From assembly GCA_003154195.1 (NCBI GenBank), contig PMCS01000032.1, positions 1 to 58,446 on the forward strand: DNA of 58,446 nt, in the 5' to 3' direction. This stretch comes from Candidatus Omnitrophota bacterium (GTDB lineage Bacteria > Omnitrophota > Gorgyraeia > Duberdicusellales > 4484-171). Position numbers and translations under genes: made by a program. This document shows, in pieces, positions 1 to 58,446 of the stretch; positions within the stretch are counted from its first letter, which is position 1; each line of letters begins with the position of its first letter. A model generated the notes under the pieces. It saw nothing but the letters and a program-made list of their open reading frames with translations, searched no databases and was not told the DNA's origin.

Positions 1-40
1 ACATTAACATACCATCTTAGTGGTAAGTTTTTGTTTTCAT
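1..40. repeat. Partial copy of the CTTAGTGGTAA repeat
   Basis: The first bases hold CTTAGTGGTAAGTTTTTG, matching the 3' arm of the longer repeat at 3265-3415. Only one arm lies in the window, so the copy is cut by the window edge. Confidence 0.5.
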
Positions 41-51
41 TTGAATCCAAT

Positions 52-807
52 ATGGATATGACTAAATTATCAAAACATTTATTAATTCTTACTTTTTTCC
101 TGTGGTTTACGGCCCGGGGCATGATGCCGGCGCACGCCAACACGCTTGATGATGATTACAAAAACTACCTCTCCGGCGAATATGAAGAAATCGTAAAAGC
201 CGAAGGGGACGGCGCGGCAAACGAACAATCGCTTTATATCCTCGGCCTCACTTACCTTAAAACCGCGGAATATATTAAAGCGCGCCAGACCTTCGAGAAA
301 TTAATCGCCCAATTTCCCGATTCACCGGCCCGGCAACGAGTGATGTTTAAAATCGCCGATACTTATTTCCTGGAAGGGAGCTACCCAAGGGCGATAAGTA
401 CCTACAAAGATATCGAGCAAAAACAACGAGACGGCGATTTAACCGCCCTGCTAACCTTGCGCTTCGCCCAGATCGCCGCAAAGGAAGGGAAGTGGGAAGA
501 TAAAGATAAATATACCGCGCTAATCAAGACAAAATATCCCGGAAGCCCGGAAGAAAAATACGCAAAAAGATTGGATGATTACGGTGATTTTTTTACGATT
601 CAAATCGGGGCATTTGACGAATTAAAAAACGCCCTCCAGATGAAGAGGGGGCTGCAAAAGAAATTTGACCCTTATACCGTCCAGGAAACAAGAAACGGCG
701 TCACTCTCTACAAGATAAGAATCGGCCGGTTCAGAAACCGGCAAGACGCGGAGAAAGTTGCCGTTAAATTGCGGGAAGAAGGTTATCCGGCGAAAATTTA
801 CCCCTAA
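52..807 (+). CDS. Exported TPR and SPOR domain protein
   Basis: Probable periplasmic peptidoglycan-associated protein. A signal peptide (basic MTKLSK, hydrophobic core, Ala-His-Ala before Asn) is followed by two or three tetratricopeptide units (about residues 45-150, including the signature ARQTFEKLIAQFPDSP) of the YbgF/CpoB style. A C-terminal SPOR domain (about 180-251) starts with FFTIQIGAF and ends with EGYPAKIYP. SPOR domains bind denuded glycan strands at division sites; TPR units mediate protein contacts. I start at ATG 52; ATG 58 is equally possible, and the upstream TTG at 31 lies inside a repeat. A perfect inverted repeat follows the stop. The division or envelope role is inferred from domains. 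Confidence 0.75.
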   Translation: MDMTKLSKHLLILTFFLWFTARGMMPAHANTLDDDYKNYLSGEYEEIVKAEGDGAANEQSLYILGLTYLKTAEYIKARQTFEKLIAQFPDSPARQRVMFKIADTYFLEGSYPRAISTYKDIEQKQRDGDLTALLTLRFAQIAAKEGKWEDKDKYTALIKTKYPGSPEEKYAKRLDDYGDFFTIQIGAFDELKNALQMKRGLQKKFDPYTVQETRNGVTLYKIRIGRFRNRQDAEKVAVKLREEGYPAKIYP

Positions 808-850
808 TCTGGACGAGCCGGAGTCAAAAAAGAAAAAGCTCGTCCAGATT
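806..850. terminator. 13-bp inverted repeat after the SPOR gene
   Basis: Arms 806-818 and 838-850 (AATCTGGACGAGC and its complement) are perfect, with an A-rich loop. The 5' arm overlaps the stop codon. No T-run follows, so termination is possible but not canonical. Confidence 0.45.
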
Positions 851-855
851 AGCTA

Positions 856-878
856 TTTGAAAACCTACGGTTTTCAAA
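856..878. repeat. 10-bp hairpin with TAC loop before miaA
   Basis: Arms 856-865 (TTTGAAAACC) and 869-878 are perfectly complementary with a three-base loop. The hairpin ends 12 bases before the miaA ATG. It is one of several arm-unique hairpins with three-base loops next to starts or ends of genes in this window. Confidence 0.5.
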
Positions 879-890
879 CTTTCCCTTAAA

Positions 891-1805
891 ATGGATAACA
901 TCATCTTTATAGTTGGGCCGACAGCCGTAGGAAAAACCGAAATCGCGTATTTGCTGGCTAAAGAGATAAAGGCGGAAATCGTTTCCTGCGACGCGATGCT
1001 AGTTTATCAAGAGCCGTCGGTCATAACCTCTAAGCCGGCGGATTATATACTTAGAGAAGTTGGGCATCATTTCACCGGCTTTATTCCGGTGAGGGATAAT
1101 TACGGCGTCTTTGAATATTACCGGCAGGCAACCGATAAGATAAAAGAGCTGAGCGGCAAAAACATTCCCGTTATCGTTTGCGGCGGAAGCGGCCTTTACT
1201 TTAAGGCCCTGCTTGACGGGATTTTCGAAGGAACCGGAAAAGACGAAAACTTGAGAAAAACGCTGGCGGAGAAGGCCGCGAAACAGGGCAACGATTCGCT
1301 ATACCAGGAACTGAAAAAAATCGACGCGGCCGCGGCGGAAAAGATATCGCCCAATGATTTGCGGAGAATCACCCGGGCGCTGGAGGTATATTATCTAAGC
1401 GGCAAGACCATCTCGGAGCAGAAAAAATCGGCAAAAGGATTGTACGGCAAATTTCCCGTCAGGATATTCGGCCTGAACCGGGAAAGAAAAAACCTTTATG
1501 AACGGATCAACGCGCGGGTTGAGGCGATGTTTGATGCCGGAGCGATAGAAGAAGTAAAAACACTCCTGGGAATGAATTTAAGCCTGACCGCCAGAAAGAT
1601 AATCGGCATAAAAGAAATCCAGGGATTTTTGGAAAATAAATACGACCTTAAAACCGCCAAAGACGAGATGAAAAAAAATACCCGGCGCTTCGCCAAACGC
1701 CAAATGACCTGGTTTAGGGCCGACAAGCGAGTAGAATGGCTCGATGTCGACGGTATGGCGGCGGAAAAAATAAAAGATAAAATATATTCATTATTACAGG
1801 TTTAA
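891..1805 (+). CDS. miaA: tRNA dimethylallyltransferase MiaA
   Basis: Transfers a dimethylallyl group to N6 of A37 in tRNAs reading U-initial codons. The P-loop GPTAVGKT is at residues 9-16, followed by the substrate loop SCDAMLVYQ, where the family has SDSMQVY. The DLRRITRALEVYYLSGKTIS block and a C-terminal TARKIIGIKE segment are typical. At 304 residues it has the usual length. The start sits directly behind a hairpin. Its neighbour is hflX, as in the classical miaA-hfq-hflX arrangement, but hfq is absent. Family identity is firm. Confidence 0.93.
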   Translation: MDNIIFIVGPTAVGKTEIAYLLAKEIKAEIVSCDAMLVYQEPSVITSKPADYILREVGHHFTGFIPVRDNYGVFEYYRQATDKIKELSGKNIPVIVCGGSGLYFKALLDGIFEGTGKDENLRKTLAEKAAKQGNDSLYQELKKIDAAAAEKISPNDLRRITRALEVYYLSGKTISEQKKSAKGLYGKFPVRIFGLNRERKNLYERINARVEAMFDAGAIEEVKTLLGMNLSLTARKIIGIKEIQGFLENKYDLKTAKDEMKKNTRRFAKRQMTWFRADKRVEWLDVDGMAAEKIKDKIYSLLQV

Positions 1806-1832
1806 AAATATATAAATTGTATTTTAGGGTAT

Positions 1833-1950
1833 CAGGTAATCAGGACATCGGGATTTGGTGATTGGGGGACTGGGAAATTATGGGCGTTGCCTACTGCCCT
1901 GATGTCCTAATCTCCAAATCCCAATTCCCCGATATCCCAATCCCCCTAAT
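1833..1950. repeat. Imperfect inverted repeat of ATCGGGATTTGG-type words
   Basis: The gap between miaA and hflX contains GGACATCGGGATTTGG with GATTGGGG and, downstream, their near complements (CCTAATCTCCAAATCCC, CCCCGATATCC). The arms form a long imperfect stem made of short recurring words. I see no open frame across it. Confidence 0.45.
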
Positions 1951-1980
1951 AACTGCGGGGAAAAGGCATAATAGTAAGTC

Positions 1981-3252
1981 ATGATTGAAACCGTCAAACA
2001 AGAGCGAGCTTTGCTGGTAATGGTGCTGGGACACGATGAGAAATCCCTGCAGGAAACCCTTAGCGAAGAGTTAAAGAATCTTGCCGAATCGGCCGGCCTT
2101 AAGGTCAGCGGGTTATTATTAGCCAACCGCCGGGCAATCAGCCCCCGCCTGTATATCGGCAAGGGAAAAGCGGAAGAAATCCTCGCCGAATGCCAGGAAA
2201 TAAATCCCGACGTAGTTATTTTTAACGTCAATTTAAAACCGGGACAGCAACGCAACCTGGAAGACCTCCTGGGTACAAAAGTCATCGACTACACGCAGCT
2301 CATCGTCGATATTTTCGCCAAACGCGCCCACACCCAGGAAGGAATGCTGCAAGTGGAGCTGGCGCAAACGGCATATCTGCTGCCCCGGCTGAAAGGCAAG
2401 GGAACGATGCTTTCCCAACAAGGCGGAGGCATCGGCACGCTCGGCCCAGGTGAAAAAAAATTAGAAATCGACCGCCGGCGCATCGAAGAACGCGTCGACC
2501 GCCTGAGAAAAGAAATCGAGGAAATCCGCCAACACCGGGGAGTTTTACGCAAAAAACGCGAAAAAGAAAATGTCAAGATATGCTCACTGGTCGGCTACAC
2601 TAACGCCGGGAAATCAACGCTCTTTAACGCTCTCGCTCAAAGCCACGAAAAAACTGCCGACTCGCTGTTCACAACGCTGGATACGGTAAGCAATACTTTC
2701 AACCTGAAAGATAATTTGAACGCGGTGATCGCCGATACGGTGGGCTTTATCCATAAACTGCCGCCTCATCTGGTCGACGCGTTTAAGGCGACGCTGGAAG
2801 AGCTGGAGCACGCCGACCTGATCATTCATATAATCGACGTAAGTTCCCCCGACATCAAGCGCCTAAAGCAATCGGTTGACGCGATGCTGTCCGAATTAGG
2901 GCTGCTGGAAAAACCGATTTTACTTGTCTTCAACAAAATCGACAAGGCGGGAGCGGAGGAAAACCTGTGGCTGATGGGCAAAGACTACCCTAACGCCGTA
3001 TCGATTTCGGCGCTTAACGGGACGGGCCTGGACATTTTAAAAGAAAAGATTTTTGAGATCATCTTCCAGGAGATGAAACAAGCCGAGATCAAGCTATCAT
3101 TTCAGCAGATGGAACTGGCAAACTACGTCCACAAAACCTGCGAAATCATCAAAAAAGAATATAGCGAAAAGGAAATCGTTTTTTCAGTAAGAGCGAAAGA
3201 AAGCAATCTTGCCTACCTGAAAAAGAACGGCGCTCAGGTCAATGAAATATAG
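1981..3252 (+). CDS. hflX: GTPase HflX
   Basis: Ribosome-associated GTPase that splits or rescues stalled 70S ribosomes. The N-terminal HflX domain (about 1-195) carries GLLLANRRAISPRLYIGKGK and the family stretch with GGIGTLGPGEKKLE. The G domain starts near residue 200: G1 GYTNAGKS (about 205-212), G3 DTVGFI, G4 NKID, G5 SALNGTG. At 423 residues it has family length. It follows miaA and probably shares the conserved RNA-stress context. Confident call. Confidence 0.93.
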   Translation: MIETVKQERALLVMVLGHDEKSLQETLSEELKNLAESAGLKVSGLLLANRRAISPRLYIGKGKAEEILAECQEINPDVVIFNVNLKPGQQRNLEDLLGTKVIDYTQLIVDIFAKRAHTQEGMLQVELAQTAYLLPRLKGKGTMLSQQGGGIGTLGPGEKKLEIDRRRIEERVDRLRKEIEEIRQHRGVLRKKREKENVKICSLVGYTNAGKSTLFNALAQSHEKTADSLFTTLDTVSNTFNLKDNLNAVIADTVGFIHKLPPHLVDAFKATLEELEHADLIIHIIDVSSPDIKRLKQSVDAMLSELGLLEKPILLVFNKIDKAGAEENLWLMGKDYPNAVSISALNGTGLDILKEKIFEIIFQEMKQAEIKLSFQQMELANYVHKTCEIIKKEYSEKEIVFSVRAKESNLAYLKKNGAQVNEI

Positions 3253-3264
3253 AACAAAATAAAA

Positions 3265-3415
3265 TACAAAACCATAAAGATTTAACCACCAAGGCACTAA
3301 GCGCACAAAGAAAAGATGTATTTTTTAAAATCTTTTTAATGGCTTGGTGCCTTAGTGGTAAAGTTTTTGGTTTTGTTTTTACTTTAATGCCTTGGTGGTA
3401 AGTTTTAGGTTTTTC
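3265..3415. repeat. MITE-like repeat with ACCAAGGCACTAAG arms
   Basis: The 5' arm runs AAAACC...TTAACCACCAAGGCACTAAG and the 3' part repeats its complement twice (CTTGGTGCCTTAGTGG with TTTTTGGTTTTG, then CCTTGGTGGTAAG). A second full copy lies at 18524-18710 and a partial one at 1-40. The terminal inverted repeats without an open frame suggest a non-autonomous element. Confidence 0.6.
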
Positions 3416-3427
3416 CCGACAGTAAAT

Positions 3428-3450
3428 TTAATTGCAAAGTAATTAAATCA
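3428..3450. repeat. Short hairpin before the glycosyltransferase gene
   Basis: ATTTAATT and AATTAAAT enclose GCAAAGT, ending 17 bases before the ATG at 3468. It is AT-rich and would be weak as RNA. Confidence 0.35.
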
Positions 3451-3467
3451 TGTTAGCATAAATAATT

Positions 3468-4250
3468 ATGCCGATACCAATAAGCGTAGTGATCATAACG
3501 AAAAACGAAGAAACGCGCATCGAGGAATGTCTTAAATCCGTCGCCGGATGGGCGGACGAGATCATCCTGGTCGACGACGAAAGCACCGACAAAACGAGGG
3601 AGATCGCCGGCCGCTATACCGATAAAGTCTTCATCCGCAGGATGGATATCGAAGGCAAGCACCGCAATCTCGCGTACAGCCGCGCCAGAAATCAATGGGT
3701 GCTTACGCTGGATGCCGACGAAAGGTTAACTCAGCTATTGAAAGAAGAAATCTCCCGCGAACTGGAAACCAATAAAGAAAACGCCCTCTATACGATTCCC
3801 CGCAAAAATTTCATCGGCGATTACTGGATGCAGTGGGGCGGCCAATACCCGGCGGCACAGCTTAAACTTTTCCTTAAAGATAAATTCAAATGGGAAGAGG
3901 TAGAAGTACACCCCCGAGCCTTCTCCGACGGCAAATGCGGCCACCTGAACGAGCCGATGCTGCATTATACCTATAAAGATATTTCCGATTTTTTGCGTAA
4001 GCTCAACAACCAGACGACTCTGGAAGCTAAAAAGTGGTTCAACCTCTATAAGGATAATCCCAAAAAAGCCGAAAAAAAGATGAATGTGCCGACAACGATA
4101 TGGCGTTGTGTCGATAGATTTTTCCGCGCCTATATCGGTAAAAAAGGGTGGCGCGACGGATTTTTCGGTTTCGTAAACGCTTATTTTGCTTCGCTGTATC
4201 AGGTTATTTCGTATATTAAATTCAGGGAAATGAAAAAAGGCAGCAGGTAG
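3468..4250 (+). CDS. Family 2 glycosyltransferase, LPS-core type (WaaE-like)
   Basis: GT-A fold inverting glycosyltransferase of 260 residues. The N-terminus SVVIITKNEETRIEECLKSV, the nucleotide-sugar motif DDESTDKT and the DXD-like LDADERL near residue 85 are typical of GT2. The HPRAF and WMQWGGQYP region and the length resemble the WaaE/KdtX group that adds glucose to the inner LPS core. No transmembrane segments are visible. The next gene is a heptose-bisphosphate phosphatase, which supports an envelope saccharide role. Exact sugar and acceptor are unknown. Confidence 0.8.
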   Translation: MPIPISVVIITKNEETRIEECLKSVAGWADEIILVDDESTDKTREIAGRYTDKVFIRRMDIEGKHRNLAYSRARNQWVLTLDADERLTQLLKEEISRELETNKENALYTIPRKNFIGDYWMQWGGQYPAAQLKLFLKDKFKWEEVEVHPRAFSDGKCGHLNEPMLHYTYKDISDFLRKLNNQTTLEAKKWFNLYKDNPKKAEKKMNVPTTIWRCVDRFFRAYIGKKGWRDGFFGFVNAYFASLYQVISYIKFREMKKGSR

Positions 4251-4329
4251 GGACAGGTTTGTAACCTGTCCTCTATAAAAACCGATAACGGATATGAAAA
4301 CCGGTAACGGACAGGTCTTAGACCTGTCC
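4251..4329. repeat. Paired GGACAGGT hairpins
   Basis: GGACAGGTT/AACCTGTCC (4251-4259 and 4263-4271, loop TGT) and GGACAGGTC/GACCTGTCC (4309-4317 and 4321-4329, loop TTA) are nine-base stems with three-base loops. Between them ACCGATAACGGA and ACCGGTAACGGA form a near-direct repeat. The block fills the gap between the glycosyltransferase and gmhB. Confidence 0.6.
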
Positions 4330-4339
4330 CTACTTAACA

Positions 4340-4915
4340 ATGGCTGACTTAAACAACACCTACCACACTAAAGTAGTCTTCCTGGACCGCGACGGGGTCA
4401 TCAACCAATATCCCGGCGACCGGGAATATGTAAAAAACTGGAAAGAATTTAAATTTCTCCCGGGAGTTTTTGAAGGAATACGTAAATTAAATGAGAAGGG
4501 ATTTAAAATATTCGTGATATCGAACCAGGCCGGCGTGACCAAAGGATTGTATTCGCAAAAAGACCTCGATGTCATGACCAAAAAAATGCTGGCCCAGATA
4601 AAAAAACACAAAGCCGCGATCGACGGCGTATTTTACTGCGTTCATCAAACCGAAGACGATTGCGAGTGCCGAAAACCCAAGCCCGGGCTTTTGCATCAAG
4701 CGATACAAGCTTTAGGCAAAAAACCCGATATTTCTTTATTCGTCGGCGACAGTTTTATCGATATGAAAACGGCTAAAGCATTCGGCGCGAAAACCGTCCT
4801 GGTCTTTTCCGGCAAAGAAAAAATATCCAACCGCAAGAATTGGGAATTCGAACCGGATTATATTTTCGACAACCTGCTCATCGCGGCGCATTATATATGT
4901 TCGCATTACGGTTAA
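4340..4915 (+). CDS. gmhB: D-glycero-D-manno-heptose 1,7-bisphosphate 7-phosphatase
   Basis: HAD-superfamily IIIA phosphatase of ADP-heptose biosynthesis, removing the C7 phosphate. Motif I is FLDRDGVIN (both Asp present), motif II ISNQAGV, the zinc-type loop has HQTEDDCECRKPKPG (residues about 102-116), and motif IV is VGDSFIDM. At 191 residues the length fits. The Cys-His loop separates GmhB from other HAD-IIIA enzymes, though histidinol phosphatase-type relatives share it. Next to the LPS-type glycosyltransferase it supports a heptose-containing core. Confidence 0.88.
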   Translation: MADLNNTYHTKVVFLDRDGVINQYPGDREYVKNWKEFKFLPGVFEGIRKLNEKGFKIFVISNQAGVTKGLYSQKDLDVMTKKMLAQIKKHKAAIDGVFYCVHQTEDDCECRKPKPGLLHQAIQALGKKPDISLFVGDSFIDMKTAKAFGAKTVLVFSGKEKISNRKNWEFEPDYIFDNLLIAAHYICSHYG

Positions 4916-4965
4916 ACTCAGCATCCTCTAATCCGCGATCATCAGCGTTAAAAATTATATAAAAA

Positions 4966-6009
4966 ATGAAAACCCTTATAATTTACGCCAGCCTCGGCGA
5001 GGGGCATAAAAAAGCTGCTTTTGCCCTGAAAGATTTCTTAGGCGCCGAATGCCTTGACCTGCTTGATTTTTACCCTCCTTTATTTAAAAAATTACAGCAA
5101 GATATCTACCTCTACATCACCCAAAAAATACCTTTTCTATGGGAATCGGCATTTAATATTTCCAAGAGTAAAACCGTGAGATTTGCCGTGGAAAAAGCCA
5201 ACGCCATTTTACTCGCCGGATTCATCGCCTATTTGCGCGAAAACAAACCGGAGATAATCATCGCGACGCATTTTTTCCCCTTGCCGCTGATCTCCTTGAT
5301 AAAAAAAGAAACCGGGGTAAAAGTCATCGTCGTGGTAACAGACATGCGCAGCCACCCGATCTGGGCGCATCAATGCGCCGACAATTATATTACGCCAACC
5401 CAGGCCGCGGGGGAAGATTTAATAAAGCAGGGAATAAGCCGTGATAAAATAACCGCCGGTTATGTAGCACTACGCCAGGGATTCTTGCAGGAAATCCCTC
5501 AGGATGCTTTGCGCCGTAATTTTTCTCTCGACAGCCGGCCGGCGATACTCTTTATGTCGTCCGCCACGGGAAATTTTCCGTTTCTGGAAAAATCCTTAGA
5601 CGTACTATCCAAGAAATTCAATATTTTCATAATTTACGGAAAAAATAACCGCTTAAAAAATTTAATCGAAAGAATGAATAAACCTTCAGTAAAAGGATTC
5701 GTTTTTTACGAAAACATCTGGGAACTTATCCGGTTAAGCACGGTAATCATCGCCAAACCCGGGGGGTTAACCACCTTTGAGGGAGTATTTTGCAAAAAAC
5801 CTTTTGTGTTCACGCATTTTATCCCCGGCCAGGAAAAAGAAAATATGGATTTATTAATCGCCGCCGGCGCCGCCCGATACGTCCGCAGCGCGCCGCAACT
5901 GCTCGACGCAATCGATTATTTTTGCGGAAAACAAAAAGAATTAAACGAACACTACCCGCTCGAATTCAAAGACATCCGCCAAATTGATTTTTTGCAAAGC
6001 AAAAAATGA
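4966..6009 (+). CDS. MGDG synthase/MurG-like glycosyltransferase (GT28)
   Basis: GT-B protein of 347 residues. The N-terminal motif is SLGEGHKKAA (residues 9-18), as in monogalactosyl- and processive diglucosyl-diacylglycerol synthases. The C-terminal sugar-nucleotide motif is IAKPGGLTTFEG. The membrane-facing stretch near residues 25-70 is rich in aromatic residues. The enzyme probably adds a sugar to a lipid at the inner membrane; lipid and sugar are unknown. It lies 50 bases behind gmhB in an envelope-saccharide group. Confidence 0.75.
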   Translation: MKTLIIYASLGEGHKKAAFALKDFLGAECLDLLDFYPPLFKKLQQDIYLYITQKIPFLWESAFNISKSKTVRFAVEKANAILLAGFIAYLRENKPEIIIATHFFPLPLISLIKKETGVKVIVVVTDMRSHPIWAHQCADNYITPTQAAGEDLIKQGISRDKITAGYVALRQGFLQEIPQDALRRNFSLDSRPAILFMSSATGNFPFLEKSLDVLSKKFNIFIIYGKNNRLKNLIERMNKPSVKGFVFYENIWELIRLSTVIIAKPGGLTTFEGVFCKKPFVFTHFIPGQEKENMDLLIAAGAARYVRSAPQLLDAIDYFCGKQKELNEHYPLEFKDIRQIDFLQSKK

Positions 6010-6041
6010 ATTTACCTTATCTCTAATTTACCCTATATAAG

Positions 6042-6101
6042 ACAAAACAAGTCAGACTTAAAATGTCTCATATAACACATTTTAAGTCTGACTTGTTTTG
6101 T
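6042..6101. repeat. Perfect 25-bp inverted repeat
   Basis: Arms 6042-6066 and 6077-6101 match at all 25 positions with a ten-base loop. Arms start ACAAAACAAGTCAG. The 3' arm is T-rich but no clean T-run follows. It may terminate the upstream transcript or be a mobile palindrome. Confidence 0.65.
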
Positions 6102-6160
6102 ATTGTTTGGTGGAATTTGCTTACCAAAAGAATAAAAAATACCTGTGACTTTACTATCTA

Positions 6161-6169
6161 TGATATAAT
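6161..6169 (+). promoter_or_regulatory. Extended -10 promoter for the PriA-like gene
   Basis: TGATATAAT is an extended -10 match. No good -35 is seen at normal spacing. A perfect 12-bp hairpin (6169-6180/6184-6195, loop TAC) starts at its last base, so the transcript would begin inside the hairpin. Confidence 0.5.
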
Positions 6170-6195
6170 TTATTTTCCGCTACGCGGAAAATAAA
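6169..6195. repeat. 12-bp hairpin, loop TAC
   Basis: TTTATTTTCCGC and its complement enclose TAC. The arms are not seen elsewhere in the window; the architecture is. Confidence 0.55.
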
Positions 6196-6217
6196 TCCCC
6201 TTCGCTAACGCTTCAGG

Positions 6218-6283
6218 GGTAATTCGACTACCACCTCACCCTGCGCCCTTCGGGCTTGGGTTCGGTGAAGTCTCATTATATGA
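6218..6283 (+). repeat. Hairpin element (TTCGACTAC...AAGTCTCATTA), copy 1
   Basis: Constant blocks AATTCGACTAC, CCCTGCGC, a CTTCGGG loop, GCTTGG and AAGTCTCATTA surround a stem CACC-TC-ACC / GGT-TC-GGTG. The last block runs into the priA-like start codon at 6280. Other copies at 34164, 47216, 47336, 51122 and (reverse) 34668 keep the blocks but have different, mostly complementary arms. Confidence 0.65.
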
Positions 6284-8085
6284 GAATAGCCAAAGTAATC
6301 TTACCCATCGCCCCGGACAAAGAATTCGATTATACCTTTACGCCCGACGATCTCGTAAAAAAGGGGATGCGGGCTCTAGTCGACTTCAGGGGCCGGAAGC
6401 AAACCGGCATCGTAACCGGAATAGAAAAAAGTTCAACGATAAAAAACCTTAAACCGGTGATTGCCGCCCTCGATAAAGAACCGTTTTTTGACCCGCCGCA
6501 CCTGGCATTCGCCGCCGAACTCGCCAAATTGTATCCTTATCCGCAGGGAGAATTCCTATTTATGATGCTGCCGCCGGAGTTTAAAAAAACTAAAAAAAAT
6601 GACGCCGGCACCGGCCGGGCGCAGGCCGGCCTTCCGTCCGCGGTTGGGCAAAAAGAAAAAATCGAATTCATCACCGGCAATAATTTTGCCGGCCGCTATC
6701 GCCGCTGGAAGGCAAACTTAAACAAAGCTCTGGAAAACGGCTCGGCGCTGATCTGCTTCCCGCAAAAATCATACCTCCAGGAAGCAAAAAAAATCATCGA
6801 AAAAGATTTCGGCGAAAAAGTGAGGGTACTGACCAGCGGGCAGAAAAATCTGCCGGGCGAATGGCAAAATAGCCGTCACAACAGCGTCATCCTGGGGACA
6901 AGAGTCTCTTTGTTTTATTACCCTGACGACCTGAACCTGATTATTATCGAAGAAGAGAACAGCCCTTATTATTTTCAGGAAGAAAAACCCTTTTATGACG
7001 CCGTGGAAGCGGCGGTTTTATTGAGCCGCTTAAAAAATACCGGCCTTATTTTCAGCTCAGATTTCTTAAGCCTGAAAAGCTATCAATTTGCCGAAAAAAA
7101 CGCTATCCCTATTGATGAAGACAGCCGGGAACAAACCCCTGCCGCGCCGGTTAGAATAGTGGACACGAAAGGTTATAGCGGAAAAAAAATAATCGGGCCG
7201 GTTTTGACCGAACTTTTGCGGCAAAACCTCGAGGCAAACAAAAAAGCGGTTATTCTTTGGAACAGGAAAGAATTCGCCAATGTCCTGATTTGCTCTTCCT
7301 GCGGCGAAATTTTGAAATGCGAAAATTGTTCCGCCCCCCTCAGGTTCTCCTTAAAAAAGAAAAACCGGGGAGTATGCCCCTACTGCGCCAAAGAAAGGGA
7401 ACTGCCCAATATTTGCCCAAAATGCAACGCCGGTTATATTAAAAAATTAGGCTTAGGGATAGAAAAAATGGAAGAGCTGCTGAAAAGTATTTTTCCCGAA
7501 GCAAAAATAAATACCTGGGACGACAAAACTCCGGAAACCCGGATAATCATTTCCACCAGCGGCATCTTAACGCATCTCTTCGAAGAAGAAAAATTCGATG
7601 CCGGTTTTTTTCTCGACGCCGACCTCTTCCTGCAAAAACCCGATTACGAAGCTACCCATAACACATTCATCTACATAAAAAAATTGTCCCTGTTGTTCCG
7701 GGACCGATTTTACGTCTTTACGCGCAACCCCGATTATTATCTCTTTAAATACCTCGACAAAAATTGGCGGGATTTCTACCAGATTGAGTTGTCATCGCGT
7801 AAACGGCTGGATTTACCTCCTTACCGGTATCTGGCAAAAATAACCTGCCGCCAAAAAAATGAAAATAACCTTTTCCTGAAAGTAACAAGGTTATATAATA
7901 GTTTAAAAGAAAAGGGCCTTGATGTTTACGGCCCACTCAAAGAAATGCCTTTTAAACTCAGGGGAAATTTCCGTTATTACGTAATCATAAAAGCGAAAAC
8001 AAGAGCTCCGCTCTTAAAAATCATAAAACAGGAAATGAAGAATTTAAAAAGCGGGGGATTAAAAACCGCCGTCGTCATAAAATAA
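6280..8085 (+). CDS. priA: PriA-like primosomal protein lacking ATPase motifs
   Basis: Family of the replication-restart helicase PriA; 601 residues from ATG 6280. The N-terminal DNA-binding part (DYTFTPDDL, MRALVDFRGRKQTGIV) and the zinc module with four CxxC pairs (about 338-385: CSSC, CENC, CPYC, CPKC) are intact. The helicase motifs are not. The Walker A position (about 130) reads ITGNNFAGRYRRW with no GKT. The DEEH box reads EEEN (about 221). The GSATP motif is lost, and the QVAGRAGR arginine motif after DYEATHNT (about 455) is gone. Actinobacterial PriA is similarly degenerate. It probably acts as a primosome scaffold, not a helicase. The earlier GTG at 6256 lies inside a repeat and was rejected. 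Confidence 0.82.
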   Translation: MRIAKVILPIAPDKEFDYTFTPDDLVKKGMRALVDFRGRKQTGIVTGIEKSSTIKNLKPVIAALDKEPFFDPPHLAFAAELAKLYPYPQGEFLFMMLPPEFKKTKKNDAGTGRAQAGLPSAVGQKEKIEFITGNNFAGRYRRWKANLNKALENGSALICFPQKSYLQEAKKIIEKDFGEKVRVLTSGQKNLPGEWQNSRHNSVILGTRVSLFYYPDDLNLIIIEEENSPYYFQEEKPFYDAVEAAVLLSRLKNTGLIFSSDFLSLKSYQFAEKNAIPIDEDSREQTPAAPVRIVDTKGYSGKKIIGPVLTELLRQNLEANKKAVILWNRKEFANVLICSSCGEILKCENCSAPLRFSLKKKNRGVCPYCAKERELPNICPKCNAGYIKKLGLGIEKMEELLKSIFPEAKINTWDDKTPETRIIISTSGILTHLFEEEKFDAGFFLDADLFLQKPDYEATHNTFIYIKKLSLLFRDRFYVFTRNPDYYLFKYLDKNWRDFYQIELSSRKRLDLPPYRYLAKITCRQKNENNLFLKVTRLYNSLKEKGLDVYGPLKEMPFKLRGNFRYYVIIKAKTRAPLLKIIKQEMKNLKSGGLKTAVVIK

Positions 8086-8090
8086 CCGCT

Positions 8091-9020
8091 ATGAAATATA
8101 TATTTTTCGGAAGCTCGGTTTTCGCCAAAATCACCCTGGAAGAGTTAATTAAAAATAATTTTTCTCCTTCGCTGGTAGTAAGCCAACCGGATAAGCCCAA
8201 GGGAAGGCACTTGAAAGTCTATCCTACCCTGGTGAGCGCGTTCGCGCAGGAAAAAGGCCTTACCCTGCTCAGGCCGGCATCATTAAAAACAAATGAAATA
8301 CTGGAAACGCTGGAAAAAGAACAAGCCGATTTTTTCATCGTCGCCGACTATGGTAAAATTTTACCACCGCAAATTTTAACGATACCGAAGGTACTTCCTT
8401 TAGCGATACATCCTTCGATCTTACCGCGTTACCGCGGGCCGGCGCCGATAAACTGGGCATTGATCAACGGCGATAAAGAGACCGGGATAAGCATATTTAA
8501 AATAAACGAACAAGTCGACGAGGGCGACATAATATTGCAAAAAAATATGGCGATAACCGAAACTGACGATGTTCTCTCCCTGACCACCCGGCTCGCCATA
8601 GACGGAGCGGCTTGCGCGATGGAAGTAATGGAGAAAATAAAAAATAACAACTACGCTCTTATCCGCCAGAACCAATCTTCCGCCTCCTACGACCGGAAAT
8701 TGAAAAAAGAAGACGGCCGGATCGATTGGAATTTACCTTCGTTAAAAATAGTAAATCTTGTCCACGGCACATCAGGCTGGCCGTCGGCGTATACGCGTTA
8801 CCGGGGAAAAATCATTAAAATACTGGAAGCGGAAACTTCCGCGATGGAAACGGACAACCCGGCCGCGAGCATCGTTAAAATCGACTCCGGCGGGATATAT
8901 GTCGCCGCCGAGAAAAGCGCGGTAAAAATAAAAAAAGTAAAACTGGAAGGCAAAAACGAAATGAGCGCCTGGGCATTTTCGCGCGGCCACAGAATTTCTG
9001 TGGGGGAGAAGTTCGGGTGA
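8091..9020 (+). CDS. fmt: Methionyl-tRNA formyltransferase
   Basis: Formylates Met-tRNAfMet with 10-formyl-tetrahydrofolate. N-terminal hydrolase fold starts KYIFFGSSVFA; the signature HPSILPRYRGPAPINWALINGDKETG near residues 105-125 contains the catalytic His, and the Asp of VDEGDI follows. A C-terminal domain has TSGWPSAYTRYRGK. Length 309 is normal. It lies five bases after the PriA-like gene; the priA-fmt neighbourhood is common in bacteria and supports both calls. No def gene is visible here. Confidence 0.93.
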   Translation: MKYIFFGSSVFAKITLEELIKNNFSPSLVVSQPDKPKGRHLKVYPTLVSAFAQEKGLTLLRPASLKTNEILETLEKEQADFFIVADYGKILPPQILTIPKVLPLAIHPSILPRYRGPAPINWALINGDKETGISIFKINEQVDEGDIILQKNMAITETDDVLSLTTRLAIDGAACAMEVMEKIKNNNYALIRQNQSSASYDRKLKKEDGRIDWNLPSLKIVNLVHGTSGWPSAYTRYRGKIIKILEAETSAMETDNPAASIVKIDSGGIYVAAEKSAVKIKKVKLEGKNEMSAWAFSRGHRISVGEKFG

Positions 9021-12000
9021 GTACTGCACCGCGTTACCTAATGAAAAAGGTGTCTGTCCCCTTTACCTTTATAATAAAACGATCCGCGATATATCTTTGT
9101 TTTTTTATATCGGGAGCGGCCGGGCTCATTTATGAAGTCGTCTGGGATAAATACCTGGCGCTGATTTTAGGAAGCACGACTTACGCCCACACGCTGGTTC
9201 TGGCAACTTTCATGGCCGGCTTGGCGCTGGGAAATTTCTTTCTGGGGAGCCTGGCGGATAAAATAAAAAACCGGCTGTCTTTTTACGCGTGGCTGGAAAT
9301 CGCCGTCGCGGTTTTCGGCATCTTTACGCCCAACCTTTTTGTCTTCGCGAAAACAATATACCTGGGGATCGCCAAATCTTTTGCATTAAACTACGCCGGG
9401 ATACTGGGCGTAAAATTCTTAGTCTGCGCTTTAATCATGCTCATCCCTACAATTCTGATGGGGGGAACCCTTCCGGTATTAAGCACTCTATTGACCACTT
9501 CTTTCAAGAAAAGAGGGGAAACGATCGCGCGGCTGTATTATATCAACAGCGCCGGAGCGGTACTGGGAACGATCGCCGCCGGATTCTACCTTATTTACCG
9601 GTTAGGATTTTCCGCTTCGATTACCGTCGCGGCGCTGCTTAATCTTTTCGCCGGCCTGGCCGCCTTAACCGTACAAAAAAGCTGCGAAAAAAACGGCGCG
9701 GCAAAGGAAGCCGGCGAAAAATGTTTCCGCCGGGAACCGGATACGGCGGAAGAAGAAAACTTTTATTCAAAAAAAATAATAAAATTCTGCTTATTCGCGA
9801 TTTTTACTTCCGGCGCGGTCGCGATGCTTTACGAAATAACCTGGACCAGGCTGCTTTCGCTCGTATTCGGCGCTTCAACCTATTCGTTTTCCCTGATGCT
9901 GGCGGCATTTATCTGCGGCATAACCATCGGAGCGCATATCATTTCCAAATATATGCCGCAAACCCGCCGGGCTTTTCTGGTTTTAGGCCTCTGCGAAACG
10001 GCAATCGGCCTGTCCCTGATTATTTGCCTGCCGTTTTACGAACGCCTGCCTTATTGGTTTATACAATTATCGCAAATGTTTTCGCACCGTCCGGAAACGT
10101 TCTCATCGTTCGAAGCGAGCAAATTTACACTCGCGTTCCTGGTGATGCTGCCGTCAACGATATTTTTAGGGATGACCTTGCCCTTAACCGGTAAAATCGT
10201 ATCCGATAAATTCAACCTTTTAGGAAAAAAAATCGGCTTAGCCTTCTCAATCAATACCGCCGGAAATATTGCCGGCGCGCTTATCGCCGGATTGATCCTG
10301 CTGCCCCTGCTCGGGCTGCAGGGAATAATGAAATTCGGCATCGCGGTAAATATATTACTGGGAATTGCCATAATCGCCCTGGATAATACCCTTAAGAATA
10401 ATAAAAAAATAGCGGTTTCCGCTTCGCTGGGCGCGCTACTCTTAGCTTATATCGTATTTTTGCCGGGATGGAATAATGTTGTCTTCACCTTCCAACCTTT
10501 CCGGCAAACTTCTTTCGGGGGAAGCTTCGGCCGGTTTAAAAAATACGCGGCAGAAAACCAGAATATTCTTTTTTATAAAGACGGCCGCGACGCCACCGTA
10601 ATGGTCACCCGCATACAAAAGCGACTGCAGCTCTTTACCAACGGCAAGGTCGAAGCTTCGACCGGCACCGATATGCCCACACAAGCGATAATGGCGCACT
10701 TGCCTTTGATATTAAAACCCGGCGCGGAAAATGTGCTGGCGGTAGGCCTGGCCAGCGGCGTGACTTGCGGTGCCGCCCTGCGCCATCCGATCAAAAGCCT
10801 CGATGTCCTTGAAATCTGCCCCTCGGTCGCGCAAGCTACCAAATATTTTAAAAATTTCAACCATGACCCCCTAAGCGACAAACGGCTTCATTTATACCTT
10901 GAAGACGCCAAAACTTTTTTGCAGCGAATAGACAAAAAATATGATCTTATAATCAGCGAACCGTCCAATCCCTGGGCCAGCGGCATCGGCGAATTATTCT
11001 CCACGGAATATTTTAATGACTGCGCCCGGCGCTTAAACCCGGCCGGATTGATGGCCCAATGGGTCCAGGCGTACGAAATAGATGAAAAAACGTTTCAGAC
11101 AATCCTGCGGACATTTTGCGCGGTTTTTCCTGATGTATCCCTGTGGAACATCTCCGCAACCGATATCATCATAATCGGCTCCCGGCGAAACCATAGGATT
11201 GATTTAGACGAATCAGAAAAAAGGATGGCCGTCCCGTCCGTGAAGGAAGACATGGCAAGATTAAATATTAAAGATTTATTCACCTTATTAAGCCTGCAAA
11301 TAGGGTCCGGCGAAACCCTGGGTAAATACCTTAATAAAAACGGCCCAAAAAATAGCGACTATTTTCCCATCATAGAATACAACGCGCCATTAGCGCTTTA
11401 TACGCGCGATAACGTTAATCAATATATCTATAATATTGACGAACGTAAGTTAAGCCTGGAAAATACCCATCTCATAATAAAACAATATCTTAAAACGCAT
11501 GAAATAAGTTCCGCCGGATTAAACAATCTCTATGAGTGTATCGCCGGCAGCCAAAGCATAAACGAAAATCTGATTTATGCGACAGCATATAAATGGCATA
11601 ATGACTACCCGCGGGACAAGGCGGCGATAAAAGCGTATACCCGGTACAATACCGCCGGCCTGGAAGCGGCAATAGCCCTATGGAGGGATATGCCGGATAA
11701 AACTACTGACGAAGCGAAGAGCTATCTTAACGCCGTCATCGCACGGTACACTAAACTGCGCTCATTCTTAACAGCCGATGTCTTTAGCGACACCCTGCGC
11801 AAAATCGAAGATTTCCTGGCGTCATACCAGGACAATAAAACCTGGCTTTACAAGATACTTGCCGACCTTTTCCTTAACGACAATAACTATGAAATGGCTA
11901 TCAGTTATTACAAAAAAGCGGAGGAACTGTCGGCGGCCGACGGGAAAAACGATCGAACCGGAAGCGCTGAATACAAGGAAATACTAGATAATATGTCCCG

Positions 12001-12133
12001 GGCATATTTTTACAGTGGAAAACTGGAAGAAGCGGTTTACTATACGCAAAAAGCGCTTTCCGCGGATAAAAATAACCTCCGGACAAAAACGCTCTTAAAC
12101 GCAATTGACGATTATAGACGTAATCCCTTTTAA
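9017..12133 (+). CDS. Giant membrane spermidine synthase-like protein with TPR tail
   Basis: 1038 residues in three parts. Residues about 25-230 and 260-480 are two polytopic halves (roughly 12-14 membrane segments), each with the MLYE(I/V)xW-type start (GLIYEVVWDKYLALILGSTTY, MLYEITWTRLLSLVFGASTY). About 520-740 is a spermidine-synthase/class I methyltransferase fold (LAVGLASGVTCGAALRHP, LDVLEICPSV, EDAKTFL, ISEPSNPWASGIGELFS). About 880-1038 contains TPR-like repeats. The product is unknown; such fused MFS/spermidine-synthase proteins are widespread and uncharacterised. GTG 9017 overlaps the fmt stop by four bases and has GGGGGAG upstream; ATG 9041 is the alternative with a poor ribosome site. 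Confidence 0.75.
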   Translation: MSTAPRYLMKKVSVPFTFIIKRSAIYLCFFISGAAGLIYEVVWDKYLALILGSTTYAHTLVLATFMAGLALGNFFLGSLADKIKNRLSFYAWLEIAVAVFGIFTPNLFVFAKTIYLGIAKSFALNYAGILGVKFLVCALIMLIPTILMGGTLPVLSTLLTTSFKKRGETIARLYYINSAGAVLGTIAAGFYLIYRLGFSASITVAALLNLFAGLAALTVQKSCEKNGAAKEAGEKCFRREPDTAEEENFYSKKIIKFCLFAIFTSGAVAMLYEITWTRLLSLVFGASTYSFSLMLAAFICGITIGAHIISKYMPQTRRAFLVLGLCETAIGLSLIICLPFYERLPYWFIQLSQMFSHRPETFSSFEASKFTLAFLVMLPSTIFLGMTLPLTGKIVSDKFNLLGKKIGLAFSINTAGNIAGALIAGLILLPLLGLQGIMKFGIAVNILLGIAIIALDNTLKNNKKIAVSASLGALLLAYIVFLPGWNNVVFTFQPFRQTSFGGSFGRFKKYAAENQNILFYKDGRDATVMVTRIQKRLQLFTNGKVEASTGTDMPTQAIMAHLPLILKPGAENVLAVGLASGVTCGAALRHPIKSLDVLEICPSVAQATKYFKNFNHDPLSDKRLHLYLEDAKTFLQRIDKKYDLIISEPSNPWASGIGELFSTEYFNDCARRLNPAGLMAQWVQAYEIDEKTFQTILRTFCAVFPDVSLWNISATDIIIIGSRRNHRIDLDESEKRMAVPSVKEDMARLNIKDLFTLLSLQIGSGETLGKYLNKNGPKNSDYFPIIEYNAPLALYTRDNVNQYIYNIDERKLSLENTHLIIKQYLKTHEISSAGLNNLYECIAGSQSINENLIYATAYKWHNDYPRDKAAIKAYTRYNTAGLEAAIALWRDMPDKTTDEAKSYLNAVIARYTKLRSFLTADVFSDTLRKIEDFLASYQDNKTWLYKILADLFLNDNNYEMAISYYKKAEELSAADGKNDRTGSAEYKEILDNMSRAYFYSGKLEEAVYYTQKALSADKNNLRTKTLLNAIDDYRRNPF

Positions 12134-12136
12134 CAA

Positions 12137-12197
12137 ATTATTTCGCAGGTTTCCGCGAAATAATTTGACGGATATTTTTTTGCGCAGCAAAAAAAAT
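12137..12197. repeat. Two stacked AT-rich hairpins before acyP
   Basis: AAATTATTTCGC pairs with GCGAAATAATTT, and ATATTTTTTTGC pairs with GCAAAAAAAATAT. The second stem reaches the acyP start codon, leaving no visible Shine-Dalgarno sequence, so initiation may depend on structure or coupling. Confidence 0.45.
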
Positions 12198-12470
12198 ATG
12201 AATAAACATTACCATATTTATTTTTCCGGACAAGTCCAGGGAATCGGCTTTCGCTACGCCGCCCTTAACGCCGCCAACCGTTACGGGGTAAACGGATGGG
12301 TGAGAAACTGCCGCGATGGGAAAGTGGAGATAGAAGCGGAAGGCAGCCCCGATGATTTGAATAATTTTTTAAACCACCTGGAATCGGAATTCGGCAGCTA
12401 CATAAAAAAAGTCGACCGGAAAGAGCTCGCGGCCGGCGGAGAACGGAAAGGATTTGAAATAAAATACTAA
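12198..12470 (+). CDS. acyP: Acylphosphatase
   Basis: Small 90-residue enzyme hydrolysing acyl phosphates. The signature SGQVQGIGFRYAA (residues 10-22) supplies the phosphate-binding loop and catalytic Arg, and GWVRNCRDGKVEIEAEG holds the catalytic Asn. The start is ATG 12198, since a longer reading from 12105 has no family similarity. The gene is followed after two bases by a GT-C-like membrane gene. Confident family call. Confidence 0.93.
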   Translation: MNKHYHIYFSGQVQGIGFRYAALNAANRYGVNGWVRNCRDGKVEIEAEGSPDDLNNFLNHLESEFGSYIKKVDRKELAAGGERKGFEIKY

Positions 12471-12472
12471 AT

Positions 12473-13768
12473 ATGAAATACCTCGATTATTTTTTAAAAA
12501 AACCTTACGCTACTCCTTTTTTTTTATTCTTAATAGCCTTTTGTATTTTTGTCGCGGGAATGCGCTATATGGCCAGCGGCGATGCTATCCCTGCCATACT
12601 CTTGCCGATTTCGCTTATCCATGAACGCAACCTTGACTTCAACGAATTCGTAAAAAACAAAAATCACCTGCCGTACCCTTTTCGCAACGTTAACGGACGG
12701 ATTGTATCTAATTTTCCCATATTGCCCGGCCTTCTGAATACCCCCATTTTTCTTCTTGCTTATTTTTTTGGGATGAGCCTCCAACAAATGGCAAAATGGA
12801 GGATTTTATTAAGTCTGCTATCCGCCGCGGCCATAGCTTCTCTTTCCGTAGTCTTTATGTACCTGGCGTTAAAAATAATAACTTCCCGGAATAAGGCGAT
12901 ATTTTTTTCTTTGGTTTACGCCCTGGCCACCAGCGCCTGGAGCGTCGCCGCCATAGGAATCTGGCAACACGGCCCTTCGATAATGTTCATTACCGCCGCC
13001 TTATGGTTGTTATTGCGCAAAGACCGATACCTGCCTTATTCCGGCTTATTGTTATCTCTGGCTTTTTTCAACCGGCCGTCTAACTTATTGATCGCTCTGC
13101 CGTTAACGATATATGTTTTTCTTCATTACCGACAGTATTTCCGAACATACCTTACCGCCGCCCTGTTGCCCGTACCTTTCTTTCTATCGTATTCTTATGT
13201 CTACTTTAATAAGCCTTTATTTATTTATGGCTTCCCTCTCGATTTAAGCGACAATCTTTTCGCCGGCATGGCCGGTTCCTTATTCAGCCCAAGCCATGGT
13301 ATCTTTATTTTCACCCCCATCCTTCTCTTCAGCGCAGGGCCTTTAATAAAATCGCTTTCCCCCAAAAAATACGATATCTTTTATACATACTTAGCCGTTG
13401 CCGCGATGGCGGTATTGCTCCTGCACTCCCAACGGCTGGACTGGTACGGCGGATGGAGTTATAGTTATCGGTATTTAGTCGAAACGCTCCCGATACTGAC
13501 TATCTTCCTTGTTTTGGCCTGGGAAGAAAATATTTCGAAAAAATTATATTTAAGATTTATTTTCTCGTTTTTATTGCTCTGGTCGGTTTACACCCAGATC
13601 CTGGGCGCTTACATTTATCCCAGCGGATTCGACAACTACTCCCTCGGGGATCCCAAATGTTTAAACGAATGTAGAATAAAGCGTTTATGGAATTTCAAGG
13701 ATAACGAAATAACTCGGTGCTCGACAATCTTATTTGCTAAAACCTGGGGTAATTGGAAAAAACTATAG
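12473..13768 (+). CDS. Polytopic membrane protein, GT-C glycosyltransferase-like (copy A)
   Basis: 431 residues with about 10-11 membrane helices. Features fit GT-C lipid-linked sugar transferases: an acidic first loop (SGDAIPAILLPISLI, ERNLDFNEF), NGRIVSNFPILPGLLNTP, a SPSHGIFIFTPIL loop and WYGGWSYSYRYLVETLP. No family can be named with certainty. The next gene is a tandem paralogue with near-identical first and last thirds and a divergent middle. The start lies two bases after the acyP stop. The role is probably sugar transfer to an envelope polymer, inferred from topology only. Confidence 0.65.
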   Translation: MKYLDYFLKKPYATPFFLFLIAFCIFVAGMRYMASGDAIPAILLPISLIHERNLDFNEFVKNKNHLPYPFRNVNGRIVSNFPILPGLLNTPIFLLAYFFGMSLQQMAKWRILLSLLSAAAIASLSVVFMYLALKIITSRNKAIFFSLVYALATSAWSVAAIGIWQHGPSIMFITAALWLLLRKDRYLPYSGLLLSLAFFNRPSNLLIALPLTIYVFLHYRQYFRTYLTAALLPVPFFLSYSYVYFNKPLFIYGFPLDLSDNLFAGMAGSLFSPSHGIFIFTPILLFSAGPLIKSLSPKKYDIFYTYLAVAAMAVLLLHSQRLDWYGGWSYSYRYLVETLPILTIFLVLAWEENISKKLYLRFIFSFLLLWSVYTQILGAYIYPSGFDNYSLGDPKCLNECRIKRLWNFKDNEITRCSTILFAKTWGNWKKL

Positions 13769-13854
13769 CTCCCCCAGAGGCTAGTCCACCCGGCCGCGGA
13801 CAGGCGTGATTTTCCAGCCAGGGGACAAGCATAGGGTGGGGCGAAAGATTAAAT

Positions 13855-17157
<3,303 letters not shown>

Positions 17158-17158
<1 letters not shown>

Positions 17159-17197
17159 TAAAAATAACCCGCCCGCGGGCGGGTTATTTTTATCGGC
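17158..17197 (+). terminator. Terminator after ligA with TTTATCGGC end
   Basis: A perfect 36-base palindrome (17158-17193) with a CCCGCC/GGCGGG core and flanking A and T runs, followed by CGGC. It belongs to a group of four gene-end hairpins (also 19087, 26065, 36193) whose 3' arm runs into TTTATCGGC. Confidence 0.8.
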
Positions 17198-17212
17198 GAA
17201 ACGGTTGATTTT

Positions 17213-17245
17213 TTATTTTTCGCAAAGCGAAAAATAAAAAAGGGG
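17213..17245. repeat. 15-bp hairpin, loop AAA, before the CpaF-type gene
   Basis: TTTTTTATTTTTCGC and its complement enclose AAA and end just before the GGGGGAC ribosome site of the gene at 17250. Confidence 0.5.
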
Positions 17246-17249
17246 GACT

Positions 17250-18521
17250 ATGGAGGAATTAGATTTAAAAGAAATAAAAAAAGAAATCAAAAAAATGTTG
17301 CAGGACGAAATGCTCGCGAATAAGGCGCGGCCGGATATGTCGGAAAAAAACCGCGAAAAAATCGGCGAATATATCGATAGAATTTTATACCGCCTGGCGC
17401 GTTCCAAAAGAATAAACTTAAGCGAAGACGACACAAAACGACTGAGAGAGCAGCTCATCTCGGAATTTACCGGTTATGGGATTCTTCAGCCCCTTTTGGA
17501 TGACCCGACAATCAGCGACATTATGATCAACGGCCTCAAGCAGATATGCGTTGAGCGTCAGGGCCGGCTCGAACAAACCAATATAACGTTTAGCGATGAG
17601 AACGAGATGGCTGACGTAATTCAGAAAATGCTCACCGAAAGCGGCAAGCGCCTTGACCGGTCGTCGCCTTATGTGGATTTACGCATACAAAACGGCGTCC
17701 GGGTAACCGCGGTCATTCCGCCGATATCCCCCTTAAGCCCGATCGCGTTGATACGTAAAAGAGCGAAAGGAACGTTTAGTTTTAAAGATTTAACGGAAAA
17801 GGGAACGATTACCCCCAAGGTTCTTCAATTTTTGAAATACTGCGTCATCAGCCGGCTTAATATCTTAATCGCCGGCGGCACCGGCGTAGGCAAAACCACT
17901 CTACTCAACCTGATTATAAAAGAGTTTATTCCCGAATACGCGCGCTTGGTCATAATAGAAGATACCGAAGAAATAGTCATCGATGACACCCAGCATTTTA
18001 TCAAATTATTAACCCAACCCTCAAATATCGAGGGCAAAGGTGAAATAACCCTGCAGGATTTAGTAAGGCTTTCCCTCCATTTGCGACCGGACCGGATTAT
18101 TATCGGCGAAGTCAGGGGCGCGGAAGCGTTTAACTTGCTGCAAGCGATCAATACCGGCCACGAAGGCTCAATGTGCACAATCCACGCCAACGACTGCGAA
18201 GACGCGATAAACCGCCTGGTTCTGCTGTCGCTGATGGACAACGCCAACATCCCCGACAATGTGATTAGAAGAATGGTAGCGTCGGGATTACAGCTCATCA
18301 TCCACTCGGTAAGAATGCCCGGGGGAGAACGTAAAATCTCGCAGATATCCGAACTTTTGTCCGAAGGGGACCGGATAATCGTCAAAAACATCTTCAATCT
18401 TAAACGTATTACCCGGGAAAACAAAGAGATATCGGAACTTACTCACACCGGCTATGTGCCGTCTTTCGCGGAACATTTGAAAATAATGGCGGGGATGCCG
18501 GAGGATTTCTTTACTAAATAA
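17250..18521 (+). CDS. CpaF/TadA-type secretion ATPase
   Basis: Hexameric ATPase of the type II/IV secretion superfamily, 423 residues. N-terminal helical domain with TGYGILQPLLDDPTISDIMINGLKQI; Walker A GGTGVGKTT near residue 208; Asp box IIEDTEEI; Walker B LRPDRIIIGEVRGAEA; His box TGHEGSMCTIHAND. This is closest to the Flp/Tad pilus motor. No pilin, TadB/C or secretin genes lie in the window, so the rest of the machine must be elsewhere or this ATPase serves another system. Ribosome site GGGGGAC precedes the start. Confidence 0.85.
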   Translation: MEELDLKEIKKEIKKMLQDEMLANKARPDMSEKNREKIGEYIDRILYRLARSKRINLSEDDTKRLREQLISEFTGYGILQPLLDDPTISDIMINGLKQICVERQGRLEQTNITFSDENEMADVIQKMLTESGKRLDRSSPYVDLRIQNGVRVTAVIPPISPLSPIALIRKRAKGTFSFKDLTEKGTITPKVLQFLKYCVISRLNILIAGGTGVGKTTLLNLIIKEFIPEYARLVIIEDTEEIVIDDTQHFIKLLTQPSNIEGKGEITLQDLVRLSLHLRPDRIIIGEVRGAEAFNLLQAINTGHEGSMCTIHANDCEDAINRLVLLSLMDNANIPDNVIRRMVASGLQLIIHSVRMPGGERKISQISELLSEGDRIIVKNIFNLKRITRENKEISELTHTGYVPSFAEHLKIMAGMPEDFFTK

Positions 18522-18523
18522 AT

Positions 18524-18710
18524 AAAAACCAAAAACCTACCGCTAAGGCGCAAAGACACCAAGATTATGAATACGCCATTTCATTTTAAATTGTTCGTTG
18601 ACCATTTATCATTTCAAATTTTTAAAAATGATAACTTTAAAATGAATTAGTCGTTAGTTTTTTGTGCCTTAGTGCCCTGGTGGTTGATCTTTGGTTTTGT
18701 CTTATGTTTT
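18524..18710. repeat. MITE-like repeat, second full copy
   Basis: AAAAACCAAAAACC with CGCTAAGGCGCAAAGACACCAAG at one end and GTGCCTTAGTGCCC with TGGTGG, TTTGGTTTTG at the other match the element at 3265-3415. Inside, TTCATTTTAAA/TTTAAAATGAA and ATCATTT/AAATGAT form nested stems. No open frame. Confidence 0.6.
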
Positions 18711-18727
18711 AATTGGGAAGGAGGAAG

Positions 18728-19090
18728 ATGAAAAAAATCCTGGTGGTCGACGACGAAAGAAAAATCGTACAGGCAATCGAAGAGGAATTAAAAAAGAACG
18801 GATTCCAAGTTATTACGGCGTATGACGGCCAGGAAGGATTAGAAAAAGTACGCAGCGAAAAACCGGACCTGGTTATTTTAGACCGGATTATGCCCAAGCT
18901 GCATGGGCAAATAATTCTTAACATGATGCGGCAGGATGATTCTCTTAAATCCGTACCGGTCATCATGCTGACCGCCGATAAAACTCCTGAGGACATCGTC
19001 CAAAGCATGGTTGAGGGCGGCGCGGTCGGATATATCGTAAAACCTTTTGAGATGAAAGAATTAATCGAAACCGTTAAAAAATTTTTATAA
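18728..19090 (+). CDS. Single-domain response regulator receiver
   Basis: CheY-like protein of 120 residues consisting only of a receiver domain. The acidic pair is D8-D9, the phospho-acceptor D52 in VILDRIMP, the Thr of MLTADK and the Lys of VKPFEM are all present, so phosphorylation competence is expected. There is no output domain. The start is ATG 18728, with AAGGAGGA just upstream. No kinase is adjacent; the nearest kinases are at 41293 and 52707. It may signal to a kinase complex or to the upstream ATPase, but that is not shown. Confidence 0.9.
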   Translation: MKKILVVDDERKIVQAIEEELKKNGFQVITAYDGQEGLEKVRSEKPDLVILDRIMPKLHGQIILNMMRQDDSLKSVPVIMLTADKTPEDIVQSMVEGGAVGYIVKPFEMKELIETVKKFL

Positions 19091-19129
19091 ATCTACCTTG
19101 TATCGAAACTACAAGGTAGATTTATCGGC
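19087..19129 (+). terminator. Terminator after the receiver gene with TTTATCGGC end
   Basis: A perfect 16-bp stem (19087-19102/19110-19125, loop TCGAAAC) overlapping the stop codon and followed by CGGC. Same design as the hairpins after ligA, rtcB and the FadL gene. Confidence 0.75.
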
Positions 19130-19241
19130 TACCCTGCCGCACAAAATCAACGCTTTTGCCTGTTCCCCCAACAAAATCAACCCTGTTTTCACCTCTCGCC
19201 TATTGCCTTAACCCGAGGGGTATATTTTTTTGGCGCACACC

Positions 19242-19271
19242 TTGAAATATACGTATTAAATATGGTATATT
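19242..19271 (+). promoter_or_regulatory. Sigma-70-type promoter for the large exported protein
   Basis: TTGAAA (19242-19247), an 18-base spacer and TATATT (19266-19271). It lies 40 bases before the start at 19311. Confidence 0.6.
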
Positions 19272-19310
19272 ATATATTAGAGAGGACAAACTATTGTCCT
19301 GGCCTACGCT

Positions 19311-22300
19311 ATGATATTAAAATCAATCCCATCAATCAAAGTGTTTAACACCGGACTGGCGCTGGTATTTTTTTCCACCAGCATTATGGCAAGCTCAGGC
19401 TTCTGCGCTTCGGCCACGGCATTACCTGTTGCCGGCAGTCTTTTAAATGTAACCCCGGCGTTTGATCTGCCGGTTTTAAAAGGCGTCAAATTCGACCCCG
19501 CCAACCCTCTTAAACTCGACTTCATCGTGGATTCCGGGGATTTTAACGCCTCGAAAGACACATTAAAATCGGAATCGGAAAAATTAATCCGGTATTTTCT
19601 TGCGGCTTTGACCATCCCCGAATCCGACTTATGGGTCAACCTCTCTCCCTACGAAAAGGATCGGGTTATCCCCGACGCCCTGTCCCTTACCGACATGGGG
19701 GAAGGCTTATTGGCCCAGGATTATATACTGAAACAACTCTCCGCTTCCCTGACTTACCCCGAATCTCCCCTGGGCAAAAAGTTCTGGGATACGGTTTATA
19801 AACGCAGCCGGGAGCTCTACGGAACCAGTAAGATACCTATTAATACTTTCAACAAGGTATGGATCATACCCGAATCTGCCGATATTTATGCCGATGGCGA
19901 TAAAGCTTTCGTAACTAATGTGAAGCTGGGGGTAATGATGGAGGGTGATTATCTGGCGATGAAGAAACAAATGAAGGATGAAGTCCGCCAATTTGTAAAA
20001 CAAATTGGCGAGACCTCGCCATCCGCAGGATGGCGGGGGCGAGGCCTGCCTGACGGCAAGGCAGGGATGAAGGATGAAAATGCAAAGGCAGATAAAAAAA
20101 CGGTTAATGGACAAAAAGTTAATGATTTATCCGGGCAGATCATGAAAGAAATTATTCTTCCCGTCATCAAGGAAGAGGTCAACAACGGGAAACAATTCGC
20201 TCAACTGCGGCAGATCTGTTACTCTCTTGTCCTTGCGGCGTGGTTTAAACAGCGCTTACGCGCTGCGGTGATGATCGCAGATGAGAAAACGCAGATGATC
20301 GCAGATAAAAACAACGGGCTAAACCGGCTCAACGGGCGCAACGAGCTCAACATTTTTAACCAGTACATCGATCAAAAGAAAACCAACGGCATTGATACTT
20401 CCGACCCGGCTTATAAAGAGCAGGTTTATCAACGATACCTCCAGGCCTACAAGAAAGGCGCCTATGACTACCTGAAGAAAGAATGCGAAGCCGGCTCCAG
20501 AAAACAGGTCAGGAGGAAATATTTTAGCGGCGGAATCACCGGTTCCGGCGTAGACACAATAACCTCTCATCTTAAAGGGCCGTTCGCCGATGCCAGCCCG
20601 TTTATCGACTCAGGGGTTAGAAATCGCAGGCTTAGCCGCCTGCCTATCAACTTCCAGCGGGCCGTGACTTCCGCTTCGCCGGCACAAGCCGCGGCATCGC
20701 CGGCGGCGCTATTTGACCAAAAGCGGCACATTAAAGCCAATACCGGGGTCGGTGTGAAGCATGCCGAAGGAGATGTTTTTGTCTTTGTCGGCCAGAGCGA
20801 CCACCGTCAGATATGGTGCTGCTTTGGCAATGCTGATGACCCCCGGGCCATTGCCCGCGCGGAAAATGACAGGAAATTCTGGCTCCAGTTTGCAAGTAAG
20901 CTTACGGGAACGCTAAAAAATCGTTACGAATCAATAATCAGGGAAGTTGTGGAAAAAAGCCAAATACCAATTAATGGTAAGTTATACAATTGTCTTTATT
21001 ATCTGCGTAAGATGTATGAAGACAGTAAAATCGCCCAAAACGTATATTTGCGATTGACCATGTTCTACAACAGGTTGTTTAGTATCAACAATATAAAAGA
21101 AGTAAAATTAGAAACGCAAGCTTTAGACGCCGCTTACAGCCTGCTTCTGCTAGAAATAAATAGAACTACGAATAAATTAAATAAATTATTAGAGACAGGT
21201 ACGCCTGAGGCCGTAGATTCTGGTCAATCGAAAATACTGGAAGAATTAGGTATTGTAGGAGCCGGGGGGGCAATTCTTGGTGAGATTATCACAGAAGTGC
21301 GCAGTAAGATAGCCCTTGACCGGCCTACCGCGGCATGGCACCTATATGATATTGCCAGAGAATGGGCAAAAAAAACAAAATCCATAATGGATCAATACGG
21401 CGACGATAGGGCAAAATGGCCAAGCATACTGTTTTCATATACGTTTGTTTCCGCTCTCATCAATAAACTTTTATTCTATATGCGTAACGGCAGATATTTA
21501 AGCAATCTTACGCTTACCCCTAAAGAAGTTAAATACGAACTGCAAAGACAGGAATCTTTGCGTTTGGAAAAAATAATGAAAGACCTGGAAGACACACCGA
21601 TACGCAGAGCCGTACCGGATGATACGTTAGATTGGATTTATACTGCAATGACCACGGCAATAGCCAGGGAACATTATCACATTATTAATGCGGTGGCTGA
21701 TGTCAGTCAAGTATTGCTGATAATACAAGGTGTGGAAGACATCAACGCTAAAGACCTTTCAACTGACCAGCAAGACCTTTTAGAAGAGCTAAGAAAAGCC
21801 TCTCCCGGCGTTATCCTGGCCGTCGAATCATTGCTTACTGAGATTTTAACCCGTACCAGCGATAATGTGGCTGCTTCAGAGGGAGACAGTATCGCAATCG
21901 TTCTTGGCGAACCGACGTCTATGGATTTAGACGCCTTATTAGACAACCATCCCGAGATCATAACGGTCATGACCGATGTGGGCCAGTCTTCCCATATGGG
22001 CACTATTCTCCGCAGCCGGGGCATACCCATGCTCAGTTTAGCCCGGAAAATACTGGAAACATTTCCCGTAGGCCAGCGCGTCGCCATATTCCCGAGCCTG
22101 GAAGATAACCAAGGAGTGACGCATGAAAACATTGTTGTCCCTAATCCTGATGCGGCCGAATCAGAGCATATCCGTGATCAAAACCGTCGTGAAAAAGCCT
22201 ACGCTCACGCCATAGCCATGCGACACGCTGAAATAGTCAAAGCGGCGGCAGCTGAACAAAGGAAACCATATATCATAGGCGCCGCCAGCCCTGTAGGCGT

Positions 22301-23735
22301 TGACCAGGAAATCATCCATCGTAAAGACTTTACTGGTGAGGGAGGAATTAGGCGCACGAGAGGAGCATGGGCGCGTTCCGAATACTTATCCGAAGAAGAC
22401 TTTTTTTTACTGGTCGGGCAACCAGAGAACGGCGATGAAGAAATCACCTACCGTTTATACGACCGCAGTCCTGACGCCGAAAAAGAAACTGACAAGAATT
22501 TAGATAAACTACCCGGGGATGACAAACATACGGGATTTTTGTTTAGCATGAGGAAAGATGCAAATGCAAAAACCGGCGAAAGAGGAGATGAGGGTTATAA
22601 TAAATGGCGGGATCAGATAAAAACTGTGATCCTCGCTCAAATGAGATTTGCGAATGCGAACCTGGCGATTTTAGCTCCCCAGTTCTCTTTTCCCGAATAC
22701 ACAGAACATTTGGAAGAATTGATCAGGGCCGCCGTTGAAAGCATACTCAATGACGAAATAGGTCAATTTAAGAAAAACACTAAGGGCCAACAAAAGATGG
22801 ATGCAGAAGCGATCGCGGCTAAGAAGGCCGAGATCGAGGCGGCGGCTAATAAGTTAGGCATCCATGTAATGATTGAAAGTAAAAATGCTGTTAGTAATGT
22901 CAAGACTATCATCGATGCACTGGCAGCAAAATTCGGCAAACACAGAACAGCTTTGCATATCGGGATGAATGATCTCGGCGAGAGCGTTACCGGAATCCGA
23001 CGTGCCGACACTGTAACCAAAGAAGCCTATGACAGGGTTATGCCGCTTTTGCTGGGGAACATTGAAGACGTTTTGACGGTTGCCGATCAAGAAAAAGTAC
23101 CGGTTGTCCTTTGCGGCAACCTCGCTTCCGATAGCATTATGCGGCCGATTGCCCAAATATGGGCATCGCGTTTTAAAAGCTTACCCCTCCTGATCCTGGC
23201 TGTCCCCGATAGACATGTGCCGGAAACTATTAGCGACCTGCATTTTCTTAGCGGAAAAGCCGATGCGATTAGCGAAAGTTACGTAAAAATCGAAGACGGT
23301 GTCAGGTCGTCGAGAATCTTAGAACTTGCCCGTCATTGGAACCGCTTGTTTCGCGAATCAATTATCCAAAGCCCAACTTACCAAACCAGGCTGAAAGAGT
23401 TAGAAACAGCAGATAGACAAGCTGCAGAAGCCGCTGGACAAAAAGCACCTCCGGCTAGCGGAAGAGGAGACTCCGGAACCGGCACCCCTGCGAGTTCACC
23501 CGGCGCCGCGTCTTCACCGACAGAAACCAAAGGCGGTATCGACCTCGACATCACAAAAATAAAACTAAATGTTCACCCGGCGTCAAGCCCGGCACAGGCG
23601 CAAGGCCGCGATGGCGCGATGCCACAAATAAATACTAACAGCAAAGAAACCATTGATGGATTCAAAAACTTCTCCGGTTTGACTTTCTCGATTACCGCGG
23701 TTGAACGCATCACCGACCCTGCCGGACTCTTCTAA
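19311..23735 (+). CDS. Large exported PtsI/PEP-utilising enzyme-like protein
   Basis: 1474 residues. A signal peptide (hydrophobic 10-25, ending near GFCASA) precedes an Omnitrophota-style module with KFDPANPLKLDFIVDSGD and IPESADIY. Residues about 860-910 resemble the phosphohistidine swivel domain: MTDVGQSSHMGTILRSRGIP holds the His. About 1000-1340 resembles the PEP-binding TIM barrel of PTS enzyme I: HIGMNDLGES near 1215 and the active-site Cys in CGNLASDS near 1267. The tail carries repeated SSP and a GGIDLD block. PEP chemistry is cytosolic, so a signal peptide is odd. Two low-complexity insertions (about 224-255 and 308-345) coincide with repeat DNA. The function is unknown; loss of catalysis is possible. 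Confidence 0.7.
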   Translation: MILKSIPSIKVFNTGLALVFFSTSIMASSGFCASATALPVAGSLLNVTPAFDLPVLKGVKFDPANPLKLDFIVDSGDFNASKDTLKSESEKLIRYFLAALTIPESDLWVNLSPYEKDRVIPDALSLTDMGEGLLAQDYILKQLSASLTYPESPLGKKFWDTVYKRSRELYGTSKIPINTFNKVWIIPESADIYADGDKAFVTNVKLGVMMEGDYLAMKKQMKDEVRQFVKQIGETSPSAGWRGRGLPDGKAGMKDENAKADKKTVNGQKVNDLSGQIMKEIILPVIKEEVNNGKQFAQLRQICYSLVLAAWFKQRLRAAVMIADEKTQMIADKNNGLNRLNGRNELNIFNQYIDQKKTNGIDTSDPAYKEQVYQRYLQAYKKGAYDYLKKECEAGSRKQVRRKYFSGGITGSGVDTITSHLKGPFADASPFIDSGVRNRRLSRLPINFQRAVTSASPAQAAASPAALFDQKRHIKANTGVGVKHAEGDVFVFVGQSDHRQIWCCFGNADDPRAIARAENDRKFWLQFASKLTGTLKNRYESIIREVVEKSQIPINGKLYNCLYYLRKMYEDSKIAQNVYLRLTMFYNRLFSINNIKEVKLETQALDAAYSLLLLEINRTTNKLNKLLETGTPEAVDSGQSKILEELGIVGAGGAILGEIITEVRSKIALDRPTAAWHLYDIAREWAKKTKSIMDQYGDDRAKWPSILFSYTFVSALINKLLFYMRNGRYLSNLTLTPKEVKYELQRQESLRLEKIMKDLEDTPIRRAVPDDTLDWIYTAMTTAIAREHYHIINAVADVSQVLLIIQGVEDINAKDLSTDQQDLLEELRKASPGVILAVESLLTEILTRTSDNVAASEGDSIAIVLGEPTSMDLDALLDNHPEIITVMTDVGQSSHMGTILRSRGIPMLSLARKILETFPVGQRVAIFPSLEDNQGVTHENIVVPNPDAAESEHIRDQNRREKAYAHAIAMRHAEIVKAAAAEQRKPYIIGAASPVGVDQEIIHRKDFTGEGGIRRTRGAWARSEYLSEEDFFLLVGQPENGDEEITYRLYDRSPDAEKETDKNLDKLPGDDKHTGFLFSMRKDANAKTGERGDEGYNKWRDQIKTVILAQMRFANANLAILAPQFSFPEYTEHLEELIRAAVESILNDEIGQFKKNTKGQQKMDAEAIAAKKAEIEAAANKLGIHVMIESKNAVSNVKTIIDALAAKFGKHRTALHIGMNDLGESVTGIRRADTVTKEAYDRVMPLLLGNIEDVLTVADQEKVPVVLCGNLASDSIMRPIAQIWASRFKSLPLLILAVPDRHVPETISDLHFLSGKADAISESYVKIEDGVRSSRILELARHWNRLFRESIIQSPTYQTRLKELETADRQAAEAAGQKAPPASGRGDSGTGTPASSPGAASSPTETKGGIDLDITKIKLNVHPASSPAQAQGRDGAMPQINTNSKETIDGFKNFSGLTFSITAVERITDPAGLF
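19984..20066. repeat. Palindromic repeat inserted in frame in a coding sequence
   Basis: GTCCGCC, CCAATTTGT/ACAAATTGG (loop AAA), GGCGAGACCTCG, CCATCC/GGATGG and a CCTGCC/GGCAGG stem follow each other. The same cores occur in non-coding copies at 28935, 29036, 29349, 30547 and 55009. It encodes about 28 residues including GWRGRGLPDGKAG. Confidence 0.65.
20252..20312. repeat. GATCGCAGATGA-type repeat inside a coding sequence
   Basis: GCGCTTACGCGC is followed by two copies of GATGATCGCAGAT, encoding MIADEKTQMIADK. The word pattern resembles an intergenic repeat seen in many genomes (from memory), and the peptide interrupts an otherwise family-like stretch. Confidence 0.45.
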
Positions 23736-23779
23736 AATCCTGCCCAATAGCTAAATTTTCTGGATTTTTCTAATTGCGA

Positions 23780-23788
23780 TGATATAAT
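23780..23788 (+). promoter_or_regulatory. Extended -10 promoter
   Basis: TGATATAAT, identical to the motif before the PriA-like gene. It could drive a transcript containing tRNA-Lys and archease-rtcB. Confidence 0.45.
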
Positions 23789-23957
23789 CTTGAAACAGGA
23801 CAAAAGGTATTTTTGTTATTTTTTGTATTTAACTTTAGGCACTTTTCCGCCAGGGGCGGATCCGCCCACCTAAAATTTTACGTCAGTGGCGGAAACTCCC
23901 ATTAGGCATAAGGCACTTCGCGGAGTTTATCCTGAGCGAAGTCGAAGGGCTCAGTGT

Positions 23958-24004
23958 GATTTAAAATCAGGGAAATAAAAACTTAGATAATTGCATTTTA
24001 AATC
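23958..24004 (+). repeat. tRNA-leader hairpin element, Lys copy
   Basis: Arms GATTTAAAAT (23958-23967) and ATTTTAAATC (23995-24004) are perfectly complementary and enclose a core with GGAAATAAAAAC. The 3' arm ends at the base before the tRNA. The tRNA-Ser copy at 28801 shares the core but has other arms. The upstream CTGAGC/GCTCAG stem (23932-23955) may belong to it. Confidence 0.6.
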
Positions 24005-24080
24005 GGGCCATTAGCGCAATTGGTAGCGCAGGACACTCTTAATGTCAAGGTTGTTGGTTCGATTCCAACATGGCCCACCA
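24005..24080 (+). tRNA. tRNA-Lys (anticodon CTT)
   Basis: Acceptor GGGCCAT pairs with ATGGCCC, D arm GCGC/GCGC, anticodon loop CTCTTAA giving CTT, T arm GTTGG-TTCGATT-CCAAC, encoded CCA end. The anticodon stem has one mismatch at its top pair. Length 76. It reads AAG. Confidence 0.9.
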
Positions 24081-24188
24081 TTCTTATCTGCGGTATAGGC
24101 AAGAAAAGTGAAGTACCACCGACTTCGTCGGTGGCTTCTACCGCTACAAAAGCATTGATTTGCCGCCAACTTCGTTGGTGGACGAAAT

Positions 24189-24611
24189 ATGAAAAAGTAT
24201 GAAATTTTGGATCATACCGCTGATATAAGAATTAAAGTATACGGCAAAAATTTAGAAAATCTATTCGCAAGCTGCGCGAGTGCGCTATTTGATTTCCTTG
24301 TCAAATGTCCACCTAAAAAAAATATTAAAAAAGAAATTTATCTGGAAGCGGAGAATTACGAAGACCTCCTGGTTTTCTGGCTCAACGAATTGATCTCATC
24401 GTTTTACGCTTACCACTTTTTACCCGGCCAATATAAGATAAAACTCAGTGATTCCGGGAATAAAAAAATTCTGAACGCGGTTGTCGCAGGGACTGATTTT
24501 AACCCCTATGACAATAAAATCGATAAAGAAATCAAAGCCGCTACCTATCATGGGCTCAAAATCGAGCAAACCGATAACGGATACGCGGCGGAAATAATAT
24601 TTGACGTATAG
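24189..24611 (+). CDS. Archease, RtcB activator
   Basis: 140 residues, the archease family length. EILDHTADIRIKVYGKNLENLF is the typical N-terminus with the metal-binding Asp-His. KEIKAATYHGLKIEQTDNGYAAEIIFDV is the typical C-terminus. Archease speeds guanylylation and turnover of RtcB RNA ligase. The rtcB start follows its stop after one base, so the pair is a translationally linked operon. It lies about 110 bases behind tRNA-Lys. Confident. Confidence 0.92.
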   Translation: MKKYEILDHTADIRIKVYGKNLENLFASCASALFDFLVKCPPKKNIKKEIYLEAENYEDLLVFWLNELISSFYAYHFLPGQYKIKLSDSGNKKILNAVVAGTDFNPYDNKIDKEIKAATYHGLKIEQTDNGYAAEIIFDV

Positions 24612-24612
24612 T

Positions 24613-26064
24613 ATGTACGAAGGCCCGTTAGAAAAAATCAACGATTCTACCTACCGCATCCCCAAAAGCTACAAACCGGGGATGCGCGTTGACGGCATAA
24701 TTTACGCCAGCGAAAAGCTCCTGCCGGATATAAAAAAAGATAAAGCCCCTGAGCAAGTGGCCAATGTAGCCTTCCTGCCGGGAATAGTCAATTACTCCCT
24801 GGCCATGCCGGATATTCACTGGGGCTACGGCTTTTGTATCGGCGGCGTCGCCGCGACCGACCCCGAAAATGGAGGAGTGATCTCGCCGGGAGGTGTCGGT
24901 TATGATATTAATTGCGGAATCCGCCTCATTAAAACCAACCTTACTCTCGACGATACCAAAAACAAATTAGAAAAAATCGTAAACGCCCTGTACCAGAACG
25001 TTCCTTCCGGCGTCGGTTCGACCGGCGAGATAAAAGTTTCCGTTACGGAAGAAAAAAGAATCCTCCTTAATGGCGCGCGATGGGCGGTGCAACAGGGGAT
25101 GGGTACGCAAGCAGATTTAGAATCATGCGAGGAAAACGGCGCGATCGAAGGCGCCGATCCCGACAGCGTTTCCCCGCGCGCCCTTGAACGGGGTAAACAG
25201 CAGGCGGGAACCCTGGGCAGCGGCAACCACTTTCTGGAGATACAGGTTATCGAAGAAATATTCGACGAAATAACCGCCGCCACATTCGGCCTTTTTAAAA
25301 ACCAGATCTGTGCCATGATCCACTCCGGTTCCCGCGGTCTCGGGTTTCAGGTATGCGACGATCACTTAAGAGCGATGGCCGGCTGCCTCTCGAAATACGG
25401 TATCGACGTTCCCGACCGGCAATTAGCCTGCGCGCCGGTAAACAGCCCGGAGGCTGCAAGCTATATCGGCGCGATGCGCGCCGCGGCAAATTACGCCTGG
25501 GCCAACCGGCAGGTGTTGACGCATCTGACGCGGGAAAGTTTTGAAAAAGTATTCTCCCGGAGCTGGCAGAATCTGGGCATGGATTTAATTTACGATGTCG
25601 CCCATAATATCGCCAAATTCGAAGAATACGTTATCAACGGTAAAAAGAAAACCCTGTGCGTCCACCGAAAAGGCGCGACGCGCGCTTTCGGCCCGGGGAA
25701 TCAAGCCCTGCCGCGAAAGTACCAAACAACCGGCCAACCGGTAATTATCCCCGGCGACATGGGAAGAGCATCATACCTGCTCGTAGGAACTGAAAAAGCA
25801 GAGCAAGAAACATTTGCCAGCGCCTGCCACGGCGCGGGAAGAATATCCAGCCGCAGCCAGGCCTTAAGGGAACTTGATTACGGTACGCTTATGCAGGAAT
25901 TAAAATCCAAGGGCATAGAAGTACGGTCAGCGGGTAAAAAAACCCTGGTAGAGGAAGCCCCATCGGTTTACAAAAACGTCAACGACGTTGTCGATGTCAT
26001 TGACGCCGCCGGAATTGCCCGAAAAATATGCCGCATGCGGCCGTTAGGCGTAATCAAAGGCTAA
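24613..26064 (+). CDS. rtcB: RNA-splicing ligase RtcB
   Basis: Joins 2',3'-cyclic phosphate and 5'-OH RNA ends using GTP and Mn. 483 residues from ATG 24613. Metal ligands lie in GGVGYDINCGIR and GSGNHFLEIQ; IHSGSRGLG holds further ligands; the guanylylated His is in VHRKGATRAFGPG. The family finish is IARKICRMRPLGVIKG. In bacteria it repairs cleaved tRNA or rRNA. Together with archease this is a complete repair module. A terminator of the local TTTATCGGC type follows. Confidence 0.95.
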   Translation: MYEGPLEKINDSTYRIPKSYKPGMRVDGIIYASEKLLPDIKKDKAPEQVANVAFLPGIVNYSLAMPDIHWGYGFCIGGVAATDPENGGVISPGGVGYDINCGIRLIKTNLTLDDTKNKLEKIVNALYQNVPSGVGSTGEIKVSVTEEKRILLNGARWAVQQGMGTQADLESCEENGAIEGADPDSVSPRALERGKQQAGTLGSGNHFLEIQVIEEIFDEITAATFGLFKNQICAMIHSGSRGLGFQVCDDHLRAMAGCLSKYGIDVPDRQLACAPVNSPEAASYIGAMRAAANYAWANRQVLTHLTRESFEKVFSRSWQNLGMDLIYDVAHNIAKFEEYVINGKKKTLCVHRKGATRAFGPGNQALPRKYQTTGQPVIIPGDMGRASYLLVGTEKAEQETFASACHGAGRISSRSQALRELDYGTLMQELKSKGIEVRSAGKKTLVEEAPSVYKNVNDVVDVIDAAGIARKICRMRPLGVIKG

Positions 26065-26107
26065 ATAAAGCTACCCTACGGTAATACCACAGGGTAGCTT
26101 TATCGGC
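26065..26107 (+). terminator. Terminator after rtcB with TTTATCGGC end
   Basis: 13-bp stem ATAAAGCTACCCT (26065-26077) with 26091-26103, followed by CGGC. A GGTA...TACC stem fills the loop. A second hairpin GAATCCGCC/GGCGGATTC (loop CTC) follows at once. Confidence 0.7.
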
Positions 26108-26234
26108 GAATCCGCCCTCGGCGGATTCAAAAAAAACCAATCACATAAGGAAGGATGCTGCCGGCACTCAAGCTCAACCATTAACCGGAAAAATATTTTG
26201 CAAATTAATTTTAAATGATACAATAATACATTAC

Positions 26235-26855
26235 ATGGAAACCTGGGGAGAAAAATTTTCCGTTAAAGGGGTAACGTGGGGGCCAACCTCGTTAAAAGTT
26301 AAAGACAACGATAGAGATATCGTGCTTTACCCGCGTTATGATTACATAAAATGGTCGTCCAACGTAAAAATTTTTCAAAAGGTACCCGGCAAGCGAAAAA
26401 AACAAATACTTTATATCGAGCAGCACCTTGAGTTTCTCAATCTTTACGAAGTCATCGATGTCGAAACAAAAAAAAGCATCGGAACCATAAGATATCATTT
26501 CGGGAATTGGGAAATCGTCGATACCCATGACAACTATTTTATAATCAACAAAGACAGCCCGTTAAGGAAAATATTTGCTTTCGGGCATACGCCCTATTAT
26601 ATCGCCGACGGGCAGTCCCGGTTTTTCGGCGAGATTCAAAAAACATCGGAAGGGGTCACGCCTATTTTCTTTAGTTATGAAATAGATTTTTCTTTCGATA
26701 AAGAAAAAAAATTAAATCGATCGTTAGGGTTGGCGGTTTTTATCTTATTCGTCCTGAAAAGCGAAAGTATCTTCTCTATGGAACAGACAAAACGGTTATT
26801 ATCTATGAACGCAAAAAAAATTTTTAAATCCAAAAAGAAGGTTCCCCATGCTTGA
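26235..26855 (+). CDS. Hypothetical protein, possible LURP-one/tubby-like fold
   Basis: 206 residues, not recognised with confidence. The strand-rich sequence with DVETKKSIGTIRYHFGNWEIVDTHDNYFI and GHTPYYIADGQSRFFGEIQK recalls LURP-one/scramblase-like beta barrels. A hydrophobic helix (about 160-177, LGLAVFILFVLKS) lies near the basic C-terminus. This layout would suit membrane association. The stop overlaps the serS start by eight bases, so both are translated together. A TGATACAAT extended -10 lies just upstream at 26216-26224. Confidence 0.5.
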   Translation: METWGEKFSVKGVTWGPTSLKVKDNDRDIVLYPRYDYIKWSSNVKIFQKVPGKRKKQILYIEQHLEFLNLYEVIDVETKKSIGTIRYHFGNWEIVDTHDNYFIINKDSPLRKIFAFGHTPYYIADGQSRFFGEIQKTSEGVTPIFFSYEIDFSFDKEKKLNRSLGLAVFILFVLKSESIFSMEQTKRLLSMNAKKIFKSKKKVPHA

Positions 26856-28113
26856 TATAAAATTCATCAGAGAAAATATTGAGGCCGTGCGCCAGGCGCT
26901 GAAAAATAAAAACCATTGCTTTGACCTGGATAATTTTCTGCGGCTGGATGCTAAACGGCGTGAATTGACCAAAGAAGCGGATGAACTCCGCGCCGCGCAA
27001 AATAAAATAAGCGAAGAGGTGGGCCGTCTTTTAAAAGATAAGAAAGACGCGCAGGAAAAAATAGCGGAAAGCAAAAACATTAACCAAAAAATAAGCACTA
27101 TCGATAATGAACTAAAGATAATAAAAAATGATTTCGAGACCCAGCTGTTGAACATACCTAATATCCCGCACCCTTCGATACCAGTCGGCGGTCCTGAAAA
27201 CAACAAAATCGTCAAAACCCAGGGAAAAATAAGAGAATTTGACTTTAAGCCCCTTGACCATATCCAGATTGCCGAAAAACTCGATATCGTCGATTTTAAA
27301 CGAGGAACAAAGATATCCGGTTCCAACTTCCTTCTTTTTAAAGGCTCGGGCGCGCGCCTGGAACGGGCATTGATAAATTTTATGCTTGACCTGCACACAA
27401 AAGAACATGGATACAAAGAAATCTCGCCGGCGTTTTTGGTAAACCGCGCCTCGATGACCTGCACCGGCCAGCTCCCTAAGCTGGAAGAGGATATGTACCG
27501 GCTTAAAGACGACGACCTGTTTTTAATACCGACGGCGGAAGTTCCGGTAACCAACATCCACCGCGATGAAATAATCGAGGAATCACAGTTACCGGTTTAC
27601 TACGCCGCTTATTCCGCCTGCTTCCGGCGCGAAGCCGGTTCTTACGGAAAAGATACGCGGGGGATGATGCGCGTGCACCAGTTCGATAAAGTAGAGTTGG
27701 TAAAATTCGTCCGGCCGGAAACTTCCTACGACGAATTGGAAAAATTGCTCGTCAATGCCTGCCGCGTGCTGGAACTGCTGGAGATTCCTTACCGGATATT
27801 AATACTTGCCAGCGGCGACATCAGTTTTGCCGCGGCTAAATGTTACGACATCGAGATTTACGCCCCCGGCCTCAATAAGTGGCTGGAAGTGTCCAGCTGT
27901 TCCAATTTCGAAGATTTTCAGGCGCGGCGCGGCAATATCCGTTTCCGCGAAAAAGAAACCGGTAAGACAAAATTCGTCCACACACTGAACGGCTCAGGCA
28001 CCGCCCTCGCGCGGCTGGTCGTAGCGATATTGGAAAATTACCAGGAAGCCGACGGAACAGTAACGGTTCCCCAAGCGTTAAGGAGGTACTTAAATGGAGA
28101 CCAAAAGCTCTAA
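26848..28113 (+). CDS. serS: Seryl-tRNA synthetase
   Basis: Charges tRNA-Ser. 421 residues: N-terminal coiled-coil arm (about 1-100, MLDIKFIRENIEAVRQAL at the start) for the long variable arm of the tRNA; class II motif 2 FRREAGSYGKDTRGMMRVHQFDKVE; motif 3 NGSGTALARLVVAILENYQ. The serine pocket TAEVPVTN is present. It overlaps its upstream neighbour by eight bases and its downstream neighbour by 20. A tRNA-Ser gene lies about 730 bases downstream. Firm call. Confidence 0.95.
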   Translation: MLDIKFIRENIEAVRQALKNKNHCFDLDNFLRLDAKRRELTKEADELRAAQNKISEEVGRLLKDKKDAQEKIAESKNINQKISTIDNELKIIKNDFETQLLNIPNIPHPSIPVGGPENNKIVKTQGKIREFDFKPLDHIQIAEKLDIVDFKRGTKISGSNFLLFKGSGARLERALINFMLDLHTKEHGYKEISPAFLVNRASMTCTGQLPKLEEDMYRLKDDDLFLIPTAEVPVTNIHRDEIIEESQLPVYYAAYSACFRREAGSYGKDTRGMMRVHQFDKVELVKFVRPETSYDELEKLLVNACRVLELLEIPYRILILASGDISFAAAKCYDIEIYAPGLNKWLEVSSCSNFEDFQARRGNIRFREKETGKTKFVHTLNGSGTALARLVVAILENYQEADGTVTVPQALRRYLNGDQKL

Positions 28114-28690
28114 AAGCAATTACTTTTTTACAATCGTTAAACTTTTTCTTTTCCTGCTCATCTTCAGCTTCCTTGTGGCGATGAGCCGCGAATTTTTCCA
28201 TAACATAAAAAGCCTCAAGGATTTTAATCTTGACCTCTTTTTCATCTCGATACTTTCCTGTTTTGTTTTTTACATATTTTTCGCCAGCTTAAACGGCATT
28301 TATAAAACTATCCAGAATTTTTTCTTTCACTCTTCACAATTCGGGTTATTCATCCCGACACTGTTGATATTATTAGGTATCGGCTATTACATCATCCCCA
28401 AGGTATTTAACGTCGATTTCAACCGGGATGTTTTTCTTTTTGCCGGAGGTTTTATCCTTATTGCTCACCTGATTTACATCGCCAACGAGACCAAGGGCGC
28501 AACGTTTTCCGATTTCATCAATTACCTCTTCATTTTCAGCATATTGTACATTATCAACTTGATTATCTTCGAAGCCTATTTACGCATCGCCTTTAATATC
28601 GATATCTCAAAAATCAATATCGACGGCGCACGCGGCGGAGCAACGATCATCAAGGATATGTTCCTGCAAATATTTCAAAATAAGAAATAA
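28094..28690 (+). CDS. Five-helix membrane protein of unknown function
   Basis: 198 residues with about five hydrophobic helices (near 12-30, 48-70, 82-100, 112-130, 142-165). A short polar start METKSSKSN and an amphipathic C-terminus with KINIDGARGGATIIKDMF frame them. No family recognised. It overlaps the serS end by 20 bases, so it is translated from the serS message. AAGGAGG-type sequence inside serS (near 28080) supplies the ribosome site. Confidence 0.6.
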   Translation: METKSSKSNYFFTIVKLFLFLLIFSFLVAMSREFFHNIKSLKDFNLDLFFISILSCFVFYIFFASLNGIYKTIQNFFFHSSQFGLFIPTLLILLGIGYYIIPKVFNVDFNRDVFLFAGGFILIAHLIYIANETKGATFSDFINYLFIFSILYIINLIIFEAYLRIAFNIDISKINIDGARGGATIIKDMFLQIFQNKK

Positions 28691-28772
28691 GCGTTACCCA
28701 ACAAGAAAGGTTGTTAAGATTTCTCACCCCCAACAGGGCTCGAAATCCTCGAATTTACTTGGTGAACTCAAT

Positions 28773-28846
28773 TTCAAGGCATCTCGTTTCACTCGATGCC
28801 AATTGTAAATTAAGGAAATAAAAACCTCTATAGAACATTTTCAATT
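28773..28846 (+). repeat. tRNA-leader hairpin element, Ser copy
   Basis: A stem GGCATC/GATGCC (about 28778-28800) is followed by arms AATTGTAAAT (28801-28810) and ATTTTCAATT (28837-28846), complementary at nine of ten positions, around a core with GGAAATAAAAAC. The 3' arm ends at the base before the tRNA, as in the Lys copy. TATAGA at 28829-28834 may be a -10. Confidence 0.6.
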
Positions 28847-28938
28847 GGAGAGGTGCCAGAGCGGTTTAATGGGTACGCCTGGAAAGCGTAAGAACACTTA
28901 ACGGTGTTCCCAGGGTTCAAATCCCTGCCTCTCCGCCA
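28847..28938 (+). tRNA. tRNA-Ser (anticodon GGA)
   Basis: Acceptor GGAGAGG pairs with CCTCTCC, anticodon stem-loop TACGC-CTGGAAA-GCGTA giving GGA, long variable arm with AACAC/GTGTT, T arm CAGGG-TTCAAAT-CCCTG, encoded CCA. Class II shape and length 92 are normal. Reads UCC and UCU. Confidence 0.92.
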
Positions 28939-29000
28939 TTCTTTGCCTTAAGGCAAAGAATGGCGAGACCTCGTCAAAAATCCTTAAGGATTTTTGACGG
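28935..29000. repeat. Double palindrome starting at the tRNA-Ser 3' end
   Basis: 28935-28964 is a perfect 30-base palindrome whose first four bases are the tRNA 3' GCCA. GAGACCTC follows, then 28973-28998, a perfect 26-base palindrome, then GGGTCCGCC. Both palindromes have no loop. Core words match the repeats at 19984 and 29036. Confidence 0.65.
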
Positions 29001-29035
29001 GTCCGCCTATATAGCGAGAGTGTGGCAAAAATGGC

Positions 29036-29093
29036 TAGATCTCGCCCGCCAAAATTGCAAAGTAATTTTGGCGAGGAGGATCCGCCACCAATA
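29036..29093. repeat. GATCTCG/GGATCCGCC palindromic repeat upstream of GIY-YIG gene 1
   Basis: AGATCTCG, CGCCAAAATT/AATTTTGGCG with loop GCAAAGT, then GGATCCGCC. Its orientation is opposite to the copy downstream of the GIY-YIG gene. Confidence 0.55.
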
Positions 29094-29101
29094 TAAAATT
29101 A

Positions 29102-29341
29102 ATGTACCACGTTTATATTCTCTTGAATGAAGCAAAAAATCGTACGTATACCGGTGTTACCGATGATATTAATAAGCGCTTAGTGTTGCATAATGCCAGT
29201 AGGGTTAAAGCCTCGCGCCCGTATCGCCCATATAGCATAATTCATACGGAATCTTTCGAAACACTCAAAGAAGCCAGACAAAAAGAAAAATTTTATAAAT
29301 CCACGACGGGGCGTCGAAGAATAAAGGAAATGTTTTTTTAG
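29102..29341 (+). CDS. Small GIY-YIG nuclease domain protein
   Basis: 79 residues, single GIY-YIG domain of the UPF0213/YhbQ kind. The paired motifs are VYILL and TYTGVTDDINKR (residues 4-27), including the catalytic Arg; E70-type metal ligand corresponds to the KEKFYKSTTGRRRI part. The fold nicks DNA. No DNA-binding extension is present. The gene stands alone between oppositely oriented palindromic repeats (29036-29093 and 29349-29470). A second such gene at 57420 is likewise flanked by inverted repeats, which suggests that these genes travel with repeats. No clear ribosome site. Confidence 0.8.
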   Translation: MYHVYILLNEAKNRTYTGVTDDINKRLVLHNASRVKASRPYRPYSIIHTESFETLKEARQKEKFYKSTTGRRRIKEMFF

Positions 29342-29348
29342 TGAGCAT

Positions 29349-29470
29349 TTCGATCCGCCGCCAAAGGCCCGCGGCTTCGCCCGCCTCGGCGAGCCTTCGG
29401 CGAGACGGGCCGCGAGGCGAGCGGCGGGATCTCGTCAATTTGTTTTATAAATTAACGGACGAGAGTCATA
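29349..29470. repeat. GATCCGCC/GATCTCGTC palindromic repeat downstream of GIY-YIG gene 1
   Basis: GATCCGCCGCC, several GGCGAGCC/GGCTCGCC-like stems, GGCGGGATCTCGTC and AATTTG/AAATT stem, then GGACGAGAG. The last 45 bases closely match the copy at 30547-30612. Confidence 0.55.
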
Positions 29471-29527
29471 GCTTTTGGCTCGCGCAGAAGGGGATTCGAA
29501 CTCAAGGCTTTTAAAAAGGAAATAGTT

Positions 29528-30334
29528 ATGAGTACAAACAAGAAAGATTCACACAATAAACTGGTTAGAGATCAGTTTATTGAGATCATTGATCAGTTCA
29601 CTAAGCAGGCAATTCCGTTTGCTGATTTGCTTGCTCAATCCAATGAAGAGTCAACAAAACTTTTGATCAAAATGTCGCAATTGAGTATGAGCGACACAGC
29701 TTTGGACGTCGCTTGTGGCCCCGGATTACTTTCATGTTCTTTGGCTCCATATGCCCAAAGGGTGACCGGAATAGATCTTGTGCCTGCGATGATTGAAAAG
29801 GCTCAGAAATCTCAACAAGAAAAGAAGTTGTCTAATATCGATTGGAAGATCGGAGATATTTTACCCCTGCCATTCACTGACTCAAAATTTTCTGTTGTTG
29901 TCTGCCGATATGCTTTTCATCACTTTCTTAGACCAGAAGCGGTACTGAAGGAGATGATGAGGGTTTCAAAACCTAAAGGAAGGGTAGCCATAATAGATGT
30001 TTTTACATCATCTGCGGTTCAATCCGATGCATATGATCAAGTTGAAAAATTAAAGGATCCATCGCATGTGCGGACATTGCCATTAGCAGATCTACAGGAC
30101 ATGGTTGCCAAAGCTGGATTGGTTAATGCAAAAGCGGAGTTTTATCGGATAGAAATGAAGTTTGAGGACAATCTTAAGGCATCTTTTCCTAGACAAAAGG
30201 GCGATATTGATAAAATTAGGCAGGCAGTGACTAATGATATCGGGCAAGACAAAATAGGGATGGGGGCTTGTCGAAGAGGGAAAGAAGTGTACTTGAATTA
30301 CCCCATAGTTATGATTGTAGGTGAGAAGTCATAG
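29528..30334 (+). CDS. SAM-dependent methyltransferase, UbiE-like
   Basis: 268 residues, class I methyltransferase fold. Motif I LDVACGPGLLSCSLAP (residues about 59-74), acidic loop GIDLVPAMIEKA, motif II IGDILPLPFTDSKFSVVVCRYAFHHF and motif III LKEMMRVSKPKGRVAIID follow the UbiE/menaquinone type. The substrate is unknown. Codon choice is less GC-biased than in surrounding genes, and the gene lies between two copies of the same repeat (29349 and 30547), both hinting at acquisition. AAAAGGAAATAG precedes the start. Confidence 0.8.
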   Translation: MSTNKKDSHNKLVRDQFIEIIDQFTKQAIPFADLLAQSNEESTKLLIKMSQLSMSDTALDVACGPGLLSCSLAPYAQRVTGIDLVPAMIEKAQKSQQEKKLSNIDWKIGDILPLPFTDSKFSVVVCRYAFHHFLRPEAVLKEMMRVSKPKGRVAIIDVFTSSAVQSDAYDQVEKLKDPSHVRTLPLADLQDMVAKAGLVNAKAEFYRIEMKFEDNLKASFPRQKGDIDKIRQAVTNDIGQDKIGMGACRRGKEVYLNYPIVMIVGEKS

Positions 30335-30667
30335 AAGTGGTTTATTGTCCTAAATAGCATAATCGTAATATGACATTGAGTGCTATGGTATGTTGATCTT
30401 TGCATGTTTATTGGATATGGGTTCGTCTAAGGCGATAAGCCAACCCATACTTCGTTTGCGATAAATTTTCACAAGTAATTGTATCTCAGGTAGTTGTAGG
30501 GTTCTCCTATCGTCCACGACTACCCGCCAGTTTTTTTGGTGAACCATTCCGATCCGCCGCCAAAGGCGGCGAGATCTCGTCAATTTGTGAAACAAATTGA
30601 CGGACGAGAGCCAGAGCCATTTATGGCTTGAGTTGTCGTGAACGCGAACCATAGAAAGGGCAATGAC
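30335..30667. other. Gap with three hairpins, no gene seen
   Basis: TATGGGTT/AACCCATA (30416-30423/30442-30449) encloses GGC-GATAA-GCC. GGTAGTTGT and ACGACTACC form a stem followed by CCGCCAGTTTTTTT, which could terminate transcription. A GATCCGCC/GATCTCGTC palindromic repeat lies at 30547-30612 with stem CGTCAATTTGT/ACAAATTGACG, loop GAA. Confidence 0.45.
30547..30612. repeat. GATCCGCC/GATCTCGTC palindromic repeat
   Basis: Constant words GATCCGCCGCC, GGCGGCGAGATCTCGTC and GGACGAGAG surround an 11-bp stem with loop GAA. Confidence 0.6.
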
Positions 30668-31234
30668 ATGGATATCCTACAGAAGCAATTACTGAAAGAT
30701 GAGAAAATTTTATGGAAAGGCCAGCCGGAGGCAGACATTCTGTTTTCTGGTTCTGACTTATTTCTTGTGCCTTTCAGCTTGTTTTGGGGAGGATTTGCTA
30801 TATTTTGGGAATCTTCAGTCCTTATTATCAAGGACAAGTCAGGACAAGGAGCGCCTGTATTTTTCGCTCTATTCGGCATCCCATTTGTTTTAATGGGTTT
30901 GTATTTTATCTTTGGAAGATTTTTCTATAAGAAGCGGAAGAAGCAAAAAACATATTATGCCGTGACTGATAAGCGAGTGTTGATTGTAACCAGCTTATTT
31001 AATGAGAACATCCAAGCGGCATATATTAATACTTTGCCGTGTATTAATAAGAGTGTTCAATCGAATGGAATAGGTACCGTTAAATTTGGCAACACTTCGT
31101 TTATGGTGGGCATGTATGAAAATACCGGCCTGGATTTCTTTGCGTCATTCTATGGGAAGGATGTTCCAACTTTTTACGATATTAAAGATGCAGAAAAAGT
31201 TTACCAGATAGTAAACGATTTACGGAATAAATAG
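30668..31234 (+). CDS. Membrane protein with PH-like domain
   Basis: 188 residues. N-terminal LKDEKILWKGQPE is the usual lead-in of bacterial PH-domain membrane proteins. Two membrane helices follow (about 30-52 and 68-90), then a strand-rich domain with YYAVTDKRVLIVTSLFNENIQAAYINTLP, typical of bPH folds. The role is unknown. I start at ATG 30668 because GAAAGGG lies six bases upstream; the frame is open from 30638. It follows a palindromic repeat. Confidence 0.65.
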   Translation: MDILQKQLLKDEKILWKGQPEADILFSGSDLFLVPFSLFWGGFAIFWESSVLIIKDKSGQGAPVFFALFGIPFVLMGLYFIFGRFFYKKRKKQKTYYAVTDKRVLIVTSLFNENIQAAYINTLPCINKSVQSNGIGTVKFGNTSFMVGMYENTGLDFFASFYGKDVPTFYDIKDAEKVYQIVNDLRNK

Positions 31235-31279
31235 GTTTTTAAATAACGTACCTTGCTCTAAGAATAGGCTATAAAAAAT

Positions 31280-32332
31280 ATGCTAAAAAAACAATTCCCG
31301 GCTAAAATCACCGGTTTAAAAACGCTTTTTTGGTTATGCTGTTTGCTTTTGAGCACAACCGCCTATGCCGCAGACATAAATTATCACGTATTAAAGAAAA
31401 TACCCCTGGGCGGGGAAGGCAGCTGGGATTATCTTACAGTAGATGATTCCGGCCGGCGGCTGTATATCTCCCGGGGCACTCACGTAACAGTGCTCGACCT
31501 TAAAACGGATAAACCCGTCGGCGATATTCCCGATACGCCGGGAGTACACGGAATCGCCATTGCCGCCGAATTAAACCGCGGCTTCACCAGCAACGGCCGG
31601 GCGGATACAGCAACGATATTTGATTTAAAAACATTAAAACTCCTGGGACAAGTGAAAACCGGAAAAAATCCCGACGCGATCCTTTATGACCCGCCAAGCA
31701 AACAGGTTTTCACTTTTAACGGCCGCAGTAACGATGCCACCGTATTCGACGCCGCATCGGGAAAGATCACAGGGACAATACCGCTCGGCGGCAAGCCGGA
31801 ATTCGCGGTAACCGACGAAAAAGGCAAAGTTTTTGTAAATATCGAGGATACCGACGAAGTCGCCGAAATCGACAGCAAAAAATTGGCCGTAACCCGGAGG
31901 TTCTCTCTACAACCCGGCAAAGAACCGACCGGAATGGCATTTGATCCGGAAAGCAAACGAATCTTTTCCTGCTGCCATAACAAAACCATGGTTATTCTGG
32001 ATGCGGAAACCGGTAAGGTAATCGCCGCCATGCCGATCGGCGAAAAAACCGACGGCGGCGGATTCGACCGGGAAAAACGATTGGCCTTCAGCTCGAACGG
32101 AGAAGGCACCTTAACGGTAATCCGGGAAACATCCCCGGGTAAATTTGCGGCTATCCAGACTGTCACCACGCAACCCGGAGCCCGGACCATGGCGATCGAC
32201 CCCGGAACTCACTATATCTATCTGCCTGCGGCACGGTTTCAACCCCCCAAAAAAACACCGCCAAAAACAGGGGATAGGACACGCCCCGAAATAATCAAAG
32301 ACAGCTTTGTCCTTTTGATCATAGGTGGATAA
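31280..32332 (+). CDS. Exported YncE-type beta-propeller protein
   Basis: 350 residues. A signal peptide (WLCCLLLSTTAYAAD) is followed by a seven-bladed propeller of the YVTN/YncE family, with repeating blade motifs such as RRLYISRGTHVTVLDLKT, KQVFTFNGRSNDATVFDAA and KRIFSCCHNKTMVILDAETG. It is probably periplasmic. YncE-type proteins bind DNA or ligands and often have no known role. The C-terminus is rich in proline (PPKKTPPKTGDR) and ends in a hydrophobic FVLLIIGG, which differs from the usual last blade. No linked partner gene. Confidence 0.8.
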   Translation: MLKKQFPAKITGLKTLFWLCCLLLSTTAYAADINYHVLKKIPLGGEGSWDYLTVDDSGRRLYISRGTHVTVLDLKTDKPVGDIPDTPGVHGIAIAAELNRGFTSNGRADTATIFDLKTLKLLGQVKTGKNPDAILYDPPSKQVFTFNGRSNDATVFDAASGKITGTIPLGGKPEFAVTDEKGKVFVNIEDTDEVAEIDSKKLAVTRRFSLQPGKEPTGMAFDPESKRIFSCCHNKTMVILDAETGKVIAAMPIGEKTDGGGFDREKRLAFSSNGEGTLTVIRETSPGKFAAIQTVTTQPGARTMAIDPGTHYIYLPAARFQPPKKTPPKTGDRTRPEIIKDSFVLLIIGG

Positions 32333-32333
32333 A

Positions 32334-32362
32334 TTGAATTACCGGAAAATATATGGTATACT
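32334..32362 (+). promoter_or_regulatory. Sigma-70-type promoter for the PilZ gene
   Basis: TTGAAT, a 17-base spacer and TATACT. The start codon lies 52 bases downstream, with GAGGAG before it. Confidence 0.65.
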
Positions 32363-32413
32363 TGAAACGGAAGAACGAAGGCCCTAAGTTCAACCGCGAA
32401 AAGAGGAGCATTG

Positions 32414-33298
32414 ATGGAAGAAAGGCGAAAATTTATACGCTTGGATTCTGAGCTGAACGTCAACTATAATCCCATCGATAATGCCTCGGAAAAAAAAGAA
32501 ACAATAAGCAAAGACGTCAGCATCGGCGGAATTCGTGTAGGCCTGCCTGATAAAATATCTCCGGGGACAAGAATCCGTATGGAGATAAGCCTGCCCAACG
32601 AAATGGAAAAAATAGCAATTGTCGGCGAAGTGATATGGCAGCTGGTGCAAAAACCGGGGGGAACAATAGAGACGGGTATAAAATATATCGAAATGAACCC
32701 CCATGACCGCAATAAGCTTACCAATTACCTCGTGAACCGTTTAAGAGAAAAGGTAGATGAAGCGCAAAGGGCGCTGCCGGCGGAAAAAGATAATCAAACA
32801 GGTTTTAACGAAATATTGGAAAAAGAAATACGTTTCCCCGGAGATACCAGCAAAAACATAAGCGCCCCCGATTTTCTAATACGCGAGATAAGCCTGCCCT
32901 GGGATCAACAACGGCACTGCCATCTGCCCAAACCAATCATATTGAAATACAATGATGGTGACGGCGATGAACATGCCGAATACTCCATACGCCAATACTT
33001 AAGCGGCCAGGGGGTATGGCTTCTTGTTTCCCGCCAGATCAATCCCGGCGCCATTCTGAAAATAGAAATGGAACTACCGGGACAAATATCGCCGACCACA
33101 ATCGAAGCGGAAGCCATGAGCTGTCAAAAAATAGAGCACGCCGCGGACGCAATCAATCTATATCAAAATGTCTATCAAATAAACGCTATGTATAAAAATA
33201 TCAGCGAAACAAACCGGACAAAAATTGTCCGCTATATCTACACCTGCCGGCATGATTACATAATGCTCTGGAAGAAAAACCCTCCCGATTGGTTATAG
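32414..33298 (+). CDS. PilZ domain protein, probable c-di-GMP receptor
   Basis: 294 residues. The N-terminal PilZ domain (1-115) has both c-di-GMP binding parts: ERRKFIR (RxxxR, residues 3-9) and DVSIGGIRVGL (DxSxxG). EVIWQL and IETGIKYIEM complete the fold. The C-terminal 150 residues contain a second strand-rich part (YLSGQGVWLLVSRQINPGAILKIEMELPG) that resembles a degenerate second PilZ/YcgR-N-like module. I start at ATG 32414 after GAGGAG; TTG 32411 is adjacent. It has its own promoter. Confidence 0.8.
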   Translation: MEERRKFIRLDSELNVNYNPIDNASEKKETISKDVSIGGIRVGLPDKISPGTRIRMEISLPNEMEKIAIVGEVIWQLVQKPGGTIETGIKYIEMNPHDRNKLTNYLVNRLREKVDEAQRALPAEKDNQTGFNEILEKEIRFPGDTSKNISAPDFLIREISLPWDQQRHCHLPKPIILKYNDGDGDEHAEYSIRQYLSGQGVWLLVSRQINPGAILKIEMELPGQISPTTIEAEAMSCQKIEHAADAINLYQNVYQINAMYKNISETNRTKIVRYIYTCRHDYIMLWKKNPPDWL

Positions 33299-33334
33299 TT
33301 GCTTTCTTTTCAAATTTGTGTACAATTAAGATAT

Positions 33335-34024
33335 ATGTTCCTGTTTTTAAGGCTGGTTTTAGCGCATTTTATCGGAGACTTCCTTTTCCAGTCGGACGAA
33401 GTATATGAAGTCAAAAAGAAAGGCTTTGCCGGCGCGCTCGTCCACTATTTTATAATATTTTTTACCTTTCTGCTGTTTTCCTTCCCTTATTTAAAATACG
33501 CCAACTGCTGGCTGGTTATTCTCTTTGCCAGCTTGACACATGTCCTGCAGGATGAAATAAAACTGCGCTACATCACAAACCCGAAGTTAAATCTTTTCGC
33601 GTTTATCGCCGACCAGATTTTCCACATAATTTTCCTGACGCCGATTTTTATTTTCGATTTTTCCAACATTGTTCCCGAAAGCAAAAACCTCCTGACCCAT
33701 TTATACAACAACCGCTCCTTGATAATCTTCGGGATAGGGTATATCGCTTCTATATTTATGGGCGCCTACATCTGGGAATCCCTGAAGATATCTTATTTCA
33801 AAAAACCCGGGGCATTCGAGCATCTCCTGGTCAAATACGGAATGTTCGAACGCTTCGTGATTACCACCGCTTTTCTCAACCGGCATTTCCTTATTTTTTT
33901 GGCGGTACCGGTAGTAATGCATTTATGTTTCAAAAAACTCCCCCTCGGGTCGTCTTTTATTTTTAACATTATCTTTGCCGGAATCATCGGTTTTTTACTC
34001 AGGCGGTATCTGCCTATTTTTTAA
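33335..34024 (+). CDS. DUF3307 membrane protein
   Basis: 229 residues, about six membrane helices. LVLAHFIGDFLFQSD (residues 5-19) is the family signature, and SLTHVLQDEIK supplies the second conserved His-Asp site. Function is unknown for the family. I start at ATG 33335; the upstream TTG at 33299 adds unrelated residues and overlaps the PilZ gene stop. TTGCTT and TACAAT with a 16-base gap at 33298-33325 could be a promoter. The C-terminus RRYLPIF ends just before an 11-bp hairpin. Confidence 0.75.
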   Translation: MFLFLRLVLAHFIGDFLFQSDEVYEVKKKGFAGALVHYFIIFFTFLLFSFPYLKYANCWLVILFASLTHVLQDEIKLRYITNPKLNLFAFIADQIFHIIFLTPIFIFDFSNIVPESKNLLTHLYNNRSLIIFGIGYIASIFMGAYIWESLKISYFKKPGAFEHLLVKYGMFERFVITTAFLNRHFLIFLAVPVVMHLCFKKLPLGSSFIFNIIFAGIIGFLLRRYLPIF

Positions 34025-34051
34025 TTCTTTGGCGGTATCCCGCCAAAGAAT
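34024..34051. repeat. 11-bp hairpin, loop TATC
   Basis: TTCTTTGGCGG pairs with CCGCCAAAGAA, followed by TTAAAAAAT. It may end the DUF3307 transcript. Confidence 0.45.
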
Positions 34052-34163
34052 TAAAAAATCAGCTCTTGGAGAATAGATTAATTCTATCGGTTTTAAGCTA
34101 TCAATCACACCTCGGCGCATTGTACTTCATCCGCGAAGCGGATGGTATTTATTTTTTGCGGAG

Positions 34164-34236
34164 CATCCCTTATGGGATAATTCGGCTACAAATTTTCCCT
34201 GCGCGCTTCGCGCTTGGAAAAATCTAAGCCTCATTA
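34164..34236 (+). repeat. Hairpin element (TTCGGCTAC...AAGCCTCATTA), copy 2
   Basis: ATCCC/GGGAT stem, AATTCGGCTAC, AAATTTTCC / GGAAAAATCT arms, CCTGCGCG, CTTCG loop, GCTTGG, AAGCCTCATTA. It ends eight bases before the ATG at 34244. Arms differ from copy 1 but again pair. Confidence 0.65.
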
Positions 34237-34243
34237 AAATAAT

Positions 34244-34624
34244 ATGAGAACAAAAGTAGCCGTACCGCAAAAAGTATGCCTGGAGTTAACTAAAAATTTA
34301 GGCCGCCTCGTAAGCATGCACGCGCTGAACACGGGAAGCTTTGAAACAATCCCGGTCGTTTTACGCAAGAAACAGGAAACTTTCGACCAACTGGCGTTTT
34401 TTTTAGATAACGCCGGTTACGATTATTTAACGTTTCTGGTAGACTTATTGATCAACGAAGCCAACTATATCGCGTACAGCCGGGAATTGATGAACCTGGA
34501 GGCAGTCCGCCGCAAGGGCAATGACCAGCGTTTTTTTACCCGCGATACAAAAAAAGAAATAACGCGGGAAAACATACTAAAAGAGATGGAAAGGCTTGTA
34601 AAAAAAGTAACCGATAGGGTGTAA
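34244..34624 (+). CDS. Hypothetical protein, helical
   Basis: 126 residues, not recognised. It is largely helical with mixed charge; PQKVCLELTKNLGRL and NEANYIAYSRELMNLEAVRRK are the clearest amphipathic stretches. There is no signal peptide or membrane segment. The start follows repeat copy 2 directly. A promoter for the next gene begins 14 bases after its stop, so it is its own unit. Confidence 0.5.
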   Translation: MRTKVAVPQKVCLELTKNLGRLVSMHALNTGSFETIPVVLRKKQETFDQLAFFLDNAGYDYLTFLVDLLINEANYIAYSRELMNLEAVRRKGNDQRFFTRDTKKEITRENILKEMERLVKKVTDRV

Positions 34625-34637
34625 AGAAAAAATAATC

Positions 34638-34666
34638 TTGATATATCGCTTTCTTTACACTATAAT
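34638..34666 (+). promoter_or_regulatory. Sigma-70 promoter for the FadL-type gene
   Basis: TTGATA, 17-base spacer, TATAAT. The start at 34916 is about 240 bases downstream, giving a long leader filled by a reverse copy of the hairpin element. Confidence 0.65.
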
Positions 34667-34667
34667 T

Positions 34668-34849
34668 TAATGAGACTTCGCCGTAATGAAACTTACCCGA
34701 TACCTCGGGTTTAGCTGAATTGTCCCGTAAGGGGTTAGCAAGCCGTAGGCGCCGCGTGAGGCGGTAGTGAAACTTATCCCACTGCATTCAGCGGAATGTA
34801 GTTGAACTATCCCCGCAAGGGGATAGCCGAATCGTCGAAGGATAATGAG
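34668..34849 (-). repeat. Composite hairpin element in reverse, in the FadL leader
   Basis: Read on the minus strand it contains GATTCGGCTAT, CAACTAC, CACTACCGCC, CAATTCAGCTA, several short stems (ATCCCC/GGGGAT, CCCG/CGGG, ACCCG/CGGGT) and ends CGGCGAAGTCTCATTA. It looks like two or three units of the 6218-type element in tandem. Confidence 0.5.
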
Positions 34850-34915
34850 TTTAAAGCTTAGATTTAATTGCCGAATTTACATTTTATTACCATACTTTAA
34901 AAAGGGAGGACGGAT

Positions 34916-36193
34916 ATGACACGTAAGATTACAGTAGTGGCACTGGTGATGTTTTTATTTTTAGCGGCAGGCAAAGTATTTTGCGCCGGTTCGTCGGCAT
35001 TCCGCGTGGAATTGACGGACACGGAAGCCATGAGCAAAGGATTCGCCTTCGTAGGCGAAGCGAATAACCCTTCCGCGGTTTTTTATAACCCGGCCGGCCT
35101 TACCCAATTAAAAGGCGGCCAGCATCTTTCCTTAGGCACAGCTGAACTCGTTCCGCTTACGAATTACACTAACCACGCCGGTGCCGAAAGCCAGATGCGG
35201 CGCGGCGTATACACTATCCCGCATTTCTACTATGTCAATGATTTTGGCCTGAAAAAATTTGTCTTTGGCGTCGGCGTAGCCTCTCCCTGGGGTTTAAGCA
35301 CCGAGTGGGCAAAAGATAGCTTTGCCCGGTACTCCGCCACGCGCACGGATATCATCACCGACGACACAATGCTTACCGGCGCATATCAACTTACCGAAAA
35401 GATTTCTTTGGGCGCAGGGCTGGATTATTTTCGCGCCAAAATGGGCAAACAGAAAAACGTCCTGCAAACCGGCGCCGCCGACGCCGATTTTGAAATGCGC
35501 ATCAAAGACAATTTCGCGTGGGGATACCGGTTGGCATTGTTGTACGTGCCTAACGACCGGCACTCCTTCGGCATCCAATACCGCAGCCCGGTCAACTTGA
35601 AATTACGCGGCGAAACTTATTTCAACGGCTTAAGCGGCCTTTACGCGGCTATTTTCGGCGGCTCCTCCTACACCGAAGAAGCCAGTATGGAAGCGGAATT
35701 GCCCCAGGCTATTATCGCCGGTTACAGTTTCAAGCCTTCGGACAAATGGGTAATTAACTTTGACGTCGAATGGACAAATTGGGAATCAGTCGAACAGGAA
35801 TATTTGATCTACCAATACGAGACTAACGCTACGCGCTTATCGGTTTTAAACAACGGCAACCCGGCTTCCCGCGATTGGAACAATGCGGTCACCCTGGCCC
35901 TGGGCGGCCAGTACAAGGTCAACGATAAACTGCGCCTGCGTTCAGGGTTTTATTTCAAAGAAAAAGCTGTTCCCCAGGCGAACTTCGAACCGAGCCTGCC
36001 GGACGCCAAGTCGTACGGCATTACCGCGGGTTTCGGCTATTCCTTCACCAAAAACGTGACCCTGGATATGGGCTACGCGTTTCAGCAATACGCGACAAGA
36101 AAAATCAACAACAACAACGTTTCCGGCACCATCGACGGCACCTATCGCAGCTGCGCGAGCATATACGGGACAAACTTACGCTTTGATTTCTAA
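34916..36193 (+). CDS. FadL/OmpP1-type outer membrane transporter
   Basis: 425 residues. A signal peptide (VVALVMFLFLAAGKVFCAG) is followed by the FadL hatch start SSAFRVELTDTEAMSKGFAFVGEANNPSAVFYNPAGLTQLKGG. Then alternate beta strands of a 14-strand barrel, ending GTNLRFDF with a terminal Phe as usual for outer membrane proteins. FadL proteins let hydrophobic molecules such as fatty acids into the cell. It has a strong ribosome site (GGGAGGA), its own promoter and a terminator. It could feed the nearby fatty-acyl genes, which is inference. Confidence 0.88.
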   Translation: MTRKITVVALVMFLFLAAGKVFCAGSSAFRVELTDTEAMSKGFAFVGEANNPSAVFYNPAGLTQLKGGQHLSLGTAELVPLTNYTNHAGAESQMRRGVYTIPHFYYVNDFGLKKFVFGVGVASPWGLSTEWAKDSFARYSATRTDIITDDTMLTGAYQLTEKISLGAGLDYFRAKMGKQKNVLQTGAADADFEMRIKDNFAWGYRLALLYVPNDRHSFGIQYRSPVNLKLRGETYFNGLSGLYAAIFGGSSYTEEASMEAELPQAIIAGYSFKPSDKWVINFDVEWTNWESVEQEYLIYQYETNATRLSVLNNGNPASRDWNNAVTLALGGQYKVNDKLRLRSGFYFKEKAVPQANFEPSLPDAKSYGITAGFGYSFTKNVTLDMGYAFQQYATRKINNNNVSGTIDGTYRSCASIYGTNLRFDF

Positions 36194-36230
36194 TAAAGAT
36201 ACCCCGCTCACGCGGGGTATCTTTATCGGC
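36193..36230 (+). terminator. Terminator after the FadL gene with TTTATCGGC end
   Basis: 15-bp stem (36193-36207/36212-36226, loop TCAC) overlapping the stop codon, followed by CGGC and then an arm-unique hairpin AAAACTGCC/GGCAGTTTT (loop TGC). Confidence 0.75.
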
Positions 36231-36442
36231 AAAACTGCCTGCGGCAGTTTTGTAAGCTTAAAGCAACCGGAATAAAAACAAAACCGTCATTATTTCTTGC
36301 AAACAAAAAAGGGAAAGTAGGCTATACCGGAAAAACTCCCCAGAGTAAAAAAAAGATTAAAAAACTCATCGCAGAAATCGCCGAAATTCCCGCCGCAGAC
36401 ATCTGACAACGCGTTGTTTGCCAAAGGCCTGGACGTCGACAG

Positions 36443-36913
36443 ATGGATAACTCTAAAACCGTTTGGGATATCAATAAAATACAGGAGATCCTCCCGCACC
36501 GCTATCCTTTTATTTTCGTCGACCGGGTCATCTCCCTCGACGAAAATAAAAAACAGATAACCTGCCTTAAGAACCTTACCATCAACGATTATTTTTTCGC
36601 CGGGCATTTTCCCGATAATCCCGTTATGCCGGGAGTCCTCACCATCGAAGCCCTGGCGCAAGCGGCGATTTTACTATACGCCGCCCTGAAACCTCAAATC
36701 GCGGCGCAAAAACCCGTTTACTACCTGGGCAAAGTGGAAATAAAATTTTCCCGGCCGGCAAAGCCGGGAGACTGCCTTATCCTTGAGGTAACCGGAGAAA
36801 AAATATTAGGCACCGCCGGCATCGTCGCGGTCCGCGCCATGATCGACGGCGAAACCATCGCGGAAGGAAAAATAAGCTTTGGCGTCAAAATCGGCCTAAG
36901 GCCGACGGCCTGA
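36443..36913 (+). CDS. fabZ: 3-hydroxyacyl-ACP dehydratase FabZ
   Basis: Dehydrates 3-hydroxyacyl-ACP in fatty-acid elongation; 156 residues. LPHRYPFIFVDRV (about 16-28), the catalytic His in FFAGHFPDNPVMPGVL and the Glu in TIEALAQAA (about 66-74) are all present. The following gene carries two FabZ-like domains, so this copy may be a dedicated partner, not only the housekeeping enzyme. Before it, 36297-36409 holds an open stretch (KGKVGYTGKTPQSKKKIKK) with no start, perhaps a decayed gene. Confidence 0.92.
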   Translation: MDNSKTVWDINKIQEILPHRYPFIFVDRVISLDENKKQITCLKNLTINDYFFAGHFPDNPVMPGVLTIEALAQAAILLYAALKPQIAAQKPVYYLGKVEIKFSRPAKPGDCLILEVTGEKILGTAGIVAVRAMIDGETIAEGKISFGVKIGLRPTA

Positions 36914-37059
36914 GACAAAGTAATATTCAAATTAATTTATACCTTTTCTTCACGCAAAAATATTTTAAGTGCCATAAAAATCGACCATCGTCGCCAGGTA
37001 TATAGATAATTTCGACTGCACCACGGAACATCTGCTAAATATAACTAAACCAGATAAAT

Positions 37060-38937
37060 ATGACCAAGCGGATTTTACTGATCGACAATGATCCCGCAAT
37101 GATACAAAGCCTGGGAACGCTTTTGACAAAATCAGGGTATCTCGTCGCGGAAGCCAAAAACGGAAAGGAGGCGCTTAAGATTGCCGGGGAGCAGGACTTT
37201 GATTTAATTATTGCCGGCGTCAAAACCCCGGGGATGGACGGCGTCAATATATTTCAAAAAATCAGAGAAAAATATCTGCAACTCGATAAAAAGGTACCGC
37301 CGGAAATCATCGTTACCGGCGATGCCGAAAATGATACCTATCGCAAGATGGCCGACCTGGGAGTCGTAGACTATTTACATAAACCGTTTGAAAACGCAAG
37401 GTTCATCCAGGTGATCGAAAGATACTTAGACGGCCCGCCGCTGTGGAAAAGGAAGCATCCCCGCGTTAAGATAGAAATTCCCGCGCAATTAAAATTAGCC
37501 GATTCGGCCCCAGGCGCGATCCAGACTTTTGATTTAAGCGAAGGCGGCGCCGGAGTTATTTCAAAAATACCGCTTCCGGTAAACTCATTGGCACAATTTT
37601 CCGCAAACCTGTCAGGTTATCAGCCTGCCCTTAAAGGCGAGGCGCGGGTAGTCTGGTCGCGGCCGGCCGCCGGCAAAAACACATTTACCTGCGGGCTATG
37701 CTTTACCGCTATCGATATGAATATTTTAAAAGGCATTTTAGGCGAAATCAATAAGCGGCAATTTGAGGATTTCTTCCCGGCGCCGGCGCCCGATTTCCTG
37801 AAAGACGATTTTCAAAAGAATTACCTTTTTGAGCGCTTCAATCAGAAACAGATCATGAAAATCATTGATTTCCAGCCTCCTTTCTTGAGAATAGACCGGG
37901 TAGCGGTTTTAGGCTCCGACCGGCAGGATATGCTTCAAATCCGCGGTATCGCCGCCGGGACTTTAACGCTTGATGATACCGCGGGGCATTACAACAATAC
38001 TCTTTTTTTGGCAATGTATGGACTGCTGGTTGCTTCGGCGGCACAGATCTACTTAGCGATGTTGTTTCCGGCTACGGCGCCGCAAGTTATAAAGTTAGAC
38101 TGGATAAAACCGTCCCGCGACCGGATTTTATGGAAACCGGATGTTAAGGGAAGCCGTTTTTTTATCGAGACGCAGATCGTCAATAAAAAATTGCAGATGC
38201 TCGTCGCCAATACCCGGATGTTTTCCGACCAATATTTTATGGGAGAGATCAAAGGGCTGAAATTGATTTTAACCGCTAAAGATTCTATCCAACAGGCGAA
38301 GATTTTGCCGGCCGGAGAAAAGCTACCGGTTTTAAAGAGCGCCGGGGATGATAAAGAGGCCGGGGAAGGGCTTGATAATTTTTTTGGGGTAATCGTGCCT
38401 GAGGAGATAAAAAAGAATTATCAAGATAAAAAATGCCGCAAAAAACTTAACCAACAGGAAATCAGGGAAACGATTGATTTTGCGCCCCCGTTTTTAAAAA
38501 TCGACCAGCTGGCAGTTTTTGAAGAGGAAGAAAACAGTACCCGTGAAAGCGTAAGTTTAGGCATGGGGCGGTTAACGGCCAAAGATACTGTCGGCCATTA
38601 TAACAATACGGTTTTTTTAGCCCTATGCGCGCAAATAATGAGCTCGGCGACGGCAATACATTTAGCGGTTTTATTTCCCGGCAAAGCGCCGGAGGTGATT
38701 GCGGCAAAAGGCGTAAAGCCTTTCGAGCGGAGCCTTTGGAAACCCGGAAAAGACGGGGCAGCGTTTTGGGTCGAGACTAAAGTTATTAAGAAAAAAATGC
38801 ATTTAGTAATAATCAAAGCCCAGATATCCTTCACCCATCTTCCTTACGGGTATGCCGACGAGGCCAAAGTGTTCTTAATTCCCAAACATCTGATTGCGCA
38901 AGCGCCCTCGTTGTTTTCGAGAGATAAAATTAAATGA
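37060..38937 (+). CDS. Receiver-PilZ protein fused to two FabZ-like hotdog domains
   Basis: 625 residues, four domains. Residues 1-125: receiver fold (RILLIDNDPAM, KPF), but the phospho-acceptor position is Gly (IIAGVKTPGMDG, about G53), so it is probably not phosphorylated. About 126-235: PilZ with KRKHPRVKI and DLSEGGAG, fit for c-di-GMP. About 265-415 and 468-615: two mutually similar domains, each starting IDF(Q/A)PPFL(R/K)IDR-like and having (A/V)GHYNNT 40 residues later. These resemble FabZ hotdogs (PHRYPF...DRV, GHFPDNP). The FabZ catalytic Glu is not evident, so acyl binding may be more likely than dehydration. It starts 146 bases after fabZ and overlaps the next gene by four. Confidence 0.72.
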   Translation: MTKRILLIDNDPAMIQSLGTLLTKSGYLVAEAKNGKEALKIAGEQDFDLIIAGVKTPGMDGVNIFQKIREKYLQLDKKVPPEIIVTGDAENDTYRKMADLGVVDYLHKPFENARFIQVIERYLDGPPLWKRKHPRVKIEIPAQLKLADSAPGAIQTFDLSEGGAGVISKIPLPVNSLAQFSANLSGYQPALKGEARVVWSRPAAGKNTFTCGLCFTAIDMNILKGILGEINKRQFEDFFPAPAPDFLKDDFQKNYLFERFNQKQIMKIIDFQPPFLRIDRVAVLGSDRQDMLQIRGIAAGTLTLDDTAGHYNNTLFLAMYGLLVASAAQIYLAMLFPATAPQVIKLDWIKPSRDRILWKPDVKGSRFFIETQIVNKKLQMLVANTRMFSDQYFMGEIKGLKLILTAKDSIQQAKILPAGEKLPVLKSAGDDKEAGEGLDNFFGVIVPEEIKKNYQDKKCRKKLNQQEIRETIDFAPPFLKIDQLAVFEEEENSTRESVSLGMGRLTAKDTVGHYNNTVFLALCAQIMSSATAIHLAVLFPGKAPEVIAAKGVKPFERSLWKPGKDGAAFWVETKVIKKKMHLVIIKAQISFTHLPYGYADEAKVFLIPKHLIAQAPSLFSRDKIK

Positions 38938-39983
38938 AAAATAAAATTGAGTTGATCAGGGCAATCCGAAAGGTAGGACTTTATAATTTATTGAAGGTAA
39001 AGAAAATAAAAAAAATAGCCGGTAACATTATTGGCGGCTTCTTTCTTACTCGGGTAATAAGCACTTTGCTTAACATAGATTTTTTTGCCGGCTTTTCCGG
39101 AAATAGTAGTATAAATACTCATTTATTCTGTAAAGAAAATAATCTTGACGAGAAAGTGCTTTGCGCGCTCTGCGATTATTTATCTTCCCTGGGGATATTA
39201 AAAAAAAATAAATCAGAATATTATTTAACCGCCAAGGGAAAATTTATTTTAGAGATGGGCAGCGGTTTATTCAATATCGTGTATTCCTTCGAAGATATTT
39301 TTCATAATTTAGAACCTATTTTAAAAAAAGAAAGAACGGCGGAGAGAGATATAAATAAGTTTCTTTATTTTGAGGCTAAAGGCACCGGCGAAGCGGCTAA
39401 ATTATTGGTTTTTCCCATAATCATCGATATCATTGAGAAAAAAAAGTTCAAAAGAATCTTTGATATTGGATGCGGTTCGGCGGCGTTTTTAATTGAGTTA
39501 TGCAAAAATGTTTCCGGAACCATCGGCTATGGAGTAGACCTTTCGCGGAAAGCCGTGCTTCACGGCCGCGAAGAACTGATTAAATATAACCTGGAAAATA
39601 GAATTAAATTATTCGAAGGGAATATAATACACGATTTAGACTCATTCGCGGAAAAAATCAGCGACGCGGAGATAATAACCGCCTCTTTCGTATTGCATGA
39701 ATTATTTTTTGAAAATAAAGAACAGATCATAAACTTTTTAGTGAAGTTTCGGCGCCGGTTTGAAAATAAATGCCTGTTGGTTTGTGAAAATATCGAACAA
39801 TCGCTTGATGAATTACGCAAAGATCCCGGGCTTTATTCCGAAGTACAGTTAGCGCACCGGCTTGTCGGGGAACAACAAATGACAAGAAAAGATTGGCATA
39901 CGATATTTATAAAAAGCGGTTTCAAAAAAATAAAGGAAAGGTATCTTAGCTTTGCTAGAATAAGTATTTTTATTCTTCATTAA
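38934..39983 (+). CDS. Winged-helix plus class I methyltransferase (O-methyltransferase type)
   Basis: 349 residues. The N-terminal half has a dimerisation/winged-helix look (LDEKVLCALCDYLSSLGILKKNKSEYYLTAKGKFIL) as in polyketide and small-molecule O-methyltransferases. The SAM fold follows: motif I IFDIGCGSAAFLIELC (about 178-193), acidic GYGVDLSRKAV, and TASFVLHELFF. The substrate is unknown; such enzymes often methylate secondary metabolites or quinone-like lipids. It overlaps the REC-PilZ gene by four bases (ATGA) and precedes the oxidoreductase by 18. Confidence 0.75.
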   Translation: MKNKIELIRAIRKVGLYNLLKVKKIKKIAGNIIGGFFLTRVISTLLNIDFFAGFSGNSSINTHLFCKENNLDEKVLCALCDYLSSLGILKKNKSEYYLTAKGKFILEMGSGLFNIVYSFEDIFHNLEPILKKERTAERDINKFLYFEAKGTGEAAKLLVFPIIIDIIEKKKFKRIFDIGCGSAAFLIELCKNVSGTIGYGVDLSRKAVLHGREELIKYNLENRIKLFEGNIIHDLDSFAEKISDAEIITASFVLHELFFENKEQIINFLVKFRRRFENKCLLVCENIEQSLDELRKDPGLYSEVQLAHRLVGEQQMTRKDWHTIFIKSGFKKIKERYLSFARISIFILH

Positions 39984-40001
39984 TAATCAGGGAGAAAAAC
40001 G

Positions 40002-41279
40002 ATGAAGAAGGTTATAGAAACAGACATAGCAATTGTTGGTTCGGGAACCGCCGGCGCTACTTTAGCAAAAGAGCTATCTAAGAAGGGTAGAAAAGTAGTT
40101 TTGCTTGAAAAAGGCAAGAGAGAAACCAGGCTGGGCGGGATGGACGACGCTCTAAGGTTCTACGAAAACCACGGTTTCCGAAAATCAAGAGAAGGAATCC
40201 CTCTATACGGAACCAGCATGGTCGGCGGCACCTCCGTAGTCGCTTCGGGAAATGCCGTCCGATGCTTACAAAAAGAATTCCTTGATTTGGGAATCGATTT
40301 GGAAAACCAATTCATCGAGGCGGAAAAAGAACTCAATGCCCGGCCTTTGCCGGATCGATGCATTTCCCCGGGAGCAAAAAAAATTCTCGAAGCGGCGCAA
40401 GCGTTGGGCCTTGAACCAAAACGCATCCCTAAGTTTATCGATCCGGAAAAATGCGTCGCCTGCGGAAATTGCGTCCTGGGCTGTAAGTACGGCGCGAAAT
40501 GGTCGGCAGTCGATTACGTTGACGAAGCGGTTAAGAACGGTGCCTTATTATTAACCCAGGCCAAAGCGATTAGAGTCCTGGTTTCGAATAGAAAAACTCG
40601 GGGGATAGAAGCGATTGGGCCCGAAGGGCTTATGGAAATTATCAGCGATATTGTGATTATCGCCGCCGGCGGCATCCAAGCGCCGATAATCCTTCAAAAG
40701 TCGGGGATTTCAAATGCGGGTAAAAAAATGTTTTGCGACTCCTTCATGACTACCTATGGAGTTACAAAAAATATCAATCAAACCAAAGGAGTAAATGCGC
40801 CGGGTTACATTCTAAGACCAGATAAGTTTATTACCTTTCCCTTTGTAGATCCGCCGGTACAGTTTTTACTATATAATAGTTGGGAAGCTTTGTTTGGGGG
40901 GCTCCCTCGAGAAAGAACCTTGGGAATGATGACTAAGATCGCCGACGAATCCATCGGGCAAGTAGATATTGACGGTAAGATCACAAAAACAATAAGTCCC
41001 AAAGATAAAGAAAAATTAAACGAGGGGATTGCCTTAGTAAAAGAAATTTTTATAAAAGCCGGGGCTGAACCAAAGTCTATTTTTACCATCAAACAAATCC
41101 GAGGCCCTCATCCCGGCGGGACCGCCGCCGTCGGAGAAGTAGTTAATAATAATCTGGAAACAGAAATAAAAAATCTTTTTGTCTGCGATAACAGCGTATT
41201 GCCTAAAGCACCGGGGTTACCGCCGATCCTGACGATTATCGCTCTCAGTAAGTGGCTGGCAAAAAAAATCATCAACTAA
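40002..41279 (+). CDS. GMC-type FAD oxidoreductase with a Cys cluster
   Basis: 425 residues. FAD-binding TDIAIVGSGTAGATLAKELSKKG, then YGTSMVGGTSVVASGNAVRC. The C-terminal GMC signature RGPHPGGTAAVGEVV and LFVCDNSVLPKAPGLPPILTIIALSKWLA follows. A CVACGNCVLGCKYGAKW segment near residues 147-163 has four spaced Cys as in iron-sulfur clusters, an addition found in some anaerobe GMC-like dehydrogenases. It is likely an alcohol, aldehyde or lipid dehydrogenase; carotenoid-type roles are possible. AGGGAG supplies the ribosome site. It lies 13 bases before a kinase gene. Confidence 0.75.
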   Translation: MKKVIETDIAIVGSGTAGATLAKELSKKGRKVVLLEKGKRETRLGGMDDALRFYENHGFRKSREGIPLYGTSMVGGTSVVASGNAVRCLQKEFLDLGIDLENQFIEAEKELNARPLPDRCISPGAKKILEAAQALGLEPKRIPKFIDPEKCVACGNCVLGCKYGAKWSAVDYVDEAVKNGALLLTQAKAIRVLVSNRKTRGIEAIGPEGLMEIISDIVIIAAGGIQAPIILQKSGISNAGKKMFCDSFMTTYGVTKNINQTKGVNAPGYILRPDKFITFPFVDPPVQFLLYNSWEALFGGLPRERTLGMMTKIADESIGQVDIDGKITKTISPKDKEKLNEGIALVKEIFIKAGAEPKSIFTIKQIRGPHPGGTAAVGEVVNNNLETEIKNLFVCDNSVLPKAPGLPPILTIIALSKWLAKKIIN

Positions 41280-41292
41280 CTAATTCAATAAT

Positions 41293-43434
41293 ATGGATAC
41301 CTTTGCTTTTTCCGGATTATTAGTTTTGCTATCGAGCCTATTTTTTGGTTTTTTTGTTTTTTTAAATAATACAAAAAATAGAGCGAATCGAATATGGGGG
41401 CTTTTTTCTCTCGGGGTTGCCTCTTGGGGCTTAGGCGCTTTTATAGCCGGACAGATACCGGAGTCCGGGAGAGCATCGGCGCTTTTATGGTGGCGCATAA
41501 CTTATTTTGGTATAATTTTTATTCCGGTCTTTTTTTATCATTTTGTTTATCTTTGGTTAGGCCTCAAAAGAAAAATATTTTTATATCTATTTTATTTATG
41601 GGGTTTCTTTTACGCTATATTCGAATGGGCCCCTTGGGGAGATTCATTCATCGGCTACGATAATATGAAGTTAGTCTTTTCTTCTTTTTATGTAGTCGGC
41701 CCTAAGCCCCTATTCAATTTATTTGTTTTATGTTGGTTTAGCATTGTTTCCTATAGCCATTTCGAACTATACAAAGCCTTCCAAAAATCAGTCGGGTTGA
41801 AGAAAAACCAAATTAAATATTTTTTTCTTGGCGCGGCAATAGGATTTTTAGGGGGCGGTTTTAGTTTTTCGATGTGTTTTGGTGCCAATATATACCCCTA
41901 TTTTAACTTTGCCGTTCCTTTGTACCCGGCGATTATGTCTTACGCCATTGTTAAATACCGCCTCATGGACATCAAGGTTGCCATCACCCGCACCGGCATT
42001 GCCATGGTGATTTATCTTTTTGTTTTGGGGGTGCCGTTTTATGTCGGCTACATGACTCATAATTGGCCGATGGCGATGCTGTTGATGGCAGGGTTAGCGA
42101 CCATCGGGCCGGCGATCCAGCGCCGGATGCAGAGAAAAGCCGACGATATTTTGCTGGCGGAACAGCGCCGGTATCAGCAAATACTCTTACAGGCAGCCAG
42201 CGGGATGGCCAGAGAGCATGATCTTGACCGGCTGGTGAGGCTGATTGTTTATCTCCTTCAGCGCACGATTAAAATCCATTTTGCCGTATTCTTTTTGGAT
42301 AATGGAGAGCAGGGATTCTACGAGCTTGTCGCGATAAGGGGCCGGCGCCGGTTTGAGCCGACCTTTTCTTACCAACACCCCTTGGTCCAATTCCTTAAAG
42401 CGCAGGAAGAACCGCTGTATCTGGGAGAAATCCCGGCAGATGCCCGCATTGGGGCGAACCTCCCCGAAGATACCGGCGTCATCGTTCCGATCCACTCGGA
42501 AAAAAAGCTCGACGGCTTCCTGTTTTTGGGCGAAAAACTTAACCGGGATATTTACTCCCGCGACGATATGAATATTTTCTCCATCCTTTCCCGGCAAGCC
42601 GGCCTGGCCGTCCAGAACTGCCGGTTTTTGCGTGAATTTAAAAAAACTCAGGAGCGCATTTTCGCCGCGGAGAAAATGGCGTCCATAGGCGGCATGTCCG
42701 AAGGCGTCGCCCACCAGGTGGGTAACCGGCTCAACCAGTTTTCCTCCGCCGCCAGCGAAATAAAAATGATGCTCGAATATCTCGCTAAAAATCCCGGCGG
42801 CGGGCCGGAGCTCAGCCTCCAACAATTTTACCAGAACCTTAATGAAACCGCCGCTTCGATCAGCGACAATGTCAAGCGAACCGACGAAATGATCAAGGGA
42901 ATTTTGAATTTCGCCCGGGTGGAGGGAAACGAAACCTTTTTCAGCCGCTTTTCCCTGAAAGAAGCGGTCGGCTTGACCCTGATCCCCCTGAGGACAAAAC
43001 ACCGCCTCCGCGATGATTTTCCCTTAACGATTGACCTCGGCGAGGACGATACCATTTACGGCGTGCTCAGCCAGATCGTCGAAACTATTTACAATATCTG
43101 CGATAACGCCTACGAAGCCTGCCAGGAACGCCGGGACCTGTTTCCCAATTGGGATGAAAAACTCGCTTATAACCCGATCATCAAATTGCAGCTGCGCCAG
43201 TTTCCCGACAAAAGTGTCATCGAGATCTCCGATAACGGTATCGGTATCAAAGAAGGGGACGCCCCTAAAATCTTCGCGCCTTTTTTTACCACCAAATCCA
43301 GCTACCGCACCGGCACCGGCATCGGCGTCTACGTCGTCCGGCGCATCGTCGAAGAAAACCACAAGGGCACCATCCACTTCAAATCCCAATACCTGCAGGG
43401 AACAAAATTCATCATCGAACTTCCCAGGAAGTAA
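41293..43434 (+). CDS. 7TM-GAF sensor histidine kinase (paralogue 1)
   Basis: 713 residues. N-terminal seven or eight membrane helices (about 5-255) of the histidine-kinase 7TM type. A GAF domain follows (about 295-445, from LLQAASGMAREHDLDRL). The phospho-acceptor region reads GMSEGVAHQVGNRLN (His about 472), with Gln where HE is usual. The ATPase domain has N box YNICDNAYEACQER, G1 DNGIGIKEGD, F box FAPFFTTKSS and G2 GTGIGVYVVRRIV. The gene at 52707 has the same length and architecture. No intact response regulator is adjacent; the upstream fusion protein has only a degenerate receiver. It is the last gene of the fabZ cluster. Confidence 0.85.
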   Translation: MDTFAFSGLLVLLSSLFFGFFVFLNNTKNRANRIWGLFSLGVASWGLGAFIAGQIPESGRASALLWWRITYFGIIFIPVFFYHFVYLWLGLKRKIFLYLFYLWGFFYAIFEWAPWGDSFIGYDNMKLVFSSFYVVGPKPLFNLFVLCWFSIVSYSHFELYKAFQKSVGLKKNQIKYFFLGAAIGFLGGGFSFSMCFGANIYPYFNFAVPLYPAIMSYAIVKYRLMDIKVAITRTGIAMVIYLFVLGVPFYVGYMTHNWPMAMLLMAGLATIGPAIQRRMQRKADDILLAEQRRYQQILLQAASGMAREHDLDRLVRLIVYLLQRTIKIHFAVFFLDNGEQGFYELVAIRGRRRFEPTFSYQHPLVQFLKAQEEPLYLGEIPADARIGANLPEDTGVIVPIHSEKKLDGFLFLGEKLNRDIYSRDDMNIFSILSRQAGLAVQNCRFLREFKKTQERIFAAEKMASIGGMSEGVAHQVGNRLNQFSSAASEIKMMLEYLAKNPGGGPELSLQQFYQNLNETAASISDNVKRTDEMIKGILNFARVEGNETFFSRFSLKEAVGLTLIPLRTKHRLRDDFPLTIDLGEDDTIYGVLSQIVETIYNICDNAYEACQERRDLFPNWDEKLAYNPIIKLQLRQFPDKSVIEISDNGIGIKEGDAPKIFAPFFTTKSSYRTGTGIGVYVVRRIVEENHKGTIHFKSQYLQGTKFIIELPRK

Positions 43435-43473
43435 AAACAATACCCGGAAACAGTAAATTGCTCAAAAAGCTTC

Positions 43474-43503
43474 TTGACAAAAAACAGGGGGTAAGAATAT
43501 AAA
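43474..43503 (+). promoter_or_regulatory. Sigma-70 promoter for the GT-C pair
   Basis: TTGACA, 18-base spacer, TATAAA. An AAGGGG/CCCCTT hairpin (43511-43526, loop CCAC) follows in the leader, 22 bases before the start. Confidence 0.65.
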
Positions 43504-43548
43504 GAATATAAAGGGGCCACCCCCTTGGTATTTAATAAGGTAGGGAAT

Positions 43549-45225
43549 ATGAATATTGGGCGCCGCATTGGTTCCGTTGACGTTAAGCGCTATGGCTTTA
43601 TCCTGGCCGCTATAATTGTTTTCGCATTTTTTATCCGGATTTACCATATCGGTTTCCCGGCCATCGGCTACCATAATGTTAAAGAGCACGAGATGATAAA
43701 CATCGCTAAAAATATGCTTAAGAATGGAGATTTCTTCTCGCGTTACGCGGATTTTCATTATGGTTTGGAGATTGATCATAAAAAAGTTGATATGTTTCCC
43801 GGCGGCTATATTACGATATGGCAGACTGCTCTTTGTTTTAAATTATTCGGCCCGGACGCTTTTTTGGCTCCCGCGCGAATCATCAACGTCATATTTTTTC
43901 TTATTGGTATTTTGTTTGCTTTTAACATCGTTGTTTTTTTAACTCAATCCCGGCCTTTGGGGTTATTATCGGCGTTTATCCTGAGCATTTTGCCGCTGGG
44001 TATATTTTTTGCGCGTAATTTACAGCCGGACTGCCCGGCCTTTGCCGGAATGCTCGGCTGTATCTATTTCTATCTTCGTTTTGTCGCGACTCTTGAGTTT
44101 AAATATCTATTTTTCTCGATTATTTGTGCGGTTTTTATTTTTCTGTGCAAGATGACTTTCCTGATTTGTTTTTTACCCTTACTATTTATAATCCCGTATA
44201 GGAAACTTTTGGATAGATACCATCCATTGAAGCTGGCGCGAAATATTTTTTTAACATTACTGCCCCTTATCGCGGTAACAGCTATTTTCTGGATGTCCGG
44301 TGAGTTGGTTTTTAGAACATCGATCGGCCGGATAAATTTTTTGGCGTTGTTTACGTTTTCTTATTGGGGAAAGTACGGTAGGGATATTCTTATCTATACG
44401 GTTAAAGAAAATTGGACGATAGTTTTTACCATCGTTGGTATTTTGGGTTATTTTATGGCCGTGCGCAATCGTCAAAATGCCTTATTGCGACGTTTTGTTT
44501 TCGGCTGGATGGTTACGCTTATTGCTTATTGCATGGTACTTTCCGATTATATAAATCAGCATAATTACTACCAGATGCCGTTTCTTTTTATGGCGGCATT
44601 CTTAAACGCCTACGCCCTGTATTTTATCGGGGGGAGGATTAATCAGTTAACCCGAAGAGTGCATTTTGCCAATGCATTTTTCGGGGGGTTGATATCCCAC
44701 GCCGGCACCGTCATTGTTATTCTACTTTTTATTATTAATGCACCGCCAATTTACGAACAGGCGCGGGAGCATTATGCCACACTTTTCGGCGGCATGGACG
44801 ATATCGGCGATTATATCTGCCGCCATACTAAACCGGGCGACCGCTTTTTTTTAAACTCTTTTTGCCAGCAGTGGGGTATCTGCACTTATGCTGAAAGAAA
44901 ATGCGGGTGGGTTAATACCTTGGAAGAATTTAAGGAAAAAGAAAAAATCTTTGGCGTCCGTTTCATCGTGCTTTATCGTACCCCCGGTTATGATCTAAAC
45001 ATTTCCCCGGACGTTGGAAAATATATATACGATAATTACCGGCTTGTATACCTGGGTTTTACATCCGTATATTCCAATAAAAATGGTTTTCTGGCGGCAA
45101 TGGTTTTGCAAAAAGGAGGAACGTTCGATTACGATATCTTCGTTAAGAGCAGGATTCCCCTATTGAAAAAAGAATACCGCGCTTGTGGGATAACGGAATT
45201 TTATAAAGTTATTAAGGATGGCTGA
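43549..45225 (+). CDS. GT39/ArnT-like membrane glycosyltransferase
   Basis: 558 residues, about 11 helices. The first periplasmic loop has HNVKEHEMINIAKNML, the position of the catalytic acidic residues in PMT/ArnT enzymes, and the family-typical MFPGGYITIWQTALCFKLFGPDAF and SILPLGIFFARNLQPD stretches. A soluble C-terminal part (about 420-558) follows. It probably moves a sugar from a polyprenyl phosphate to a lipid or protein in the periplasm. The start is ATG 43549 with TAAGG and TAGGG upstream, not the earlier 43525. Downstream genes overlap, forming an operon. Confidence 0.78.
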   Translation: MNIGRRIGSVDVKRYGFILAAIIVFAFFIRIYHIGFPAIGYHNVKEHEMINIAKNMLKNGDFFSRYADFHYGLEIDHKKVDMFPGGYITIWQTALCFKLFGPDAFLAPARIINVIFFLIGILFAFNIVVFLTQSRPLGLLSAFILSILPLGIFFARNLQPDCPAFAGMLGCIYFYLRFVATLEFKYLFFSIICAVFIFLCKMTFLICFLPLLFIIPYRKLLDRYHPLKLARNIFLTLLPLIAVTAIFWMSGELVFRTSIGRINFLALFTFSYWGKYGRDILIYTVKENWTIVFTIVGILGYFMAVRNRQNALLRRFVFGWMVTLIAYCMVLSDYINQHNYYQMPFLFMAAFLNAYALYFIGGRINQLTRRVHFANAFFGGLISHAGTVIVILLFIINAPPIYEQAREHYATLFGGMDDIGDYICRHTKPGDRFFLNSFCQQWGICTYAERKCGWVNTLEEFKEKEKIFGVRFIVLYRTPGYDLNISPDVGKYIYDNYRLVYLGFTSVYSNKNGFLAAMVLQKGGTFDYDIFVKSRIPLLKKEYRACGITEFYKVIKDG

Positions 45226-45394
45226 GCAGCGATTGCAGGGAAAACATAAATTCCCTAACGGGGTATCCCGTGAACTTTGTAGCAGGTACGATTTGAGCTA
45301 TACTGATACGCTGGTGGCGATGGCGAATAATATTATCAAAAAAGAAGAAGTTGGACGGAACGTCTTGCTTATTGTTTATTTATTAAACGCATGA
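45218..45394 (+). CDS. 58-codon gene overlapping both neighbours
   Basis: Starts ATG 45218 eight bases inside the upstream GT-C gene and ends TGA 45392-45394, sharing ATGA with the next start. The product begins MAEQRLQGKHKF, includes SYTDTLVAMANNIIKKEE and ends LLIVYLLNA. It has AAGG just before the start. Nothing in it is recognised. The exact double overlap and open frame across the whole gap argue for a real coupled gene; a decayed fragment is the alternative. Confidence 0.5.
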   Translation: MAEQRLQGKHKFPNGVSRELCSRYDLSYTDTLVAMANNIIKKEEVGRNVLLIVYLLNA

Positions 45395-46902
45395 AGCAGC
45401 GAACGCTTTTTTTATTGATTATCACGATTGGTATTGTTTTACGTACCGTCATCTATATCGTTAACAATTCTTTCTGGTACGATGAAACTCTTCTTGCTTA
45501 TCCTGTCATAGAAAGTTCATTCGGCCATCTTTTCCTGCCTCTCCGACAAGGCCAGGTAATTGCCCCTATTGGATTTTTAATAGTGACCAAGTTTTTTGCC
45601 CTGGCATTAGGTAATCACGAATATACCTTAAGGCTTTTTCCGTTTGCCTGCGGCATACTTTCGGTATTTATTTTTTGGCGTATCGCCAAGGCAAAACTTA
45701 AACCCGATGCAGCCGTGTGGACCACTATACTCTTTTCGTTTTCTTACTACGCTATCCAACATGCGGCAGAATACAAACATTATGCTTCTGATATATTCTT
45801 TGCCCTTGTTTTATTAGGCTGCGCTCTGTGGGTAGAAAGCGGACGTCTTTCGGTATTAAAATATGCAGCGGCATTGATCAGCGGAGCGTTAAGCATCTGG
45901 TTTTCTTTTCCTTCGGCAATTTTACTTTTTTGTATAGGAGGATACCTTTTGATTAATTCTTTTTTATCGCGCGATTACATAAAAATAAAATGTCTTTTTC
46001 CTATTATATGCGTTTGGGCGATAAGCGGAATTTTCTATTACGCTGGTTATAAAGAACTTATTTTAGGCAAGGCGTTCGGAAAGAGTTACCTGGAAAAATG
46101 GTGGTTAGATGCGGGTGGATTTCCAAATTTTACTTCTTTTAGTTTGGAAAATCTACTTTGGCCGGTTAAGAGCATCTTTTTATTTTTTGATAATCCAATA
46201 GGTATTTTTCCGATAATCGGATTATTGTTATATACCGTTGGCATGCGTTCCTTGTGGCATGAGAATAAAAGATTCGCTTGTTTACTGGTATCTCCCGTTA
46301 TCGTTTCATTGCTTTTGGCTATTGCCGGCATATATCCTTTCAAGGAAAGAGTTGTTATTTTTTTAATTCCCTTTGTCATCATAACAATGGCCTACGGCAT
46401 TGCGGCTATTTTACGGTTTATTAGCAAATATACCCGGTACGGATATATTATAATATTTTTTTTGGTCATCATGAAACCGCTTATGCTTTTTGTTGAGAAT
46501 CCCATCATGCACATTGATGGTTCAAAGAAGGCCATCCGCTATATCCAAGATAATTGGCAGGCCGATGACCAGGGGGTGATTGTCGGATCATTTTCCTACC
46601 CGCAATTTGAATATTATACTTTAGACAGGTATATTCCCTATCATATAATGCGAGCGCATACCTTCGGTATTTCTGATAGGCCGAGTTGGGCAAACAGCAG
46701 AAATGAGCTGAAGGAATACGGCATAGAGTTGTCTAAGTTGACCAATTCTCCACAGCCGGTTTGGATTTTTATAACGGATGATCCCTACAAGGAAAAAGAA
46801 TACCTTATAAGTTTTTTAGCAAAAAAAGGGGAATTACGCCATCGCTATTCATCGAAAAATGCTCACGTTTATAGTTATAAACTGAAAGAGACTAAAACGT
46901 AG
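45391..46902 (+). CDS. GT39-type membrane glycosyltransferase
   Basis: 503 residues with about 11 helices. NNSFWYDETLLAYPVI (residues 25-40) has the paired Asp-Glu of the first loop in PMT-family enzymes; RLFPFACGILSVFIFWRIAK and AEYKHYASDIFFALVL are typical helices 3-5. A soluble C-terminal domain of about 110 residues starts near SKKAIRYIQDNWQ. It probably transfers sugar from a lipid carrier. It is the last gene of a three-gene unit starting at 43549. Confidence 0.78.
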   Translation: MKQRTLFLLIITIGIVLRTVIYIVNNSFWYDETLLAYPVIESSFGHLFLPLRQGQVIAPIGFLIVTKFFALALGNHEYTLRLFPFACGILSVFIFWRIAKAKLKPDAAVWTTILFSFSYYAIQHAAEYKHYASDIFFALVLLGCALWVESGRLSVLKYAAALISGALSIWFSFPSAILLFCIGGYLLINSFLSRDYIKIKCLFPIICVWAISGIFYYAGYKELILGKAFGKSYLEKWWLDAGGFPNFTSFSLENLLWPVKSIFLFFDNPIGIFPIIGLLLYTVGMRSLWHENKRFACLLVSPVIVSLLLAIAGIYPFKERVVIFLIPFVIITMAYGIAAILRFISKYTRYGYIIIFFLVIMKPLMLFVENPIMHIDGSKKAIRYIQDNWQADDQGVIVGSFSYPQFEYYTLDRYIPYHIMRAHTFGISDRPSWANSRNELKEYGIELSKLTNSPQPVWIFITDDPYKEKEYLISFLAKKGELRHRYSSKNAHVYSYKLKETKT

Positions 46903-46950
46903 AAGGAAAACGAAAAAGGCAAATAAAAAAAGTGCCGGGATGAAAAGTAA

Positions 46951-47106
46951 ACCCCGTTAGAGAACTCCGTTCTTTTACCCCGTTAGAAAATTATTTTCTA
47001 ACGGGGCGAGCGGTATTGCGCTGACGGTGGCATTAAACCACCGTCAGCTTTATCGCTGGATAACCGCCGACTAAAGTCGGCGGCTTTCTCTAACGGGGTA
47101 AAATTA
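46951..47106. repeat. ACCCCGTTAGA inverted repeats
   Basis: ACCCCGTTAGAGAA (46951) and ACCCCGTTAGAAAA face TTTTCTAACGGGG and TCTCTAACGGGGT (end 47100). The same word bounds the GIY-YIG gene at 57420. Confidence 0.6.
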
Positions 47107-47167
47107 GAAATATAACCATATTCATAATCGTTTTTGTTACCATCGTTTCTATCCCCCGCGGAGATAG

Positions 47168-47220
47168 TGGTTCGACTACGCTCACCATTCCTTCGAACAA
47201 TCCTGAGCCAAGTCGAAGGA
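47168..47220 (+). repeat. TTCGACTACGCTCACC...CCTGAGCCAAGTCGAAGGA repeat
   Basis: A reverse copy lies at 55121-55174, and the CCTGAGCGAAGTCGAAGG half also at 23930-23949. Words of this type are common REP-like sequences in many bacteria. Confidence 0.6.
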
Positions 47221-47310
47221 TTCAACTACCGCCTCGCCCGGCGCCCGCTTCGACTCGCGAAGCGAGGCGAGCGCTTCGCGCTTGGACTCGGCGAAGTTTC
47301 AAACTCATTA
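47216..47310 (+). repeat. Hairpin element, copy 4
   Basis: AACTACCGCCTCGCCC, a nested TTCGACTCGCGAAGCGAG region, GCTTGGACTCGGCG and AAGTTTCA with CTCATTA. Its 78 bases from 47224 to 47301 are identical to 47345-47422. Confidence 0.65.
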
Positions 47311-47335
47311 CCCCTCGACTCCCTTCGGTCGCTCA

Positions 47336-47427
47336 GGGTAATTTAACTACCGCCTCGCCCGGCGCCCGCTTCGACTCGCGAAGCGAGGCGAGCGCTTCGC
47401 GCTTGGACTCGGCGAAGTTTCATTATA
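47336..47427 (+). repeat. Hairpin element, copy 5
   Basis: GGGTAATTTAACTAC at the start, then the same 78-base body as copy 4, ending AAGTTTCATTATA. A promoter begins seven bases later. Confidence 0.65.
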
Positions 47428-47433
47428 AAATTA

Positions 47434-47462
47434 TTGACTTTCATCTCCATATTCTGTATAAT
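47434..47462 (+). promoter_or_regulatory. Sigma-70 promoter
   Basis: TTGACT, 17-base spacer, TATAAT. The predicted transcript start falls at about 47469, on the A of an ATG. Confidence 0.65.
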
Positions 47463-47468
47463 TTTTTT

Positions 47469-47600
47469 ATGCCCTTCACAACACGGCGTCACCGGCATCA
47501 ACCGAGTCAATCGCTGTCCTGTCATATTTTAACCACAATCATTACCAAAACAAAATCTTCCAAAAAATCAAAAACTACCGGTATTATGCCGGTCTTTTTA
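47469..47600 (+). ncRNA. Candidate short transcript (small RNA or leaderless peptide)
   Basis: Bounded by the promoter at 47434 and a terminator-like ACCGG-TATTATG-CCGGT hairpin (47577-47593) followed by CTTTTTA. The body is A/C-rich with little structure. A leaderless frame starting MPFTTRRHRHQ could be read but runs through the terminator and has no recognisable content. Confidence 0.4.
47577..47600 (+). terminator. Intrinsic terminator
   Basis: ACCGG/CCGGT stem, seven-base loop, T-run after, A-run before. Confidence 0.5.
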
Positions 47601-47638
47601 ATATGCATATTACTAATTTAATAATTTTACCGTCCCAC

Positions 47639-47667
47639 TTGAAAAAATCGGTTTAAAATGGTACAGA
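47639..47667 (+). promoter_or_regulatory. Promoter for the SRPBCC-AAR genes
   Basis: TTGAAA, 17-base spacer, TACAGA. GAGGAAGGGG with ATGTAA (47703-47708), a start codon directly followed by a stop, lies in the leader and might act as a minimal upstream frame. Confidence 0.45.
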
Positions 47668-47786
47668 TTAAGTAGTGTCCTGCGATAGAGGAAGGGGAAT
47701 ACATGTAAAACGTTAGCTATTACAATATAATTATTTTGGGTCAACGCGTAACAACTCTACCTGGGAACACGAGGGTTCATCTTAGT

Positions 47787-48227
47787 ATGTACACTATCAA
47801 TATAACAACTCATGTCGACGCTTCGGCCAAAAAGTTGATGAAGATATGGCGCTATCCTCATAAACTTTGCGCGCATACCAAAATGATAAATAGCTTAACC
47901 GTAATCAAACGCAACAAAGAAAATGTTGTAACCGAATGGAACGTAAATGTCGACGGCTTGAATTTAACCTGGCAACAGAAAGATACCCTCGACTTGAAGA
48001 ATAATAGAGTATCGTTCGAACAAGAGAATGGCGTCTTCGCCCAATATTATGGTTGCTGGGAAATAATCCCCGCCGGGGCGCGGCAATGTACCTTAAAATT
48101 ACGCGTAAATATGGACTGGGGCATTCCGGTCCTCAAACCTTACGTCGGCAGCATCTTAAAAAAGAAATCGGTTCTTATCTTTAAAAGGTTTCTTGACATC
48201 ATCAAGAAAGCAGCAAGCCATGGATAA
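47787..48227 (+). CDS. SRPBCC/START-like lipid-binding protein
   Basis: 146 residues of the coenzyme Q-binding/polyketide cyclase group of the SRPBCC fold. MYTINITTHVDASAKKLMKIWRYP and the WEIIPAGARQCTLKLRVNMDWGIPVLKP strand, then a long C-terminal helix (KKKSVLIFKRFLDIIKKAA), are typical. These proteins bind hydrophobic ligands in a deep pocket. The gene overlaps the next by eight bases, so it is likely a partner of the acyl-ACP-reductase-like protein. I start at ATG 47787; the open frame from 47736 is longer but unlike the family. Confidence 0.7.
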   Translation: MYTINITTHVDASAKKLMKIWRYPHKLCAHTKMINSLTVIKRNKENVVTEWNVNVDGLNLTWQQKDTLDLKNNRVSFEQENGVFAQYYGCWEIIPAGARQCTLKLRVNMDWGIPVLKPYVGSILKKKSVLIFKRFLDIIKKAASHG

Positions 48228-49314
48228 CAAAATAGGGATAGTCATCCATCCCATCGACCGCGAGCTCCTCTATGATTACGAACCGGGCATGAAACGGTTC
48301 GATGCCCCGACCACCCAGAAAATACTGGAATGGATGTCGCCCTTCAAAGCCGCGAATATCGAAGGGATAAAATCCAAAGCCACCCACGAAACCCTGAATG
48401 CCGAGTTGATCATGTGCCCGCTGTTGATCGAGCAGATGGCATCGAACAGCCCGCGAAAAGTTTTTAATAAAGTGGCCAAAACAGTTCGTTTTGCCGAAAA
48501 AAGCGGCTGCCGGATTATCGCCCTCGTCGCCTATACCGCGTTAGTCGGCGAACGGGGCATGAAATTGCAGGAACTGGTCAAAACACCGCTGACTACCGGC
48601 AACCACCTGACTCTCGCCGTGATGCCGGAAACGATATTGCGGGCGATAAAACTCCTGAATTACAAATCACAGCGCCTCAACATGCTTCTTCTGGGCGCTA
48701 ACCCGCTGATCTACATCCTGGTGCATCATCTCGGACACCATCTCCACCAATCCTGTCTTTATTATGCCTCCCAGGATAAAATCAAAGCCTACCATTCTCT
48801 TTTGTCAGCCGCGTTAAAAAAACGGGTAAAAATATTACCGCGTGACCCGGCCGGCGCCATGCGCGACGCCGACATCATCGTCAACGCCACCAGCCGCCTG
48901 CCCGCGTCATTCGACGAACGTTTGCTGAAGAGCGGGGCGATTGTTTTTGACGCTTCCTACCCGCGCCGCATCCAGATCACGCGCAAAGATATTTTATTGA
49001 TCGACGGCATCACCATGCGGCCGCCGGGCCGGCCTAAGTTTAATTTTAATTTCGGCCTGCCGGACGGCCTGTGTTTTCCCTGCATGGCCGAGCCGATGGT
49101 CCTCGCCTTCGAGAACAAATATGAATCTTATTCGCTGGGCAAGGATATCTCTTACGATAAAAGCGAGAGCATTTTCCATATGGCAAAAAAACACGGCTTC
49201 AGCCTGGGCCCCCTGACGTCCTACGAAAAGATCATCCCGGAGGAAAAATTTGCCGATGTGATCAAACATATCAAACCTAAAAAGAAAGTATTCAGTTTTT
49301 TATTGACAAAGTAA
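48220..49314 (+). CDS. Acyl-ACP reductase-like protein, degenerate NADPH site
   Basis: 364 residues. Similar to cyanobacterial long-chain acyl-ACP reductase (AAR): HPID start, AELIMCPLLIEQM (cf. GKYVESCFLPEML), AEKSGCRIIALVAYTALVGE, TTGNHLT. The acyl-binding Cys is in FPCMAEPMVLAFEN (about 287), followed by ESYSLG. The Rossmann motif at about 153 reads LLLGANPLIYILVHHL without GxGxxG, so NADPH binding may be lost. A second paralogue at 50045 keeps it. It overlaps the SRPBCC gene by eight bases. A catalytic or pseudo-enzyme role cannot be decided here. Confidence 0.68.
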   Translation: MDNKIGIVIHPIDRELLYDYEPGMKRFDAPTTQKILEWMSPFKAANIEGIKSKATHETLNAELIMCPLLIEQMASNSPRKVFNKVAKTVRFAEKSGCRIIALVAYTALVGERGMKLQELVKTPLTTGNHLTLAVMPETILRAIKLLNYKSQRLNMLLLGANPLIYILVHHLGHHLHQSCLYYASQDKIKAYHSLLSAALKKRVKILPRDPAGAMRDADIIVNATSRLPASFDERLLKSGAIVFDASYPRRIQITRKDILLIDGITMRPPGRPKFNFNFGLPDGLCFPCMAEPMVLAFENKYESYSLGKDISYDKSESIFHMAKKHGFSLGPLTSYEKIIPEEKFADVIKHIKPKKKVFSFLLTK

Positions 49315-49348
49315 TACTTTTAGTATATACTTTAAGTATATTAAATTT
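49303..49348 (+). promoter_or_regulatory. Strong promoter with two palindromic operator-like sites
   Basis: TTGACA (49303), 17 bases, TATACT (49326-49331). TACTTTTAGTATA and TACTTTAAGTATA form two 13-base direct repeats, the second holding the perfect palindrome TACTTTAAGTA. They overlap the -10, fitting autoregulation by the antitoxin. Confidence 0.65.
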
Positions 49349-49418
49349 ATCACAGTCCGCGGATGAATACGTTAAAATATTTCAACCACAAAGTGATTTT
49401 GTTATAGGGAGAAAAACA

Positions 49419-49658
49419 ATGAGCAAGGCGATATCTCTAAAAATCAATGATATGATTTTTAAGGAGACTGAAGAAATTACCCACAAAACGCATACTCCCA
49501 GAAATTCCTATATTAATGAAGCAATCAAGTTCTACAACCGGTTAATAAAAAGAAAACTCCTGAAAAAGCGCTATCAAAAAGAATCGGCACTGGTAGCAGG
49601 ATATTCCTTAGAGATTAACCGGGAATTCCAGGATATTGAAAATGAAAACGCCCTATGA
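49419..49658 (+). CDS. Ribbon-helix-helix antitoxin
   Basis: 79 residues. A short strand MSKAISLKIND with helix-rich EETEEITHKTHTPRNSYINEAIKFYNRL fits the RHH DNA-binding fold; the acidic C-terminus ending EFQDIENENAL would wrap the toxin. It shares ATGA with the toxin gene and has its own promoter with operator-like palindromes. GGGAG is at the right distance. The call rests mostly on context. Confidence 0.75.
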   Translation: MSKAISLKINDMIFKETEEITHKTHTPRNSYINEAIKFYNRLIKRKLLKKRYQKESALVAGYSLEINREFQDIENENAL

Positions 49659-49993
49659 CCATAAAAAAATGGAATGTTTATGTGGCTGATTTAAACCCTC
49701 GCCACAAGCCGGAACCGGGCAAGATACGGCCGGTGGTCGTCGTCCAAACCAATTTATTAAACAACACCCACCCAACCACTATAACCTGCCCAATTTCTAC
49801 GAACATTAAAAAAGAGGCGATTCTCTTACGGGTGCACTTAAAAAAAAATGAAGCCGGCCTAAAAGAAGCGTCCGACATTTTAGTAGACCAAGTCAGGGCA
49901 ATCGACAATAGCCGGTTTTGCAAGCATCTGGGAATTCTGGAAGATAATTCTATCGAAGAATTGCGTAAATGTTTATCTTTGATTTTAGATTAA
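49655..49993 (+). CDS. MazF/PemK-type toxin
   Basis: 112 residues, family length. VYVADLNPRHKPEPGKIRPVVVVQT (residues 8-32) is the MazF/PemK signature with the RPVVV core; TITCPIST and ILVDQVRAIDNSRF supply the remaining active-site strand. Such toxins cleave RNA at short sequences and are held by their antitoxin. The overlap with the antitoxin gene is four bases. The module sits between the two acyl-ACP-reductase-like genes, which looks like an insertion. Confidence 0.88.
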   Translation: MTIKKWNVYVADLNPRHKPEPGKIRPVVVVQTNLLNNTHPTTITCPISTNIKKEAILLRVHLKKNEAGLKEASDILVDQVRAIDNSRFCKHLGILEDNSIEELRKCLSLILD

Positions 49994-49997
49994 AATT

Positions 49998-50039
49998 ATA
50001 AAAATCAAGCTAATCGCCCCGGCGTACAAGCCTGAGTAG
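49998..50039 (+). pseudogene. Remnant of the radical SAM gene start
   Basis: ATA followed by codons for KIKLIAPAYKPE and TAG. The B12 radical SAM gene at 51186 starts MKIKLIAPARKPEW, so 12 codons match with one residue change, and ATA replaces ATG. It is either a decayed duplicate or a recombination scar. Confidence 0.6.
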
Positions 50040-50044
50040 GCATA

Positions 50045-51052
50045 ATGAATAGTATGGATAAATTCGGCTTTATCGTGCACCCCATCGACATAAAACAGCT
50101 AAAAGAATCCTGGCCGGCCTTAAAATTCCTGCCGCCTGTTTTTATCCGTTTGTTATTAAAATATTGCCCGCCGTTTATGGCCTCTAAAATTAAAGGCGTC
50201 CGCTCTCCCACCGGCAGAGAAATCGAAGGGTATTTCATCGCCTGTCCGCTTTTACCTGAGCAAATGGTAAAGCTGGATGAAAATTTTGTCGTGAAAAAAA
50301 TTATCCAGGCTTGCCGGATTGCGGAAAAATCAGGTGCCAGGATAATCGGCCTGGGCGGGTATACTTCGGTAGTGGGGGATAAAGGCTTGACCATCGCTAA
50401 AAATTTGTCTATACCGGTAACGACCGGTAATTCCTTGACCGCGTGGGCGGTTATCGAAGCAATTTTGCAAACCGCGAAGAAACAAAATAAGGACCTCGCA
50501 AAATCCACCCTGGCGATCATCGGCGCCAGCGGCTCTATCGGTTCGCTATGCGCCCGGAAACTTTCGCGTTATTTTTCCCACATCGTTATTACCGCCCGCC
50601 ACCGGGATAAACTGGAAGGGCTGAAACAGGAAATAAGCAAAGACAATCCAGCCAACATTACCATCGAGGACAATGTGCATGCGGCAGTAAAACTCGCGGA
50701 TATTTTAGTCATAACCACCAGCTCGCCGCAAGCCTTGCTCAACACGGCTGAATTGAAATCAGGCGCGATTGTCTGTGACGTATCAATCCCCAAAAACATT
50801 TACGGCAAGGATAATCCGCGAAGCGATGTCACGATAATTCCCGGCGGGTTAATAAAATTACCGGGAAACGTAGGCCTCGGCGTAAATATTTTTTTACCGC
50901 CCAATGTCGTTTATGGCTGCGTTGCCGAAACGATGCTTTTGACTTTAGAAGGTTTATTTGAAAGTTATTCGCTGGGTGATAAAATACCCTTACAACAGTT
51001 AGACCGGATTCACGAATTAGCTGTTAAGCACGGCCTGACGGTGTGGATGTAG
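50045..51052 (+). CDS. Acyl-ACP reductase-like protein
   Basis: 335 residues, close to cyanobacterial AAR (about 340). FGFIVHPID, EGYFIACPLLPEQM, IIGLGGYTSVVGDKG and VTTGNSLTAW match the acyl-binding half. The Rossmann half has LAIIGASGSIGSLCARKL (about 155-172) with GxSGSIG intact. The catalytic Cys is in VYGCVAETMLLTLEG (about 291), and FESYSLGDK follows. AAR reduces acyl-ACP to fatty aldehyde with NADPH. No aldehyde-deformylating oxygenase is near, so the aldehyde would go elsewhere. ATG 50045 has AGG upstream; ATG 50054 matches the paralogue start. Confidence 0.75.
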   Translation: MNSMDKFGFIVHPIDIKQLKESWPALKFLPPVFIRLLLKYCPPFMASKIKGVRSPTGREIEGYFIACPLLPEQMVKLDENFVVKKIIQACRIAEKSGARIIGLGGYTSVVGDKGLTIAKNLSIPVTTGNSLTAWAVIEAILQTAKKQNKDLAKSTLAIIGASGSIGSLCARKLSRYFSHIVITARHRDKLEGLKQEISKDNPANITIEDNVHAAVKLADILVITTSSPQALLNTAELKSGAIVCDVSIPKNIYGKDNPRSDVTIIPGGLIKLPGNVGLGVNIFLPPNVVYGCVAETMLLTLEGLFESYSLGDKIPLQQLDRIHELAVKHGLTVWM

Positions 51053-51086
51053 TTTGCCGGAAGGCATGATTTTGCTGAGTTTCAAA

Positions 51087-51124
51087 TCCAGCACTAATTT
51101 TGCCATGGCAAAATTAGTGCTGGA
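51087..51124. repeat. Perfect 38-base palindrome
   Basis: TCCAGCACTAATTTTGCC and its complement meet at CCATGG with no loop. It directly precedes the hairpin element copy at 51122. Confidence 0.6.
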
Positions 51125-51183
51125 TAATTCGACTACGGCCTCAATCTGCTCCTTACAGGCTTGATTTCGGCCAAGTCTCATTA
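51122..51183 (+). repeat. Hairpin element, copy 6
   Basis: GGATAATTCGACTAC, stem GGCC-TC-AATC / GATT-TC-GGCC, inner TGCTCCTTACAGGC, AAGTCTCATTA. The end is two bases before the radical SAM start. The TC/TC internal mismatch is the same as in copy 1 while the pairs differ. Confidence 0.65.
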
Positions 51184-51185
51184 AT

Positions 51186-52682
51186 ATGAAAATAAAACTG
51201 ATCGCCCCGGCGCGCAAACCGGAATGGGGAGAAAGTTTCTGGGATTTAAAGACGCTTTGTAAACTCACCGGCAAAAAAGCCGGCGGCGCGCCCCTGGCTT
51301 TGCCTACTCTTGCCGCGCTAACCCCTTCTGATGTCGAAGTTGTTCTCACCGACGAAAACGTCGAACCGATTGATTTTGAGGAAAAAGTAGATTTAATCGG
51401 CATTACCGGCATGACCTGCGTCATCCCGCGCTCTTACGAAATCGCCGACGAATACCGCAAGCGCGGAGTTAAAGTGGTGATGGGCGGAATCCACGTTTCC
51501 ATGCTTCCGGAGGAAGCTATCCAGCATTGCGACGCGGTAGCAATCGGTGAAGCCGAAGGATTCTGGGAAAAAATAGTCCGTGACGCGCAAAAAAATCAAT
51601 TGCAAAAATTATACCGCGGCGACAGTTTCCCTGATTTAACCAATTCGCCGATACCGCGATGGGATTTGCTGAAAAATGATAAGTATACTTTTTTTGTTAT
51701 GCAAACCGGCCGGGGCTGCCCTTATGATTGCGATTTTTGCTCGGTGAAAATATTCAACGGCCGGCAATACCGACATAAAAAAATTGAGAATGTTATAAAT
51801 GAAGTAAAATTGTTGAAAACCATCGACAACCGGAAATGGATTTTTTTTAATGATGACAATATACTTGCCATTCCCGAATACGCTAAAAACCTTTTTAAAG
51901 CGTTATCCGCCTTTAAAAATAATGTCTATTGGTGCCAGGGTTCGTTAAATCGTTTGGATGACGATGAAATCCTGGAGTTAATGAATAAAAGCGGCTGCAA
52001 AGTCATATTTATAGGGTTTGAGTCGATTTCAAAACAAACAATCCAATCTTACAACAAAACTGTCGTCAATAATATTGACAAATATAACAAGGTGATAGAT
52101 AAAGTCCATTCCCATGGCATCAGCGTTTTTGGTTCTTTCATAACCGGCAGCGATAGCGACGATAAAAACGTTTTTGACGATACGGTTAATTTCATAATGA
52201 ATACTAATATTGCCTTTTCGATGATTAATATTCTCGTTGCCCTCCCCGGAACCAAATTGCGATCGAGTCTGGAAGATGCCAATCGAATATTGACGAATGA
52301 CTGGCAGAAGTATAATGCGGAGTTTGTTACTTTTAAGCCAAAATCCCTGTCGACGGAGGAGTTGCACGAAGGAAGAGAAAAAATCCTACGCGATATCTAT
52401 TCTTACAAGAATTTATATAAACGTTTAAAATCCCTATGGAGCCGGAACGTTTTCGTCCGTGACAAATCAAATTGTTCCAACCTTTTTACAAAAGGACGTA
52501 TTCTTTTATCGCTCAAAGGCTTTTTGAGCAAAGATATAAACAAGATATTTTTTATACTAAAAAGCCTCTGGAATAAAAATGTGACATCGGTATCAACAAT
52601 TTTGATAGCTTTATCGTATCACGATTATTCCCTGAGAGAAAAAAACAGAAAGATCATTAAAAACTTAAGCAAAATTATATAG
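51186..52682 (+). CDS. B12-binding radical SAM protein (HpnP/DUF4070-like)
   Basis: 498 residues. N-terminal cobalamin-binding region (about 1-135, DLIGITGMTC, VVMGGIHVSMLPEEA). The radical SAM core has TGRGCPYDCDFCSV near 175-187 with CxxxCxxC, and GFESISKQTI. The C-terminal FKPKSLSTEELHEGREKILRDIY resembles DUF4070 of the hopanoid C2 methylase group. The C-terminal 80 residues are basic and helical. Such enzymes methylate or rearrange lipids and tetrapyrroles. Lying next to acyl-ACP-reductase-like genes it is a candidate for lipid modification. The start is ATG 51186. Confidence 0.78.
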   Translation: MKIKLIAPARKPEWGESFWDLKTLCKLTGKKAGGAPLALPTLAALTPSDVEVVLTDENVEPIDFEEKVDLIGITGMTCVIPRSYEIADEYRKRGVKVVMGGIHVSMLPEEAIQHCDAVAIGEAEGFWEKIVRDAQKNQLQKLYRGDSFPDLTNSPIPRWDLLKNDKYTFFVMQTGRGCPYDCDFCSVKIFNGRQYRHKKIENVINEVKLLKTIDNRKWIFFNDDNILAIPEYAKNLFKALSAFKNNVYWCQGSLNRLDDDEILELMNKSGCKVIFIGFESISKQTIQSYNKTVVNNIDKYNKVIDKVHSHGISVFGSFITGSDSDDKNVFDDTVNFIMNTNIAFSMINILVALPGTKLRSSLEDANRILTNDWQKYNAEFVTFKPKSLSTEELHEGREKILRDIYSYKNLYKRLKSLWSRNVFVRDKSNCSNLFTKGRILLSLKGFLSKDINKIFFILKSLWNKNVTSVSTILIALSYHDYSLREKNRKIIKNLSKII

Positions 52683-52706
52683 CTTTACAAAAAATACGAA
52701 AACAAT

Positions 52707-54848
52707 ATGTATTATTACTTCAACCCTTACGCAGTTCCTTTCGGATTAGTTTTTATCGCACTATTATTTGGTTTCTTTATTCTTTTGAAAGATAGGACCT
52801 CAATAGTCCATCGAACTTTTGCTCTATTATTCCTTAGTACTTGCGTATGGCAATTTGGCTATTTCATGGTGTATCTAAGCAAGGATGAAAATACTGCCCT
52901 ATTTTGGTGCAGGATTGTATACCTTGGAGTCCCCTTCATTACAATCACAAACTATCATTTTTCAACAGTTTATCTTAAACTAGCCAAACAATATAAACTT
53001 GTCGCGTTTTTTTATATTCTTAGCTTTATTTCTTTATTTTTTACCAGCAATTATTATTTTATCAGCGGTGTAAAAAAATACTTCTGGGGATACTATGCGC
53101 AAGCTGGTTTTTTACATAGTATCTTTTTGGTATTTTGGGTGGTACCCCTGATACTATCGCTGCGTAATTTTTATCAAGCCTACCATCAGCCAATACCATC
53201 TCTAGAAAAATTAAGACGTAAGCTCATGTTTTGGGCTACTCTTTTTGGTTATCTTGGGGCAGTTGACTTCATTCCAAATTACGGAATAGAAGTATACCCT
53301 TTTGGCTATATTCCCGTTTCTATATTCGTTCTGACCGTTGTCTATGCAATCGTTAAATACCGTCTCATGGATATTAAAGTCGTCTTCACCCGCGCCGGCA
53401 CATTTTTATTCGTCTACACCCTCACTCTGGGTTTTCCCTTCTGGCTCGGTTATCAAACCAAATCCTGGTTATGGTCAACCTCCATTATGGCGGTTTTGGC
53501 CATGATCGGGCCGATGACCCATCGGTTTGTGCAGAGAAAAGTAGAGAACGCGCTACTCGCTCAGCAGAAACGCTACCAGCAGTTACTGCTTCAGGCCGCC
53601 AGCGGCATGGCCCGGGAGCATAATCTTGACCGCTTACTTAAATTGGTCGTCTATATCGTCCAGCGGGCGGTAAAAATCCATTTTGCCGTTTTTTTCCTGG
53701 CTAACGACGAAGAAAAGATTTATGAATTGGCGGCGATCAGGGGCGCCCATTCCTTCGAGCCGACTTTTTCCTATGAACACCCTCTGGCAAAATTCCTGAC
53801 CGAACATAATGAACCGGTACTTACTATAGAAATCCCTGAAGAAATCAGGTTTTCCGCCAAGGTTCCCGCGTTGACTTCGGTGATTATCCCGGTACACCTG
53901 GAAAAAAAACTGGAAGGGTTTTTATTTTTAAGCGATAAAAAAAACAACGATTTGTACTCCAGCGACGATATGAAGATTTTTTCCATTCTCAGCAGCCAAG
54001 CCGCCCTGGCCATCGAAAATTGCCTCTTTCTGCAAGAGTTTAAAAACACTCAGGATAAAATTTTTGCCGCGGAGAAACTGGCCTCCATCGGCGGGATGTC
54101 CGAAGGCGTAGCCCACCAGGTAAAAAACCGGCTTAATTATTTTTCCATGGCCGCCGGGGAAATCAAGCTCCAGCTTGAATATTTAAAGCGGGAAAGCCCC
54201 GATTTGGCCGGCAAAAATCCGGTCCTCGATACATTCCTAAAAGACCTCGGCGTTTTATCCGTTGCTATAACCAACAATGTCAAACGCGCCGACGATATGA
54301 TCAGGGGGATCCTGAATTTCGCCCGCGCCGAAGAAAAAGAAACATTTTTCAGCAGCTTTTCTCTAAGAGAAGCGGCTGAGCTGACGCTGATACCCCTGAA
54401 AGCCAAACACCACATCCGCGACGACAACCCTTTCCCCCTAGAGGTTGACGCCGGCCCGGACGACACGGTTTACGGCGTGCGCGCCCAAATCGTAGAAACG
54501 ATTTACAATATCTGCGATAACGCCTACGAAGCCTGCCTCGAACGGAAAAACTTTTTTAAAGAAGATGGGGAGAAGAGGCTGTTCCAGCCGCGAATCCGGT
54601 TAAAACTATCGCAGAATCATGATAAAAGCATCATCGAGATATCGGATAACGGCATCGGTATCAAAGACGAAGATATTCGCAAAATTTTCGCGCCGTTTTT
54701 TACCACCAAATCAAGCTATAAATCAGGTACCGGGATCGGGGTGTACGTGGTCAAACGCATCATCGAGGAAAACCATCACGGCCGGATAAGCTTCGAATCA
54801 AAATACCTCGAAGGAACAAAGTTTACCATAGAACTGCCGAAGAAGTGA
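52707..54848 (+). CDS. 7TM-GAF sensor histidine kinase (paralogue 2)
   Basis: 713 residues, same length and layout as the kinase at 41293. N-terminal membrane region (about 5-250) differs most; from LLQAASGMAREHNLDRL to the end the two run in parallel. H box GMSEGVAHQVKNRLNYF (His about 468), N box YNICDNAYEACLER, G1 DNGIGIKDED, F box FAPFFTTKSS, G2 GTGIGVYVVKRII are complete. A cognate regulator is not adjacent. It starts 24 bases after the radical SAM gene, so it is probably co-transcribed with it. The divergent sensor end suggests different signals feeding similar outputs. Confidence 0.85.
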   Translation: MYYYFNPYAVPFGLVFIALLFGFFILLKDRTSIVHRTFALLFLSTCVWQFGYFMVYLSKDENTALFWCRIVYLGVPFITITNYHFSTVYLKLAKQYKLVAFFYILSFISLFFTSNYYFISGVKKYFWGYYAQAGFLHSIFLVFWVVPLILSLRNFYQAYHQPIPSLEKLRRKLMFWATLFGYLGAVDFIPNYGIEVYPFGYIPVSIFVLTVVYAIVKYRLMDIKVVFTRAGTFLFVYTLTLGFPFWLGYQTKSWLWSTSIMAVLAMIGPMTHRFVQRKVENALLAQQKRYQQLLLQAASGMAREHNLDRLLKLVVYIVQRAVKIHFAVFFLANDEEKIYELAAIRGAHSFEPTFSYEHPLAKFLTEHNEPVLTIEIPEEIRFSAKVPALTSVIIPVHLEKKLEGFLFLSDKKNNDLYSSDDMKIFSILSSQAALAIENCLFLQEFKNTQDKIFAAEKLASIGGMSEGVAHQVKNRLNYFSMAAGEIKLQLEYLKRESPDLAGKNPVLDTFLKDLGVLSVAITNNVKRADDMIRGILNFARAEEKETFFSSFSLREAAELTLIPLKAKHHIRDDNPFPLEVDAGPDDTVYGVRAQIVETIYNICDNAYEACLERKNFFKEDGEKRLFQPRIRLKLSQNHDKSIIEISDNGIGIKDEDIRKIFAPFFTTKSSYKSGTGIGVYVVKRIIEENHHGRISFESKYLEGTKFTIELPKK

Positions 54849-55008
54849 ACTTCGCCGCCCCGCGCTATATTGCGGTATCCCTGAAAAATCTCTTTTTTGC
54901 TGTTTTTCCCAAAAAGACCTACTTTTTTCCGCAAATATATTTAACCCGAAAAACGCGCTTGATCGTGGCAAATAGTTGCAATATTTTACGCTGCAAAGGG
55001 TCGTAAAA

Positions 55009-55050
55009 AGTCCGCCATGGGCGAGATCTCGCCTTTAGGCGAACCTCGAC
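55009..55050. repeat. CGAGATCTCG-core palindrome
   Basis: GTCCGCC, CCATGG, GGCGAGATCTCGCC, CCTTTAGG, then CGAACCTCGAC. Cores as in the copies near 19984 and 28935. Confidence 0.5.
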
Positions 55051-55120
55051 AGCCTGCGTTTTTTGCGACTCGCCGTGAGTGAAAGCCGCTGTTCCCTTTC
55101 GCGGCAAACTCTTACCGCTC

Positions 55121-55174
55121 TCCTTCGACCTTGCTCAGGATGGTTTAGGAAGGATGGTGAGTGTAGCCGAACCA
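55121..55174 (-). repeat. Reverse copy of the 47168 repeat
   Basis: On the minus strand: TGGTTCGGCTACACTCACCAT, then CCTGAGCAAGGTCGAAGGA. It differs from the 47168 copy at a few positions and in the middle. Confidence 0.55.
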
Positions 55175-55507
55175 TTTGCTCGCTCTAAACATGCTTCTCG
55201 GGTTTACTTTTTTAAAATTTGAAAAATACTTGTAATGTTGTTTACGCCCAATCAGCCCTAGAAGTATTCCGTCAAAAACATCCACAATACGTCATCCCAT
55301 GGTATAGCATTTATAGAACAATCCCCCTAGTTAGTCAATAAAAAATACGGAAAATAAAAGCTTTATGAGGTATAATTAGAAAATAAATAAACGACCGATT
55401 ATTTACTTGCAAAAAATACATCGCTAAGTACAATACAGCTAGTATTGACTTTATAAAGATGATAGCTAGGGGTTATTTTAAAAGAGCGAGTTTCTCAAGA
55501 TAAAAAT

Positions 55508-57028
55508 ATGATAATAAAACCAGGAACAATTATTTACGATAACGATAAAAATAAGTATATAATTATTGACTCTGAGGGTACGGGCGGATTCGCTTCTGTT
55601 TTCAAAATTGAAAGAGAAAATGATAAATCAATATATGCTTTAAAAACATTATTGGAAAGTTATAGCGATGATAAATTATTAAGAGGTTTAATAAACGAGG
55701 CTAATTTAGCAACTAATATAATACACCAGAATGTTATAAAGTATTTATTTTTTCACGATGGCTCTATGTTTAACGAACTACCCCCTTATATTATAATGGA
55801 ATATGCAAATCAAGGTACTCTATGGGAAATTATCCAAAAACAATCAGCCAAAAAAGAATTTTTACCAAATAACGAATTAAGACAATATTTTAATGATTTA
55901 ATAAATGGCATGGAGGTAATTAACGCTAAACTTATACATAGAGATATTAAGCCGAAAAATATTCTTATAAAAGATGACATATTGAAAATTTCCGATTTCG
56001 GTTTATCTAAAATCGTTGAAGAAAAAACACGAACTCTTTCTTTTAAGGGATTTGGAACTGCAGAATATGCTGCTCCGGAATGTTGGAAAAATGATAAGAA
56101 TACAATTAAGATGGATATCTATTCGATGGGCGTAGTTTTTTTCGAATTGGCAACTCTGCAGCACCCTTTGAAAATTAACAATACGAACGAGTCTATTAAT
56201 TGGCAAGACGTTCATTTATTTCAAGCGCCTCAGAAACCAGAAAAAATAAATACGAACATTACTCCCGTATTCTCTCAAGTAATATTAAAAATGTTAGAAA
56301 AGGATACAAGCAAGAGATTTAATAATTGGGGAGAAATAAGAGATGAATTGAGAAAAGAAAGTCTACCCAAAACTAACAATACTGTTTTGATAGATACCAT
56401 GTTAAAGCGTAGATTAGACATAGATAGTAAAATTCAAGCAGAACAATTAGAAAAACAAAAGAGAGAGACCGAGATAGAAGAGTTTAAAAAAATAGTAAAT
56501 TATCAATTTGTTAAAGATATCATAGAGCCATTAGGCAATCTTATCAAAGAGTTTAATGTTCATTATTTGAATGGTAAGATACAATTACAATTAGAAGGGA
56601 AAAATAAATGTAGAATTAGATTAGTGTCGGGGCGTTTATTAATATTGGAGATTAACGAATTAATTGATGAAGACTTTTATCGAAGAGTTGTAATAGATGA
56701 TTATGGTAGGCAATCATCAACTATGAGATTAGAAAGACCATTATTTAATAAAAAAAAGATTATGGCTTGGGGTTGTTTGCGTAATCAATATGGTAAAGGA
56801 TTTAATATACTTTTAATTGAAAAAGAAGGAGAAGTTTATGGTGAATGGGTTATCTTATGGAATACAAATAGTGGCTTGGGGAACCGCCGGCCGGTAGAGC
56901 CTTTTGCATTTGATTTTTTTGAAATAGAAAAGGAAATCAAATACGTTGGTATGATGCATGCTTGTCGTACCCAAGTTAAAAATTTCCAAATAGATGATTT
57001 TGTCAAATTTCTTGATGAAAGTATTTAA
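55508..57028 (+). CDS. Ser/Thr protein kinase with unknown C-terminal domain
   Basis: 506 residues. Kinase domain 1-290: glycine loop GTGGFASV (about 24-31), Lys in YALKTL, catalytic loop HRDIKPKN (about 146-153), DFG in ISDFGLSK, APE in AAPECWKND. A charged linker helix (about 305-340) and a strand-rich C-terminal domain (about 350-506) with no recognised family follow. No membrane segment. Base composition is far more AT-rich than in neighbours (A/T third positions dominate), a sign of transfer. Isolated cytosolic kinases of this layout occur in phage-defence settings, but no defence partner is visible here. Confidence 0.8.
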   Translation: MIIKPGTIIYDNDKNKYIIIDSEGTGGFASVFKIERENDKSIYALKTLLESYSDDKLLRGLINEANLATNIIHQNVIKYLFFHDGSMFNELPPYIIMEYANQGTLWEIIQKQSAKKEFLPNNELRQYFNDLINGMEVINAKLIHRDIKPKNILIKDDILKISDFGLSKIVEEKTRTLSFKGFGTAEYAAPECWKNDKNTIKMDIYSMGVVFFELATLQHPLKINNTNESINWQDVHLFQAPQKPEKINTNITPVFSQVILKMLEKDTSKRFNNWGEIRDELRKESLPKTNNTVLIDTMLKRRLDIDSKIQAEQLEKQKRETEIEEFKKIVNYQFVKDIIEPLGNLIKEFNVHYLNGKIQLQLEGKNKCRIRLVSGRLLILEINELIDEDFYRRVVIDDYGRQSSTMRLERPLFNKKKIMAWGCLRNQYGKGFNILLIEKEGEVYGEWVILWNTNSGLGNRRPVEPFAFDFFEIEKEIKYVGMMHACRTQVKNFQIDDFVKFLDESI

Positions 57029-57100
57029 TAATAAGTAACTAATTTTTAATAAGCACAATCGGGTGATTGATTTGGTTATTAAAAACAAAAAGGAGGCAAC

Positions 57101-57196
57101 TTGATACGGGAAGTTTCACAAATTTCATTGGCTCATACCCTAAATTTTAAACCATTTTTTCGGGCTCATATCCGTTATGTCGTTGGCTCAATTTAG
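57101..57196 (+). CDS. Possible 31-codon frame behind a strong ribosome site
   Basis: AAAAGGAGGC lies just before TTG 57101, and the frame runs to TAG 57196 (LIREVSQISLAHTLNFKPFF and on). TTGGCTCA words recur in it. No family. It may be a remnant of a longer gene. Confidence 0.25.
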   Translation: MIREVSQISLAHTLNFKPFFRAHIRYVVGSI

Positions 57197-57245
57197 TTTT
57201 TATATTTAACTATAACACCAAAAAAATAAATTCGGGAGGTGCATT

Positions 57246-57413
57246 ATGCCCGACGGCGGATTTGTGGTAAAATTTGACGGTAAAGTTGCCTTTCGCTGTT
57301 ATGCAGTTGCGTTTGATTATGATGAGTGGAAATATACGATTAACAACGAAAAGACGCAATCTCTGCCGGAGGGGTTAGGTAAGATAGAAGTTTACCCCGT
57401 TAGAGAGCAATAA
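57246..57413 (+). CDS. 55-residue protein, possibly cut short by a repeat
   Basis: ATG 57246 is preceded by CGGGAGGTG, one of the best ribosome sites of the window. The product starts MPDGGFVVKFDGKV and ends EVYPVREQ. The last six codons are encoded by the inverted repeat ACCCCGTTAGAGAGCAA that bounds the following GIY-YIG gene, so the original C-terminus may have been replaced when that unit arrived. No family recognised; strand-rich. Confidence 0.5.
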   Translation: MPDGGFVVKFDGKVAFRCYAVAFDYDEWKYTINNEKTQSLPEGLGKIEVYPVREQ

Positions 57414-57687
57414 AACGCTATGTTTTATACCTATGTGCTTAGAAGTAAAAAAGACGGTGGGTGGTATACAGGCGCAACCGATAATTTGAAGAAACGCTTC
57501 AGCGAGCACAATGACGGTAAAGTTTATTCTACGAAAGACAGGGGGCCGCTGGAGTTGGTCTATTACGAAGCTTGTGTGGATAAAACCGATGCCTTTACGC
57601 GCGAACAATACCTAAAAAGCGGCATGGGCAAGCGTTACATAAGAAATCGCTTGAAGCGTTTCTTGACCGTTGCTCTCTAACGGGGTG
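57395..57687. mobile_element. GIY-YIG gene bounded by 17-base inverted repeats
   Basis: ACCCCGTTAGAGAGCAA (about 57395-57411) and its perfect complement (about 57671-57687) enclose only the GIY-YIG gene. The same word occurs without a gene at 46951-47106. This could be a small mobile unit; no target duplication is evident. Confidence 0.5.
57420..57680 (+). CDS. Small GIY-YIG nuclease domain protein
   Basis: 86 residues, UPF0213-type. MFYTYVLRSKKDGGWYTGATDNLKKRFSEHNDG holds both halves of the GIY-YIG motif and the catalytic Arg; LVYYEACVDKTDAFTREQYLKSGMGKRYIRNRL has the conserved Glu-related region. The last codons (TVAL) and stop lie in the right-hand inverted repeat. No ribosome site is evident in the left repeat. 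Together with the gene at 29102 it links this nuclease family with inverted repeats in the genome. Confidence 0.82.
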   Translation: MFYTYVLRSKKDGGWYTGATDNLKKRFSEHNDGKVYSTKDRGPLELVYYEACVDKTDAFTREQYLKSGMGKRYIRNRLKRFLTVAL

Positions 57688-57702
57688 AAACCGGAATAAA
57701 TC

Positions 57703-58422
57703 ATGCATTTAGTTATTTTTAAGTATTTTACCCGTGCTGTATTTTTCGCGATGTTTATTTTGGCGCTATCTGCCTCGTCATTTGCTCTCGATTTCCAGCC
57801 CGCCCAGGTTGCCGATATCTCCGATAGAAAATATGAACCGGCCATTGAAGAGCTGATTGATTCAGCCAAGCAATCGATAGTGATGTCGATGTATATCTTT
57901 AAACCAGTTACCGCACCGGTAAAAAAATTGGCGGATAGTTTACTTGCCGCCCAAAAACGCGGGGTAGCAGTAGAGCTGTATCTCAATACGCAATTCAGCA
58001 ACAACGAGGCACGCAATATTCCCGCTTATTGCAAAGATCTCCAGGCCGCCGGGGCCAAGATTTACATGACTGTACCCAATATTAAGCTTCACGATAAACT
58101 TTTAATCATCGATAACCGTTATGTTATCAATGGCAGCATGAATTGGAGTGTTTCTGCTTTTCGTTCCAATTATGAAGCAGTAGTAGTGGCCGATTCCCCC
58201 GGCCTTGCCCAGAATGAGCTTGCCCGCTTAAAAAGTTTCCGCCTCGCCGACGAAGCAACAATCAAAAAAATAACCGAACAACCGGATAAACCGGAGGAAG
58301 TCTTAGAGCCTTTGCCGGATATTGTTATGGTGCCAAAAATCTGGATAGAGGATAACCGCCTTTTCGTCCACATGCTTTCTGACGGCGCAATTCGCGCTTT
58401 CCAGGTCTATCTGCTTCTTTAG
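57703..58422 (+). CDS. Exported phospholipase D-like protein with one HKD motif
   Basis: 239 residues. A signal peptide (AVFFAMFILALSASSFALD) is followed by a PLD-type domain: KYEPAIEELIDSAKQSIVMSMYIF near 42-65 and the HKD motif KLHDKLLIIDNRYVINGSMNWS (His about 129). A single HKD implies dimerisation, as in Nuc/PLD-like nucleases of the periplasm. The C-terminal 60 residues have EEVLEPLPDIVMVPK and a strand-like end. The stop is followed within 10 bases by CAGGGGTCAGACC, a common repeat word, so the C-terminus may be altered. Confidence 0.8.
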   Translation: MHLVIFKYFTRAVFFAMFILALSASSFALDFQPAQVADISDRKYEPAIEELIDSAKQSIVMSMYIFKPVTAPVKKLADSLLAAQKRGVAVELYLNTQFSNNEARNIPAYCKDLQAAGAKIYMTVPNIKLHDKLLIIDNRYVINGSMNWSVSAFRSNYEAVVVADSPGLAQNELARLKSFRLADEATIKKITEQPDKPEEVLEPLPDIVMVPKIWIEDNRLFVHMLSDGAIRAFQVYLLL

Positions 58423-58446
58423 AAACACAGGGGTCAGACCTTGAGA

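Follow-up and report, generated by a model that had tools for sequence, protein, structure and literature searches.

This locus raises the question of what two C-terminal repeats contribute to a chain that begins with a receiver and a PilZ domain, and whether such a chain is an inherited design or a fusion in decay. The protein is encoded in a 58,446-nucleotide stretch of DNA from a Candidatus Omnitrophota bacterium, a phylum known mostly from environmental genomes; the whole stretch is referred to here as the window. The protein and its parts (HD, hotdog domain) are as follows.

37060-38937, forward strand: REC-PilZ-hotdog-hotdog protein, 625 residues from an ATG start (open reading frame list and Pfam)
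37060-37431, forward strand: degenerate receiver, Asp replaced by G53, acidic pair with N10, T86 and K108 retained (PF00072)
37447-37722, forward strand: PilZ domain, R131xxxR135 and D158xSxxG163 (PF07238, E = 6.4e-11)
37786-38295, forward strand: hotdog domain D1, D306-T-A-G-H310-Y-N312-N-T, with S326, E370 and K376 invariant (AF2, Foldseek, profile comparison, alignment)
38362-38910, forward strand: hotdog domain D2, D509-T-V-G-H513-Y-N515-N-T, with S529 (43% identity to D1, alignment, tree)

Pfam recognises two domains in the protein, Response_reg at residues 5-119 (E = 1.7e-23) and PilZ at residues 130-221, and in the C-terminal half beyond residue 221 neither Pfam nor NCBIfam returns a match. 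A preliminary description of this DNA had read the first domain as a degenerate receiver with glycine at the phospho-acceptor site, and this is confirmed: the phospho-acceptor Asp expected from PF00072 is absent, its position being occupied by G53 (DFDLIIAGVKTP), and motif comparison shows that the acidic cluster is changed too (IDND). The corresponding stretch reads DFDLIISDIRMS and DYDLIISDVRMP in relatives, with the Asp present in the proteins of loci L049 and L050. The PilZ domain is of the c-di-GMP type, as had also been proposed, with R131-KHP-R135 and D158-L-S-E-G-G163 corresponding to the RxxxR and [D/N]xSxxG motifs, both of which are retained in all four PilZ-hotdog proteins; c-di-GMP binding by this domain is predicted on the strength of its sequence. 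The AF2 model of the full-length protein is poor (pLDDT 65, pTM 0.44) and too weak for PilZ-hotdog contacts or domain placement to be read from it.

The repeats occupy residues ~243-412 and ~438-616, are 43% identical over 121 residues (E = 4e-39) and each contain a GHYNNT motif, at 309 and 512. None of the ten hotdog domains assembled for this family matches PF07977 even at E <= 10, the Pfam gathering score not being reached, and a PDB sequence search gives no match for D1-D2 or for the family profile. An AF2 model of D1 computed from five sequences (pLDDT 77.9, pTM 0.76) displays an antiparallel sheet that wraps a long central helix (79-101 of the segment). When this model is compared with the PDB by Foldseek, FabZ is the top match (E = 4e-6) and all 50 top matches are FabZ or FabA. 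We also compared a family profile of the ten members with a FabZ profile made from 14 Omnitrophota FabZ domains; hhalign aligned the two over 114 columns (score 41.7, probability 85%, E = 5.8e-6), and in a shuffle control the ordered columns scored 41.1, the best of 60 column shuffles 19.9 and the reversed columns 14.0. In agreement with a FabZ assignment, BLAST of the repeats against the window's own FabZ gives a weak match (E = 2e-5, a single comparison), and LpxC-FabZ fusions are matched in their FabZ portion (E about 1e-4). The predicted structure shows D1 to belong to the FabZ/FabA branch of the hotdog fold with a FabZ-like topology, and the 43% identity to D1 shows D2 to be a putative hotdog domain as well. 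The two FabZ-like domains first proposed with their GHYNNT motif are now backed by a model, a Foldseek search and a profile comparison controlled by shuffling.

Residue conservation was read from an alignment of the ten domains, which includes D1, D2 and the stand-alone copies and whose members are 33-48% identical to D1. Invariant throughout (D1 numbering) are PPFL, D306, T307, G309, H310, Y311, N312, L317, A318, S326, E370 and K376, so that the DTxGHYN motif and the serine at +16 are present in ten of ten. H310/H513 occupies the position of the FabZ catalytic His in every domain and is paired by hhalign with the FabZ GHF. There is no counterpart of the FabZ catalytic Glu/Asp, since from +4 onwards the helix is free of acidic residues in all ten; some domains carry Glu or Asp at +3 (GHYNE/GHYND), and the partner of the FabZ Glu is S326 by BLAST or L317 by hhalign, the helix register being uncertain and neither residue acidic. 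Retention of the His with loss of the Glu, noted earlier for the two repeats, holds in all ten domains. With FabZ/FabA (PF07977), their best structural and profile match, the repeats share the hotdog fold, the PPFL..D start, the GH motif with its catalytic His and the K/RP..G...E block; they differ in lacking the catalytic Glu/Asp and the PVMPG loop, in being invisible to Pfam, and in being fused to PilZ/REC and partnered by FadL and a 7TM kinase.

Two other identities were considered and rejected. The motif DxxGHxNN had suggested the 4HBT/YbgC acyl-CoA thioesterases (PF13279), alongside which the plant FatA/FatB enzymes are named. D306/D509 lies four residues before the His, with Gly at -1 and [FY]L at +6/+7, and so reproduces in ten of ten domains the YbgC spacing D-x2-G-x6-[FY]-L; the YbgC-type proteins compared carry DxxGVVYYANYL, and in YbgC the Asp at the D-x2-G position is catalytic. 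The His here sits at the FabZ position, however, and the hhalign score against PF13279 is noise (16.6), which leaves a local likeness of the active site. The FcoT thioesterases (Rv0098; PF10862), suggested by a GHFN motif, share GH[FY]N and a Ser at +16, but their profile comparison is likewise noise (score 20.0, probability 1.6%), PF10862 has no match in the host genome, and FcoT does not appear in the Foldseek top 50. Because the pocket holds a different set of conserved residues it is not simply that of a dead FabZ, and because the FabZ Glu is missing and the 4HBT/YbgC and FcoT profiles are unmatched no reaction can be assigned. Acyl binding by the hotdog domains is predicted from the modelled fold. 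The repeats are a previously undescribed hotdog family, a relative of a fatty-acid enzyme found inside a known kind of system.

Carriers of the hotdog domain were found in eight genomes, all of them Omnitrophota in the collections searched. Scanning the GTDB r220 contigs with the single D1-D2 sequence gave no relatives and an alignment was needed, with which three loci were found. Among 384 genomes of the host class there were seven clear cases, including the window genome, and an eighth row that is marginal (E = 5e-4); a phylum-wide draw of 384 genomes added one more genome, G463, with a contig identical to L049. The plasmids searched contained no hotdog relatives. The architectures are these.

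G463/L049 and G096/L050: REC-PilZ-HD, acceptor Asp intact
Window: REC(Gly)-PilZ-HD-HD
G344: PilZ-HD-HD, without REC
G281, G095, G167 and G357: stand-alone HD, 196-212 residues

A search for the same architecture elsewhere, as the preliminary description had advised, therefore recovers related REC-PilZ-HD and PilZ-HD-HD fusions, and REC-PilZ-HD-HD itself in the window only. REC-PilZ proteins are already known; like them the window protein has REC followed by PilZ, and unlike them it continues into a C-terminal hotdog. In the literature searched we found neither a PilZ-hotdog link nor a REC-PilZ protein with a C-terminal hotdog, so that the domain order can still be called undescribed. In the tree, the window D2 groups with the D2 of G344 (support 99/98) and the window D1 with the G344 D1 (91/92), and the single-hotdog fusions join the D1s (87/91). 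As D1 and D2 each group with their G344 counterpart, the second copy was probably gained once. It is the two tandem proteins, from the window and G344, whose receiver is broken or missing, and by their sequences the double-hotdog lineage seems to have dropped phospho-control. Since the receiver is intact in the single-hotdog relatives its degeneracy in the window protein is secondary, and the duplicated, receiver-dead window version is a derived form. Judged by its relatives in other genomes, the design is real and inherited.

The genes around the fusion place it in a lipid-related setting, as listed here.

34916-36193, forward strand: FadL/TodX outer-membrane channel (PF03349, E = 1.4e-65), a conserved partner
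36443-36913, forward strand: stand-alone FabZ, catalytic His and Glu intact (TIGR01750, E = 3.9e-45)
38934-39983, forward strand: winged-helix SAM methyltransferase, overlapping the hotdog gene by 4 bp (Pfam, NCBIfam)
40002-41279, forward strand: GMC oxidoreductase with a 4Fe-4S motif (Pfam), 73% identical to the GMC oxidoreductase of the G216 operon
41293-43434, forward strand: HisKA_7TM-GAF-histidine kinase (PF16927, GAF, HATPase_c), a conserved partner
52707-54848, forward strand: second HisKA_7TM-GAF-histidine kinase, 52% identical to the first

Proximity to fabZ, 146 bp upstream on the same strand, led the preliminary description to suggest that fatty-acyl dehydration or binding could be under c-di-GMP control. 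A functional partnership with fabZ is not supported, since fabZ adjoins the hotdog gene in the window only and is absent beside the other hotdog genes. A genome search gives three FabA-family regions, this fabZ among them; the best-scoring region lies in a 441-residue open reading frame on contig C12, probably an LpxC-FabZ fusion. What is conserved is the HisKA_7TM-GAF-histidine kinase, downstream of the hotdog gene in all eight loci and the next gene in seven; the spacing is 20-43 bp in six of seven loci tested (search coordinates), and in L049 the kinase is directly next. In the window it lies three genes on, 2.4 kb away, with the methyltransferase and the GMC oxidoreductase between. These partner kinases measure about 690-720 residues, two being cut by a contig end, and they are the top scorers across the 384 genomes, in a search whose alignment included the same kinases as rows. 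Four of the eight loci (window, G095, G344 and G357) have FadL upstream, a stand-alone receiver follows the kinase in G095, G281 and G344, and the G095 operon adds a GAF-HD-GYP protein. The host genome has no HisKA_7TM proteins besides the two encoded in this window. It also encodes nine GGDEF proteins, which together with the GAF-HD-GYP protein of G095 argue that c-di-GMP is a live signal. Upstream of the FadL gene, at 32411-33298, lies a 295-residue protein with two PilZ-type stretches (Pfam).

A second lipid-related region, at 47736-52682, comprises a START-like protein, two AcACP_reductase/PigE-like proteins (48193 and 50045) and a B12-binding radical SAM protein, followed by the second 7TM kinase. 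START is fused to a reductase in L112, and a similar radical SAM protein stands beside a 7TM kinase in L117; by these parallels the region is also a recurring lipid island. Inside it, at 49419-49993, two small overlapping genes that by eye resemble ribbon-helix-helix and MazF/PemK proteins form a probable toxin-antitoxin pair, and a MazF-like gene similar to the window's occurs at L062:930-1271.

The kinase family extends well beyond the hotdog loci, with members in 227 of the 384 genomes of the class at E <= 1e-30. A frequent neighbour is a SAM methyltransferase (PilZ-fused, REC-PilZ-fused or stand-alone), found in 62 of the 384, and at least 31 of 77 methyltransferase matches lie within 1 kb of a listed kinase. 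In G216 and G344, which belong to one genus, a common locus reads FadL / PilZ-X / kinase / REC, where X stands for a methyltransferase in the former and for two hotdogs in the latter; FadL is 67% and the downstream REC 82% identical between them, the PilZ only 28%. By these identities the two are shown to be an orthologous locus in which PilZ-hotdog-hotdog has been exchanged with PilZ-methyltransferase. The G216 operon contains homologues of the window's GMC oxidoreductase (73%) and kinase (52%). An alignment search finds no PilZ-type methyltransferase in the window genome, whose own winged-helix methyltransferase is a different protein and is 32% identical to P0007, the neighbour of a 7TM kinase in another genome. 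Hotdog and methyltransferase genes occur together in one genome only, numbers too small for a claim of exclusion.

Further PilZ- and REC-PilZ-methyltransferase fusions lie at L114:2868-4316, L119:3810-5195, L121:6337-7707 and L111:5737-7479, with FadL, a 7TM-GAF kinase or both alongside; Pfam recognises nothing but PilZ in P0003 and P0004. A REC-FabF (beta-ketoacyl-ACP synthase II) fusion, P0008, stands directly beside a 7TM-GAF kinase (L112:10339-11949, reverse strand). The L117 island of G038 (4925-17510) resembles a type II polyketide/fatty-acid cluster linked to kinases: it holds FabZ, a FabG-like and two FabF-like proteins, a thioester reductase, a CrtI-like oxidoreductase, receivers, a PilZ-methyltransferase and 7TM kinases. 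The window protein belongs to a broader group of acyl/lipid enzymes that are fused to PilZ or REC and lie beside 7TM kinases, and the fatty-acyl theme of the preliminary description is supported.

An operon of methyltransferase, multi-TM kinase and receiver, seen here in the related PilZ-methyltransferase operons (the window has the winged-helix enzyme), recalls the Ralstonia quorum-sensing operon phcBSRQ, of order MT-HK-RR-RR (PMC8578825). In both, the gene of a lipid-modifying enzyme is followed by a multi-TM kinase and receiver proteins; here, however, it is a hotdog and not a methyltransferase that is PilZ-fused, and FadL and c-di-GMP components are present. A plasmid of Paraburkholderia graminis carries a homologue of the methyltransferase (27.8% identity, E = 1e-20). 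In its operon (L123:5476-8633) the methyltransferase, which has an N-terminal domain, is followed by a membrane histidine kinase and two response regulators. The order is also MT-HK-RR-RR, a likeness of gene order and not membership.

Our preferred reading, which we hold at even chances, is that the window protein may be the c-di-GMP-gated, acyl-thioester-handling module of a two-component system for fatty-acid-derived signalling. FadL would carry a lipid signal or substrate across the outer membrane, the 7TM kinase would be the receptor of that signal, and the ancestral REC-PilZ-hotdog protein would be the response regulator of the kinase; if so, the acyl-thioester chemistry or binding of the hotdog would have been set by phosphorylation and c-di-GMP jointly. 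Duplication of the hotdog in the window lineage probably produced a double-hotdog pseudo-dimer within a single chain, and loss of the phospho-acceptor would leave c-di-GMP as the likely main input. The output protein itself would act on acyl thioesters, in the cytoplasm. Counting against this reading, the hotdog stands alone, without PilZ or REC, in four of the eight loci.

It is also a serious possibility, though short of an even chance, that the repeats are a non-catalytic acyl sensor whose FapR-like pocket binds acyl-CoA/ACP or free lipid and reports fatty-acid supply to the PilZ/kinase system. The loss of the catalytic Glu in all ten domains fits such a sensor, as does the regulatory character of the coupling to REC, PilZ, FadL and kinase, and FapR is an accepted non-catalytic hotdog regulator and a precedent for a hotdog in signal transduction (PMC516016), although FapR is a malonyl-CoA-controlled HTH-hotdog DNA-binding protein whereas the window protein has REC and PilZ and no HTH found by Pfam. 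Invariance of DTxGHYN and S(+16) at only 33-48% identity to D1, by contrast, resembles an active site, and the operon slot tends to hold enzymes, namely a methyltransferase in related genomes and REC-FabF in a related cluster. The preliminary description had thought the retained His and lost Glu would suit an acyl sensor; those residues are as described, but a sensor is not favoured over an enzyme. For the acyl-thioester-handling module, the invariant Asp(-4)/His(0)/Asn(+2) set without the FabZ Glu makes hydrolysis of acyl-ACP/CoA, or a related reaction, somewhat likelier than a purely sensory pocket.

We consider it unlikely that the protein is an enzyme dedicated to biosynthesis, producing a structural lipid or a secondary metabolite together with FabZ, the methyltransferase, the GMC oxidoreductase and the two acyl-ACP-reductase-like proteins downstream; on that view no lipid signal would be sensed, and PilZ and REC would do no more than tune the output. 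The START-like, AcACP_reductase/PigE-like and B12-radical-SAM proteins at 47.7-52.7 kb would suit it, as would the FabZ, FabF, FabG-like and thioester-reductase genes beside 7TM kinases in related islands, but at G095, G344 and G357 the loci hold FadL, hotdog and kinase, plus REC or HD-GYP, and no such biosynthetic set. Decay of the gene, of which the duplicated domains and the degenerate receiver (acceptor Asp and one acidic residue lost) would be signs, is very improbable: the PilZ motifs are intact, neither hotdog copy has lost an invariant residue, and the tandem recurs in a distant genome from a different family, whose D1 and D2 each cluster with the matching copy.

Beyond this protein, we suggest only tentatively that these loci form an Omnitrophota lipid-signalling operon family in which PilZ and/or REC is joined to an enzyme (hotdog, methyltransferase or FabF) that makes or turns over an acyl signal. 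The second messenger and the phosphorelay would then act directly on the enzyme and not on transcription, and the hotdog would represent a new family of acyl-thioesterases or lyases whose active site is D/H/N. To our knowledge no lipid signal is known in Omnitrophota. If the c-di-GMP-gated module is correct, the window protein would be the first case, in the literature searched, of a c-di-GMP receptor fused directly to a fold of the fatty-acid-synthesis type; it would suggest post-translational control of acyl metabolism by c-di-GMP and would be a sign that Omnitrophota use lipid signalling. The intact single-hotdog homologues, 430-440 residues long and with the receiver beside its kinase, look soluble and could be expressed and assayed directly.
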